The translations under genes and the position numbers were made by a program. Shown in pieces: positions 1 to 64,000 of a stretch of 64,000 bases of DNA (position 1 is its first letter; each line of letters begins with the position of its first letter). The notes under the pieces are model-generated. The model did no database searches and was not told the DNA's origin. It was given only the letters and a program-made list of their open reading frames with translations. This DNA is from Liolophura sinensis (Eukaryota; Mollusca; Polyplacophora; Chitonida; Chitonidae): contig NC_088300.1 of assembly GCF_032854445.1 (NCBI RefSeq), positions 22,673,608 through 22,737,607 of the forward strand, given 5' to 3'.

Positions 1-404
1 GTTCAGTTTGTAATTTGTAACTTTAAACCAAAATATGTAAACTAATTCAAATTTAAAGTTTTAAGTTACAATTTGTAACTCATAACTAAAGGCCTCTATT
101 TCTTGCAACATGTAGAATGAGGTAAGTTGTCAAAGAGCAGATTCCGCCTTATTATCCAGTCTTGAAAGTTGAAGTGTTTGTGACATTTGTGACTTTTTAA
201 ATTAGTGCGTGGACACAATAGTAGCACAGCAAGAGCCTTGGTCTACACACGAATACTTATAAGTACCACTCTGTTTCATATTTGTTATGTCTTAAGAATA
301 CAGATGTTTACCGAAACCCCTGCTGGGGATTCTGTCACTGTACATGTATCGAAAAACTGTTCAGTTTTGGATATGGGTCAGTTTGCTAAGATGTAGAAAA
401 GCAT

Positions 405-680
405 CTATGGTGAGCATTTTTGTTCTTCCAAAAAAAGGACAGAACACAGCCTCTATACTTAACATTTTTGTCCTTCCCCCAAAAAGGGTAGAATACACCT
501 TCTATGCTGAGCATTTTTGGCTTAGCAATAAAGGGTAGGACACAGTTTCTATGCTGAGCATATTTGTCCTGACAAAAACATGATAGGATAGAGCTTGTAT
601 GCCGAGCATTTTGTTCTCACAACAAAAGGATAGGACATTGCCTCTAAGCTAAGTATTTTTGTCCAACCGATAAACGGCTG
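405..680. repeat. Degenerate ~62-bp tandem repeat
   Basis: About four to five diverged copies of a unit recur here. Each has a GAGCATTTTTGTCC-like core, a run of A, and then GGATAGGACACAGCCTCTAT. Short ORFs across it are artefacts of the repeat. Confidence 0.7.
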
Positions 681-807
681 CTTCAATAACCATCTCTGCA
701 CCAAAAAAAAAATTTAAATCATTCCATCGGTCACAGCACACTGAGTCAGTCTCTCTCAGTTTACTGATAATGATACAGAACGTCGTAATATGATATTGAG
801 GTGAATT

Positions 808-894
808 ATGAACTGTTTTTACGTGTCATTCCTGTATGTTGTCCTTAGTTGCTACGAGAGTCATTCAGACTGCTGGAAACGTCAACCCTGTTTA
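808..894 (+). CDS. Possible signal-peptide first exon of the CCP gene
   Basis: An ATG at 808 opens 29 codons: a hydrophobic leader (MNCFYVSFLYVVLS) followed by a Cys-rich start (SDCWKRQPC). It ends at a consensus donor (GTGAGT) at 895, in phase 0. This looks like a secretory first exon and lies upstream of the CCP exons on the same strand. The first CCP exon seen (3,715) needs a preceding exon ending in phase 2, so at least one exon between them is missing. The link to the CCP gene is inference. It could instead belong to another gene or be chance. Confidence 0.35.
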
Positions 895-3714
895 GTGAGT
901 ATGCAACTGTATTGGCAAAACCAATGGTATCTTCGTAACAAAATAGACGCAAAATATTGAAATGCGAAAAAAAAAGACCTCACAATTCCTGGATACAAGA
1001 GAAACGTTTGTGTTCTCTATAATAAAGGTTCGAGTGTGTGTAATTTTATTGTTTCGTTAGCTGCTTCCGTCCTGGTATTGGAGTGTGCGTTAAATCAATA
1101 AGACCGCGTCCCTCTGTTAGACCAGCATCGATTGTGTCAGCCAGCTTATTATTGCCTTAGCTTATGAACAGTTCGCCCAAGAAGTGACCCTCCCCCAAAC
1201 TTGATTTGGGTGTTCACCGATGACTGGGTCCTGTAGAAACAAGACCATAGGGACCAAATTCCGCGGAGAATCGGTAAGCCTGTCATCCAGGATAATCCAT
1301 GTGGATCTATATGATACTGTTATCTGTGTGTTGTAACAGTACCACAGGGCTCTGTTCCAGAAATATACACTTCCTTACATCAGGACACTTATGGTGTAAT
1401 TTTCCATGTAAATCTTTAGTAAGTCTGTGAAGGATACTGACACTTGAAACTGGTTTTGGACACCAGAAGGATAAGCATTTCACAGTCAGATTGAATGTGA
1501 TTTTGCTTGAATATCTGGAAATCTGTTTTATAATTGTGTCTAATTCCGCTTGACCCGGGGCTAAGAACTTATGTGCGTCGTGTTGAATTAGATCGCCACG
1601 TTGGATAAATAGACAGTTGCACACAAAGCGCAACCGAGATACATGTTTTGATTGTCGACAACTTATAAAATATAGCATGGTACAAGATTTGAATACTGAT
1701 TTCATTCATTCGCCTAGAGCATCCTTTGCCTCTTTCCAACATCACTGAGTCCATCTTAATGTCTTCTTCATACACTTTCTTAGCTCTTTGATGGTTTCTG
1801 ATGAACGCTGTTTTGCGAATCGGCCTTGTAATTATTGCCCTGGGACGTACCTTCAGTTTGAGTGACGGCTGGTATACGAATGTCTATTTTGACGCCTAGA
1901 TCCTACCAAACAATATTCAAATCAAGAACTGTATGAACTTACCTAGCATCACAATGATGACTGAATTACATTTTATAACTTCGTTGGACAATATTATTTA
2001 CCAATAAATAACATGTTTTATGTATTTTGATCCTCTTTGATGTTTTATGTTCCGGTGCAGGCCCAATACTGGCATATTTCCATCCTCTTTGATGTTTTAA
2101 TCTGTGCTTTCGAAATACTCGTCCCGAATCAAAGCTTATACTACAGACGACCAATACGAAGAACAGGTTAACAAGGTCAAATTTAAGAGAAAATATTCCC
2201 CTTTGTGATATCAAGTCTTGGCATTTCCAACGAAGATGCTCTGTTTGAAAGCATTCCGAAATACATCTGAGAAATGGCTAGAGGGTGGACCAAGTTCCAA
2301 AGACCAATTACTTCTGGCCAATATAGGGTCAGTTGGAAATCCCTGTCTGCCCGGGGACATGTTCGGATTAAGTTTACCATCCTCTGGAGCTAGACGCCAA
2401 TAAAATTACACCGTCCCATTGACTTAAACAGCCGTCCTGCAGTTTATCACACCCCAAAAACAGCCCCTGGCAAACAGGCGAAATACCCCGAGGAGGACCT
2501 GCGGCCAAGTTTGCATGATAACTAAGGGTAGCTACTGTATTGTCTAGGCTGTGATCAGAATACATATCCCAGATGTGTGAAGACTTCAGCTAAATATCGT
2601 ACCACACATTCATGCCCATGGCTTTTGTACGCAGCTAGGAGAACTCTTTGTAAATAATAATACACTCTTATCACAAAAAATGACCTGATGAAATACAGAT
2701 GCCACGCAGACGAACCTTTAACATCGGACGATGGACCAATTGTGGAATGTGTTGGTTTCACGGCAGTTAGGGTTGCAATACGACGCGGTTTGAAACTCTC
2801 TCAATATAGCTATCTGTATTGTGTGTTGCCTATGTAGGCATTTGTTGACCTGTGGTCGCTGGTCATTGTTTGATCAACATTGCACTACTCGAAAGTCTTG
2901 ACCTTAAACGATTATCCCACTGACGTATATGCAGGTGGGCTGCCTTCTTATTAAAAAGCACTCATTAATAAATTCAGAATACTTCGTAGAAAAACTCAGT
3001 GAGCCATGGAATTATGACCGTTGTTTTTATTGCTGGTGTTAAGCAAGACATCTATACATGAATTTATGTCGTGTAACTTCGGCATTAGGGGATTCAGTCG
3101 GTGGCCCTATGTGTGTCTTGACCAACAGGACATAATGCGTTAAGGGATGGTTTTGTCATAGCGTCAAGTTAATATGTTTTGTACACGTACCCAGCTTGCA
3201 TATGCAATTCTTCTATCGAATTTTGTCTCATCTATTTTTATTTGTTATTAGCAAACTTCACCGAAATTTATAGCTCTCGAATAATTGCATGGTCATGTAA
3301 TTTGTCTGATAGGCTTTGGGTATAAATTTAGTGAAAAAAAAATAATGTAAAGTCATCGATTTTTTCAGCTGGAATTCCATGGAATGTCTCTCTAGAACAG
3401 TGTTTCCCTTGAATTCATTATAACTCGATATTTATTTCGGTAGGCTTCCTTAGAAAAGACGGGATGTCGGCTAATTCAAGACAGCCCGAGGAATGCCTTC
3501 CAGTGCGCAAAGATTTTGTCACCCAAAATCCAGCCAGCAGCGCATCTTATCTAACTGCCTGTACATGAAAATCAAAAAGAAATATAGATGAATCGGGCCA
3601 AAAAAACAGACAGCTCAGCTTGAAAATTGCTCGGACACGGGTTTGGAAATATCGGTATATATTTTGGTAAGCATATATGCTTACATCTAAAGTATTGCTG
3701 TTGTTGTTTGACAG
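895..3714. other. Intron or intergenic stretch with no exon recognised
   Basis: No convincing coding exon was found. The stretch holds a fragment near 1,835-1,960 (tacgaatgtctattttgacg) that recurs in inverted form near 14,895-14,930 and, more diverged, near 15,500-15,545. The missing first half of the 3,715 CCP module should lie here if the gene is intact. Confidence 0.5.
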
Positions 3715-3806
3715 GTGTAATGTACGAACAGTATTCGACGGTCCGTCATTCTCAACCCAGTGTCAGGAGAACGGGGAGTGGTCCCACCCTCTGCCCACAT
3801 GCTGGG
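3715..3806 (+). CDS. CCP exon: second half of a Sushi module
   Basis: The acceptor is TTTGACAG and the donor GTAAGT. It reads one base, 30 codons, then one base. The translation runs from CNVRTVFDGPSFSTQC through ENGEWSHPLPTC, the C3-W-C4 half of a CCP. The entry phase means the preceding exon ends with two bases of a codon, as for CCP modules split by an internal intron. Confidence 0.75.
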
Positions 3807-6800
3807 GTAAGTCATGATGACAGCTGCTGTAACACACCAGGCATATAACTACAGGCGAATTGCACCCTATAATTTGTCGTCAGTGAGATCGTACGTTTGA
3901 ATCTGTTACTCTCTATATACTGGATCCTTCAAATCGACCAAAAGAAGTAAAGTCGTATTTAAACATCTACAGTTCATATAACGTTGGTTTCATAATGGAT
4001 CACGTACCCTAAAGTATGCTGATGTGTATTGGGAATGTAGTAAACTTTCTTCCAGCATAATCTGGTATATCTTCTGCTCATATAAATCTGATATAACAAG
4101 ATACGCAAATGGGAGGTAACTCCAGTGGTTTCCTCGATAACCGGGGATGCATATGCATCGTGCTGAATTCAGGGACAGCTGGAGCGAAAACGCAGCTGAG
4201 AAAAAATTTTGATGAACGACAAAACGAACATTAAGGAGCCTTCTTGAGTAATTCCAGACTAGTGTCGTCTAACTGATTGCAATTAACATCACTGCTTTTT
4301 TTTTACCTAATTCTACTTAAGCCATGGTTCTAGGGGGCATGGAGTTTGCTACTATTTAGGCATTTACATGAACAGTTAGAATAAAATTCTAACTGAGGTA
4401 AACTTCACCGGTTATGTGTGACCATTTGCCATTTTTCTATCGATGCTGTACGTCTTAATTATTTCATAAACCGTGATGGTTCACGATTTGGATACAAAAT
4501 AAATTTACTTGCCTCGAACATTCTTGTGTCTTTCCGGCATTGTTGCAAACTCGGTTGCTTCTCTTTACATGACTCTGTCCAAATTAATTACTTATATGTT
4601 TCCTTAGTACTTTTGGTTGTTTGTGTAGAATGCTGTTTTGGAAATTGGTCTTTCCACATTTTACTAAACGTGATGATAACGCACCATATTAAGTGTCTTG
4701 TAGACATGTGATATCAAATAAATTGCAATGAACATGAATGTATTTTGGTAGGTAATTCTACTTAAACTGGGGTGGTAGGAGGCGGTTAAATCATCATTTT
4801 ATTTAAACATTTACATAAACACTTACAATAAAACCCTAACTGAACTAAACTGACGAGACGCCGAATTTCACCGTTTAGATGTGACCATATGCAAACTATC
4901 ACACCATCATTGCTGCTGTGTTTTTAACTTTCCATGCTGAAATCTTTTATTAATGCGATTAAAGATTTTGATTACTCATTATATATAGTTGAAGACCGGT
5001 GTACGAATTTCTCTTAGAACGCTTAGATTTACAACGAACATAAATATGTACTGGTAAGTAAATAAAAAGAACAGTTACCGATACAACTAAAACTGTATGT
5101 AGGCTTCTATGTACCTTGGGGTTTATCGTCATACTTAACAATTTCCCAGTCATATGACGACAAGGGGTCATTAGGTGTAGGTCTATAAACTGTGTCTTTT
5201 TGTCTCAAGGCGAGTCCATGCCGCCAAAGTGCTTCCGTCAATGAAGCATCATGCGGAAGACATCGAGCCTGACACTCCACCCAGTCATATTATACTGACA
5301 CTGGGCCAACCAGTCCTCTTGCTTGCTCTAATCTCTCTGATTTGAGGGCCAAGCGAGGCAGCAACAAGTACCATTTTTAAAGTCGTTGGTATGACCCGAT
5401 CCGGGTTTGATTTCACGTCTCTCGAATTCGAAAACTCAGACATATATTGTTCAACTAAGCAACGGTTCGGTTGGGAGTCTCAATATCGTCTTAAGTTTTG
5501 CCGTAGATCTTGATTTTCAGATTTTCAGTTTCATGTCCTTTCTGTAGGTCAGTGTCAAGTACCAGCCATAGCTAATGGAACTGTCGTGAAGGGGCGAGAG
5601 GCAGTGTGGGTGGACCACACCACCGAGATAAAGTTCGAATGTCATCATGGACTCGTCTTGAATGATACGTCACCAGTAAGGTGCAATAACGGTACATGGA
5701 CGTTGATCCCCCGCTGCCGACCATGTAAGTGTACAGTGGGCACATTCCAAAAGAATTTTTATCTGTATTACTATCTGCATGGGTCAAAAAGGAGGTGCAA
5801 GTTCTAGATTTGTCAAATAACCGTCATTGCTGATGTGGTCGCTGTTTACAGGAGTTGGAACCTTGTTTAATTTACACACTTTTTAAATTTCAGTAAAGCA
5901 TTTTCTTTTCTGAACATATATATCTTGTAGTATGTGTGAATAACTTTTTGGCGAACAGTTGTCATCCTTCATTACCAGCATGGTGATATATCAGTGGTGT
6001 TCTGATGTGGGTAGTTGTCAATCACTGGTTATGGGGAATTCCACATCGTTAAGCGTTCCAAGTCCAATATTATACAGTTATATAATATGGAAAGTGTCAG
6101 ATTTCAAACATTTTATCTCAAAGGAAGTGTGAGTCTATACTCTAGTCAGCGAGCAAAGGACATAGCTGTGGGCGAGAAATTAATATCAAATGTTACACGA
6201 TGACGTCCATTGAAATATACATTTTTACACTGAGAAGTTCTTCATGGAATGAATGTTGTTAGTTCATGGTCCAACCATGGTGTGATTTCTACGACTGAGT
6301 TTGAGAATAGCTTTCTCTTTAACAATCATGCCAATAAGATCACGCCAATTATTTTTGAACAACCAGTTTATCTATTGTGTTTTTAGCTGTAATAAGTCAA
6401 TAATCTGTAATAAGTCAGTGCTTCATATACAACCAGTCTGTCTCATGTTACATGCAGTGTTTAACCGTCATTATTTCCTATACAACTAGTCTGTCTTTTG
6501 TAATTTCAGTTTTAGCAGCCAATATTTTCTATACAACCAGTCTGTCTTTTGCATTTGCAGTTTTAGCCGCCATTATTTCCTATACAACCAGTCTATCTTT
6601 TTGTATTTGCTGTCTTAACCGCCATTATTTCCTATACAACCAGTTTGTCTTTTGTATTTGCTGTTTTAACCGTCATTATTTCCTATACAAGCAATATGTC
6701 TTTTGTATTTGCAGTTTTAACCGTCTTTATTTCCTGTACAAGCAATCTGTCTTTTGTATTTGCAGTTGTAACCGCCATTTTTTCCTATACCACCAGTCAG

Positions 6801-9800
6801 TGTCTTGTGTTTGCAGTTTTAACCGTCATATCCCACACAAACAGTGTGCCTGATTGTATTTGCAGTTGTAACCAGCGTACCATAACTTTATGTACAATCA
6901 GTCTGTCTATTTCTCTCTCGTCAGCACCCTGTGTACATCCACCACCCAGAGTTGCTAACGGGAGACGGGTGTTTTTTGGCCAGGAACACGGGGATCGGGC
7001 GCGCTACAGCTGCCTGGTGGGTCATCAGCTCACAGGCCGATTCCTCAGGTGCCACTACGGCAAGTGGGTGGGTCAGAAACCAAGCTGTACAGAAGGTAAC
7101 CCATATGAAAACCTGATGATCAAACCTGTAACTGTATAAACATTTAGTACTTTGGTTTATTGGTGGACAGGTGATACCTGGAATATAACTACAAAGTTAT
7201 TCAAATATTATCTTGGAAACTATATAAGTATGAGGCTTGCAGACTATCACCACGATTTCCCAAATCACACACGTGAAACCCATCCACAGAGGCCACTGCA
7301 GTGGGTTAAAAGAAAAGTTATCAAGTCCAAAGACTAAACGAAGTAATGTCACTGTGACCTGTTAATGCTTCGTGTCCCTTAACTTATCGCAAAGAAAATC
7401 CAACCTAAATGATTAGAACATTCAGGACGATTAGCGATAATAATGAAAACAGCATAGAGGGTATAACCAGAACAGTGACGACCGTGTGATAGTTGGCAAA
7501 TGGTCAAATGTAACCGGTGAAATATGGTCTCTTATCAGTGTACCTGTTATAGTTTGCTAAACAATGGCTGTTTTACAATCATTCTTACTTTACACACAAC
7601 TGTCATTTTGTTGTGAGGACTGATGCTTTTCCATAAAAGCAGTTTTACAATCCTCTGGCGAACTGTTTCCATTGTCTAACAAAATAGTTTTGCGCAAAAC
7701 TTAATTCCATTGTCTTCCCTTTCATCATTTACCTCTCAGTGACGTAAATGTGGCATACTTTTCACGTCAGATGCTTCCTAAGTATTGTTTACATTTATCT
7801 CAGTTGTATCCGTTGTTTTAGGTAAAGATGAATTGGGTGGTTAGGCTGATTAAACTGAAGATTGGTTTACACAAATGGAGTATTTATACCTTATTCACCA
7901 TACTAGGTGCAAGACAACGGTTTCAACGTTAAGCCCCCGGAAGGTTAGACAAAACACGTGTTAAGAGAGTTCTGTAATGGAATGATGGATGATATGGTAC
8001 GCCAAGAGGAAGCTGCGCTATTGATGGATGGGTACAGTGTTTTATATACGTCAAGGAATCATAGCGCAGGTACTTGGTGGTTAGAAAGAGCTCTAATATC
8101 GTTAACCGTAATTGATGTTGGAAAGTCGTGTCTGAAGGCCTGGAAGAGTGACTCGAGGTTTATAAAATTCTGCTTCTCTAAAACAAACTTGTCAAAATCT
8201 GTTGACTACAGGGAAATTGGCCGTTGGGATCGCCTTCGTTTAGGGCCACTGGATTTTCGACATCAAAACAAAGGAGAACATTGATTATTGGCCCCTTTTG
8301 TGTTAGGGTAGTGTTGTCTAGAGGTCACATATCCTGGACAGTTATCTTTGAAGAAGGTTTAAGCCATCAAAATGATGAATTATTCTTCTGAGAATAATGA
8401 CGCTTTTGTGGAAAATTTCTCTTCAGAAACTAGCGCCCGAGACTGTGCAGTTTCCCGAGGCTTCCTTCGATTAGTACATCATTACTTTGATTCCTAGCCT
8501 AACATAGAAATTCGTGATCCTTGAAGCACTATTCTCTACCATTCCTTTGTAGTTGATGGACGCTCGCTGTCTACCGTATCCTGGCAACCCAGGCTGTCCC
8601 ACTACTAGGACCATGGCGGACAGTGGTACAACACCGCTTTTCGATTTGATAACAGCCTTTAATAACCTCCAAATTGCCACTTGTGGACAGTTAAGGCCAT
8701 TTCCATTGCAATTTTAATCCTTTGAGTGGAATAAGTTTTCGAAAGCGACAGTAATAATTGATCAGTGCCGATGGGCCACTTACAGAAACCTTTGATCATC
8801 TTAATTGCCACTTTGACTCCTGTACTTATACATACGCTGAATGACTAGTGTCTCCAGTCCTTAGAGCTGGAAGCGTTGAACTGAATCATTGATCCTAAGC
8901 TGATCTCCACCACGTACGAAAATCCCCTTATCAAAAAGATGATCTGATACAAAAAGATGATCTTTTTGGTAGCCGAGGTTTCTAAGGAGACATTCAAATC
9001 ACAGAACGTAACACAGAACGTAACACACTTTTCAAATCCAGCTCTATCTTCTTGTCTAACGAAGATTTTCCCAAGATATTGATCTTGGCATATATCCGCT
9101 TCCGCAGATCTGACCACCGTGATAGACATCTGTATGTACTCTTTAGCATGGCGTAAAAGAGCTGTCAAGCAGACTTCTAGAAAGTCAGGTTGTATTTCTA
9201 AGCATTTTGGTAAAGAGGCTAGATTTCACCGGTTACGTGTGACCATGTGCCAACTGTTACACTCTCTTCGCAGCTCTGGTTTTACTCTTCATGTTGTATA
9301 GTCCTTTACATCTTTTGGGAGCACTAACGTTTTTTGTTCTTTAGCCGTTGATCATTAAAGTTGCAGGGTCGAACCCAGGAATCGCTGATTAGGCCGAAAC
9401 TTTTAAATCTGCACGTTTTTTTCAGATACTTGGCCAAGGACGGTGGTCCCCACCCTATGTATAAAAATCAAATTTATCTTGTCAAACAGAATAAACATCT
9501 GTTACATGTCTGAGGGCAAGATCCACTCATAAAGTTAGCCACCTAATCAGGAACCAATCAATAACGTAAGATGAATATAAATATTTATTTTTAAAATTTC
9601 TTTTGTTTCAGCTTATTGCCCAAACCCTGGAACATTACCTAACGGACAAATTTACAAAAAAGGCTCTATAGGAAGATTTAAGTTTGAAAAATACATCACC
9701 ACTATTCGCCACGGCCACAAGTTGGAATACGAATGCAAGAGAGGATATAAGAGAGTTGGCCCCAGCGGTTCTACCTGCGTGAACTCTGAGTGGAGTCCGA

Positions 9801-9883
9801 AAGAGAAGCCTCTTTGTGTGGTAGGCCGACACCCCATCCTTCATAAGCCATGGCTTTCCAAAAAAATTAGAACCACTTCATAA
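3715..9883 (+). CDS. Secreted CCP/Sushi-domain protein, 5'-incomplete gene
   Basis: Four exons join in consistent phase: 3,715-3,806, 5,548-5,724, 6,925-7,095 and 9,612-9,883. Each follows a YAG acceptor. The first three end at GTAAGT or GTAACC donors in phase 1, and the last ends at TAA (9,881-9,883). They encode the second half of one CCP module and three whole ones. Each whole module has four Cys and the W before the last Cys, as in the family. CCP modules are extracellular adhesion or complement-type units of about 60 residues held by C1-C3 and C2-C4 disulfides. The protein should be secreted: no membrane segment follows the last CCP, only about 20 residues rich in basic residues. The 5' end is not resolved. 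CCP identity is firm, but orthology is not assigned. Confidence 0.85.
4225..4440 (-). repeat. Dispersed repeat, family C (minus copy)
   Basis: This belongs to a ~250-280-bp dispersed family found at least six times here. Shared blocks are the CACCGGTTAYGTGTGACCAT stretch, the GAACAGTTAGAATAAAATY stretch, GCCATGGTTCTAGGGGGC and GTCTAACTGATTGCAATTAA. A second diverged minus copy follows at about 4,720-4,930 and a short one at 9,200-9,300. Confidence 0.7.
4720..4930 (-). repeat. Dispersed repeat, family C (minus copy)
   Basis: It carries the same block order as the copy at 4,225: GTAATTCTACTTAA, a short GGGGTGGTAGGAGG, CATTTACATAAACACTTA, and CACCGTTTAGATGTGACCAT. It is more diverged than the copies near 22 kb. 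Confidence 0.6.
5110..5440 (+). repeat. Dispersed SINE-like repeat, family B
   Basis: The blocks are ACTTAACAATTTCCCAGTCA, TATGACGACAAGGGGTC, then ACTGACACTGGGCCAACCAG, GGCCAAGCGAGGCAGC and GACCCGATCCGGGTTTGATT. The same order occurs at 33,190-33,530. Inverted copies lie at about 28,290-28,545 and 56,020-56,330. Confidence 0.7.
5548..5724 (+). CDS. CCP exon: complete Sushi module
   Basis: A phase 1-1 exon of 177 bp after a TTTCTGTAG acceptor. It starts GQCQVPAIANGTVV, with IKFECHHG in the middle and RCNNGTWTLIPRC at the end: four Cys, the xANGTV motif and the conserved W. A single symmetric exon encodes one whole module, the usual CCP arrangement. Confidence 0.88.
6310..6922 (+). repeat. 51-bp minisatellite carrying 3' splice-site-like units
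   Basis: The unit is about 51 bp (17 codons, hence the long spurious ORFs). It reads roughly ccgtcattatttcctataca, then accagtctgtcttttgtatt and tgcagttttaa. Copies are clear from about 6,450 to 6,890 and weaker before. Each has a pyrimidine tract followed by TTTGCAG. The array ends directly before the acceptor of the CCP exon at 6,925. Confidence 0.85.
6925..7095 (+). CDS. CCP exon: complete Sushi module
   Basis: A phase 1-1 exon of 171 bp after CTCTCGTCAG, ending at GTAACC. The translation begins SPCVHPPPRVANGRRVFF, continues ARYSCLVGHQLTGRFLRC and ends KWVGQKPSCTEG. This gives four Cys in CCP spacing, the ANGR turn and the W before the last Cys. It is more GC-rich than its flanks. Confidence 0.88.
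7440..7560 (+). repeat. Dispersed repeat, family C (plus fragment)
   Basis: CATAGAGGGTATAACCAGAA, then GACGACCGTGTGATAGTTGG and GTAACCGGTGAAATATGG match the heads of the 22-kb copies. Confidence 0.6.
9612..9883 (+). CDS. Last CCP exon with basic C-terminal tail
   Basis: After a TTTGTTTCAG acceptor this 272-bp exon enters in phase 1 and ends at TAA. It encodes AYCPNPGTLPNGQIYKKGS, then KLEYECKRGYKRVG, then STCVNSEWSPKEKPLC, a full CCP that is basic-rich in its middle. It is followed by VGRHPILHKPWLSKKIRTTS and the stop. No hydrophobic anchor or GPI-type tail is seen, so the product should be released. A GTAGGC after the last Cys could serve as an alternative donor. Confidence 0.85.
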
Positions 9884-12014
9884 CGTACGAGTGTTACATC
9901 ACTTGTAGCCTTGGAACCTTTGACGTAATACTGCTGAAATTGTTTTGTTGGAAAAAAAGAAAAAAGATCAGCATATAACATTCTGGCAAAAATATTCTGG
10001 CGGACATAAAAATATTGGTTCTGAACGTATTACTACCGAAACTATTTTGGCGGACACCCATTGACTCATCATGAGCGTATAATCTACTCTCAAATATGTC
10101 CTGAAATGAACACCGAAATCTTGATCGATACCGCCTGACGTCCACAACTCTCATGCCGGACACCGATAGGTCATCCATCATGAGCTTATAATACACTGCC
10201 AGTTACATAGGTGCTGTGGACATCGACAGACTAATCGCGTAAACGTACCGCTGTATGTTATATACTGCCACATCTTCCCTGGAAGACCCCAAATGATTGC
10301 TTTTAAGCGTATGCTATGCCGCCGAAACTATTCTGGAGGACACGGATATATTCATCATGAGCGCATAATGTATCCCCGCATATATCATGATGCATGGGCA
10401 CTGTTTTTAGTGGAAATGTTGGATATGGATCATTTAACCTAATACTGCAAATGCTGCCCTTTAGGGGATGTCCAGGAATGAATCCTGGACATCGAGAACA
10501 TACTACTGGAACTGCCTCTAACGGAAACGTAATATTTGGAGTATTCTGCGTAATACAGTAAAAGCGATAGTTGTCGGAAAGGTAGGTATTGGAGCAATCA
10601 GAGTAAAGGGCAGTTTCTTCTACCGAGTATGTTAATCGCAGGGATTCCCGCAACAGTTCAAGTTACAGCACCCGTAATGGATCACTGCAAATATAAATAA
10701 GCACACCCGTCTCCACTAAAATCGCAGCGGGAATCGCACTGCAAATAGCCACAGCGTATTCCGCATCCAGCCACTCCCTCGACTGATTTCACCGCGTTTC
10801 CCGTTGCGTCTTTTGGTTTGATTGGCTGTAGAAATTGTCGTGTACTGAGTCTGGGTACATATACATTATATATTTCAATGTATCTGTGATTTCCGGTCAG
10901 AAACTGCATGTGGTGTGAGCGCTTTTACCATGCGTTAAACTCTGAGGAGGTGCGGTGGGAAACCCAGCGGTTCCGGTGGAAACCGCCCTTTATAGTGCAA
11001 AATGTGCTTTAATAAACGTCAACGAATTAATCATGCACTCGTGAAATATTCATTAAATCTCTTTTGTAGTAAAGAAGGATTATTCAAACATTTACTGCCA
11101 AGGCGAGATATGTTCTACATAGTATTCTTGCTCGAAATAACAAGTATAAATGGTGAACCCAAGATGGAGACAGTATGGCGAAAATACAACTGAGCGAAGC
11201 AATTGCTCTTGACCATAACCATTCGAGAACACAACCTGAAACAATGCAGCCAGTTGACACAGCCCAGACAGGCCTATCCATGGTGGCCTTCTTTGGAAGA
11301 GAATAATAGTAGAATTGAAGTTACGCAGCCTGCCTCCATTACGTTGATTGGAAAGGTCAAACCTTTGTAAAGCAGTTGTTTCAAAACAAAAAAAGGTGAA
11401 ATGAAAAAACCGCATCTCGGCTTCACTTACCAAAGTACGGGAACAACTCAAGAGTCCATTGAAATATATAGGAATTCAAATATATGTGTAGTTATATTCA
11501 GGGCAGGAAAATAGGCCAGCGCATGTGATTTTAGTGGGATTGGAGAATAGTGCAGCTTCTCACAGATGCAAGATGGCATTTACATGACTTAAACTTAGAA
11601 CGCAACTAATCAATGCATTCATGCGTTTAGTTTGCCTGGAACGTTTTAAACCATGTCTGTATTTATTTATTTGGCAAACTGTTTAATATCATAGCCTATG
11701 ATGTCTTTATCGCCATGATTCGTAGGACATAAACCTGATTGTCTAGAAGGATAATTAAGACACAGTATATAATACGCCTCCGCTGATGTCCACAATATCA
11801 TCACTGAGCAATATCAGTTACATCATTGGGAGAGGAATATAACACGTCCATCGCAATCCTTCCCTTTGGATTGACTGTAACTTTACAGCATGGCTGTTAC
11901 AGTATTTACGAGGACGATGCCGGAGGTATTGTGTATATTATAATAACAACAGCAAAAACCTTCATTTGGAGAGAGCTTTACTTCAATTCATATAATGGGA
12001 AGGTTTCACAGTAA

Positions 12015-12118
12015 CCTGCGGTTTCCTCCCGTCATAATGCTGGCCGCCATCGTGTATAAGTGAAAAATCCCTAAGTACGGCGTAAAACACCAATCAAATA
12101 AATAAATAAATAAATAAG
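12015..12118 (+). mobile_element. tRNA-derived SINE family A, 3' part
   Basis: The 3' half of a SINE: CCTGCGGTTTCCTCCCGTC, ATAATGCTGGCCGCCATCGT, TAAGTACGGCGTAAAACACC, AATCAAATAAATAAATAAAT. The family has about seven more copies here in both orientations. The fullest is at 36,488-36,712, where a tRNA-like head is visible. Confidence 0.8.
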
Positions 12119-12550
12119 TCTGGAAAGGAAATAACCATATTAATGTCACCTGTCTTCCCTTGAATTTCTAACATTCATCTCAAGATCTTTCTTTCAGTGG
12201 TAACCGTAAATCTCTTGATTCTTATAATATACTTTACGACAACCTCAGAGTAATGAGGTTTCTTGTATGTATACATTACGTATAGAATTATTTGATCATC
12301 ACAATCATACCGTTTACCTGATACTGATACAAATTGCCTTATTGACATGAATGTTTGCCTCCAAGAAACTTCAGCAACTGGTCAGCATTTGTATAAAGGC
12401 AGCATTGCGCTCTACCTTCCCTTACAAGTGGACCTTCATCTCAGCATTAGGTGCCACCATCTTTAACGACCTATGCGTTTCATAGAGTATAGATGTATAG
12501 CCTTGAGAGACCAGTCTTACGACCAGTCCTATGTTACAGTCTTCTTTGTG

Positions 12551-12773
12551 TAAAGCGGGTCTTACACGAAGCGAATTTTGGTTAGCGAGTCAAGTCTTTT
12601 GCGAGCATATTGCGACGTATATACTCGTACGGTGTGAGTTAGTCTCAATCAATAGCAAACGATCGTTTCACTCCCCAGCGGTCGCAAATGTTTTGGGTAA
12701 GGCCAAAAAATCTTCTAGCGCTGACTCTTACTAGATCGCTGGTCGAAACTCGCTTCGCGCAAAACCCGCTTTA
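12551..12773. mobile_element. MITE-like element with terminal inverted repeats and TA duplication
   Basis: AAGCGGGTCTTACACGAAGC starts at 12,553, and its inverse GCTTCGCGCAAAACCCGCTT ends at 12,771. A TA flanks each side (12,551-12,552 and 12,772-12,773), as in Tc1/mariner-type non-autonomous elements. It is about 219 bp with no ORF. Confidence 0.75.
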
Positions 12774-14305
12774 AAGTGGTTGTGTTTGCAAAAGTTACAT
12801 CCTCTAAATTTGAATGTAAGACATTATCAAAACCAGAGAAATGATCTTTGCCCGTCGACCATCGACTATTCTGTAGAACTACTCGCATGGATATGCGTCT
12901 CAGTTACTTTAAAATGCGCTAAAACTCATATCTTTCATTTTGAGAGCTTTGTTTTGGAATAAATTGGAAGAAAAATGTGTTTTTGCTTTTAAGACGATTA
13001 TTTTTTTTATTAATTGTAACATGCATAAAGGAGAACAATAACGTTAGTGAAGTATCAGAACTGATGTCATGTGTAACAGCCTTTAGTACTCGCTCGTGGA
13101 AGTCATGGATGGCTTGTTACACAAGCCTCAGATATCCACAGTCACACAAGTTTGGGGGACGGCCCTATGTTGTCACCCAAATCTTGGACGACTCACTGCA
13201 ATTATATATCCCATACTTTTTATATAGTTTAAATTTTGTATGGGCCCTCTTTGGTCATGAAGTGTGGGTGTTAAGATTATGGATTTGTGGAACGATCATA
13301 ACAGCGAGACGATTTTATCACTCGAATCATTTAAGAACATGATTTTTATACTGTACATATTTGCATGTTCAAATATAGGTTCGAAGATAATGAGCGTATT
13401 CTTTACGGCTATAAGCAAGTCGTACTGACATCGAAGTCAGAAGAGTTGACGTGTCATATCACACACGGTTACAATGGTGCATTCTGCAACATATTTTCAG
13501 GTATTTTCAAATTGATTATGTATACATGCAGAAGCGATGCTTGAACAAACAGATCTGACATAATGGCCAGTGACGATCGACGGCCACGAAGGTCTGGATC
13601 AAGACAGTTTGTTCAGCTAAGCGGCTTTGACGTGTGCTCTTACGTAAATAATAAATACAGTTCATTTACAAAATAAAAAATCTATAAACTTGCCTCTTTC
13701 TATTTCCACATTTTGCAGCCTATCTCAATAAGTGTATTATTATACGAAACTTACGACTATAACTGATCGATGTTTTGTGGAAAAAAGTGTACAATAGATG
13801 TGATGTGCAGCATTACATGGCAACTCTATCCTTTCCTCATAGATTTCAATGTGATAATAAATGAAAATCGAACCTCACGAGTTTCGTTGAACTTGTGCGT
13901 GTGGCTCGCAGTGGAATCTGTTATGTATAGCCAATGCAACTAGCCAGAATGAACATGCTCTCTGCATTAGCCGGCGAAAAGTTTCTTTGTTCACAGGCCC
14001 GTTACCGAATTCCCTTCACATATGCGTGTGTTGGCGAAGCAAGGGAAAAGTCTTAATAACGATTACGGATCTGGCATATGAAGTGGGTTGATTGGTAGGT
14101 GACCATTGTTTGCTCAGGAGGTAACCAAGGGGACCTCGAAGCTTTTGACCAAATCTACTCCAACACGGCATATACAGGTCCAAACGGATTGTCTGTGGTA
14201 CATACTGGAGATATGAAGTTTATCACGTATTCACGTACCAACTGAATAGCTTTAGATCTTACCCGATGAATCTTGTGTTATTAACGATAAGTTTTCTTAT
14301 CTAAG

Positions 14306-17300
14306 ATGTTGCCTCTGACTGTTCCTGTCATCTTATCAGTGTTTGCCCTACGGATTAATGCCATAGATGAAGGCTGTGTTAGCCCCAAGGCGTTTGGCTT
14401 CCAGAGCTGTGCTCCAGGTTGGGCAGTGGCCGGAGTACCTGTGAAGCAGATGTCCGTCTACAATGAAGCGCAATGTGCCCGAGAATGTGTGAACAATCCA
14501 GAATGCGAATCTATTAATTTCCGGATCAACCCGTCCTTTTCCGGTTTGTCAGAGTGTGAGCTTCATCCGAGAAAGGTCCCTTGTGGGAGTTTAGATCCAA
14601 TGCCAGGATACGTCAATATGAGACAGGTTTGCTTACGCGTTTTTTTATTTCATATATTTAGATGTATTTGTGCTTTTTTAACACTGTACTCAGGAATATT
14701 TCGCCTATACGACCCCAATCAAGCTTTACACATTGAGCAATCCTCGTTCTAGGCCTACCAGGAGAAAACCCTCACACTACAGCCGGTATATGCCAATGTG
14801 CATCAAGTGAAGCCGTAGTGTCTACAGTAAAGCCCGGATTTGACCACGAACCTCAGTTGCCAGAGACATGGCCCCAATGATTTCAATCTAGGCGTCAAAA
14901 CAGACATTCGTATTCTAGCCGTCAATTAAAATGGACGTTCCGGTTCAACATTCGTAAGACCAGTTTCCCAAAAAGAAAAAAAAACCGGAAATAAGTTAAG
15001 AAATTAGGACGGTTTCATTCCAAGAGGAGCATTCAACAGTCTTCAAAGATTAGGGAAGGGCGCTGGGAAATTATGTGTATCTTCTGTGAATCTTGTAGGA
15101 TATCAGTCAATAAGTGATTAAGTTGTCCATAATTGAAATATGTATCTCAGTTGCACCTTGACTGCAAGCGTACATATATTCAACATGGCGATGCAATTCG
15201 CTGTTTCTTATGAATATTCTGTTTCTTGGATTATTAGCACGGCGTTTTGGATGCAGATACTAACATCATTCGTCCTATCAAGATTATTTGTTTATTTATT
15301 TATTTGATTGGTGTTTTACGAAGTGCTCAAGAATATTTTACTTATACGACAGAGGCCAGCATTGTGGTGGGAGAAAACCGGGGTCCTATCAAGTGGTTCA
15401 TTCGATACCATTGTTAAGATGTATACCACAAAGTCATACTAATAAGCCAAGAAGTTGTCTATCCATAAGGAACATCTTGCATCTTGTCTATGCGTCGAAA
15501 AAGACATTCGTATGCTAGTGGTCCACCAGTAAGGACGTTCCGGGTCAATGGTAGCAATATAATTTATGACGCACAGCATAGAGAAAAAAACCAGAGCAGC
15601 GACGACCGTGTGATCCCAAAGAGATGCATAATACAAACCACCAAAGAAGTAAGAAATGGAATTTGCCGGAATCTTGCAAAGAGAAGCAGTCAACAGTTTT
15701 CAGTGATGTTTGAAAGACGCTAGGTATGTTTTATCAGTATTGAAATCGTGATCCATGCTAGCGTATAATTTGTCGTATATGTATCTCAGCAGCAGAATTA
15801 GACACTCTGATGAAACAGAGCACCGGAGATTTATTTACAGGAGAACTATACTCATTGTAAATCCCAAGAAACTTACAGTGAAGACGTTTGATGGAATAAC
15901 CTTGACACATTAGTTTTTACAGTAATAATTTGTGACGTTGATTGAAATCGTCACACAACAGACAGGATGTAACAAATGCTACAAGGCGAGATACGTACAT
16001 GCCATATGCAGGACCTTCGGTATATTGCTGTCCAATTTTGTTATAACATATAGAATCCCTGTTATACAGTATAACAACTCAACTCGTTACGGTGATTAAC
16101 ATGAACGCATTTAGGTATGAAGTAATATGCTAGATACTCAGTTAGCCTTTTCCCGCCGGATAAATCTCAGACAGGAAATGTATAAATCCACTAACACACA
16201 AACAGGAAGACCGTCGGCCGTGCTTGATAGACGTGCGCCAAAAGCCTCATTGGTACAGAGAACACTTTCCTCACCCCGTATATATATTTGGGAGAAAATC
16301 AAACATGCCTTGCAGTCAACTTTGAATTTTAACAATGTTAAACGAAAAGACAACACTGAATCAAATGTATATATGCATCGATAATGCATTCTGCGTATAG
16401 TTTAAAAAGCGTATCTTTTTTCAGCATATCGATAGCGCTGCCATAATCGCTCAGTTATTTTTACAAGGCGAGAATGCAGCTATTTTCATGCACTGACGTC
16501 AGACGAGCCCATAAGTGCGAGGTGTACGAGTTACATTGCACCTTGACTGTTTGTTTTTTTTTTTGCATGAATCCGTCATTATTTCATACTTTTTACACTT
16601 TCATGGTTTGTGCTAGACGTTGTTTAGGAATTGACCTTGCAATTATCGACCTGGAAAGTCTGTTTCATCACCTCCTCTAAATAAAAAAACATTAGTTGAC
16701 TCTATTTCCTGTCTTTTCTATTAGTTTTATGCTGCAGATGTACCATTGTACGGACAGAAAATCGGGGTTAAAGGTTATTTAAATAAGTACGACGATCACA
16801 GGCTGTTAATTAGCATCTAATCACACTTCTAATCATACATTGTGTCAATTTATTTGTTTTGTTGTCTCCATCATGCTTGTTCTCATCACGCTGTCTTCAG
16901 CAAGCATTCATCAATGATTTTATCACCACCATTCATTTGTTGAGCAGTTTTACTATACTGTCTTGTTCCTCAAGCTTACCTTGAACGCCTCTGTATTTCC
17001 CTTGTTGGCTTTAATATTCTACTGCTGTTTAGATCATCCTTATTACGCATTCTGGACAATTGTTTAGGATCAGTCTCATCAGTAATGACTTAGAGGGACC
17101 CATAACTGCTGAATAAAAAAAATTCTCAAACAATTAAAGAATAGATTAAACAAGATGTACAAAATATACTAAATGCTAGTTATGTCAGTAGTTATCTCCC
17201 TTGCATGGGCTGTGAGGAGTATGCAGTCAAACATGGCGGTTGGAGTTAGAATTTATCCAGTCTCCATTAGTTCCATGCTTGTGTGAATTTATTAGCGATG

Positions 17301-18789
17301 AGACATGGGAACAAATACCTGGAATTGATAGCTGAAACGACTATGACTACGGACAGACAAATTATGTGCTGCTCAGCAGTAGAATATTAAATCCAACAAG
17401 GGAAGTGCAGAGGTGTTCAAGGTAAGCTTATAGAACAAGACAGGGCTGTGATAGTATACGTAATTACAGTTCTACAGAGCCACAGTTTTACTATCACCGG
17501 TACGTCTTCTCGTTTACAGCTGGAGACTTTTCATGCGTGCATCTCCGAGGCCTCACAGGTAAGAGGCGCCGCATTCATGGGGAATAACTCTTACATGCTG
17601 TTCTTTGACAGCACTATGCAGATGTTTAAGCTTACTGACCAAGTCCTGTATGCCGTGGAATGTCCGATAAAACTGACTGACTACTTCCTGAACTGGCCTG
17701 GACCACCGCAAGCCGTTTTTCGCTCAGATGCTCTTTTGGCTACCGGACCATTTTATGTTGTGCATGGTTTGTCACACTTTAATACATGAGGCGGATTCCA
17801 CGAGGTTATTTCTGACTTAAGTCAAAAACATAAAACATCGTCACAAGGCCTTGTGTTTGTCACTTAAAGTTGGGAGTTTAACCCATTTACTTCTAAGAAA
17901 ACATTTATGAATTGGGTAAAATTTCAATTTATAGGACCCCAAATATACGTCTAAAATCGTGTTACAAATTTTGACTTATCTCAGAAATGGCTTTGTGGAA
18001 TCCTGTCTTAATGTTAAGTATTATTTTTAGACTGAACAGTAAACCTAAAAGTGTTTATGGAAGATTCTTTGCTAAAATGATGGAATTTGTAGCGCTGCAA
18101 GCAGTATATAAACAATGTTACCCTTACGCTATCCACAGTAAAATATACTTTCTCTGATGAACCAGACAATTTTGGATTACCGATCAACTTGAAACTGGTT
18201 GTAATATCAAAAAGGAGCTAAATTTTTTTGAACTTGCAACAGGCAGGCCATTTGTTAAAAACTGATAAACAGTGAAGTCAAACCAAACCAAAGGCAGTCA
18301 TGAGTATACAAAACTAATGGTACCTAATCTACGCTGATGTTAATACCACGTTTAACTGCTGATATTCTTTTGAACAACTGGACGTAGCACAATTTTAACA
18401 GTAGGCCTATGCCTTGTCTTGCAGACAACAAAGTACACCAGTACGTGAGTACAGGTACACAAGCCTTTCCGTCTATGTTCTCCCCATGGCCTCTACACAT
18501 CTTCGATTTCTTCAACGTCAGCATTTCCGGTAACGTCACAGCTGTGTTTACCACTGGGGACAGATTTTACGCATGTACTGATGACGGTATTTACGTCTCG
18601 AAATACGAAAGCTTCGTAAAACTATTGCCTGTTTCAGGCATCCCAGAGTTCAGCTTATCTGACGTCACGGCCGTTGCTACAGAGACGGGATTGGATTCAT
18701 TGTTGATTTTTATTGACAACACTTACTACCTGTTTGATTTCACAGGTAACACAGTGTACGGTAGAGGCAAAGTCTGTACAAATCTATAG
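14306..18789 (+). CDS. Secreted PAN/Apple plus hemopexin-like protein, copy 1
   Basis: Three exons: 14,306-14,626 (phase 0 out), 17,520-17,766 (phase 1 out) and 18,425-18,789 (TAG). They give 310 residues. Residues 1-19 are a signal peptide ending at RINA. A PAN/Apple domain follows with Cys 24, 35, 57, 61, 67, 84 and 93, including CARECVNNPEC. From residue 108 come four hemopexin-like blades: VRGAAFMGNNSYMLFF, PPQAVFRSDALL, VTAVFTTGDRFYAC and VTAVATETGLDSLLIF. One Cys before blade 1 (HACIS) and one at the end (KVCTNL) could form the disulfide that closes hemopexin propellers. No protease domain, membrane segment or GPI signal is seen. PAN domains bind protein or glycan; the ligand here is unknown. 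Exon 1 uses the weak donor GTTTGC, as do its paralogs. Domain calls are by eye. Confidence 0.85.
15285..15380 (-). mobile_element. SINE family A, inverted fragment in intron 1 of copy 1
   Basis: TTTATTTATTTATTTGATTG followed by GTGTTTTACGAAGTGCTCAA and a CTTATACGACAGAGGCCAGC block match the SINE 3' end in reverse. A family C fragment (ACCAGAGCAGCGACGACCGT) follows near 15,585. Confidence 0.7.
17793..18003. mobile_element. Foldback (MITE-like) element in intron 2 of PAN-hemopexin copy 1
   Basis: The left arm GGATTCCACGAGGTTATTTC plus TGACTTAAGTCAAAA pairs imperfectly with the right arm TTTTGACTTATCTCAGAAAT plus GGCTTTGTGGAATCC. It is about 210 bp with no ORF. The same arms bound elements at about 40,037-40,248 and, more worn, 55,261-55,420. 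Confidence 0.75.
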
Positions 18790-18990
18790 GCGATGCTCAG
18801 GTTACGGACATGCATAAAAATGACAAACTGTTGTTACCGGTATACCGAATGACATCTGAGATTTACCACACACACGTGCCGTATAAATGTTGTAGTAATC
18901 AACTTAAACTAATTATTACCGAACCTTCGTTAAAATGTTTGCTCAATTCTGTATATCTTCATTTGGCTCCCACCTAACGACATTGAAGTA

Positions 18991-18996
18991 AATAAA
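18991..18996 (+). promoter_or_regulatory. Candidate polyadenylation signal of PAN-hemopexin copy 1
   Basis: The first AATAAA after the TAG stop, about 200 bp downstream. It is supported by position only. Confidence 0.4.
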
Positions 18997-19009
18997 GTGT
19001 GTATTTTTA

Positions 19010-19190
19010 CAGAAACTTTTGCTGACAGTTTGGGCTACCCTGTGTGTTGTGTATACAAATTTACGACCCCTTTTGACTGTAAATATAGTACATGTAGTTT
19101 GGCTACCCTGTATGTTGTGTATTACAAATTTACACTCCCTTTTGACTGTAAATAAAGTACGTGCAGCCTGGGCAACCCTGTAATTTTTGT
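19010..19190. repeat. Two-and-a-half-copy tandem repeat
   Basis: A unit of roughly 75-80 bp recurs: TTTGGGCTACCCTGTGTGTT, then ACAAATTTACGACCCCTTTT and GACTGTAAATAAAGTAC. Confidence 0.75.
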
Positions 19191-21849
19191 TTTCAAATTG
19201 ACGCCCCTGTTCAATAACCTGTCCAATAAACACCTACGTGATGTCATGTTAAGCTAAAATCTGTGTACTTAATTGGAGTGAGTGAACGAGTGCTTGGGAT
19301 TTGACGTCGTACATAACAATTTTTCAGTCATATGACGACGAAGGAATCCTTAGTACTTAATTGGATGATATGTCAATAATGTATTTCGACAGAAGGTATT
19401 TGCACTGTATTTTTGTGGATTTATATTCCATTTGCTTTCGTTAAAGTATTTACAGAGCTTTTGTCTTTCGCAAAATACAGCAAAATATAGTGTAACCAGG
19501 ACTATCGGTGAATATAAAGCCTATATATAGGGACGTAGTCTTAGGACAATTAGACCTTAATACCTGCTAGATGCACATGTTGAGCCTCAACAGGAAAACG
19601 TCATAGAGATGCTCGTTCCATCTGTGAAATCACTTTATAGTTCAACTGGAGTCATCAGACATCATACACCGCCACAAAAAACACGTGCCCTCCTAGATCT
19701 ACTTGTTGATTATAATGTTTCCGATTAGCTACATTTGGAATCACAATCACGAGGCTCCATGTTATAATTAGGAATTGTGTTAACAATTGTTGCCGCAGTT
19801 TTTAAATGTTAAAGGAAAACATAGAAAAATGACAAATGTAGAGGTAACAGAACTATTGTTAGCACCCAGAACAATATTTATTAACTAAGCGTTTTCTTCG
19901 TAAATGGAATCATAAATCCAGTTGTGTTTTCATAATAACTTTCAGAAATAATGCAGTTATTTTGAGCTCAAACGTGACGTAAGTGACGTTCTGTTCCTCG
20001 TTTGACGGTGGAAGGAGACGTTACTGTCGCAAGTCCGCCTGTTACGAAGAATTCAGAGAGCACATCTACTAATTTCTGGGTCGATGGAGGGCGCAGTCTC
20101 TTAAGGATTCTCCTTAAAGAACAAGCATTACTGTGCTATGATAGACCCCCATACTGGGAGAGTTTGTCTCATCTTAGGAGGGAAGGAATCCCTTCTAGGC
20201 TGGGGTGTATCTGTAAACATCACGGGCAACACAACCATAACAACCCCGCTGTACTGTTGCCATATGTTAGCGAGGAAAGCCCCACAACCTTGATCGGTGA
20301 ATTAGCTGATCTGTTTCCGAAAACGAGGCTCGCACGAGCAAAGAGAGATTTGCCAACAGCCAATAAGAAAATGTCAAGCGCCTGCACTATCCATTGAGGC
20401 AACCTGCATGATTGGTTAATATTTTGACACTTCCATTCAAAAACTGACTGTCATCATAGTAAGTTTAATATTGTTCAGTATGAGATTTTAAGCAACAATT
20501 AAAGATAAATAAATATGTAAATATTTTGACATGTGGTCGGATACAGTCGTCGCGATTTTGTCTATTTCCGCTACTGCCTACATTTAGTTATAGGTCTGTA
20601 TGTATGTGGTTATTACTATACCGGTAGTCTATTTGTTTTAGAGAGTCGCTTATATTCAGCTATCAGTAAAACCAGTCACACTCTCTACCAAAATTACCTT
20701 TAGTCAATGACATGTAACCACATAAGCTCTACACATTGACATGTTTGAAGTTCACATTATTGCAAGGAAAATATAGCTAGAACACTTTTTCAATTCATGA
20801 TGCTGATCTCCATAAGCTCGGTTTCGAGAGCCAGAACCCATTGACTCGGGTGACGTCATAATTATAAAAAAACAGTGGCATGCTGGGAGTCCAATATGTT
20901 TTGACGGTGGGCGGCACCAGTCACCTAAACTACTATCGATTTTACTGTAAACCCTGCCTCTGAAACTCCATACTCGAAATTGTTTACACGTTTTAATAAT
21001 ATAACCATAATCAATAAATTTTATTGTACCTGTTGTAGTGTATGATCTCACGTCAGTATGATTTTAAAATTGGATATTAGGAAAGTGTTATAAAAAATAA
21101 TCTAGTGTACGTTTTTCAATAAGTATGACGTGACCCGAGGCAGTGAGTTCTTGGCGTCGAAACTGAGCTTATGCAGTTTAACATTATGAATTAAAAACAT
21201 TATTCTCATTTGATTTACTTTGCAAGAATATGGACTTCCAACATATCAATCTGTAGGCAATTATGGTAATGAGTATGACTGATTTTACAGATAGCAGAAT
21301 GTAGGCGACTCTCTAAAAAAACACACTATAACTACTATTCCACATTATTACCTCTCTTCTTTCTTTCTGTGCTCTTTTGAAATGGCGAGACGAACTGGCC
21401 TTGGTTTTAACTTGCATTAGCTGCGCAGAGAAAGAATCAAGACTTAAAATGGTCACATATTATAACAATACTATACTATTATAACAAAACACATTACTTT
21501 GTGATTCCAAGCACAGTGTTTTGCACCTTTCCTTGACCCTGAGCGACAGTAGTTGGCTCTGGTAACACAGTGTGTCCTATACGTCTAGTTTCGTGACAAA
21601 GAGTTGTATGCCACGGCTTTAATACAAAACTCTGTGATTGATAATATCAATAAATAATCCCTGAACTGCCGCTTATCAACAGTTAAGGCTATTTCCAGTG
21701 GAGTTATAATCCATTGAAAAGAATAAGGTTTCTAAGGTGACAACCAGAAGAATTCCAGAAACCGTACATCATTTCACCTGTCACATGTCCTAAGTCTCAT
21801 TTTCCTCAACCCCGTTTCATTTACCGAATGAGCATAAAGAATGTCATGA

Positions 21850-22130
21850 ATATAATCACAGACGTACGGAAAAGAGAGTAAAACCAGAGCAGCAACAGCG
21901 TGATAGCTTGTAAATGGTCACACCTAACCGGTAAAATAAGGCCTCTTTTCAGTTTACCTCAGCCAGGTTTTACTCTAACTGTTCGTGTAATGCATAAATA
22001 GTAGCAATTAACGCGCCCACTAGCAACATGGCTTAAGCAGACTTAGGTGAAAAAAAATATATTGCGGTGATTCTAATTGCAGTTTATTAGACGTCACTTG
22101 TCTAGAATTGCTCAAAAATGCTGTGTGGTG
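21850..22130 (+). repeat. Dispersed repeat, family C (plus copy)
   Basis: Its order is GAGAGTAAAACCAGAGCAGC, AACCGGTAAAATAAGGCCTC, TTTTACTCTAACTGTTCGTG, CGCCCACTAGCAACATGGCT and a GTTTATTAGACGTCACTTGT tail. A near-identical second copy follows at 22,235-22,440 in the same orientation. Confidence 0.8.
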
Positions 22131-22234
22131 ATCACATTTAACATACAGTAACATTAAAACAATACAAAGGGATCAGGCCTCGGAGGTGCTTAGTCCACCA
22201 GCAGAATCTGGTTTATGCAGGAATACAATATAAT

Positions 22235-22440
22235 TAAAGACGTACATCATAGAGAGTAAAACCAGAGCAGCGACGACATTGGGATCGCAGGCTAATGGTC
22301 ACAGTAACCGGTGAAATAAGGCCTCTTTCAGTTTACCTCATCCAGGATTTTATTCTAACTGTTCATGTAAATGCATAAATAGTAACAATTTACACGCCCC
22401 CTAGCACCATGGCTTAAGCACAATTAGGTAAATGAATTAG
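22235..22440 (+). repeat. Dispersed repeat, family C (second plus copy)
   Basis: It starts CATAGAGAGTAAAACCAGAG and keeps the same block order as the copy about 370 bp upstream, ending with CCCCTAGCACCATGGCTTAA. The pair may be a local duplication or two insertions. Confidence 0.8.
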
Positions 22441-23689
22441 GTGAATGCATTCCTGTCCGGAAAAGCTGAAAATCTTGGAAAAGTCCTCTTCGCCATTATT
22501 CTCAACAACTTCAAGATAGAATACAAATGTGAGAGGTGTGATAAGGTATTTCAGCGGCTCAAACTTTGTGATCGACTATGATATTTTCTGTCATAGGTTA
22601 TCAAGGATATTTCATAAATACCAAACGTATACAAAGACGTTTTGTATAACCCAAAATTTGGAAAATGACTGCTTGTTCCTTTGTTCTAATATTTGCTTTG
22701 ACATTCAGTTTTTTATTGACTGTCTTATTAAATATATGGCCGCAACACTATTGACGGAGCAAACTGTTTGTCGCTGAAGCAATCTTGATATCATGACATT
22801 TTTGTCTCCATCCAAGGAGTTTCTTTTTGTCCTTGTTAACAAGACTAGTTCAACACTTAAGAAAATCAACAAAATGCAATTACTGAAAATTAAAACCAAA
22901 GAGTTGAATGGCACTTGACTGGTGAACAAGATGGGTTGACCAAATCGAACAGGTTCTCTCGTGATATCAATGCTATATATTGTGTTGGTTTAACAAATGA
23001 AACGAGCCAACGTGTACACTGCTTATTTGACAGCTTTTTCAAGGTATCCAGAGACAGTGTTTATTTCTGATTCTCGCCAGTTCTTAAAATTGAGCAGATG
23101 CATATAGATTTTTTTTATCCTAAGATAAGATAATAAGGGCGTGATACCTTGTCAACGCAATCAACCCTTACCATGTTACCTGTCTTACAGACTTCTAAAA
23201 ATCACATTCTTGCACCAGAAATCTAGTGGTATAGTGTTATAAGCAACCGCCTACGGATCCAACAGGCAGTCTAATGGAAGTTCGAAACCAGAGCGTTTCG
23301 TGAAAAACTATGGAAATACTTTCAAACATGTATGAACTGCAAATAATGCAATGCAGAAATCTCATAACGGTGACACGTGACAGTATCAAAATGATAAAAG
23401 TCTTCTTTCCGCAGTTCTTCATTGTATGCAAACTGAACATCTCCCCATTCAGTTTAAACCAAATGAAAAATCAGTTAAAGCACGTGACCGTGAGAAACAT
23501 ATGACGTTAGAATGCACGTGGAAATCAGTATGTAAATATTACCTATTTACATACTTAGGTAATATTAGCGTCAGCAACTTTGTTTGGGAAACTCTTACTT
23601 GACAGCGAAGGACTTCTAACTCTAACTTTGCAACATGCCGTCAGGCCTATCTCAATATCTGCTGCAAGTTTTAGTAAAAATGTTCGGGA

Positions 23690-23990
23690 CTAGTGCAAGA
23701 CGTGGCTTCTGGGCTTCCTAACTATATTGTCAGTCAATCTCTCAGGGACCAAAAACGCAGATGAGGCCCCAAGGGGTAAGGCTTTCAGAACTGTGCCCCA
23801 GACCGGAGATGTCAAGAGCACACGTTCGCCTGAAACCAAGTCCAATGTATTCGGAAGATGTGTGAACAATCCGTGCAAGTGCGAATCCGTCAAATTCCGG
23901 CTCGACTCTTTCTCCTCTGGCTAATGGAGTGCCAACTTCAACGGAATAGTCTCAACGTCCCAATGTCAGGGCATGTAAATATTAAACAGG
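23690..23990 (+). pseudogene. Decayed first exon of a third PAN-hemopexin copy
   Basis: The stretch aligns by eye to exon 1 of the intact copies. A leader-like ILSVNLSGTKNADEAPRGKA is followed by a damaged middle, then RCVNNPCKCESVKFRLDSFS, then in another frame MECQLQRNSLNVPMSGHVNI. It ends at AAACAG|GTTTGG, the same splice donor as the paralogs. A frameshift, an in-frame stop (TAA after SSG) and lost cysteines mark it as dead. No matching exons 2 or 3 are visible before the next copy starts at 24,986. Confidence 0.8.
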
Positions 23991-24985
23991 TTTGGAAAAA
24001 TTTTTTTAACTCGTTTAATTGTTGTATGTCTTACAATGTTACCATTATTCGCTGTGTATGAGAACGGTGGAGCGGCCTGTGGGTAAGGTGGGTAAGGTAC
24101 TTGCAAGGCTCACACGAGGTGAATCTTTTGATTTCCTCTTCCAGTTTGTTAGACCTTGTTGACGATAAACATGACGCTCATGTGACTGTTTTTGCACACT
24201 ATAATATCCAATGTCCAATGAAATTTGTCCTCTACTAATTTAGTGGGCCTATCTATATGTGTCAAACGTGGGTATGTTTGTCCGTCTTACCGAAATATAT
24301 TGCGCCAACCGAACAGAGTGTTGTACATGTCGTCCACGACATAAAGTACAATTTTTTCCTGATTCCGAGAATTCCTTTGATCTAAGAAAGGTGTTTTGAT
24401 GTTTGTTTGAATGGTTTTATTATATCTTACTGGAAATGTAAATGTTCAATACAAAAAGCAATATTTTATTACCTTTTTTGATTCCAAAATACACATTTTG
24501 GGACGAACTTTTAGGTCAGATACACCAAATAAAAATCACAAGAAAATACAAGTGATTGGCTTCATAGGCATAAAGAATAGTAGCGATGTCAGAGTGTGAA
24601 TTTTATGTCACGGAGAGAACGTAGAATCGAGCTTGAAATGGCATTAAGAAATCGAAGATAAAAGACCAGTGTCCAGTGTTGTTTCTGTGATTCACTGTAT
24701 CAGTTAATGGTTGAGGAAAGGCTTTCAGTTACAGTATGCAAATATTGATCGGAAGTATAATCCTGTTTGCCTGCCAGATGGTCAGTACGTAAACACCCTA
24801 ACTCCGAATAAAAACCATGTACAGTGGCAAATTTCAACAGAATATGTCCCGCTAGGGCTGCTGCCATGATCACGGACAAGAGTTGAGTTGGATATAACGA
24901 TACACACACCTATATATCTGTAAGCGTCAAGTCTGACATTCCTATACCATTCGTAGTCCGTAAAGGGCGTTCCAAGTCTAACATA

Positions 24986-27208
24986 ATGCTCGCCACGTTT
25001 TTGGTGATGTCGTGGGCGTTTGCCCAAGTCACTGAAGCCGCCTTTAAAAGCTGTGTTACCCCAAGAGGAAACGTTTTCCAAGCCTGTGCCCCGGATTGGG
25101 CAGTCTCCGATGCCCAATTAAAGCAGGTGTCCGTATACACCGAGGTGGAGTGTGCCCGGGAATGTATGTACCACCCGGATTGTGAATCTGTTAATGTCCG
25201 ACTCGATCCGTTCTCTTCTGGGGTTAGAGAGTGTCAGCTTCTACCGCACGGGATCTCTTGTGACGAGTTAGACAAGATGACAGGATACAAGTATTACAAG
25301 AAGGTTTGGCAACTGTATTTTCCAAGCTTTGGAGTAATATTTTTTGAGCGAACCAGATCAACGTTAACTTTGTTTAAAATAAAAAAACGTCTAAATCTAG
25401 TTGATAATTTCAGATAACGTTTTCTGTTTTCTAGTGGTTTTTTTTTTGGTTAATGCGATTGCTTCTTTAACAAACGTTTGGGCGATGCGTGTTTTTATCA
25501 TCTAAAACAAGGCCATACAATGAAGACTTACCACCTATTGGCGCTTATTGGTGGTTAGTGTGCTAGCGGCGTTCTCTAGGCTAATATGCTCTAAGAATGG
25601 CTCCATATGAAGAACCTTTTTTTGCTTTTGTCTTGTAAGCAGATCCCCCACGTATGTGTTACCAAATCGCCGGATGTTAGAGCTGCCACTTTCCTTGGGA
25701 ACGATACATACCTACTCTTTTTTGACGGCATCATGCAAGAATTCAAACTGACGGATCACAGCATGTATCCTGTGAGCTGTGCAATGAAACTGGCGGATTA
25801 TTTCATCAGCTGGCCAGGACTGATAGAAGCTGTCTTCTACTCGGATGTTCTGGTTGTCGTCCAGCCACTTTATGTGATCCATGGTAAGATTCTGTTGGTC
25901 CAAAAAACTACTCACGTAAATACTGACATTCCATGCTCCTTTTTTCTGCCTAGGTTATCAGCAACATTGTTGGTCAATGGTATACTTGTTTAAGCCATCA
26001 GTTTGCCTATAAAGTTTAACGTCGCTTTCAAAATGATTTCGGTCATATCATGGCGGCGTCTCCCTGTAATAAACATCGGTCCGGTGGTAATGTCCACATA
26101 CTCAGATTGCTACCTCCCTGAACAAATGACACAGACGAGGGCATTATTTGGCTTAACCCCCTTACAAAGCGCTAAATTACGGAAATTATTGCCAGTGAGG
26201 TCTTAGGCGTCACTGAGACACTGTCTGTCAGTCGCTCGAAATAATGCGTAAGAGGCGTGGTCGTCCTGTTTCTTAACCCTTTGGCTAGACCCATGCACAG
26301 TCATTCTTACAACACAGAACTTGTTAGCAAGGGTATAAGATGGACCCAAACGCGACAACCATCCCTAATTTCATTTTATCGTTTTTCACTTTGCTAATCT
26401 CAAGGGCATTGTATTATTGGCCAGTTGTGTGTTTTAAACAAATCAAATAACTACATTCCCCACTTTCCAGCTCAGCGCCTATCTCCTGTTTGGCGGACAT
26501 TAGGTATGCTTTCAAATGTTATGATTGTGTATGGGGGTATATAAAGGAAGACCTCGCGTCTAGTTCTACAAAAGCTGTCCTGAAGGTCCATAGCGACAAA
26601 AAGTGAGGGAGTAGGAAGATCATACATTTGAGGAGATTTCGTGCGACTCAAAAGAGTCGACAAGTCATGATAACAGCAGACGGCGCAGTGTGTCAAGGAA
26701 GATCTGTTTGAAGAGAATTATATATAGTAGCTTTATATATTTTGAAATTCAAGGCTACGTACCTTTTTTTAAGAACTATGGACGCTATCACCAACATTCC
26801 TGTTACTTTGAATTTATGCTTTTATGTGCAGATAAAAAGGTCGAGCAGTATCTCATGACAGAAACCAAGGGTTACCCTTCAACATTTCCGCCATGGCCAC
26901 GAACTACCTCCGATTTGCTGGGCGCAGGGGTCATTGATAACGTCACGGCCGTTTTCTCCGACGGCCATAAGTTGTATACCTGCACAAAGACGAACCTGTA
27001 TACATCCGAGCTGATGGAGAATGGAACAGAAGTTATTGGCGTCAACGGCGGACTTACAAGCCCGGAGTTCCGATGGTCTGACGTCACGGCTGCTGCCTTG
27101 GACACGGCAAAGGAATTTGTGACATTATTCGCTGGCAATAGCTACTTCCTGTACAATATGACAAGCCAGATTGTCGTCGGCAGAGGCACTGTATGTACCA
27201 ATGTATAA
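24986..27208 (+). CDS. Secreted PAN/Apple plus hemopexin-like protein, copy 2
   Basis: Three exons: 24,986-25,303 (phase 0 out), 25,643-25,883 (phase 1 out) and 26,832-27,208 (TAA). They give 311 residues with the same intron positions and phases as copy 1. The signal peptide is MLATFLVMSWAFAQVTEA. The PAN domain has the same seven Cys, including CARECMYHPDC. The hemopexin-like blades are VRAATFLGNDTYLLFF, IEAVFYSDVLVV, VTAVFSDGHKLYTC and a fourth with VTLFAGNSYFLYN. The Cys pair bounding the propeller (HVCVTK and TVCTNV) is kept. By eye roughly half of residues match copy 1. Its introns are much shorter than those of copy 1 and hold fewer repeats. NVT, NDT, NGT and NMT sequons suggest glycosylation. 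Function is unknown. Confidence 0.87.
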
Positions 27209-27544
27209 AAAGGTATGAAGTTCTAATTGTGATCGACGTTTCTTCAGAGAGTAAATATGCCTATGTGGCTTCTGTTTGGTCATTGGCCGATTGGGCTATT
27301 TGGAGTTATGAAGTCATAGAGTTTTCACTGTGGTGTTTTTCTTATGGGTGTTGATATTTGCCTACATAAGGGCCTAGTTTATATACCACGAGGGAATGTT
27401 TTATAAGATGCTTTACCTACTGGGGTTTAAAACTAAGACACTTTGTAATGGCACATGTACCACTAACCTTTACACAGACGTTCACTTCGGGACAAAGATT
27501 CCCAAAATTGCACGTTAGGAAACGTACTAAAGTAGTACCTTGAC

Positions 27545-27561
27545 AATAAAGTTAGAATAAA
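27545..27561 (+). promoter_or_regulatory. Candidate polyadenylation signals of PAN-hemopexin copy 2
   Basis: Two overlapping-distance AATAAA hexamers about 340 bp after the stop. They are supported by position only. Confidence 0.45.
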
Positions 27562-27689
27562 AAAAGAAATCCAAAGTTTTGATTTTGTTTTCTCTTTAAA
27601 GAGGTAACAGAGCTACTTATTCTTTAGAGAATCAGATTTTACTTAAAATAACAGAATATAACAGGTTATCATGCATGTCTGTTCGATAC

Positions 27690-27830
27690 TTTCTCCGGCC
27701 GTAAGTGGGATGGTCTTCCAGCAACCTGCGGATGGGCGTGGGTTTCCTCCCACCAGAATGATTGCCGCCGTCGTATAAGTGAAATATTATTGAGTACGGC
27801 GTAAAACAGCAATCAAATAAATAAATAAAT
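27690..27830 (+). mobile_element. SINE family A, 3' part
   Basis: CTCCGGCCGTAAGTGGGATG, CAGCAACCTGCGGATGGGCG, ATTGCCGCCGTCGTATAAGT, GAGTACGGCGTAAAACAGCA, then an AAATA tail. It is better preserved than the other copies. Confidence 0.85.
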
Positions 27831-28289
27831 GCTCAATACTTCGCTATAGCTTACTGTTTATTAAATTAGACATCAAATATGTGGAAATGGTGTTGGTTCA
27901 AATAATTATATTTTTATTACGAAGGGAACTCCTGAAGAAAATTGCCTTAAAATAACAAAATCTACTTTTGACCCTGCATTTGATAAAACAAAATCTATAA
28001 ATCGTGTTCAACATTTTTCAGTACTTGTTCTTCATATTCAATCAAGTTTTACATGCTTTTCTCCATGAAAACAAATAAGATCTCACTGCTACGCTGAAGT
28101 GGGACGAGTTACTAACTAATTGCAAGGGATCCTCTATGGATTTCCCCTTTGTCACCGTTTATGGGACCTTGGTGATGGACACTAGATGGTCGACTGCGCT
28201 GATGTGACAGTTTGCGCAGCCTAATGTCTAAGCACTTAATTGTCTTCCATCTATGTTGTATCCATATCTATACGTCACTCGTCAGTAAT

Positions 28290-28545
28290 TATGTTAAAAA
28301 CATGGTACATTTTGCTGCCTCTCTTGGCTCTAAGTACTGAGAGGTTAGAACAAGGGTACGGGGCTGGATGGCCCGGTGTCAGTATAATGTGACTGGGTGG
28401 GACATCATCGACATGATGCTTCAGTGACGGCAGCATTTTGGAGGTAAGGACTCGCCTTGTCAGTATATGTACATACACCGAATGACACCTCGCTGTCACA
28501 TGACTGAAAAATTGTTAAGAATGACGTAAACCCCCAAGAATACAT
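28290..28545 (-). repeat. SINE-like repeat family B, inverted
   Basis: Inverse of the 5-kb and 33-kb copies. It carries GGCCCGGTGTCAGTATAATG, ACTGGGTGGGACATCATCGA and, at the far end, CACATGACTGAAAAATTGTT. Confidence 0.7.
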
Positions 28546-29044
28546 TGGCCTACATACATAGTAATTATGTCGTAGGTCAAATGTCGGTGATTTACTCCGG
28601 GCACACAGGTTTCCTCCACCCATAAAACTGAAAATCACCCCCTAAATGAACAATTCTTGAGTGTGTCTGGCGATAAACAACAACCGAATAAATATGGAAA
28701 TCAGTCATTCCTATATTCTCAAGACTTATCACGAAAACAACCATTACGACCAGTGCAAAAATATTAGTAGGACGTAAAGAAAAGGGAGCAGATAATATAA
28801 CCTTGGTTGTTTTGAAAGATTGTGGATACACACCTGAACGGCCACAGCCGTTTTTTCTCAAGTGTTTGACAACGCTATTAGTCTAAGTTTAGAGTGAAAT
28901 TCTTACGTAACCGAAACCAAGAGATTATTAATAGCGAACTGCGTGGAACCCCGGCTGGCGTTAAGTGAGCCTTTTAGACAGCGTGTACATGCGTACGAGA
29001 GAGAATAAAGGGTGATCTGCCCATTTTACATCCCTTGGGTAGTG

Positions 29045-30085
29045 AAAAAGGTTTGCCAGGTACGTGGTGAAGTATGGAGACTTGACAGGTACCTAGTGAG
29101 GTGTTAAGGTTTGTCAGGTACCTGATGACTTGTGAAGGTTCGCCCGGTACCTGATGACTTGTGAAAGTTTGTCACGTACCTGGTGACTGGTTAAGGTTTG
29201 TCAGGTACATAGTGAGGTATGAAGGTTTATTAGGTACCTGGTGACTTGTGAAGGTTTATCAGGTACCTGGTGACTTGTGAAGGTTTGTCACGTACCTGGT
29301 GACTTGTGAAGGTTTGTCAGGTGAATAGTGAGGTATGAAGGTTTATCAGGTACCTGGTGACTTGTGAAGGTTTGTCAGGTGAATAGTGAGGTGTGAAGGT
29401 TTATCAGGTACCTGGTGACTTGTGAAGGTTTATCAGGTACCTGGTGACTTGTGAAGGTTTGTCACGTACCTGGTGACTTGTGAAGGTTTGTCACGTACCT
29501 GGTGACTTGTGAAGGTTTGTCACGTACCTGGTGACTTGCGAAGGTTTGTCACGTACCTGGTGACTTGTGAAGGTTTGTCAGGTGAATAATGAGGTATGAA
29601 GGTTTATCAGGTACCTGGTGACTTGTGAAGGTTTATCAGGTACCTGGTGACTTGTGAAGGTTTATCAGGTACCTGGTGACTTGTGAAGGTTTGTCACGTA
29701 CCTGGTGACTTGTGAAGGTTTGTCAGGTGAATAATGAGGTATGAAGGTTTATCAGGTACCTGGTGACTTGTGAAGGTTTGTCACGTACCTGGTGACTTGC
29801 GAAGGTTTGTCAGGTACATAGTGAGGTATGAAGGTTTATCAGGTACCTGGTGACTTGCGAAAGTTTTTCTGGTTTGTCACGTACCTGGTGATTTGTGAAG
29901 GTTTTTCAGGTACCTGATGACTTGTAAAGGTTTATCAGGCACCTGGTACCTAGTGAAGGTTCGTCAGGTACCTGGTGATTTTTGAAGGGTTGTCAGGTAC
30001 CTGGTGACTTGTGACGGTTTGTCAGGTATTCAATGACTTGTGAAGGTTTGCCAGGTGACTTGTGGTTTGTCAGGTACCTGGTGAC
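29045..30085. repeat. 29-bp minisatellite, about 35 copies
   Basis: The unit is GGTTTATCAGGTACCTGGTG plus ACTTGTGAA, with GGTTTGTCACGTACCTGGTG variants. Most units carry an AGGTACCT or CGTACCT core. Higher-order blocks alternate with GTGAATAGTGAGGTATGAA variants. It lies directly upstream of the decayed fourth PAN-hemopexin copy. Confidence 0.95.
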
Positions 30086-30129
30086 TTCATTTTCTTCATA
30101 ACCATATCAACGTTGTTCTGGACCTGTTT

Positions 30130-32220
30130 TAAGGTTGTCGGGTCCCGAGTGTAAATCCGTGAATTTCCGATAGAATCCGTCGTCGTCTGGGCTGAGAGAG
30201 TGTCAGTTCTATCAGACAATGTCCAATGTGAAAAGTTAGAGCAAACACCTGGACACAGACATCTAAAACAGGATTGTGTGCGTTCTATTTTGCAGACAAA
30301 TTTTTACATTATATCCCTGCCCATGCAGAATTTTCCTCAAAAACGTGAATCTGTTCAAGGATTAAGAGTCTGAAATTTGATTTACATATTATCCTAGCTT
30401 TAGATTTACAGTTTTAATATTACAGGTATTTCTTTCATATTCCTTTGGGAAGTTAGGTTGTTCTGGAAATGGACCGTGCGATTACAGAATAGAAACACCC
30501 CATCATGGCCAACGAGCGTTATACGAATGTCGAACAAAACTTTGAACAATAAATTTTTACTGCCATTTTAATCAATAATAAATAAAGATAAGCGATACTG
30601 ATAACGATGTGCATGATTGTGGTGATGTTAATGTTGTGACAATGATGTCCACAAATCAGGAATCCATAGGTAACAAAGAATATCACAGAGCCGTGTACAT
30701 CTTGTGCCATAAGCAAATGTAACATGCTGATTTGTTACGTTCTTACCGAGGAAAAACAACGCCATGGTGCAAATATATGGAACTGCCGTTCATGACATGA
30801 CCATGGCCTTTGTTATAGGTAATCACGTGTTTTCTTCTCTGCAACAGGTAGCCTGTATAGAGCAATGTCGACCGATTGATTCCTAAGTTAGGGCAGCTAC
30901 CTTCATGGGAAACAACATCTACTTCTTCTTTTTTGATACAACACTGCAGAAGTTTCATTTGATTGGTCAAACCCTTATGCGGGTAGACGACCCGATACTA
31001 CTTACGGATTATTTTATTGGCTGACCTGGACTAGTACAAGCGGCCTTCCGCGTAGAAAACATGGACAACATTATTGAAAATCTTTCTTCATTGTACATGG
31101 TAGGTCTTTGTTTGTCTTTTCGAAATTTAGTCACAGATATTTATGCACAAAAGCCGGGTGCTCACTTTCATCGTCATGGTATATGTAAAGTTATCAAAGA
31201 TGTATTGCACTGAAGGTTGTAATAGATGCATATGATGCTAAGGCAGGGTTGTCGGTAATGATGGGGCTAAAGCCGGGAGGGCGGAGCAAGATGCATGTGG
31301 TGCTGAGAGGGGGTGGTGCTAAGCTTGTGAAAGATGCATATGGTCCTGAAGATGGAGTGCCTGGAAGGCGGGAAGGTTGTGAAAGATAGATGTGGTACTT
31401 AAAACGGTATTAAAGATGCGGCCTAACGTTGGGGTGGTTTTAAATATGGTGCTGAATTCGGACTGGTTGAAAGAGATGCATATGATTCTGATGGCGAGTT
31501 GGATGTTAAAGATGCTGCTAAAGGCAGGAGGTTTGAGAAAGATACAGATGGTGCTGAGGGCGAGTGGTTGCAAAAAAATCGTTAAGGCGGGAAGGTTATT
31601 AAAGATTGTTCCTAAACACAGATTGGCTGTTACATATGGTGCTGAAATCAGGGTGGTTGTTCAAAATGGTGCTGAAGATGAGAGGGTTGGGAAAGACTTA
31701 TATGGTGCTGACAACGGGGTGGTTAAAGATGGTGCTGAAGGTAGATTGGTTGAGAAAGATGATGAGGTAGATTTGGCTAGGGCGTTGTTGTGACAGAGTC
31801 GCTTTTTTTTTTTTACTCTTCAATTTAACTCTGTCAGGGTTTTTATAATTGATGGAGAAATTTCGTCAAATATGTCAAAACGAAACTCCCATACTAAATA
31901 TAACATTGTTATTACAATTGTTTACGTCACAATGACGTTCTCGTGTACGAAGACACATCAGGCAATAAGCTCAGTTTAGGAATGACTCTGCGACCGTATG
32001 AGACGATTATGGATTTCTTGACGTTGATAACGTCACTGCAATGTTCTGTACCGAGAGAGACTGGTATAACTCGGAATTATTTCACCCTCCAACGACTTTC
32101 GTTTCACCGGGGATGTATACTGACAGAGATGTCGTAATGTTCACAGGAAACACCTACAACCTGATTGACATCAACCATCATCATGTTAATGACAGAGGCA
32201 CAGTTTGTACAAATTTGTAG
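30130..32220 (+). pseudogene. Decayed fourth PAN-hemopexin copy
   Basis: Remnants of all three exons appear in order. At 30,138-30,280 there is a PAN fragment (CKSVNFR, stop, then SSSGLRECQFYQ). At about 30,890-31,100 there is an exon 2 match (VRAATFMGNNIYFFFFDT, then LLTDYFIG, stop, PGLVQAAFR). At about 31,935-32,220 there is an exon 3 match ending in YTDRDVVMFTGNTYN and RGTVCTNL, stop. Several in-frame stops, small indels and loss of the signal peptide and first PAN cysteines make a functional product unlikely. The intron between exons 2 and 3 is occupied by a minisatellite. The final VCTNL-stop is still intact, so decay may be recent or uneven. Confidence 0.8.
31205..31790. repeat. Irregular ~35-bp minisatellite in the pseudogene intron
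   Basis: Diverged units share AAAGATGCATATGGTGCTGA followed by GGCGGGAAGGTTGT-like spacers. They open a spurious 133-codon plus-strand frame. Confidence 0.8.
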
Positions 32221-32384
32221 GCTGTCGATTATAAAAAGCACTTAGAATTTGTGACTATTTTCGTGTAGGATTCAGATTATGTTCAAAAGACTCATTAGCG
32301 CCGGTAGGCTCGATAAGTTTGAATTATTATGGTTGTAATTTTGTCGTGTTGGTGCCCTTGGTATCTCATTAGTCTGGTAAGGTC

Positions 32385-33130
32385 AAGCAGTCCGTGAGGA
32401 ATGTGGCTGCAGGATCAATTCCAGCACACGTTAGTCAGGGTGTAGCTTTAGGCTTAAACCCAGCCCTCGCTAGATATGGAGTACTTGTAGCTTTAGGTTT
32501 GAGTCCAGCACATGCCAGTTAGGGAGTAGCTTTAGGGCTGAATCCAGATCACGCCAGTTATGGAATAGCTTTAGGCTTGAATCCAGCTCTCGGTTGTTAG
32601 GGAGTAGCTTTAGGTTTGAATCCAGATCACGATAGTTAGGGAGCAGCTTTAGGTTTGAGTCCAGCACATGCTATTTAGGGAGTAGCTTTAGGTTTGAATC
32701 CAGATCACGCCAGTTATGGAATAGCTTTAGGCTTGAATTCAGCTCTCGCTAATTAGGGAGTAGCTTTAGGTTTGAATCCAGCTCTCGCTAGTTAGGGAGT
32801 AGCTTTAGGTTTGAATCCAGCACACGCTAGTTAGGGAGTAGCTTTGGGGCTGAATCCAGCACACGCTAGTTAGGGAGTAGCTTTGGGGCTGAATCCAAAT
32901 CACGCCAGTTATGGAATAGCTTTAGGCTTGAATCCAGCTCTCGGCAGTTAGGAGTAACTTTAGGCTTGAATCCAGATCACGCTGTAGTTAGGGAGATCAC
33001 GCCATTTATGGAACAGCTTTAGGCTTACATCCAGCTCCCGCAAGCTTTAGGCTTCAATTCAGCACGTTATAGTTCGGTGTAAGATTTAGGCTTGAATACA
33101 GCTCTCCCTTGTTCTGCTGTAGCTTTAGGC
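32385..33130. repeat. 39-bp satellite array
   Basis: The unit is TTAGGGAGTAGCTTTAGGTT plus TGAATCCAGCTCTCGCTAG, about 18 copies. Sub-blocks alternate GATCACGCCAGTTATGGAAT variants. The 13-codon period produces a spurious minus-strand ORF. Confidence 0.93.
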
Positions 33131-33189
33131 TTTCCGACACCCTCAGCTTCCCCCGTTATGTAAGGAAAATATTTTCAGTGTATGTTAAG

Positions 33190-33530
33190 TGAGTTAGCGA
33201 GTGAGTGAGTGCTTGGGGTTTTAACGTCGTACCTAACAATTTTCAGTCATAAGACGAAGGAATCCTTAGAGTGCATGTAATGTGCATCCTCGTTGCAGGA
33301 CAGATTTCCACCGCTCTTTTGTCTAGTGCTGCTTCACTGGGACGCCTTACCGAAGGCAAGTAAGGGGCCCCGTCCAAGCCACTATACTGATACGGGTCAA
33401 ACAGTCGTTGCACTATCTCCTTCATGCTGAACGCCAAGCGAAGACGTTACAACTTCCTCTTTTAAGGTGTTAGGCGTGACTCGACCCAGGACTGACCCTG
33501 GATGTACCGCTCCCGAAGCGGACGTAAGTT
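33190..33530 (+). repeat. SINE-like repeat family B, longest plus copy
   Basis: It begins GTGAGTGCTTGGGGTTTTAA, continues CGTCGTACCTAACAATTTTC and AGTCATAAGACGAAGGAATC, and ends ACCGCTCCCGAAGCGGACG. This end-to-end copy defines the family seen at 5,110, 19,280, 28,290, 38,600 and 56,020. Confidence 0.75.
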
Positions 33531-33594
33531 AAGTAAATATTACTATCTCGCAATTTTTCCTTTTCTATTTTCATTCTACCATTCAAAACCGATC

Positions 33595-33650
33595 ATAAAG
33601 CGGGTTGCTTCATATCTAGCACGGTGCTAGAATTGTGCCAGTCGCTTTAT
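33595..33650. repeat. Small nested palindrome
   Basis: The outer arms ATAAAGCG and CGCTTTAT enclose the near-perfect inner palindrome TCTAGCACGGTGCTAGA. Confidence 0.7.
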
Positions 33651-34340
33651 AACTTTTCCAACAATAGGATCATTTTAACACTATAAATATAATTCAGGTT
33701 TACGAGCCTGATATTTAATAAAATACAATAATTTGAGCCATTCTCAGTAAAATTAGAAAATTTGGATTGATCGACGAAGAAGGATTTTATTACCAAAGAT
33801 CTCCGAGTAGCTTCTTTCACAGCTAGACTTGTGCTGACTGGGATTGGGATGAAACCAAGACTTACCGCTGCCTTCAATCCACATGCATGACTCTCAGCGG
33901 GCATGCACGTGCATTTAACAAGTCCCTTTCTTTTGCTAAAACTATGTTAATTGATTTCTACTGAGATTTGTTTGACAAGACATTAGTGTACCGGTATTTG
34001 TTTATAAATGCCTCAAAGTGTAAATGCAACGTTATTGGCTTTTGTCTTGAGGCTGGTTCGCCAGCTAATTGGTATCAATACTCTTGTTTTCCTAATGCTA
34101 TCGTATAACACCCGACTGTGTGGATTTGGCACGAATGGGTATATAATTATTAGTGGATTTTGCACTATCATTGATTGTGCCTGTTATCAACAGAAAACAA
34201 AATGCAACATCTACAAAATCTTTTGATTCAGAAATCCGTTATGTACGCATGCGTTCATGTGTTCATTGTATGTTAAGTTATCGTGCTGCTTAGATATGCA
34301 CCATCCGTATAGTTCATCTGTAAATAAGAATGTATTATCT

Positions 34341-35018
34341 GTTACACAGGCTAAGCGTAGGGGTGAGGAATGCATTAACTGTCACACAGGCTAAGCGTAG
34401 GGGTGAGGAATGCATTAACTGTCACACAGGCTAAGCGTAGGGGTGAGGAATGCATTAACTGTTACACAGGCTAAGCGTAGGGGTGAGGAATGCATTAACT
34501 GTCACACAGGCTAAGGGTAGGGGTGAGGAATGCATTAACTGTTACACAGGATAAGCGTAGGGGTGAGGAATGCATCATCTGTCACACAGGATAAACGTAG
34601 GGGTGAGGAATGCATTAACTGTCACACGGGCTAAGCGTAGGGGTGAGGAATGCATTAACTGTCACACAGTCTAAGGGTAGGGGTGAGGAATGCATTAACT
34701 GTTACACAGGCTAAGCGTAGGGGTGAGGAATGCATCATCTGTCATACAGGCTAAGCGTAGGGGTGAGGAATGTATTAACGGTCACACAGGCTAAGGGTAG
34801 GGGTGAGGAATGCATCATCTGTCATACAGGCTAAGCGTAGGGGTGAGGAATGCATTATCTGTTACACAGGCTAAGCGTAGGGGTGAGGAATGCATCATCT
34901 GTCATACAGGCTAAGCGTAGGGGTAAGGAATGTATTATCTGTCATACAGGCTAAGCGTAGGGGTGAGGAATGTATTATCTGTCATATAGACTAAGCGTAG
35001 GGTTGAGGAATGTATTCG
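34341..35018. repeat. 40-bp satellite array, about 17 copies
   Basis: The unit is GTCACACAGGCTAAGCGTAG plus GGGTGAGGAATGCATTAACT. Units are highly similar to each other, so expansion was probably recent. Confidence 0.97.
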
Positions 35019-36119
35019 TTGGTTCACTTACCGGTACAGAGTTATTTTAGAACACTGTCCTCTCCAAAAATGCAAACAACTCTCTGACTAGAGTGATTTC
35101 CAGGGACGACTCTTAAATAACCATAAGTATGAAATTCGAATTTCACTTTTTTTTTTACCAATATAGTATATACTACCGCATGAATCAGCAAAGTGCAACG
35201 GATAAGCAGTGAAATTTATCCTAGGCAATTTCAATAGGCAATAGAAAAAAATATTGTCTACAGACTTATACACACAGGTATAATTTCACATATCCAGGAT
35301 AGGCTATTTTACTGAATAAATCGATAGTAATGAAATGTAATGAGAAATAAAATTTCAAAAGAATGCCTGCCTTTAGTGTTATCCCAATGAGTTCTCTTAG
35401 GCGAAACACTGGAAACGCCAGGGTCGTATAGTTTTGCCTAGTGGGCACTCTGTAGAATTAATACATACGGTAAATGACTCCAAATTTCGCCCGAAGAATT
35501 TCATTTTTGAAGCAAAGAAACGTCATAAAATACCACCATAAGTGTTGAAAGTACTTTTTTTCTATAGAATAACATCATACCTTGCAAACAAATCTCAAAA
35601 CACCTATTCACGTTCAACAGATTTACTCTCAGAACCAGTGGGCGAAATTTTTAAGTCATTTGCGCTAAAACTTGACCTTGACCCGCAAAGTAATCAATGA
35701 CAATTCCTCAGTAGTTTGTTTATCTTGCTCTCATATCACATAATGAACGGATGGACATCATATAGGGTAGAACATCACAAGTGCCATTATTTTGCGTACT
35801 GATAATAAAGTCTTGTTTACCCTGTTGTCTTGTCACTGTATGCATAATGGACGGGACTCCGGACAAGAACATTAGGAGCGTGTTTTATTATGTATATCAA
35901 CAACAAACACTTTCTTATCCTATTGTCTTCTCACTATATACATAACGGATGGAACTCCGCACCAGACAGGACATCAGAAGTGATGTTAACATATTAACCA
36001 CACGATGGTAAAAAAATCCTCCAAACTGCTTCGTCACTGTCAATAGTTCATTAAGCAAGCCAGCAAACTGAATGGGTTGGCTACGTATAGTATATACCAA
36101 CAATGGTATATATGCTTAC

Positions 36120-36330
36120 ACGTATTTGATGCTCGAATGAGGTCGCGCGTTCAAATCCGTCTTTAGCTAGTTCAGCTGCGGCTTTATGTCAGGAGTTTTT
36201 AGTGATTTTATTGGTTTTATTAGCCAAGAGCCATGGGCTGTATAGCCGGTGTCCTATGTCCGCCGTCATATAGTGATCAGAAACGTTTTTGAGTACATAG
36301 TCAAGCTCCATGCAATTAAATCAATTTACT
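36120..36330 (+). mobile_element. tRNA-like SINE, worn copy
   Basis: GAGGTCGCGCGTTCAAATCC resembles a pol III B box. The body carries GCCGGTGTCCTATGTCCGCC and the end ACGTTTTTGAGTACATAGTC, then ACTAATAAATACATAAAT. It shares its end with SINE family A. Confidence 0.6.
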
Positions 36331-36487
36331 AATAAATACATAAATCCCGTTTCCATGAGTCTCAATTTGAGCGAAAAGTGCCTTCACAAAATTATCGGGG
36401 TTTAGTGTGTGGTAATGATAAGGGAAAGTTACATCTTATCCTTTACTAGTCCTTGCATCAGCATTAAGGACTGTGTATATTTAGTCC

Positions 36488-36712
36488 CCGATTATTTATT
36501 TATTTAATTTATTCGATTGGTGTCGTTCTCGTGAATATTTCATTTATACGACTGCGGCCAAAATTACGATATTTACAAATATGGAGTTAGACGCAGACCC
36601 TCCCAAGTACGACCAAGGAGTGTTCAGGAACTCACAGCGACCGCTGGTGAGGGGCTTCTGGGGCAATATATTGTGCTGGCACGCTAACCACTAGGCCACG
36701 GATGCACTCTGA
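36488..36712 (-). mobile_element. SINE family A, full length with tRNA-like head
   Basis: On the minus strand it starts near GTGGCCTAGTGGTTAGCGTG (A-box-like), followed by a GCGGTCGCTGTGAGTTC B-box-like stretch. The body then runs into CGTATAAATGAAATATTCAC and a tail of AAATAAATAAATAA. This copy shows the family is tRNA-derived and transcribed toward lower coordinates. Confidence 0.8.
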
Positions 36713-37390
36713 CCCCAGTTAGGAAACCGGTTTACAAGGATGGAAAGAGAGAATATGTTCGAAAGGACAAGGAGCAGCTGAGAACTCCTATAAAATTAAA
36801 TACAACTCAAAAATTATAGATAAATCATCTTATTATCAGATTAAAAGCATATGTGCACCAATTACTTCTAAAGCCGTTGCCATCACAGGCACATATTTTC
36901 CCAAGTATGAGCAAAATCAATGAGACGACAAAACAGGAAAGTATGTTCAATATATTAAAAAATGAATAATAGTAAAATGTACACAAAAAGTTAAATAAAA
37001 ATCTGGTTGTCAAAAATTTCTCGTATTTTTGTAAAAAAAAAAGCAAACATAAACAATAATCCCATATATATGATTGTATGAAAATAAGTATGCATTCAAG
37101 TATACAACATGGTCTGCCATTTCGTTTATGGCGTTATAAAATAAATCATCTTATGAAAAGCATATAAAAATGACATACTGTAATTGACACCAAAGCACCA
37201 TGTCGCAAATAAAAGTGTGTAAAAGTATAGGTTTTGGACAAGGTTAATGGCAATAGCTTTGTCAACAAGGGGACTATTCTTAGCTGCGCATGTACGATGC
37301 TGTTGAACATACTAGAATCAAGGTATAGTCTTACTGAGGCATTGGTCAGGCTTAACAGTTTCAGCATGCACCTCCCACAAGGCTTCATCA

Positions 37391-39875
37391 TCATTGAAGG
37401 TCGTCTTCAGCATTTACACATTTTTGGGCAAATCTTTTAATGGCAAATGAGGTGCAAACACATGCTCGCTTTGCACACGTGCTCATGTCAGGAGGTGGAG
37501 ATGGGGAAGAAGACCTTCGCCGTTTTCGGGAACTTTTACCCAGGTTCTCCACCATTTCTGTCCCTGTTGTTGTTGGACGATTAGGTCGCACTGTGGGAAG
37601 GGAAGTTTCGCCTAAGGGCAGTCTATATGTGGACTCGAGATGAAAATCCGTGTGTATATCATGACCGGCCTCCTTAGGGAAAAGAATAACCGAGATTAAA
37701 AGAGAATAACAGCACATGGCATATACTTAAATTAATTTTTTTATTCTCTTTAAAAATTATAAAACTTAGATTAAAGACTTAATCTGACATTGACATTTCA
37801 ACGAACAGTCATATAACAATTTACAAATGATTCAGTGACTTGCAGGGTACAGTCTACACATTCACAAGCACGTTTAACCTTATACTGGCCCAGGGATCTA
37901 TATAATAGCAGTGAGGTCGCGTGTTCGAATTCAGCTTTCGCTGCCATGGTTCGTCAGATACCTGACGAACGGCGATGGATCCCTCGTGATGGACTCTCTC
38001 CACACTAAATCGGATTGTCGAAACTGATTGAAAAATTCTTGAGTACAGAACTGAACTCCACTGAAATAAATAAGTACATACCTGTGCCTGGCCGATGAGA
38101 TGTTCCCTGTATTTAGCCAGCCTCAGGCGAGGGTCCTGGCGACTCACACCAAGCCAGCGTTTTGTGGTTGTAGCGTAAGTCCATGTACCTACTCCGCACT
38201 CACGCTGAGTAAGCTTAGTCAGTTGTGCGTACTGGTTGTTCAAGCAGAACGACTGTAACAAACATGTAGTGGAGAAAATCATAAATTTGTAGGTTTTTTT
38301 AAGAACATTTTTGGGAAGTTAGCCCCAAGAGGGCAATTCCGCAATTAAAGGCAGTTGCGAGTTAAGTTAAAATTTGATAAAATTGTTTGCTTTTGGAAGT
38401 TTGGGACTTGAAATTGAGGACAAGACAATTCTTAAAAAAATTCGAACGGTCTTGAGTCGTGAACATTGCAATGCATGAAGGTTTTAAACTTTGGCCTGTA
38501 TCAAAAATCGCAGAGTCAGATTAATGGAAATGGTATATCAACGTATTAGAATGTCTACATATTGAATATTATTATACCGAGTTTAACCTTTTCTATATCT
38601 GGGGTTTAACGTCGTACTTAACAATTTTTCAGTCATATGACGACGAGGGGTAAATATACAGTTTTATTTATTAATTTATTTATCTGATTGGTAGTTTACG
38701 CCATACTCAAGAATATTTATCTTCTACGACGGCGGCCAGCATTATGGTGGGTGGAAACCGGACAGAGCCCGGGGGAAACCCAGTGTTGTAAGTTTCAGTT
38801 TATGCATAAATAGGCGTACGAATGATACATGTAAAAGGCTTTGTGGGCTTACCCTGAATCTTTCAGTGTTATCTTGGGCATTTTCACAGTTATGGCCCTC
38901 GTCCCATGCGGGATGATCACGCTGCACTGAATGAAGGATCGGGGAGGCTTTGCTGTCTTTAACCAAGCCACTGTCCTGTACAAACGAGCCAAAATATAAC
39001 AGATTCACAGTGTTCAGTGAATGTGTCTTAGATGCGTTCGGGTCCAATCGAACCCAATATCCATTTGGCAAAATTATCGAACCCCTCAAATTTACCCTGA
39101 AACACTTCCGACATGCAAAAAGACCTGAAAAGATTATTTAAGACGTATATATGTAATAAAATGCACGTCTACACTCACAACGGTCGGCTGGAAGGGTTGT
39201 AGGAATTTATCTTTGTGGTCCTCAGCGATTTCCGAGATCAAGCCATCGTGCCAGCTGATGTCGTTTTCACGTAGAGTTTGTCGTTCAGATGATGAGATTT
39301 CGCTAACATCACCCTCTCTTGTTGTCTGTAAAAGGACAACCATATAATTATATTTGAAGCTTTTTTGAAACTTAATTTCATTATGTCCAAGATTATGTCC
39401 ACATTAATCGAGACCAAGTTCCAAATAACCATGCATGGATGAATAATAGCATAGCCTACTATAGGCATTCGTCGGAAAGGAATCTACCCATACAAAAACA
39501 AAGCCAACTCGTTTTTCCTTTAATTCTATACCCGTGGATCTATAGGCCTATAATACTAATATCGGCTATCCGTCTTACGGATTTCATGACTCCAAGAAAC
39601 CTTATATTGTAGGCTGTATACCTATAGTTAAGCAATACAAATTCTGTCAGATGAGTTGGGTAAACAAATAGACTCTTTATACGTCATCTACTATAAACAC
39701 TTACTAGTTCATCTGGATTGCAGCCCATATCATCCCAGCTGCTTTCGTCAAAGTGAATCCAGTTGTCGTAATCTGATGAGCTGTGCCAGTCGTTGTTTGG
39801 GGCCTTCTGAGAATCATTCTTCTCTAGAGAAAATCCACATGGGCTTTCTGATGCCATCTTTGTCTCATGTCCCAT
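37391..39875 (-). CDS. Unrecognised five-exon gene, 297-aa hydrophilic protein
   Basis: The exons are 39,705-39,875, 39,179-39,325, 38,853-38,975, 38,082-38,252 and 37,391-37,672. All have consensus sites (GTAAGT, GTGAGT, GTAAGC and GTATGT donors; TTTACAG, TGTACAG, GTTACAG and CCTAAG acceptors). Every exon is a multiple of three and every intron is phase 0. The start is the first in-frame ATG (39,875); a second lies seven codons in. The N-terminus is acidic with aromatic residues (DYDNWIHFDESSWDDMG). The middle has a probable folded segment (TQRECGVGTWTYAT, then RWLGVSRQDPRLRLAKYREH). The C-terminus has a basic Ser/Pro stretch (GKSSRKRRRSSSPSPPP) that could be a nuclear localisation signal. 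There is no signal peptide or membrane segment. I do not recognise the family. A nuclear adaptor is a guess. Confidence 0.8.
37880..38070 (+). mobile_element. tRNA-like SINE in an intron of the 37-39 kb gene
   Basis: GAGGTCGCGTGTTCGAATTC is a good B box, followed by AGCTTTCGCTGCCATGGTTC. The element ends with AAAATTCTTGAGTACAGAAC and AAATAAATAAG. It lies just beyond the donor of exon 4. Confidence 0.7.
38670..38790 (-). mobile_element. SINE family A, inverted
   Basis: TTTATTTATCTGATTGGTAG, then TTACGCCATACTCAAGAATA, CTACGACGGCGGCCAGCATT and CGGACAGAGCCCGGGGGAAA. It is joined on its left to a family B fragment (38,600-38,655). Confidence 0.8.
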
Positions 39876-42800
39876 ATGAAATGCTATGAAACGTGACGTA
39901 ACAATCGACTTCGGATGGTAGCAACCTACGTAAGTTATGGTAACGTCACAGAGGATGACAAATCCAAAATGACATCATATGAAGTTCGACTGTCGTCATC
40001 ATGGAACAGCCAACATGGGCCCGGCGAATGACCAGGGGCCGGTTGCACAAAAGCCATTTCTGACTGAAGTCAAAAATTCCAAACGGGTGTATAGGTTTTG
40101 GTACTGAAAGTTGAAATTTGGACACATTTGTCGTAAGATAATATTGATGACGTGGACAAAATTTTGATTTCTATGGCTGAAAAATAAGCTTTAAGATCTT
40201 ATTTCACAATTTTGACAAGTCAGAAATGGCTTCGTGGAATCGACCCCAGGCCCATGGGGTTGCGAAGCAGCCACTTTAAAATTTTTATTTCTTATGTAAC
40301 AGGGTCAAAATATTGCTTGACAACGTAAATTCTTGTAAAACGAATTTCAGCTAAAATAACAGAAATTAATATACCAAGTTTAATGATTGAAATTTTGACT
40401 TAAGTCTAAGATGTCTTCATGAAAGCGGAGCCAGATACCGGTGGACGTTTGAGGAATCTTTGGAAATCTTTACATCCGAGTTGGGTATTCAGTATGCATA
40501 ATGACTGGGGCTAAGCTTTTATTTCTCCGTGGTATGTCGGGGATGAAAAGAATAGGAGTCTAGCCCACTGTACTATCCCCTGTACAAGCGCGGCATTTGA
40601 CTCACAACATATATGCCACGGCAACTAAAAAACAGGTGTCTCCGACTGACGGTTTTCGTCGTTCTACTTACATGTTAACCACACGCCTATGACGGCGATC
40701 AGGTTTATGGGTGGAGGAAACTGGACAGTTAGTTGTTGGCCGAGCCGCCACACACGGCCAGGTATACCTAACAAGGTATACATAATAAACAACCTGACGT
40801 AAAGCTGCATCCGAGACCCCTAGGGAGCTTGATTCCGAAGGGCAGTGTACACCGCTCAGTCAGCAACAGCCATTGTAGGTTCAAAAATGGCCCTCTACTG
40901 TAATTCTTCAACCTTTTGTCATATTTGCAAGGTGTTTATTCAAGCATATTCTGAAGGCATTATTCTGTGTAGACTGATAACATTATACTTTTTGTGAAGC
41001 CCTGAAATAGGTCAATGAAACCAAAGTCTAAAAAATCAAAATGTTATAAATGTGAATAAATTGCAATGAATGTTACTGAAACTGAAAGAGGATTTTGGGC
41101 AATCACTTTTTTTACGATGGACAACTTATTAAGTCCTCGTCTTTTTAAACAGACTGTGGTTCGGATTAAGAATTTTTACCTTTTATTCGACACATGCTTA
41201 ATTGTCAATGGTAACAAGTTTCTTTTAAGTGGGTATTGTCAAAAGCGAAAAGTGAACAGGTTTTGATGAAACGCAAAACTGATCGTTACATTCAATACAA
41301 ATCACAGGCAATTATCTATATGAATAAATCCGTGACTAAGGTAAATGACAAAAGTTTTGTCCGAACACAGGTAATTTTACAGGAGGAAACATAACATCCT
41401 GAGAACAGCTCTCTACGATTAATGGAACTTTCAGAGTCAGGAAAAATAGGCAACTTGATCATTGGTATGTCATTTTCCGTATATAAAACACCATCATTCT
41501 GGAACTTCTGATGACCTTCCGTCTTAGGTTACGGCGACATACTGATCTTCAACAGATTGGAAAATGAGACAAACCTACACTCATTCCAAATCTTTGGACA
41601 ATATTACAAGTCAAGATTAATAGCAAATGAGATAAAGTAATAAAATGCTGTATTGCAAAAGATCGAAACTAACCAAAAGAAACTTGAGATAAATACCTTC
41701 GATATATAAATACCTCAGACCTTTATTTGTAGGATTCTATGATCAATGTATTCTCCATATCTACAAAGTCTTCCCTACAGATATACATTATATGGAACAG
41801 ACGCAATATAGGTCAAAGAGTATGTACATTCCCTAACAGAACACATTCCCACAGCAGTCATCCACCAATTGTAACCAGGTTTAACAAAGTGGCACCAATA
41901 GATATGGCTTCAGATGGACATTACAGGAGAACTGTCCTAAACAAACGGGAAAAACGAAATGCATATGATGAAGATATATATTAATTTATATACAAACGAT
42001 CACAAGATCTTCAGGTTTTTGCTTCCACACCTTCAGTATTTTTCTGAATACCAATGGACAATCACTGAAACACTACTAAGTATAAAAAAAATCCAAATAA
42101 ATAAAACAAAGTAATAAATAACATTTCTTTTTACTTCTACAGACAAGGTACATATCAAGAACTGGACGGAGCAGAAAAAATAGCACGATTCAAAATGATT
42201 TAGCCCAGCTGTAGCAGATCGTAGACGCCGAGTCACCTAAATATGTCATTAATCAGTTGTAGTTTCTAGTTCTTAAATGAATTATTTATAGGGATGTATC
42301 GGTTCTATCTGCTTTTCTTGTTTTTCTTTTGTCTGTTCCTTAAAGCGAGACATTCATGAGTTATTCGGTGTTCCTGTAGTGCCACTGATAAGTTTTATAT
42401 AATACACAAGTAATGTAACTCTGAAAAACAATGACAAAAAGGCATTTCATTTTGCCATCATCAAAAGGGAGATAATGCCCAAACTATATGTGAAAATGAG
42501 TCACAATGAATGGATGCCTTTATTAGACTCAACATGTACTGTTACTGTTACATGTACTGTTACACAGGACAATGACAATATAACTCTCAGCAATATGGGC
42601 AAAATCATCCATCCAATAGAACGCATATTTAATCAGTGACCACATTACAGTGACCATCATATCCCTTGCTCGTAATATTTCTTCCCTTTAGACATAGCCA
42701 TTACCATGTGTAGGTACAACGTAAGAAAGTAGATCAGGTGCTGCTGAAGACATAAAGAGTGATCTGAAAACCTCTACTCTACATGTTGCTACAGGTATAT

Positions 42801-43136
42801 CACAGCAACTCGCAGAGGTCAGCAGACATTTTCTCAATACACTGTCATGGACTGTATTTGTGTGCTGAAGAAGAGCACAATTGCTCAATATATCAGTCAA
42901 GTCTTTGTCGTCGCGCAGGCTTTTGTTCTCTTTTTATATAAAATGTTTCAATAAAAACAGGGTTTGCAAAATTCTCCATCAACCATCTGTCTCTCATGCT
43001 GACAAATTAGACAGGATGTATTACAAGACACTCAGCCAAACCACGGACACGAATGAAAGAAGCTGAACAATGTGAAGAGGAGAAAAACAATTTCCTGTAA
43101 TTCACTGCTTAATCAATACACTGGTGGTACTCTAGT
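39876..43136. other. Intergenic stretch upstream of the 37-39 kb gene and downstream of DYNC2LI1
   Basis: A foldback element lies at about 40,037-40,248 and a further arm at about 40,395-40,440. The rest is AT-rich with only short chance ORFs. Part near 43,136 is probably DYNC2LI1 3' UTR. The region next to 39,876 presumably holds the promoter of the unrecognised gene, but no clear element is seen. Confidence 0.45.
40037..40248. mobile_element. Foldback (MITE-like) element
   Basis: GGCCGGTTGCACAAAAGCCA plus TTTCTGACTGAAGTCAAAAA opens the element. TTTTGACAAGTCAGAAATGG plus CTTCGTGGAATCGACC closes it in inverse. It contains no ORF. It is the clearest source copy for the AAATGGCTTYGTGGAATT motif that forms the satellite at 43.7-44.4 kb. 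Confidence 0.78.
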
Positions 43137-46100
43137 TCAATAAGCGGTGGTATATCCCTGCTGAGTTTCTCTGTTCCGTCTCTCACAAAGAGCTTGGTAA
43201 CGCATCAGTTCCTGAAAGAGTACATAATACGATCCACATTGCTATCATTTATGTTGCTTTGTTCAATCTATGGACAGACATCCCCTTTGCTAGTTGTAGT
43301 GTAAACCAGAGAAAAAAAATAACAGAAAAGTCTACATATTTTGCATTTTGATTTGTTGCCCAGAAATACAAACTACTAAATAAAATACCAAACTGCTCTC
43401 CTTCTTCATATTTTTATATAAACAATAGCATCAACCATATTTCACATTCACTTAATCCTTAAAAGACATAGCCACTGGTGACAATAAACTGCAAAGTTTT
43501 TTTACAAGACCATAAAATGTGAAATGGTTTGAAAGGCTTTGGGGACTTCCTGCAGCTTATGTTTGACTTCAGTCATAAGCTGAAAGCTCATTTTTGGAAC
43601 CTAGCAGTTAGAAGCATGAAGACCAAACAAGAGATATGTTACCACAAAACCATTAAAACTGCAACTTACAATGTCAATAACTAAGCACTGCAATGAAATC
43701 TTATATAAGGGTTTTGTGGAACTGGGCCTGAAAATGGCTTCGTGGAATTGGGCCTGAAAATGGTTTTGTAGAATTGGACCCTAAAATGGGTTTGTGGAAT
43801 TGGGCCTGAAAATGGCTTTGTGGAATTGGGCCTGAAAATGGCTTTGTGGAATTGGGCTTGAACATGGCTTTATGGAATTGGGCTTGAACATGGCTTTGTG
43901 GAATTGGGCTTGAAAATGGCTTTGTGGAATTGGGCCCTACAATGGTTTTGTGGAATTGGGCCTGAAAATGGCTTTGTGGAACTTGGCCTGAAACGGCTTT
44001 GTGGAATTGGCCATGAAAATGTCTTTGTGGAATTGGGCCTGAAAATGGCTTTGTGGAATTGGGCTTGAACGTGGCTTTGTGGAATTGGGCCCTAAAATGG
44101 CGTTGTGGAATTGGGCCTGAAAATGGCTTTGTGGAACTGGGCCTGAAAACAGCTTTTTGGAATTGGCCATGAAAATGGGTTTGTGGAATTGGGCCTGAAA
44201 ATGGCTTCGTGGAATTGGGCCTGAAAATGGCTTTGTGGAATTGGCCATGAAAATGGGTTTGTGTAATTGGGCCCTAAAATGGCGTTGATCAATTGCGCCT
44301 GAAAATGGGTTTGTGGAATTGGCCACGAAAATGGGTTTGTGGAATTGGGCCCGGAAATTGCTTTGTGGACCTCATGAACATTAAAAAAAAGAAATGGTGG
44401 GAGGTATTGAACCCTGAACAAACGGTAAATACACACCTCATCCTTCTGAGCCCTGAGTGTATCAATGGCAGCTTCAGCATAGTGGGGGTCCTTGGCAGGG
44501 TCTTCTACAATTGCTGGATTGTTGATATTCTACAAACAAATGCCTTTATACATGTACATGTATTTCTTCCATTAAAACTTACAAGGTCTACAATTTTTCA
44601 CTATCTGGCTGATCATAGAGGCCACCTCATCTTTTGGCCATAATAAGTATTACACAGCTTGGCAATAAAATAATTATATGACATATTCTTTCCACTTGAG
44701 ATAAAAGTGTCCATATTTCCTGTTTCACAAGGGTGGTGAATATTCAATACACTAGGTTTAACATACTTCAAAAACAAACTATAAAGGGCACTAAGCTTAA
44801 CAAAGTAACTCACATGTTGGTCAGTTTCAGGTTTAAATATCATGTTTAAATATTTGGTCATGATTAATGCTTATTTCTGGCAGCTGATGACCCCTAGTGA
44901 CACCTAAGACCAATGCAAATACATGTATCCTGCCATGTTCCCCACCCCTAACTGCCTCCATGGATAACTTTCCACCTTCAGGGTCCAACATTTGGCTGCC
45001 TATTATGGAGAATCAAGTAGATATATACACACTGAGCTTTAAACTGACCTCCTGAGGGAAGTAACTGGTATAGGCATGTTTCCAGAGTTCCACTGGGGAC
45101 CTGAAATACACCAGCAACAAACAAACATTGTCATTAAATACCTCGTTATGAACACTGTTTCCAACAGATTTATTTATTTATTCTGATTGATTGGATTGAT
45201 GATTGATGAGTTCTGCCTGAAATTACCCAGCTCTTGACCAAAGAGCTTGCAAGTTAAAATAAATATACTTATTTCTTCATTAGGTGATTTTGCATGCGAA
45301 CCTTTGGGAGCTGTATTTGAACACAAGATCCCATTGGTGAAGAGCTAATGGTCTACCCTAAAATCTTGAGTAATGAAGAATCAAATACTTCATTTACTAC
45401 AATTGCCTATGACCTGTAAAGTTTCTCCCAAACACAAGAGATAGGGTTTTCAACTAAATTAGATGATTAATTGGCGTCAATAAATATATGGTTTGACAAG
45501 AAAACCCAAATTTCAACTTCAGCTTATGATAATCCAAAACAAAAATAACCTCTTGTTTTGTAAAAACACAGATGACACAGCGAAGAAATGATAGGAGATT
45601 AAAATGGAATGTCAATAGCATATGTGTGTATTACCTGGCACTGATTTTTCCAATATCTCCATCAGCTAGAGGTGGTGTACCTAATGTCAAACACATACAA
45701 AAACATGAAGGCTATACCAAATAGTCCAAAAACATTTTCAAAAGTATTGCAGAATTTAAATAAACTTGAGAATTTATTTTTTTATTTGATTGGAGTTTTA
45801 TGATGTACTCAAGAATATACAACTTATATGACAGCTGCCAGCAAGATGATGGGAGGACACTGGGCATGACTATATAAAGGTTACTGGCAGACCATCCCGC
45901 AAAGGAGAGGAGAGGAAGTCAGTATGAGTTCACATGGATTGCATGGGTGAGACGCTCCTGGGTTGGTGAGGTTGAGAAAGAAGACAAAATAAAATTTCAT
46001 GATTTAACTGATGTGTATAACACTCAAGAATTTTTCACTTTTATGAGGGCAGCCATGTTTTTGGATGAAGGAAACTGGACTGCCCTCTCAAAATCACCAA

Positions 46101-49100
46101 GCCTCGAAACATCACAGCTGACGTATAGAGTGAGCTGAAAAATTTTCATCACCAGTAACTTTTGTAGTGAACAGCTGGTGACAGTATGTATGTGTGCTTG
46201 GAGTTAATGTGGTGCTTAACAATTCAGATGGTAAGTGAGTCTAAATTCTAGGAGACATACCAATAAGCTGTAGCGAGTCCTGACCAGCAGGCACCAGAAG
46301 TGGCTTGTTATGATCTGTCTGAAGGGTTTTGCTGAAATAAAAACACAACTCATCCTAGAACCACACATCAAATCTTAAGGTTTATACCACTGATATTTTC
46401 TACATTTAAAACGTTTCTTTTGTGTCATTTGTAAGTAGCAGGTTTCAAATTCAGCACCTAAGTCTATCACACATCTCCATGTGAACAGCACTAATCTCAT
46501 GGATTAGATAATCAGTTGAGAAGTAGGAGCAAATAGCAGTCCAAAAAAAAGTCACATGTTATTCTATGCAAAACTAAGCCAGAATTAAAAGTAGTGAGTC
46601 AAGGTGGGAGAGTTACCTGGCACTGGTCCCAAACAGGTGATGGCTGATGAGGGCACGTGATCGGGTGACCAGCTGTTCCTGTTTTACACTGAAACACTGA
46701 CAGATAAGGGCACACTCTCAATACAGCTTATGTTGGGCAGACTAGACACCAGGCAGTACTTCTGTTAACTTGTTTTGGACAGCAATACGTTTGCACACAA
46801 AAAATTACACCCATTAAACATTGCCATACCCTCACTTACATGTACGCCAATGCATTAAAAATAGTGGACATAATTTGCACTAGTTTACACCATCTGTAGT
46901 GTCTCATTCGGGGTGACAAGTACCATGATCAAAGTCATCTTTGGTGGATGATTTTCATTACTGTGTTTACCTGTCCATGTTAAAAAGCCCAGATTTGACC
47001 CGCTATGATGCAAGGCGAGGGCGTCACAAAACAAAGGAATCTCACTCACCATACTGTTGTAACGTTCAAAGTCAACGTCCTGTATTGCCAATACAAGTGT
47101 TGGATTTGCAGCTTTAGCTGAGTTAAAAGACATGTTTCCCCCTGCAAAGTTGCCTTAATTATATATAACTGGAATAGTTGTATACAATATGCATCAATGC
47201 TAGTTTCTAGTGCTCTACAGATCTCATTAAAGGTGATGTCACCTTCAAAATTTCAGTAATGTGTCACTGTTGCGGATATCAGTATCACCTACCTGTAAGC
47301 TTGCCCCGTGGGTGTGAGCCATGAAGCGTAGAGCTTTACAGATCACTTTTCTCTTCTCTGATTCAAATTCCTAAAAAGGTAAAATGGCATGTCAGCATCT
47401 GCACAATGAACTACATATAACCACACAGATAACAGATTTTTCATTTAAATGTCACTACATGTACTATAACTGTTACTACATTTATGTTCATGTCTAAATG
47501 TGGTTTCAAATTAACCGCTTTCAAGCCTTTATGCGTGACAAATTTTCTTGCATGTAAAAGAGATGTATGTATCTCAAAACATATACATTTGCTAGAATGG
47601 CAAATTTATTATTAACTGACTAAGGTGTGAAACACCAATCAAATAAATAAATAAATTAACTATTATTAAATATTCCAGTTCTAGAAAAGTAAAGGGTGTT
47701 CAGGATTAGTGCACTGAAATGATTTATTTATTTAACTGATAAGTGTTTTAAGCTGAACTCTAGAAAAATACAGGCAAAACCTGGGGGAAACCCACGACCA
47801 TCGGCAGGTTGCTCACAGACCTTCCCATGTACAGTATGAGGGGATGAGCACTGAAGTGACCACAAGTGCTTTTCATGATATATCAAACCAAAAGTAATGT
47901 GTTGAAATACACGGTTTTATACGAATGAAGTCTCTTGACAGACGAACACATCTGCGACACATTACTTTTCAGTGGTTTACTTAAAAGGGGTGCCTTTTCC
48001 TGCACCATTGTGACTCAGGTACAAGCTGAATTGAACACTGCTCTTCAATTTTTTACAAAAACTCTTACTGTATAGATAATAACTGAGATTCACAAAAGTG
48101 AAAGTTGTTATCTTCAACTTACCTGAAACATATCATACTTGCCTCCTACAATGACCAGTGGGATCAAGAATGGATCCATCAAGCTCTTGTCCTGCAACAG
48201 AATTAATCTGATGTTAAGTACATTATTCCTTGAAACTTCATCCACTCCAGACTATAAAGAGAGACTTTAGTAAAATATACAAAAACAAACACTTCACAAA
48301 TATTAATGTTGAAACTGGTAAAACTTTGTAGGCCTACATGTGCTTCAGTGACTTATTTATTCAAGGGAAGAAAAAGCACTGCAACACTAATTATTCAGAT
48401 CAAACTGAAAACTTTTCTTACAGGATTATCTGCCCCTAGTTTGTGCCAGCACTTTTGTTTTAAAACATCCTTGATATCTGGTTTTGTTGATTTCATCTCT
48501 TGGATCACAGCATCAATTCTAGCCTTGGCGGCTTTCAATAAACTCTCCAGTGTGAACCAAAGCTCATTAGGTTTAGACAAATCCAACATTATCACCAGCG
48601 TTGTGTGTCTGCAAATAAAGACAACATCATCATATACAATACACGAATCAGATTACTCACTTTCAATCATCAGGTCAAACACGATCAGATTTAGTGAAAT
48701 CAGTGAATCAGTCATGGAGACTTTCTTTTCTGGGAGTTAAATATGGCAAACTGGTACTCTAACATACATGTGATCTTCAAAGCATTAAATGAGCTCAATT
48801 ATAAATTATTATGATATCTGAAGATACAAATCCACTGCATTTCACCTCATAAAATTTCATCACAACAATTCAACAAGCACAACATTATGCTAATAATGAA
48901 ACAGGGACATCATTCTGACATCATGGTAATTCTGAAAACATCATACACATACTGGCATTTATATATGTATTTTCACAGACACCGTTCACGGCGACCATAA
49001 TGACAAAATAATTACAACCGGTAATGCGACGATTCTATGATACTCATTATTGACATAACAGAATACTTTAACCAAACCTTAATGATCCAAGAAAACATAT

Positions 49101-52100
49101 CAGCTCTGAGTTTATAAGATTATCTGTCTTTGTGGACTGAACTGTTTCTCTACCCTTATGTGGACTGAGCTTTTTCTTTGAATTTAACATCAAATCAATT
49201 AAAATCGCATAAAGTACTATTTTAATAAGTCTGTGATTGGTAGTATTGTGTTATACGCATACTTGTAGAACATAATAAACGCTTGCTCTGAAATATTGAC
49301 TAATTAATGCATGAGGTGTTAAATATTTTGTGTCATTATTGCTGGTATGCAAAAGTGTCCAGTATTTCAGACAAGAAAAGAACAAGTCTACATATGAACT
49401 GTTTTATGCGGAATAAGTGCCACATACAAGTACAACTTACAAGAGATTATCAGCATTCAGTGGGATATCCATTAGTTTAGTCAGCCACGTCCCACCTCCT
49501 AACTCCCAGATGTGACCTACATCTTTGGCCTGAAATTCAATGACATATAAAGACTGAAAATATTGAAACTACATTGCCTTTCTCATTTCACCTTCACTTA
49601 CAAGGACGAAAATATTCTGTTTTATTTCTTGAACAAAAAAAAAAAAAAAAAAAGAAAGAATAATGACAATGGCATGTATTACATGTAATATATTGAATCA
49701 AAACATTAAGCTTTGTGTGTACATATTAAAAGTATAAAAGCAAGAAAATGTATCAATAAATGAAACTGACCAAACTGATGATATTATTTAATCAGCAGTT
49801 AGGGACAGGCTCATAGATCAGACATCTTCATTTACTTGTTTTCATCATTAAATGCTGTATTCTATAATTTATCACTCACATAAACTTTGGTTCATGTGTG
49901 CATATCAATGTTTAACATTTAAAATCATTATTAAATCTTCAATGGTTGGTCAAGTCTATGAGTATATTGTGATTTTGATGAGCAGTATTATACATTAAGC
50001 TCAATTAAAAATGTCTATAAATAATGTACATCTACTATAATGGCATCAGCAGCCAAAGCTAATGTCGCATGTAATATTATTGATGGCAATTAGTGCTGAC
50101 CATGTACATGGAAAAAAAATATAATTACATCTAGGACTGTCTATGACAACACTAATTTGCTTCTACAACTACAACCATGACTACATAGAAAACTCACCGC
50201 ATTCAAACCCTGTAGTCAAGTTTGCATGGTAACAAATAAAATACAACATGTTACCAACCTTCATTAAAGAAATGTATACCGTAAAGCCAACCTCTACCGA
50301 CTTCTGGTAACATGCTCCTATCATTGCACAATGATAACATAAAGCCAATCTCTACGGACTTTTGGTAGCAAGCTCCTATCATTGCATAATGATACCGTAA
50401 TGCCAATCTCTACAGACTTTCGGTAACAAGCTCCTATCATTGCACAATGATACCGTAATGCCAATCTCTACAGGCTTCTGGTAATACCCTCTCATAGTTG
50501 CACAATGATACCGTAATACCAATCTCTATAGGCTCCTGGTAACACCCTCCCATCATTGTATAATGATACCGTAATGCCAATCTCTACACACTTCTGGTGA
50601 CACCCTCCCATTGTTGCATAATGATACCATAATGCCAATCTCTACAGGCTTCTGGTGACACCCTCCCATTGTTGTATAATGATACCGTAATGCCAATCTC
50701 TACAGACTTCTGGTAACACCTTCCCATCGTTGCACAATGATACCGTAATGCCAATCTCTACAGACTTTCGGTAACACGCTCCTATCATTGCATAATGATA
50801 CTGTAATGCCAATCTCTACAGACTTCTGGTAACACGCTCCCGTCACTGCACAATGATACCGTCATGCCAATCTCAACAGACTTCTGGTAACACGCTCCTA
50901 TCATTGCACAATGATACTGTAATGCCAACCTCTACAGACTTCTGGTAACATGCTCCTATCATTGCATAATGATACCGTAACGCCAATCTCTGCAGACTTT
51001 CGGTAACACGCTCCTATCATTACATGATGATACCATAATGCCTATTTCTAGGGACTGATATAGATAAAGCATGGATTTTATTTATCTATATATCTTTACG
51101 TGCACAGTATTGATCATACATTTTACTCACATGTGAAGTCACTCTCACCAAAGTTTGCAAATCCATATTCGAATGCAGTTTTTTAATACTTCTTTTGAAA
51201 AAGGCCTTGTCAATGTTCCAACATTATAATGTAACATGACTTATTACTGGTAATACTTGAAAAGTTATCAGAAACTGATTTACAAAGCTTGTGAATTTTG
51301 GCCCAGAGCTACAATAAACAAACTCAAGTAACTAAATAAAGTTATCTTAATATAACATACCAAACGAACCATACCACAAATGATATCTTACAATATTATG
51401 GCCTTTTGATCTCCTGCCAAATGTATACTCCAGGGCCACTGTTGGCTTGGGTGCCTCATCTCTGAAAGATATAGGGTGCAGACAGGTCACAACAAATTAA
51501 TACATTTTAACATACAATATTTTGAAGTGAATGACTTAAATGACATAGACTGCTAACAGCAAACTGAAGTAAGCATAGAAGATGACATAGCAGATTTAAT
51601 ATACCAGTATTTGGGAAGGATTTACATGTACTTTCAGTTGTAAATCATAGAGAGACAAAACTTAATAAATGACTTCAAAGAATTACACGTACATGTAGCT
51701 ATCATCCCACGTTATAACATTTCAAATAACATGAAATTCTAAGACTATACACACCTGTCCAAGAACCGAAGAATCAAAGAAGTTTTACCCTACAAACCAG
51801 AAACATGTAGCTGTAAAAACTTACCACGTTTTACCAAAATCTAAATTTATATTTTCTAAATTCAGTAAAATGGCAATCTGTTATCTAAGAACATATCATC
51901 TATACAGCCTTCTGAGCAAACGATAAATTATATAAAAAAAAAAAAAAAAAAATTCTGGTTCAATTTCAGTTCAACAACACTATTTGACCAAAGATATATT
52001 ACTATGTGTTCATCTGCAACCTGTCAGCCTCAAAGCAGGTGTTGTATTATGGCCAAATATATCAAAGGTCATAACTCCACTGTAAAATCCAACATATTAA

Positions 52101-53141
52101 CTTCATTTATTTTTTTATGCTGCACCCAAGAATATTACTTCACATGTATGACAGAAATTACATTTACAGGAGGCATCTGGAGGAAACCATGACACCTCAC
52201 CAAGTATCTGACAAATTTCCTGATGCAGAGCCTCAGCTGGGCGACTCAGAGATGGATACAAGCCTGGTACCTTATTAGTTTAGATACTGTATTCTTCACT
52301 CAGGGAGGCCTAGGCTTAAAACAAGGAGTCATTGAGAGATTCCCACAGCTAAAAAAGTTTAAAATATGAAATGAGCAGTGTTTACACACTTACAGCATTC
52401 TTACTTCCCACAATAACCACAGACGAATCTTCTGATCCTGGACCTTCTCTTTCTGAGAAAAATAAATGATAGCAAAGCATAAAAAACATGCATTTATCAG
52501 TTAACAATGTGTTGATACTTTTAATGATATGAATGTATGAAAGATTAAAAATAATTTGACAACTACTCATTATTAAAAATACCCTTATTTTAAATCTGGC
52601 AGACCTTCCTACGTATGGCTGGTTGAATAAACATCTTGCAAACATGGAAAAAAGGTTGAAGAATTACAATAGCTGCATATCACCTCCAAATAAGAAGGTT
52701 TCCCATGAAGGTGTCTCAGTGTCTTTGAAACAATGCAATGCATGTATTCTGACAAAATTAGGGTCTAATTGCATCTGTCTAAATTATTGAACTAAAATAA
52801 GAGTACCTTTTTCATTGCTGTCCTGTACTGCAATATCCCACAAACTTTTCTCTCTGCTGCAAAATAAACGAACACATAGGACTATATAAGTACATGCAAG
52901 TGCATTTATTTTTTTCCAACATATTTTAAGTGCCAGTAGACAGTACGGCTGTCGTCGTATACACCATTTACAACGCGATTTCAGAACGTAGTAAGTTACA
53001 TCGGGAATAAAAATAAACTAAGATCCATATCTAGTATCTATCCGTCGAGCAGACAACGAGATCTGAGGAAAGTTGATAGCTCAATAAAAATTTTTCTTCC
53101 TATGAACTTCTGCTCTTGTTTACAACTCACCTCTTCGACAT
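43137..53141 (-). CDS. DYNC2LI1: Cytoplasmic dynein 2 light intermediate chain 1
   Basis: Fifteen phase-consistent exons from ATG (53,141) to TGA (43,137) give 354 aa, close to the ~351 aa of vertebrate orthologs. Exons: 53,131-53,141; 52,807-52,856; 52,394-52,452; 51,755-51,789; 51,392-51,461; 49,441-49,529; 48,422-48,608; 48,123-48,191; 47,293-47,370; 46,617-46,696; 46,261-46,331; 45,635-45,680; 45,049-45,100; 44,437-44,529; 43,137-43,211. The Ras-like fold keeps the P-loop GSKNAGKTS (about residues 36-44, split across exons 3 and 4), [49 protein letters not shown] and [15 protein letters not shown]. The family subunit stabilises dynein-2 for retrograde intraflagellar transport in cilia. 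It starts 279 bp from KIFBP in divergent orientation. Introns carry SINEs and two satellites. Confidence 0.96.
43716..44368. repeat. 26-bp satellite inside the last DYNC2LI1 intron
   Basis: The unit is AAAATGGCTTTGTGGAATTG plus GGCCTG, about 25 copies with CATGAAAATGG and CTTGAACATGG variants. Three units (78 bp) keep frame, which yields spurious MANSTKPF-type minus ORFs. The unit matches the end of the foldback elements of this window. Confidence 0.95.
45775..45935 (-). mobile_element. SINE family A, inverted, in a DYNC2LI1 intron
   Basis: TTTTTTATTTGATTGGAGTT, GATGTACTCAAGAATATACA, ATGACAGCTGCCAGCAAGAT, then GCAGACCATCCCGCAAAGGA. Diverged but in full order. Confidence 0.7.
47715..47850 (-). 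mobile_element. SINE family A, inverted, in a DYNC2LI1 intron
   Basis: TTTATTTATTTAACTGATAA, then CAGGCAAAACCTGGGGGAAA, CCCACGACCATCGGCAGGTT and GACCTTCCCATGTACAGT. A plus-orientation 3' fragment (AACACCAATCAAATAAATAA) sits just upstream at about 47,615-47,660. Confidence 0.7.
50270..51050. repeat. 58-bp satellite in a DYNC2LI1 intron
   Basis: The unit is TACCGTAATGCCAATCTCTA, CAGACTTCTGGTAACACGCT, then CCTATCATTGCACAATGA, about 13 copies. It lies between exons 5 and 6, in the largest intron of the gene. Confidence 0.95.
52090..52270 (-). mobile_element. SINE family A, worn inverted copy
   Basis: TTCATTTATTTTTTTATGCT, GCACCCAAGAATATTACTTC, AGGAGGCATCTGGAGGAAAC and CAGAGCCTCAGCTGGGCGAC follow the SINE order, but the copy is strongly diverged. 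Confidence 0.5.
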
Positions 53142-53420
53142 ATCCTCTCTATTCAGCTACGTTGCTTATTTTATAATAATACGATAATCAATTCATAAGC
53201 ATTACTCGGTAAAATTTGAGAGCAAATTTTTGTTGTCATGCTGCCATGATACAAATATGTCGTTTCACCGCGCTGGACGATTTAGTCGTAATTTGATTGG
53301 CTGTGTAGGTGCAGTGCGTCAATATCAGCCAATAAGAGCCCTTTACGGTCAGAGGTGCAGACTATCTAGCTCAATAACTTCGCTTCCGGGTGAAACTTGA
53401 CAGGTCATTTTTCTAGGAGG
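53142..53420. promoter_or_regulatory. Divergent promoter between DYNC2LI1 and KIFBP
   Basis: Only 279 bp separate the two start codons. The segment has an inverted CCAAT box (GATTGG, 53,295-53,300) and a direct one (AGCCAATAAG, CCAAT at 53,329-53,333) about 30 bp apart. No TATA box is obvious at a suitable distance from either ATG. Paired CCAAT boxes without TATA are typical of bidirectional housekeeping promoters. 5' UTRs of both genes must also fit here unless further upstream exons exist. Confidence 0.65.
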
Positions 53421-55235
53421 ATGGAAGCTTTTCAGCAATATTTGATGTCAGAAGGCTACGACAAGCTCAGTTTGGCCCACACATTAAGCGAAATAGATTC
53501 TAAAAATGACCCAGAGGAAGAGCCGTTTAAATCAAAGTATAAAGCTCGAGAAATTCTGATTGAAATCAAAGACAAACTGAAAGAATTGTTGGAAGAACAG
53601 AACAAATCCGAACTGTATCGCGTGTTTTCTGCGGTTCTAGATTTGAAATTGGGCATTAATTATGTGGAGACAGAAGAAACTCATTCGGGAGAAGAGTCAT
53701 TAAACAAGTGTATCGACGAACTGGAGAAATACAAATGTGGGAAAATGGGATGTAATGTTTTCCAGACTGCTCTAAATCACCTCGGCATTTTGAGTTGTGA
53801 CCAGGGGGATTACCCTAAAGCTCTTGACCGTCTGGAGCAGGCAGAGCGTTTATACCACGAATTTAAGCGAGATGTGGGCGGCACACCGTGGGCAGTAGAG
53901 GAGTTTCTAAAACCTCCATCAGATGATAAAGAGTCGTTAGAGCCTACCAGGCATTCAAACTTTGAAAACACTTATACTTTGAGCTTGTATTATATGGCAC
54001 AAATTTTTGCAAAAACTGGGAAAACTGAAAAATCTGCACTGTATTGTCAAGTGACACTTCAAAGACAGCTTGAGTATCAACAATATGATCCAGTTGATTG
54101 GGCTTTAAATGCTGCGACTCTGTCACAGTACTACATCACTGCCGAGGATTTCCCTAAGGCGCGTCACTGTCTAGCAAGCGCTAGCAGAATTTTCGAAGAA
54201 GTGAAAAGCCATGGTGAGGACGGTCAAGAGACCCTTGCCCAAAGAAAAGCAGACATAGATCGTTGTTGGATAAAATACGGCCTGAATCTTATGGAAGTTT
54301 CACGAGATAAACTTTACAAAGAAGTTGAAAATATGGATTTGGAAGACAAGGAGACGAAAAAATTGAATGGAAGTCACAACGAAGACAACCAGCAAAGTGA
54401 AGATGGAAGAGTAGGAGAGTCAAGCTCTCAAAGTGAAGAGTGTTCTGATGACATGAAGCATAAAATGTCCGCAAGATTTAATCTGGAGTTAACGTCTCTT
54501 GAAGATCAAATAACGTGTCAATACTTGCAAGTATTTTCTGATGCACGTGAGGTGTTCCTCATGGTACAAAAGTGGATTAGCTCAGCTAAGGAGTTTTATA
54601 GCTTGGACAACCACTGTTCGGACTATATTGAACTTGTCCAGGACCACAGTAGAGCTTTCAAACTCCTTGCGTTTTATGAAATGGATATGGACAGGCAATG
54701 CAAAATGCATAAGCGAAGAATCGACATGCTGACAGCAACGCTAAATGAGCTAAACCCGCAGTTCTATCTGCTAGTTTGCAGACAACTTATGTACGAAATT
54801 GCCGAAACATACAGCACTATGCTAGACTTGAAATTAGCCATTGTGGAAACAACGGGAGGTACACCAAATCCTCACATGGTCAAAAAAATGAACTCTTTAG
54901 CTCAGCAGAGTATCAGTCAGTACCAAGCCTACGTGGAATCTTTGAAAGGCGGCAAACCTGAGCTCCCAGACAAATTTGATGATATGGATGTACGTCCTGC
55001 TCTGGTGGCCATGTTTTGTATGGGTCGTCTTTATTCTAAGATCCTTACCCCTCAGCTGCCGGAAAGGATTGCAAACATGCAGAAAAGTCTGGACTGTTAC
55101 AAGTTTCTTGTAGATTACTGCAAGAAAAATCCTGATGCGGAGGCCATAGTGAAAAGTGAAGTGAGCATCTGTGCGGAAATGGTTGAACTAATTCCACTTA
55201 AAATGGCACAGGCCCAGCTTAGTGGTGGAAGCTAA
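53421..55235 (+). CDS. KIFBP: KIF-binding protein, intronless
   Basis: A continuous 604-codon ORF; vertebrate KIFBP is about 620 aa. The start is the ATG at 53,421 in AGGAGGATGG; the frame is open for eight codons upstream, but with no other ATG. Family landmarks run end to end: KYKAREILIEIKDKL, NHLGILSCDQGDYPKAL, NTYTLSLYYMAQIF, DWALNAATLSQYYI, RCWIKYGLNLM, AKEFYSLD, ELVQDHSRAFKLLAFYEMDM, MHKRRIDMLTATL and LDCYKFLVDYCKKNPDAEA. The protein is an all-helical TPR-like scaffold that binds kinesin motor domains and blocks their microtubule binding. An acidic Ser/Glu linker (about residues 310-350) replaces the vertebrate loop region. It is head to head with DYNC2LI1. Vertebrate KIFBP genes have several introns, so the single exon is unusual here. 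It has no stops or frameshifts and lacks an adjoining poly(A) tract. Confidence 0.96.
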   Translation: MEAFQQYLMSEGYDKLSLAHTLSEIDSKNDPEEEPFKSKYKAREILIEIKDKLKELLEEQNKSELYRVFSAVLDLKLGINYVETEETHSGEESLNKCIDELEKYKCGKMGCNVFQTALNHLGILSCDQGDYPKALDRLEQAERLYHEFKRDVGGTPWAVEEFLKPPSDDKESLEPTRHSNFENTYTLSLYYMAQIFAKTGKTEKSALYCQVTLQRQLEYQQYDPVDWALNAATLSQYYITAEDFPKARHCLASASRIFEEVKSHGEDGQETLAQRKADIDRCWIKYGLNLMEVSRDKLYKEVENMDLEDKETKKLNGSHNEDNQQSEDGRVGESSSQSEECSDDMKHKMSARFNLELTSLEDQITCQYLQVFSDAREVFLMVQKWISSAKEFYSLDNHCSDYIELVQDHSRAFKLLAFYEMDMDRQCKMHKRRIDMLTATLNELNPQFYLLVCRQLMYEIAETYSTMLDLKLAIVETTGGTPNPHMVKKMNSLAQQSISQYQAYVESLKGGKPELPDKFDDMDVRPALVAMFCMGRLYSKILTPQLPERIANMQKSLDCYKFLVDYCKKNPDAEAIVKSEVSICAEMVELIPLKMAQAQLSGGS

Positions 55236-55260
55236 CTTAATGCTGAAAAGTTCCAGGAGT

Positions 55261-55420
55261 TGATTTCACGAAGTGGAAACTTAGGCTGAAGTCAAAATTT
55301 TTGAAGTGCATGTAGTTGACCTAATGCTGACACAATTTTAATATTTCTTGCCCAAATTCTGAATGCATTATATTGAACTTCAGAAGACAGAAAGACAAAA
55401 ATCGCTTTGTGGAATCAGGG
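55261..55420. mobile_element. Worn foldback element just after the KIFBP stop
   Basis: TGATTTCACGAAGTGGAAAC plus GGCTGAAGTCAAAATTTTTG on the left. AAATCGCTTTGTGGAATCAG on the right is the inverse of the family end. The arms are more diverged than in the other copies. Confidence 0.55.
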
Positions 55421-56019
55421 AATTTCCAGGAATGTGCAATATGTGAACTTTTGACGAAGTAATGCAGTGGAGCTGAAACACTATTGTCAGCTTAAGTTCT
55501 GTGCTTTTTAAGCATGTCTCATTGGAATTTTCTTCATGGAAACTTGTGCTGTCTGTATAATTGTTTGTTAGAGCTTTGCATTGAAGTGAACAGTTGGCTT
55601 ATTACATTGTGCTTGAAGTATTTATTAAAAATAGATTTGCTCAAGTATGTAGGTCTCATTCATAGGTCTTGCATATGTGGTCTCCAAGCAGCCCAACAGC
55701 CTGGGCATGGTTCTCCAATCATGCATGAATGATGATATATCTATTTTGTGAAGGTGAGATCTGGAAAACTTTCTGTAAAAGAAAATTCTCATACTTATTT
55801 CAGTGGTCTTTGGCTGTGACAAGCAGCTGTATTAAGTGATTACCAGTCGGCCAAGTCATCTGAAGCATAGATATCACAGCCAGCATCGGTAAACCATCTT
55901 TTCAACTTTGAACTTTAAATTGAGCAAGTCAACCCAACCTTTGCCATGTTTCAAATCTGATCTTCCACCACGTCCCAGCAAGCTACACGCTGGCTGACTT
56001 GAGGCCACAAAATTATTGA

Positions 56020-56330
56020 AGCCAATCATTTTGGTGGCCTAAAATGGTTAGAGCCTCCTGAAACCTGATATCAAATCCAGGTCGGGTCATACCAAAGATA
56101 TTAAAAATGGCATTTGTTGCTACCTGGCTTGGGACTAAGCACTGAAAAGTTAGAGCAATGGAACAGGACTGGTTGGCCCAGTGTCAGTATAGTGTGACAG
56201 GGTGGAGTGTCATCTCTTGTATCTTTGACATGACACCTCAGTGTCTGCTTGGACTCACCCACCCACAAGAAGACACAGTATATGTGTACATATCTAATGA
56301 CTTGTCGCATAAGAACGATGCCAAGCAAAC
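56020..56330 (-). repeat. SINE-like repeat family B, inverted
   Basis: ATATCAAATCCAGGTCGGGT, CATACCAAAGATATTAAAAA, GGTTGGCCCAGTGTCAGTAT and AGTGTGACAGGGTGGAGTGT follow the inverse order of the 5-kb copy. Confidence 0.7.
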
Positions 56331-59300
56331 ATACAAATATTAAAGCCAGAAGTATACCAAAGCCCCTGCATGATTGTACATGTTTTGCATAGCAATGAAA
56401 GCAGTTGCTGTAGATTTTACTGGTAGGCCTACACATCATCAAACTGATCAGCAAGAAGACAATATCAACATGTAAACAGTATATATTACTGTATTTTTAT
56501 TATGATCGCAAACATGACACGGACAGTATCATTTCTTTATTAATGGATGTTCAGCAAAACATAATGATTATGAATTCTATTCAGTAATACTGCCAAGACT
56601 TACCTGCAGTGTTTTCATATATACATGTTACTCATGTACTAGTTAGTATACAGCTACAAACCTAGACTATGCCCTCTTATATACACCTCTCTAAGTATGA
56701 TACTTTTTGTATTTGTTAAATATTTAATTAGATTAATAATAAATTCAGAATAAAGAAGACTTATAGATTCAAGCATATGATGAGCCTTATACATGAAAAA
56801 TAAGCCATCACTTGCATCCTTACACTTAAAAAAAAATGAAAGCAGTATTATACTAATTTGGCTTTCCATTACTATACAGTGCCTTGATGAGTATGTTCCC
56901 ATGTATCTGTCACAGGCTATCAGTGGTCAGCTATCAGTGGTCAGCTATCACAATGTGCACCACTTCTACATGTAGGTCTACTTGCCTGATTCAATTTCCA
57001 TGTCTAATGGATAAGACCTATACTGTTCAAAGTCCTGTTTATAGCTAACTCCACTTAGTCATAAATGATGTTTAAAACCTTACTCACGAATGTTCATGGA
57101 AGTGGGAAAAGCAAACCTTCAATTCACAGTCGAACTAGAGCTCTTTGGCCAAACAATTTCTATAAAAGAGAGAGAAAGGGTTTAAGTAGCACAAAACGCT
57201 CTCATCAGGGTCTCACCTGTCACCCATGTTATCTTTGCAACATACCTGAGGTAGGATTATGTCAATTTTTGGACAGAAAAGTCGATTGTGTAAATTTTGA
57301 CCAGATCATGGCATTTTCAAATACAAATTTTAAATCTAAAAACACAGAATGCTGAAAACCTTTGAAACTTACGTTCTCGTAAGTCTTACATGTGAATAGG
57401 CCTCTAAAACTAACAAAGTAATGGACAGTCTCTGAATATTATCAATTTTGATTTTTGAAATCAAACATGACATAGATGGCTTTTAAGCATATTTGTCACA
57501 AACATGAAAGATTATTTTATAAATAACCACTGCAGATATATGGATACATGCATCACCATGTATGCACATATTTTAAATATTAAACTGAGATAAACTTACA
57601 TGTAAATTTACATGTGTAAAATCACAAGACATTTTATTACATGAAAAAATAAAACCAACATTTTCATCCAAAAAAACTCCCCCTTTCAACAAAATACGAA
57701 AATATTTGATCTGATATGCAATTTTTAAATGGGGAAGAAAATCATTCAATACTTTTGTCAAAAACAATCTGTGAAATAAATTACATATGTAAAGTACATC
57801 ACAGTCCAAACTGGGCAAAAACCATGCCCGATTATGGACAGTTTACACATGAAAATATGATCAACTTTTAACATGGGATTCAATGTCCTGGTAATATAAA
57901 CATTTGCATATGAATGTTGCCATTAACCCTAAACTTAATATATACATCTGCAGTTAAGGAATGACAAAGACATCTTTCTCCCTATGGATTATGGAAAATG
58001 ACCTCAAAGTTTGCCCATGACCAAGTTGTAGATTGTGTCTGATTGCATTAAGAGTTCCACTGATCTTAGAATGGTGATTTGAGGTTTGTTTGGAAATCGG
58101 AAGTTAGGATAATTTCTCATTGGAAAAGTGTAAATTTCAGCACCAAAAGTAATATTTTTTGACATCAATATGTTTCTAAAAATGTGCCTTGCTCAGCGAA
58201 TTTTAGGTCATTCACCAGAGTTTTCCTGCACACATATACATGTTTATAAGCTCACTCAGAACTGCAATGTGTACAGTGCTTTGTGGACTGATTTGTACCA
58301 CCTGATGCCTGTTTTATTGACTGTACAATGTACAAACATAACTCACAGGTACTGTAGCGTTACTACAAATCGTACAGCACGCTTTGTGCAAATACAAACA
58401 TAACTGACGGGAACAACAGGGCATGAACACTGAATATAACACTAACTATATAAAATGTACCGGTAGCTAGGCTATTAATTAATAGTCCCGGTAACACAAG
58501 GGTTTTATAATCCCAACCCATGGGCAAATTTGACATACGTGTAAAACCTGAAACAAAGACTTGTTAACCTTGGGTTAATTTGATAGCGGCCTGCATACAG
58601 CAACATTTATTTCTAGGCAGAAACTTCACTCATTCTTGACATTTCAGTATAACGATATATTTACAGGGAGGTACAGTAGATTTAGGCCTACAAATTATTG
58701 TCTTCACAGGATAAAAAACATTATTATTACTGTAAAATATGTGAATCAAACTAATCATTATTAATGTAATAATCAGTCCATTAAATCATACCTAAAAAAT
58801 TAGATACTTCACTGTTTTTATGAACATCTGTTTACTGTTCTTCTGGTTGTGATAAGAAAAGCTTTACTAGTAGGCATATACACACTTTGCTACAGCTGTT
58901 TATGATGTTACAGTATGTACAACTACTTAAAAGAAATCTCTTGTAAAACATAAATTTAATTTGAATAAAAGTTTATTTTCGATGATAAAGAAAAAGAGGA
59001 TCTTGCTAAATAAATATTTCAAAAACCTATAGCATTTGAGAATAGGCAAAAATCCTAAATAACTTTACAAATGCACCACTCTGTAACATCTGCTGTTGTA
59101 AACATAAAATGACATCACTCTGTTACAATTGTTAAATGTCCAATCACATGCAAGGGCCAATCATGCTCATTGTACCAGGCAGACAATAACGACGCCAAGG
59201 AGGCTGAATAAGCCAATCAATTAGAACGAGATCAAATCCAGTGGCACAGACACATAACAATGGCTTGTTTAATTTAATCTACTGACTAAGGGTATCAAGT

Positions 59301-59569
59301 TAACTCTTCACTTTTCTTTTATTATTATTTTCTTTGAAGAAAAAAACCCTGTCACCATTCTTCCTTCTTAGTGTGAGAGCAGTTTAATTTCTTCACACCA
59401 ACACAGATGGTGCTGAAAATAAAATATCATGTATATTAAGTAACCATCTGGACTCGGAAGCAACCGTGCCACTCTAGAACATGATATGTAAGTTCAGTAT
59501 ATAGTGGGCATACTGATTATCTCAAATTATCAGAATAAACATTGCAAATTAAAATATGTGGAGAAAACT

Positions 59570-59672
59570 AGCTCTGAGAACGGTCGGCCATGTTTCCAGC
59601 TTAGCTTCCACATTAACTTCACTTGAATTTCTGAAAGCTAACCTGAAAACATGGCTGACCAATCTCAGAGCC
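59570..59672. mobile_element. Short foldback element with ~40-bp arms
   Basis: The left arm AGCTCTGAGAACGGTCGGCC plus ATGTTTCCAGCTTAGCTTC pairs with the right arm GAAAGCTAACCTGAAAACAT plus GGCTGACCAATCTCAGAGCC. The spacer is about 25 bp and there is no ORF. It is unrelated in sequence to the other TIR elements here. Confidence 0.8.
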
Positions 59673-61386
59673 AATAGAAAACCAACACAGACATGGTAGA
59701 ATGATACATGTGAAATCTGCCAAGTACATTATGCAGAGACTGGACTATCACATATGCCTACTCATTATGATGTCTTCCATATGTATACAGCGCATAAAGG
59801 TCATAGCATTAACTGTCACCATTTACACATTAAAACAAAAAATAACGAACACCGACAATTTTATGTTCAGTGCTAACAGGTGGAATGCTTGTGATAATTG
59901 AATCAAATACGCCTAGAATTCTCCTACAACATAGATATCACAATTAACAAACAAATCACAAACACCCATTTTCTCGATCTGTAAGTTCTGATTTCAGCAA
60001 ACATCTTTTAACGTTAATAAAAAAGGCAGGTACATGTAATTATCAACAGTACTCCGGTATCATCTTTTAACACAATCACAGATTTGGCCTGCCAGGTACA
60101 AAAAGGGTGACTTATATCAAGGTCAGTATAAATGTACCTTTCCACACAATTAAGTACCATGTTATTTTCATAACTTCACAAGAATCACAGCAATCCTTTA
60201 GCTATTCCACATGACCAATATTCCTGGACGCAGCAGGCCTTCGGTCAGAATATTAGGAGAAAATACTCTGATTTTAACCAAATGGGGTTTGCACAAAAAT
60301 TTAATATATGTATTAGATTTGCATAGCAGAACTTCCACGACATGTAAATGGTAACACATAATCTATTTGTACACGTTTCTTTAGACACCATATACCACAA
60401 AGGTACTGTGGTGCTGATACTTGCATAACATCCAGTCGGCTGTTTCTGTCTATCCACAAGCCATCTTCCTTTCTAATCATGTCATACCCATACCCATGCT
60501 TATACATGTAGCATCCAAAAGTTCCTGTACAGTGTATGGTCATGTAGCTCTCCAAACCAAGGTCAGGTAGCTCTCCAACCAAGGCTCAACTGAGCAGGTA
60601 TCAGAAAAGAGGATGCAACAAACTCCAAATTCCTCACTAGCTTCCTTCTTCTTCCTTACAGAGAATTCACATTTATGGCTGATTCTGTGGCCATCCAAGT
60701 TGACACCAATCCACTGAGCTTGTAATAAAACGTTAAAGTCCCAAATACTTGTAGATCAATGTTTTTGAGCAGACGGATGATCAAGATTCAATCTTGACAT
60801 CTAAGAGTCCAATGTGTCTATTCCACTCAGATCTTCACATCACATGGTCAGGTTCTTCATATGTGTTGTCCATCTGCACCCATCTGTTGAGGGCGTGTAA
60901 CTTGAGACAGCATAAACCAATGAACCATGTATTGAGCTTTCATTTCACTTTCAGTTTTACACATCTTTTTTTATATTATCTCCTCTGCTCCAGACAAACC
61001 ACACTTCATATTTAGACAAAGAAAATAGATGCAAACATTGAAGAATATGAAGTCAATCTGGAAACTATATCACATTATGAAGGCGGTCTGAAATCATCAA
61101 AACTGTAAGGAATTTCAGAAGTATATCACAGAGCAGAACCACGAGCACTGTCTTTGCTGGCAATTCCCACATTTGATATCAAACTTTTTTTGTTTTTGGC
61201 CATCATCAGCAAATACCAAAGTCATGACATGGAATGGCACATTAAAGTCATGATAGGTACTGTTACACATATACTGTGTATTTCATCAATATGTAAAAAA
61301 AAAATAGTCTTTGGTGAGATACAATGTGGAAGATTGAGCCAGATTTTATCACCCACACCTCCAGACACTATCCTCTCACGGTGGGG

Positions 61387-63894
61387 TTATGTCTTAAAGT
61401 ATTGTGGGTTGTCAAAACTTGGGGGTTCTGCCCCGCCTACAAACTCATCGGTGTCTCCTGTCAAGTACTCATCCTCGGCGTCAAATCTTGCCATGCGGAA
61501 ATGTCTGGAAGAACAAATGGTAACCATTACTTCCTTACTTCTTGTTTATGGCTGTTTAATTTTAGTTTTCAAGGCATTTTCCAAAATAAGACTCTTACCG
61601 AATTCCAGTCCATCGGTTTAAATAGACACACATTAGGATCATGACATTACGGGGGCAACTGAATGCATTGAAAAGTTTGATCTCAGTAAGCATAAATCTT
61701 TATGGAGAGTTAAACATCTGACGACACTTTCCTCTGAACTCAAGTGTTATCTGATTGGCTTGTGCAAGTCTGTACAGAGAACAGAATACAAGAGCACCAC
61801 ATGAGAACGGCAACACTGGTAGCTCCACAAACATGGTAAAAGTCTTGATTAATGTCAAACAAGCTTTCTGTATGTATGTAAGTATGCTATGGGTTTTACG
61901 TTCTACTGGACAATATTTCATTCATATGAAAGCAAGCTTTCATAATAGATACTGGCATTACTATCAGCTTCTGTCTTTTCAGCTGCACCCATCTTTACAC
62001 GTGTCCTATTGTCATGCGCAAGCCTTATTTAACTGGTTCAAATGGAGTGGTCTCTGATATCCCATGTGAGTTAGGATGCAGGTCTGAAGATGTTTAATCC
62101 CCATTAACATGTGTATTTACTAAGACTGTGGTAAGAACACAAAGCTTTGAGAGCTGACCCTTCTGAATCTTTCTATCAAATACATACTGGATGCCTCGGC
62201 GTTTCCTCTTCATATAGACAACAACAGCCAGAACGATGAAGAAGAAAACAACCACACAAGTCACCACCACAGCCACTGTTATTTTAGGGTCTGCAAGAAA
62301 ACGGTAATTAAAGGACATTAGGTTTGTAAGGGAACAGCAAGTGAGAGACATTAGGGTCTGCAAGGGAACAGCAAGTGGAAGATATTTGGGTCTGCAAAGG
62401 AACAGCAAGTGAATGACATTAGGGTCTGCAAGGAACAGCAAGTGGAAGACAAGATACTAAGCAAAAACATTTGTAACTAGTATAAATGAGCAAAGGCTGT
62501 TTTGAGAAAAGCAAACTTGACAAAATGCCAAGGTCTACATAATACTGTTTACATCAAGAATTTGCCCAGACAGAGATTAATGATTGCCTTATGTAGTCTG
62601 AATTAACATTAGTACTGCCCCAATTCAGTATTAGGTCATTGTGCAGTCCTGAGTGCTAACCACCTCTGCCATGAAGGCCCCCAAAGTCAACATTAAACCT
62701 TATTAACACATCAACGCAATAAACTTGAACTTACTATTACCCCCTGATGGAGAAACAGGACTGCAAAAGCTGAAGCAGCTGCTATTCACTGTGTAACTGT
62801 GGTTGGCAAAGGTGACAGTCTTGGAAGACTTCACAAACGCCTTGTAATGTTGCCAGATGTTTTCTCTCTGCGAGTCGCTTGTTGCATAAATATTGGCTTC
62901 CATCAGCACACTCCCACAGCTGAACGTCACATCTGTGAACAAAAGTAAAAAAAAAAAAATCTCTCTCCTACATTTTGATAATGTTTTCGACTACTGTTTA
63001 AAAGGAGAATCATTGCTGATTTTGTCAATGTTTTCCTCATTACATTTAAAGGGATACCAAACAGTCGCTGAAGTTCTTAATGCTTTCATTTACTTTTTAT
63101 GGGGTACAGAATCACCGCTTATTCTGTTTTCTGCATTTAAAAGGGTACAGAATTAGTGCTGATTTTGATGATGCTTTCATCTTGCTGACTGACTGACTGA
63201 CGTAAGAGACAGACAAACCTTCCAGCCTAAACGTATGCCTTATTTAAGCTGAATTTTCCGTACATTACTTTGGCATGGCCAAGGCTGAAAGCCTCAATTC
63301 AGGAAATCCTAGATCTATGTCAGTTTTGATTCTGTATCGTTTCAAGCTTGGAAGGGTAATTCCACGGTAATAAGACAGAATCAATACATAATATTCATAT
63401 TTAATGTACAATGAAGTTAATAAATATGATGCATCATCCACACAAATATAAAACCCCACGTTTGTCAAACCCGACAAATTACAACACATGTGCCTATTTA
63501 CAAGAACAAACTGACTGAGTTGTAAACAAGTAATGTGAAGGTAATCAATAAGCAATCAGTAATAGGTATGATCTATGATGATCTTCCTCTAGAAAAAAAC
63601 AACAGTACTGTACCACATTTCCAGCACTTACTCTTTAAGTTGGCCTCAGAAAAGCCACACTGGCATCGGCTGTTCACATTCACAATGATGTAGGAGGTCA
63701 CCATCACAGAATAATTTGGAATCTTAAAAAACTCTTTACAGTCAGTCTCCAGCTTGAACGCGATTCTTCTCTGATACTTATCAGATGGGCAATTGTTTGC
63801 TTGTCCCGGTGATGTAAGAGCTATAATGAACTGCGTGGAATTTCGAGCATACTGGTCACTGCATCTGCTGATTGATTCATTAGATTTATACACT
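61387..63894 (-). CDS. Type I membrane protein with NPxY tail, 5'-incomplete
   Basis: Four phase-matched exons: 63,632-63,894, 62,735-62,932, 62,188-62,290 and 61,387-61,504 (TAA). The gene enters from beyond 64,000. The first two exons give a Cys-containing ectodomain with sequons NST, NVT, NHS and NSS and segments such as RCQCGFSEANLK and TVTFANHSYTVNSSCF. The third encodes a single membrane segment (ITVAVVVTCVVVFFFIVLAV) and a basic stop-transfer (YMKRKRRG). The last is a 38-residue cytoplasmic tail, acidic (DAEDEYLTGDTDEF), ending in SFDNPQYFKT. NPxY with an upstream Phe is a known clathrin-adaptor and PTB-domain binding signal, so a recycling receptor or adhesion protein is plausible. 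The ectodomain family is not recognised. If the donor in the TM exon is skipped, translation ends at 62,094 with a different tail. Confidence 0.8.
62278..62455. repeat. ~42-bp minisatellite overlapping the TM-exon acceptor
   Basis: Four diverged units of ATTAGGGTCTGCAAGGGAAC plus AGCAAGTGGAAGAC. On the minus strand each unit reads ...CTTGCAGACCCTAAT, that is, a 3' splice site and the first codons of the TM exon. Confidence 0.85.
62960..63175. repeat. ~70-bp tandem repeat in an intron
   Basis: Three diverged units share a TTTAAAGGGATACCAAACAG-type segment, then GCTGATTTTGTCAATG/ATGCTTTCATTTAC-like stretches. It lies in the intron between the two ectodomain exons. Confidence 0.55.
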
Positions 63895-64000
63895 CTGAAA
63901 CAGGAACAACATCAGGGCAGATTAATTTTCACATGCTAAAACGTTCTGATTCTCTGTTTTCCACTTATTTACATGTGCTGAAAATGACCTAAAATACTTA

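What the first reader, a model, noticed from the sequence alone, without database searches (positions are those of the whole stretch)
14306..27208. Tandem secreted proteins joining a PAN/Apple domain to a four-bladed hemopexin-like propeller
Two intact three-exon genes share intron positions and phases. Both encode a signal peptide, a seven-Cys PAN domain and four hemopexin-like repeats with the propeller-closing Cys pair. I know of no well-described small secreted protein with this architecture. Hemopexin domains usually follow a protease or stand in heme-binding plasma proteins. Whether they bind heme, metal, glycan or a pathogen ligand is open.
Basis: partly seen in the sequence, partly recalled or inferred. 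Interest (0 to 1): 0.75.

Follow-up and report, generated by a model that had tools for sequence, protein, structure and literature searches.

The report
Tandem chiton PAN–propeller secreted proteins
A chiton (a marine mollusc) carries two neighbouring working-looking genes, plus two decayed copies, for a small secreted protein that joins a PAN binding module to what looks like a very divergent hemopexin-type four-bladed propeller, an unusual pairing of two known parts whose function is not yet known.

Summary
The window lies in the Liolophura sinensis chiton assembly. Gene A (exons 14306-14626, 17520-17766, 18425-18789; 310 aa) and gene B (24986-25303, 25643-25883, 26832-27208; 311 aa) share both intron positions and phases (0, 1), 46% of residues and all 11 cysteines; pN is well below pS. 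The PAN domain passes the Pfam cut-off. Pfam finds no hemopexin repeat. Three other lines point to a divergent hemopexin-type propeller: a profile comparison with three hemopexin domains (E 0.0028 for that one comparison, probability only 10.9%; 0 of 600 column shuffles as good); exon-wise AlphaFold models of low confidence (pLDDT about 56) with four-stranded blades; and hemopexin-fold chains heading three of four structure listings, all with weak scores. The propeller was found only at this locus of its genome. Most likely it is a secreted glycoprotein that binds two partners, built like vitronectin; ligand unknown. Expression, a closed ring and the closing disulfide were not tested.

The parts
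14306..14626 (+). Gene A exon 1: start, signal-like N terminus (about residues 1-19), seven-Cys PAN domain
   Evidence: ORF from ATG to GT donor; PAN_1 28.5 bits on the exon (cut-off 21.4)
17520..17766 (+). Gene A exon 2: Cys before blade 1 (C114), blade 1 (about 17562-17705), first half of blade 2
18425..18789 (+). Gene A exon 3: rest of blade 2, blade 3 (about 18535-18663), blade 4 (about 18664-18786), C-terminal Cys (C307), stop
24986..25303 (+). Gene B exon 1: start, signal-like N terminus, seven-Cys PAN domain
   Evidence: PAN_1 21.8 bits on the exon, 19.6 on the whole protein
25643..25883 (+). Gene B exon 2: Cys before blade 1 (C111), blade 1 (about 25679-25822), first half of blade 2
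   Evidence: 51% identical to A exon 2
26832..27208 (+). Gene B exon 3: rest of blade 2, blade 3 (about 26942-27082), blade 4 (about 27083-27205), C-terminal Cys (C308), stop
   Evidence: 43% identical to A exon 3
23768..23989 (+). Decayed exon 1 (PAN) with frame shifts and stops, between genes A and B; still ends in ACAG|GTTTGG; the window search showed no exon 2 or 3 with it
30135..30212 (+). Decayed copy C, remnant of exon 1 (PAN core only, in-frame stop)
30851..31063 (+). Decayed copy C, exon 2 remnant (in-frame TAA and TGA; 51% identical to A exon 2 over 71 columns)
32002..32217 (+). Decayed copy C, exon 3 remnant (parts of blades 3 and 4, 31% identical to B over 98 columns with long gaps, keeps the end VCTNL)

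Best explanation
Genes A and B encode paralogous small secreted glycoproteins (about 32 kDa, acidic) of a chiton: signal peptide, one PAN/Apple module, then a divergent hemopexin-type propeller of four blades closed by a Cys pair. They most likely work as two-ended extracellular binding proteins, like vitronectin or PRG4, in which a small Cys-rich module sits before a hemopexin domain: the PAN module holds one partner (protein or glycan) and the propeller another, in matrix, mucus or haemolymph. Eleven cysteines in each leave at least one unpaired within the chain, so a disulfide-linked dimer is plausible. Shown here: exon structure, conservation, PAN match, statistical resemblance to hemopexin domains, tandem array with two dead copies. 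Inferred: secretion, glycosylation, the closed ring, the disulfides, the binding role. Not known: ligand and tissue.
For: Gene anatomy and constraint. PAN. Hemopexin likeness: hhalign of the A+B propeller profile against a profile of MMP14, MMP2 and vitronectin hemopexin domains gives score 26.3 and E 0.0028 (for one comparison, not a database search); 0 of 600 column shuffles reach it (best 22.7), the reversed profile scores 11.4; the alignment runs from the end of blade 1 through blade 2 into blade 3 in register. A smaller comparison with this genome's own hemopexin exons lands on the same WPG..AVF place; 4 of 300 shuffles score as high. AlphaFold on exon 2: four strands then a short helix; on exon 3: helix, then twice four strands. 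A motif A[AVT][FALW] occurs at four places in each protein at blade spacing (48, 57 and 43-47 apart; motif chosen by eye, no chance control), and blades 1 and 4 of A align better than 1000 of 1000 shuffles, 1 of 12 blade pairs to do so. Fold listings: of the 50 rows shown, 8 (exon 3) and 9 (exon 2) in Foldseek and 6 and 11 in VIA are hemopexin-fold chains, first. N-glycosylation sequons: 3 in A, 4 in B, two at shared places.
Against: No PF00045 match. A HMMER model of five own-genome hemopexin stretches: 394 of 2000 shuffles score as high for A, 60 of 2000 for B. No PDB sequence match with one sequence (only a beta-lactamase at E 1.8) or with the A+B profile. hhalign's own probability is low (10.9%, 1.4%), and its global fit is poor and in the wrong register. 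Models have mean pLDDT 55-57; the best Foldseek E-values are 0.16 and 0.43, with 0 matches at E <= 0.001 of 579 and 766; exon 3 superpositions on hemopexin chains have rmsd about 10-14.5; best VIA Z is 5.9 and 3.7, in the range that may mean only a common arrangement and tied with unrelated rows; many other rows are other propellers. 11 of 12 blade pairs do not pass alone. No transcript evidence. B has one 19-residue stretch of mean hydropathy 1.63 from residue 167, so a membrane segment is not strictly excluded.
Confidence: 0.6

Rival explanations
1. Haem or metal carrier: the propeller binds haem or iron in haemolymph, or serves the iron-rich radula of chitons, as hemopexin does in plasma.
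For: Hemopexin itself is among the top fold matches (4rt6_B, 1qhu). Chitons make iron-mineralised teeth (recalled, not from a call).
Against: Hemopexin holds haem between two propellers by paired His (recalled); here there is one propeller's length and only two invariant His in its alignment. No expression data.
Confidence: 0.12
2. Recognition protein of immunity or gamete contact: a tandem, birth-and-death family whose PAN and propeller faces bind microbe or egg-coat glycans.
For: Four copies, two dead, at one locus; A and B have diverged to 46% identity; PAN modules bind glycans or proteins (recalled).
Against: Whole-gene pN is well below pS: no sign of positive selection in this one comparison; only two live copies; no ligand or lectin test was done.
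Confidence: 0.2
3. The C-terminal 200 residues are a beta-rich domain or propeller of another kind (WD40-like or new), not related to hemopexin by descent.
For: No HMM hit; low hhalign probability; many rows of the fold listings are other propellers.
Against: About 200 residues fit four blades rather than seven; shuffle test and register; blade-end helix and Cys pair.
Confidence: 0.15
4. Genes dead or not expressed as drawn: both are relics like the other two copies.
For: Weak GTTTG donors; dead copies beside them; no RNA seen.
Against: Both frames are open over 930 nt with all Cys kept, pN 0.32 against pS 0.70; an AATAAA or ATTAAA lies 202 nt (A) and 337 nt (B) after the stop.
Confidence: 0.05

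Closest known systems
Vitronectin (somatomedin B + hemopexin-like domain)
   Same: Small Cys-rich N-terminal module before a hemopexin-type propeller, secreted glycoprotein (architecture recalled); its hemopexin domain is one of three in the profile that matches
   Different: Module is PAN, not somatomedin B (no such Pfam hit); no sequence-level match; propeller far more divergent
Matrix metalloproteinase hemopexin domains (MMP1, MMP2, MMP14)
   Same: Blade register in profile alignment with MMP14 and MMP2; MMP1 and MMP2 among fold matches; Cys before blade 1 and at the end (MMP pattern recalled)
   Different: No protease domain found by Pfam in A or B; where these have IDAAF-like motifs, A has RGAAF, PQAVF, VTAVF and VTAVA
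Hemopexin (plasma haem carrier)
   Same: Same fold class by weak matches (1qhu Z 3.7, rmsd 3.6, 57 aligned; 4rt6_B E 0.16)
   Different: One propeller's length instead of two (recalled for hemopexin); PAN present; two invariant His
PAN/Apple proteins (PF00024)
   Same: PAN_1 over cut-off, Cys core CxxxC(x5)C...C
   Different: Followed by a propeller. PAN_1 matches 64 places in this genome, A among them and B not listed; at three of the four weak relatives of the A PAN exon elsewhere, about 9-10 kb was fetched and no convincing propeller exon was found
Plant hemopexin-fold albumins (CP4, LS24 type)
   Same: Among the best VIA matches of exon 2 (3v6n Z 5.9, rmsd 2.5, 60 aligned; 3oyo Z 5.3)
   Different: No PAN and no such Cys pair (recalled); weak score

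Membership tests
PAN/Apple domain (PF00024) | Profile match over the curated cut-off | tested here: met
   A 26.0 bits (28.5 on exon 1), B 21.8 bits on exon 1 alone but 19.6 on the whole protein, cut-off 21.4
PAN/Apple domain (PF00024) | Core cysteines with helix-strand arrangement | tested here: inconclusive
   Seven Cys conserved in both; the PAN exon was not folded
Hemopexin repeat (PF00045) | Profile match over the curated cut-off | tested here: not met
   No hit with limit E 10 for two whole proteins and six exons, four of them propeller exons
Hemopexin-type propeller (fold class) | Profile-level resemblance to known hemopexin domains beyond chance | tested here: met
   hhalign E 0.0028 for one comparison, 0 of 600 column shuffles as good, but probability 10.9%; weaker test 4 of 300
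Hemopexin-type propeller (fold class) | Four blades of four strands with short helices | tested here: inconclusive
   Blades 1, 3, 4 seen as four strands in low-confidence exon models; blade 2 split between the models and not resolved; Foldseek and VIA matches weak
Hemopexin-type propeller (fold class) | Disulfide between the Cys before blade 1 and the Cys at the end | not testable with these tools
   Both Cys present and conserved; bond not modelled because the full-length protein was not folded
Hemopexin (haem carrier) | Two propellers with haem-ligating His | tested here: not met
   One propeller's length only (about 200 aa); two invariant His
Matrix metalloproteinase | Zinc protease domain before the hemopexin domain | tested here: not met
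   Pfam finds only PAN models in both proteins
Vitronectin/PRG4 | Somatomedin B domain | tested here: not met
   No such Pfam hit with limit E 10

The most novel reading that the evidence does not exclude
A so far undescribed, lineage-restricted family of secreted PAN-plus-hemopexin-type-propeller proteins: a molluscan counterpart of vitronectin, assembled independently from a different Cys-rich module, that bridges matrix, mucus or microbial glycans, possibly as a disulfide-linked dimer.
Probability: 0.35. Interest if true: 0.5.

Novelty: new variant of a known kind. Interest (0 to 1): 0.36.

Why it matters
Hemopexin-type propellers are known mostly behind proteases or in plasma proteins (recalled). 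A small secreted PAN-propeller protein would add a second, independent way in which animals turned this fold into a stand-alone adhesion or recognition protein, and would show that such domains can hide below Pfam's threshold. The effect is modest: both parts are known, and the role is unproved.

Tried and rejected
Pfam, NCBIfam (the three exons of A only) and PDB sequence searches for the propeller gave nothing useful. A HMMER model from five own-genome hemopexin stretches did not separate A or B well from shuffles (394 of 2000 and 60 of 2000 as good). Pairwise blade comparison passed for 1 of 12 pairs. Global hhalign gave a wrong-register fit. The PDB profile search with the PAN exon alignment found nothing at E <= 10. 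In one search I used three of the five sequences printed; the other two are further MMP2 chains, nearly the same as the one used.

Wider family: genome searches with the A propeller matched only this locus (five places at E <= 0.001), while the A PAN exon gave four weak matches elsewhere (E 0.006 to 0.44). Three of those four places (L005, L006, L007) were fetched and scanned with HMMs of the three exon alignments: their PAN exons scored (E 1.5e-8, 5.6e-7, 1.1e-4); the best propeller-exon score in them was E 0.069, a 33-codon frame of L007 that lies inside a longer frame which I read as a retroelement (no call identifies it); I take it as chance. L006 has a similar first exon (signal-like start, PAN, phase-0 GTAAGT donor), so the PAN exon has relatives and the propeller none found. 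The fourth place (C7:32119912) was not fetched.

Paper searches beyond those on the architecture: (hemopexin-like, mollus, secreted) listed four papers, one; none was opened. The naked mole-rat paper listed was not opened. Haem binding, MMP and vitronectin membership are rated in the rival and membership sections. Families missing from the VIA listings are not taken as excluded. The viral structure library was not searched.
Full report
Where it is. The window is G000:C6:22673608-22737607 of a 609,464,459-base genome in 632 contigs. The genome holds eight matches in a row on C8 to PF14830, the beta-sandwich domain of haemocyanin (that this is the mollusc type is recalled). The assembly published as Liolophura japonica has 632 scaffolds, 609,495,693 bases and a scaffold_8 of 31,077,156 bases (PMC11068029, passages read); contig C12 here is 31,077,156 bases long, the total differs by about 31 kb. 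The authors have since corrected the species to Liolophura sinensis (PMC12441733, whole text read). So the host is taken to be this chiton (Polyplacophora; lineage).

The genes. Joining exons 14306-14626, 17520-17766 and 18425-18789 gives an open frame of 310 aa; joining 24986-25303, 25643-25883 and 26832-27208 gives 311 aa. Both introns sit at the same places, phases 0 and 1. The donors of intron 1 are the weak AG|GTTTGC and AG|GTTTGG, but the decayed exon 1 between the genes keeps ACAG|GTTTGG, which supports the site. The proteins share 141 of 307 aligned residues and all 11 Cys. Over the CDS pS is 0.695 and pN 0.321; over the PAN exon 0.532 and 0.299; over the propeller pS is saturated (0.768, pN 0.324), so ratios are rough, but the excess of silent change is clear.

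The array. tblastn in the window finds a decayed exon 1 at 23768-23989 and a decayed copy C with remnants of all three exons between 30135 and 32217. In the genome, the A propeller matches only this locus: five places, namely exons 2 and 3 of A and B and exon 2 of copy C. The A PAN exon matches A, B and copy C, then four weak places elsewhere at E 0.006 to 0.44. PAN_1 itself matches 64 places, A among them (a lower bound), PF00045 six, neither A nor B among them.

PAN. PF00024 matches A over its cut-off as a whole protein and as an exon; B only as an exon.

Is the rest a hemopexin-type propeller? By simple profile search, no: Pfam shows nothing for either protein or the four propeller exons, HMMER with own-genome hemopexin exons is not convincing, and PDB searches with one sequence or the A+B profile find no hemopexin. 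Profile against profile, there is a signal: A+B against MMP14, MMP2 and vitronectin gives score 26.3 and E 0.0028, which counts for this one comparison; hhalign's own probability is 10.9%. Of 600 column shuffles none reached the score (best 22.7), and the reversed profile scored 11.4. The aligned stretch joins PIKLTDYFLNWPGPPQAVF of A to PMPIGQFWRGLPASINTAY, and NVTAVFTTGDRFYACTD to KIDAALFWMPNGKTYFFRG, so blade 1 end, blade 2 and blade 3 start fall in register. An earlier, smaller test pointed to the same place with 4 of 300 shuffles as good. The forced global fit was poor and in the wrong register.

Models. Only exon translations were folded, with two-row alignments. Exon 2 of A: mean pLDDT 56.5, four strands (16-21, 24-28, 32-39, 42-45) and a helix (52-57); residues 11-50 are the best part, at block means of 66-77. 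Exon 3 of A: mean pLDDT 55.4, a helix at 26-29, then strands 37-42, 47-51, 54-58, 65-67 and 80-84, 92-96, 99-103, 110-115. This is the strand and helix order of hemopexin blades (recalled) for blades 1, 3 and 4; blade 2 lies in the poor parts. Foldseek puts hemopexin 4rt6_B (E 0.16) and MMP1 (E 0.17) first for exon 3; 8 of the 50 rows shown for exon 3 (of 579 matches) and 9 of 50 for exon 2 (of 766) are hemopexin-fold chains, none with E <= 0.001, and for exon 2 other propellers rank first. VIA puts 1qhu (Z 3.7, rmsd 3.6, 57 aligned) and 1su3 (Z 3.6, rmsd 3.6, 57 aligned) first for exon 3, tied with other propellers, and 3v6n (Z 5.9, rmsd 2.5, 60 aligned) first for exon 2, tied with an unrelated small protein (3kvp); 6 of 50 and 11 of 50 rows shown are hemopexin-fold. 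That 3v6n, 3lp9 and 3s18 have this fold is recalled; 3oyo says so in its title, and 3oyo and 6ix1 also match hemopexin repeats by sequence. These Z values are in the range that may mean only a common arrangement. I read the three lines together as good, not final, evidence: about 0.8 that the domain is a hemopexin-type propeller.

How it may work. A signal-like N terminus, sequons at two shared places, no other Pfam domain and acidic mature chains of about 32 kDa (cut after residue 19 assumed) point to a secreted glycoprotein; one stretch of B in blade 2 reaches hydropathy 1.63. PAN and hemopexin modules are both protein- or glycan-binding (recalled), so a two-ended binder is the simplest role. 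The odd Cys number leaves one Cys free, which suggests a dimer. None of these steps was tested. The dead copies show gene birth and loss at this locus.

Literature. Searches for hemopexin with PAN domain, Apple domain, PAN Apple, PAN1, mollusc terms or chiton showed no paper on such a protein. Searches returned nothing; one search listed two papers, of which one, on sea anemones, was opened (PMC12549020, one passage, on polydom proteins; hemopexin is not in its main text); one search listed 15 of 146 and none of those 15 held 'hemopexin domain'. The library is open access only and no animal protein collection could be searched, so the pair may well be annotated elsewhere.

Verdict. A new combination of known modules, seen here in one species: moderate interest.

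Noticed in passing
53394-55235 (+): KIF-binding protein (KBP_C, E 1e-130) in one uninterrupted 613-codon frame; the only KBP_C match listed in this genome, so the gene seems intronless here.
   Followed up: partly
29048-30056: A 29-base minisatellite of about 34 copies ends just before the PAN remnant of copy C (30135); the start of that exon is missing, perhaps through the repeat's growth.
   Followed up: no
6422-6873, 32420-32995, 34328-35016, 43713-44369, 50271-51050: Other minisatellites (periods 51, 39, 40, 26, 58); those at 6.4 and 43.7 kb keep long open frames that need not be genes.
   Followed up: no
6939-7088 (+): A sushi-repeat match just below the Pfam cut-off (20.0 against 20.7 bits) next to a 51-base minisatellite.
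   Followed up: no
L006 about 400-738 (G000:C13:21260200-21260537): Another exon with signal-like start and a PAN domain ending at a phase-0 GTAAGT donor, like exon 1 of A and B, but with no propeller exon found in the fetched stretch.
   Followed up: partly
27690-27830: A short interspersed repeat-like stretch ending in a run of AAAT, of a kind I recall from molluscs; not identified by any search.
   Followed up: no
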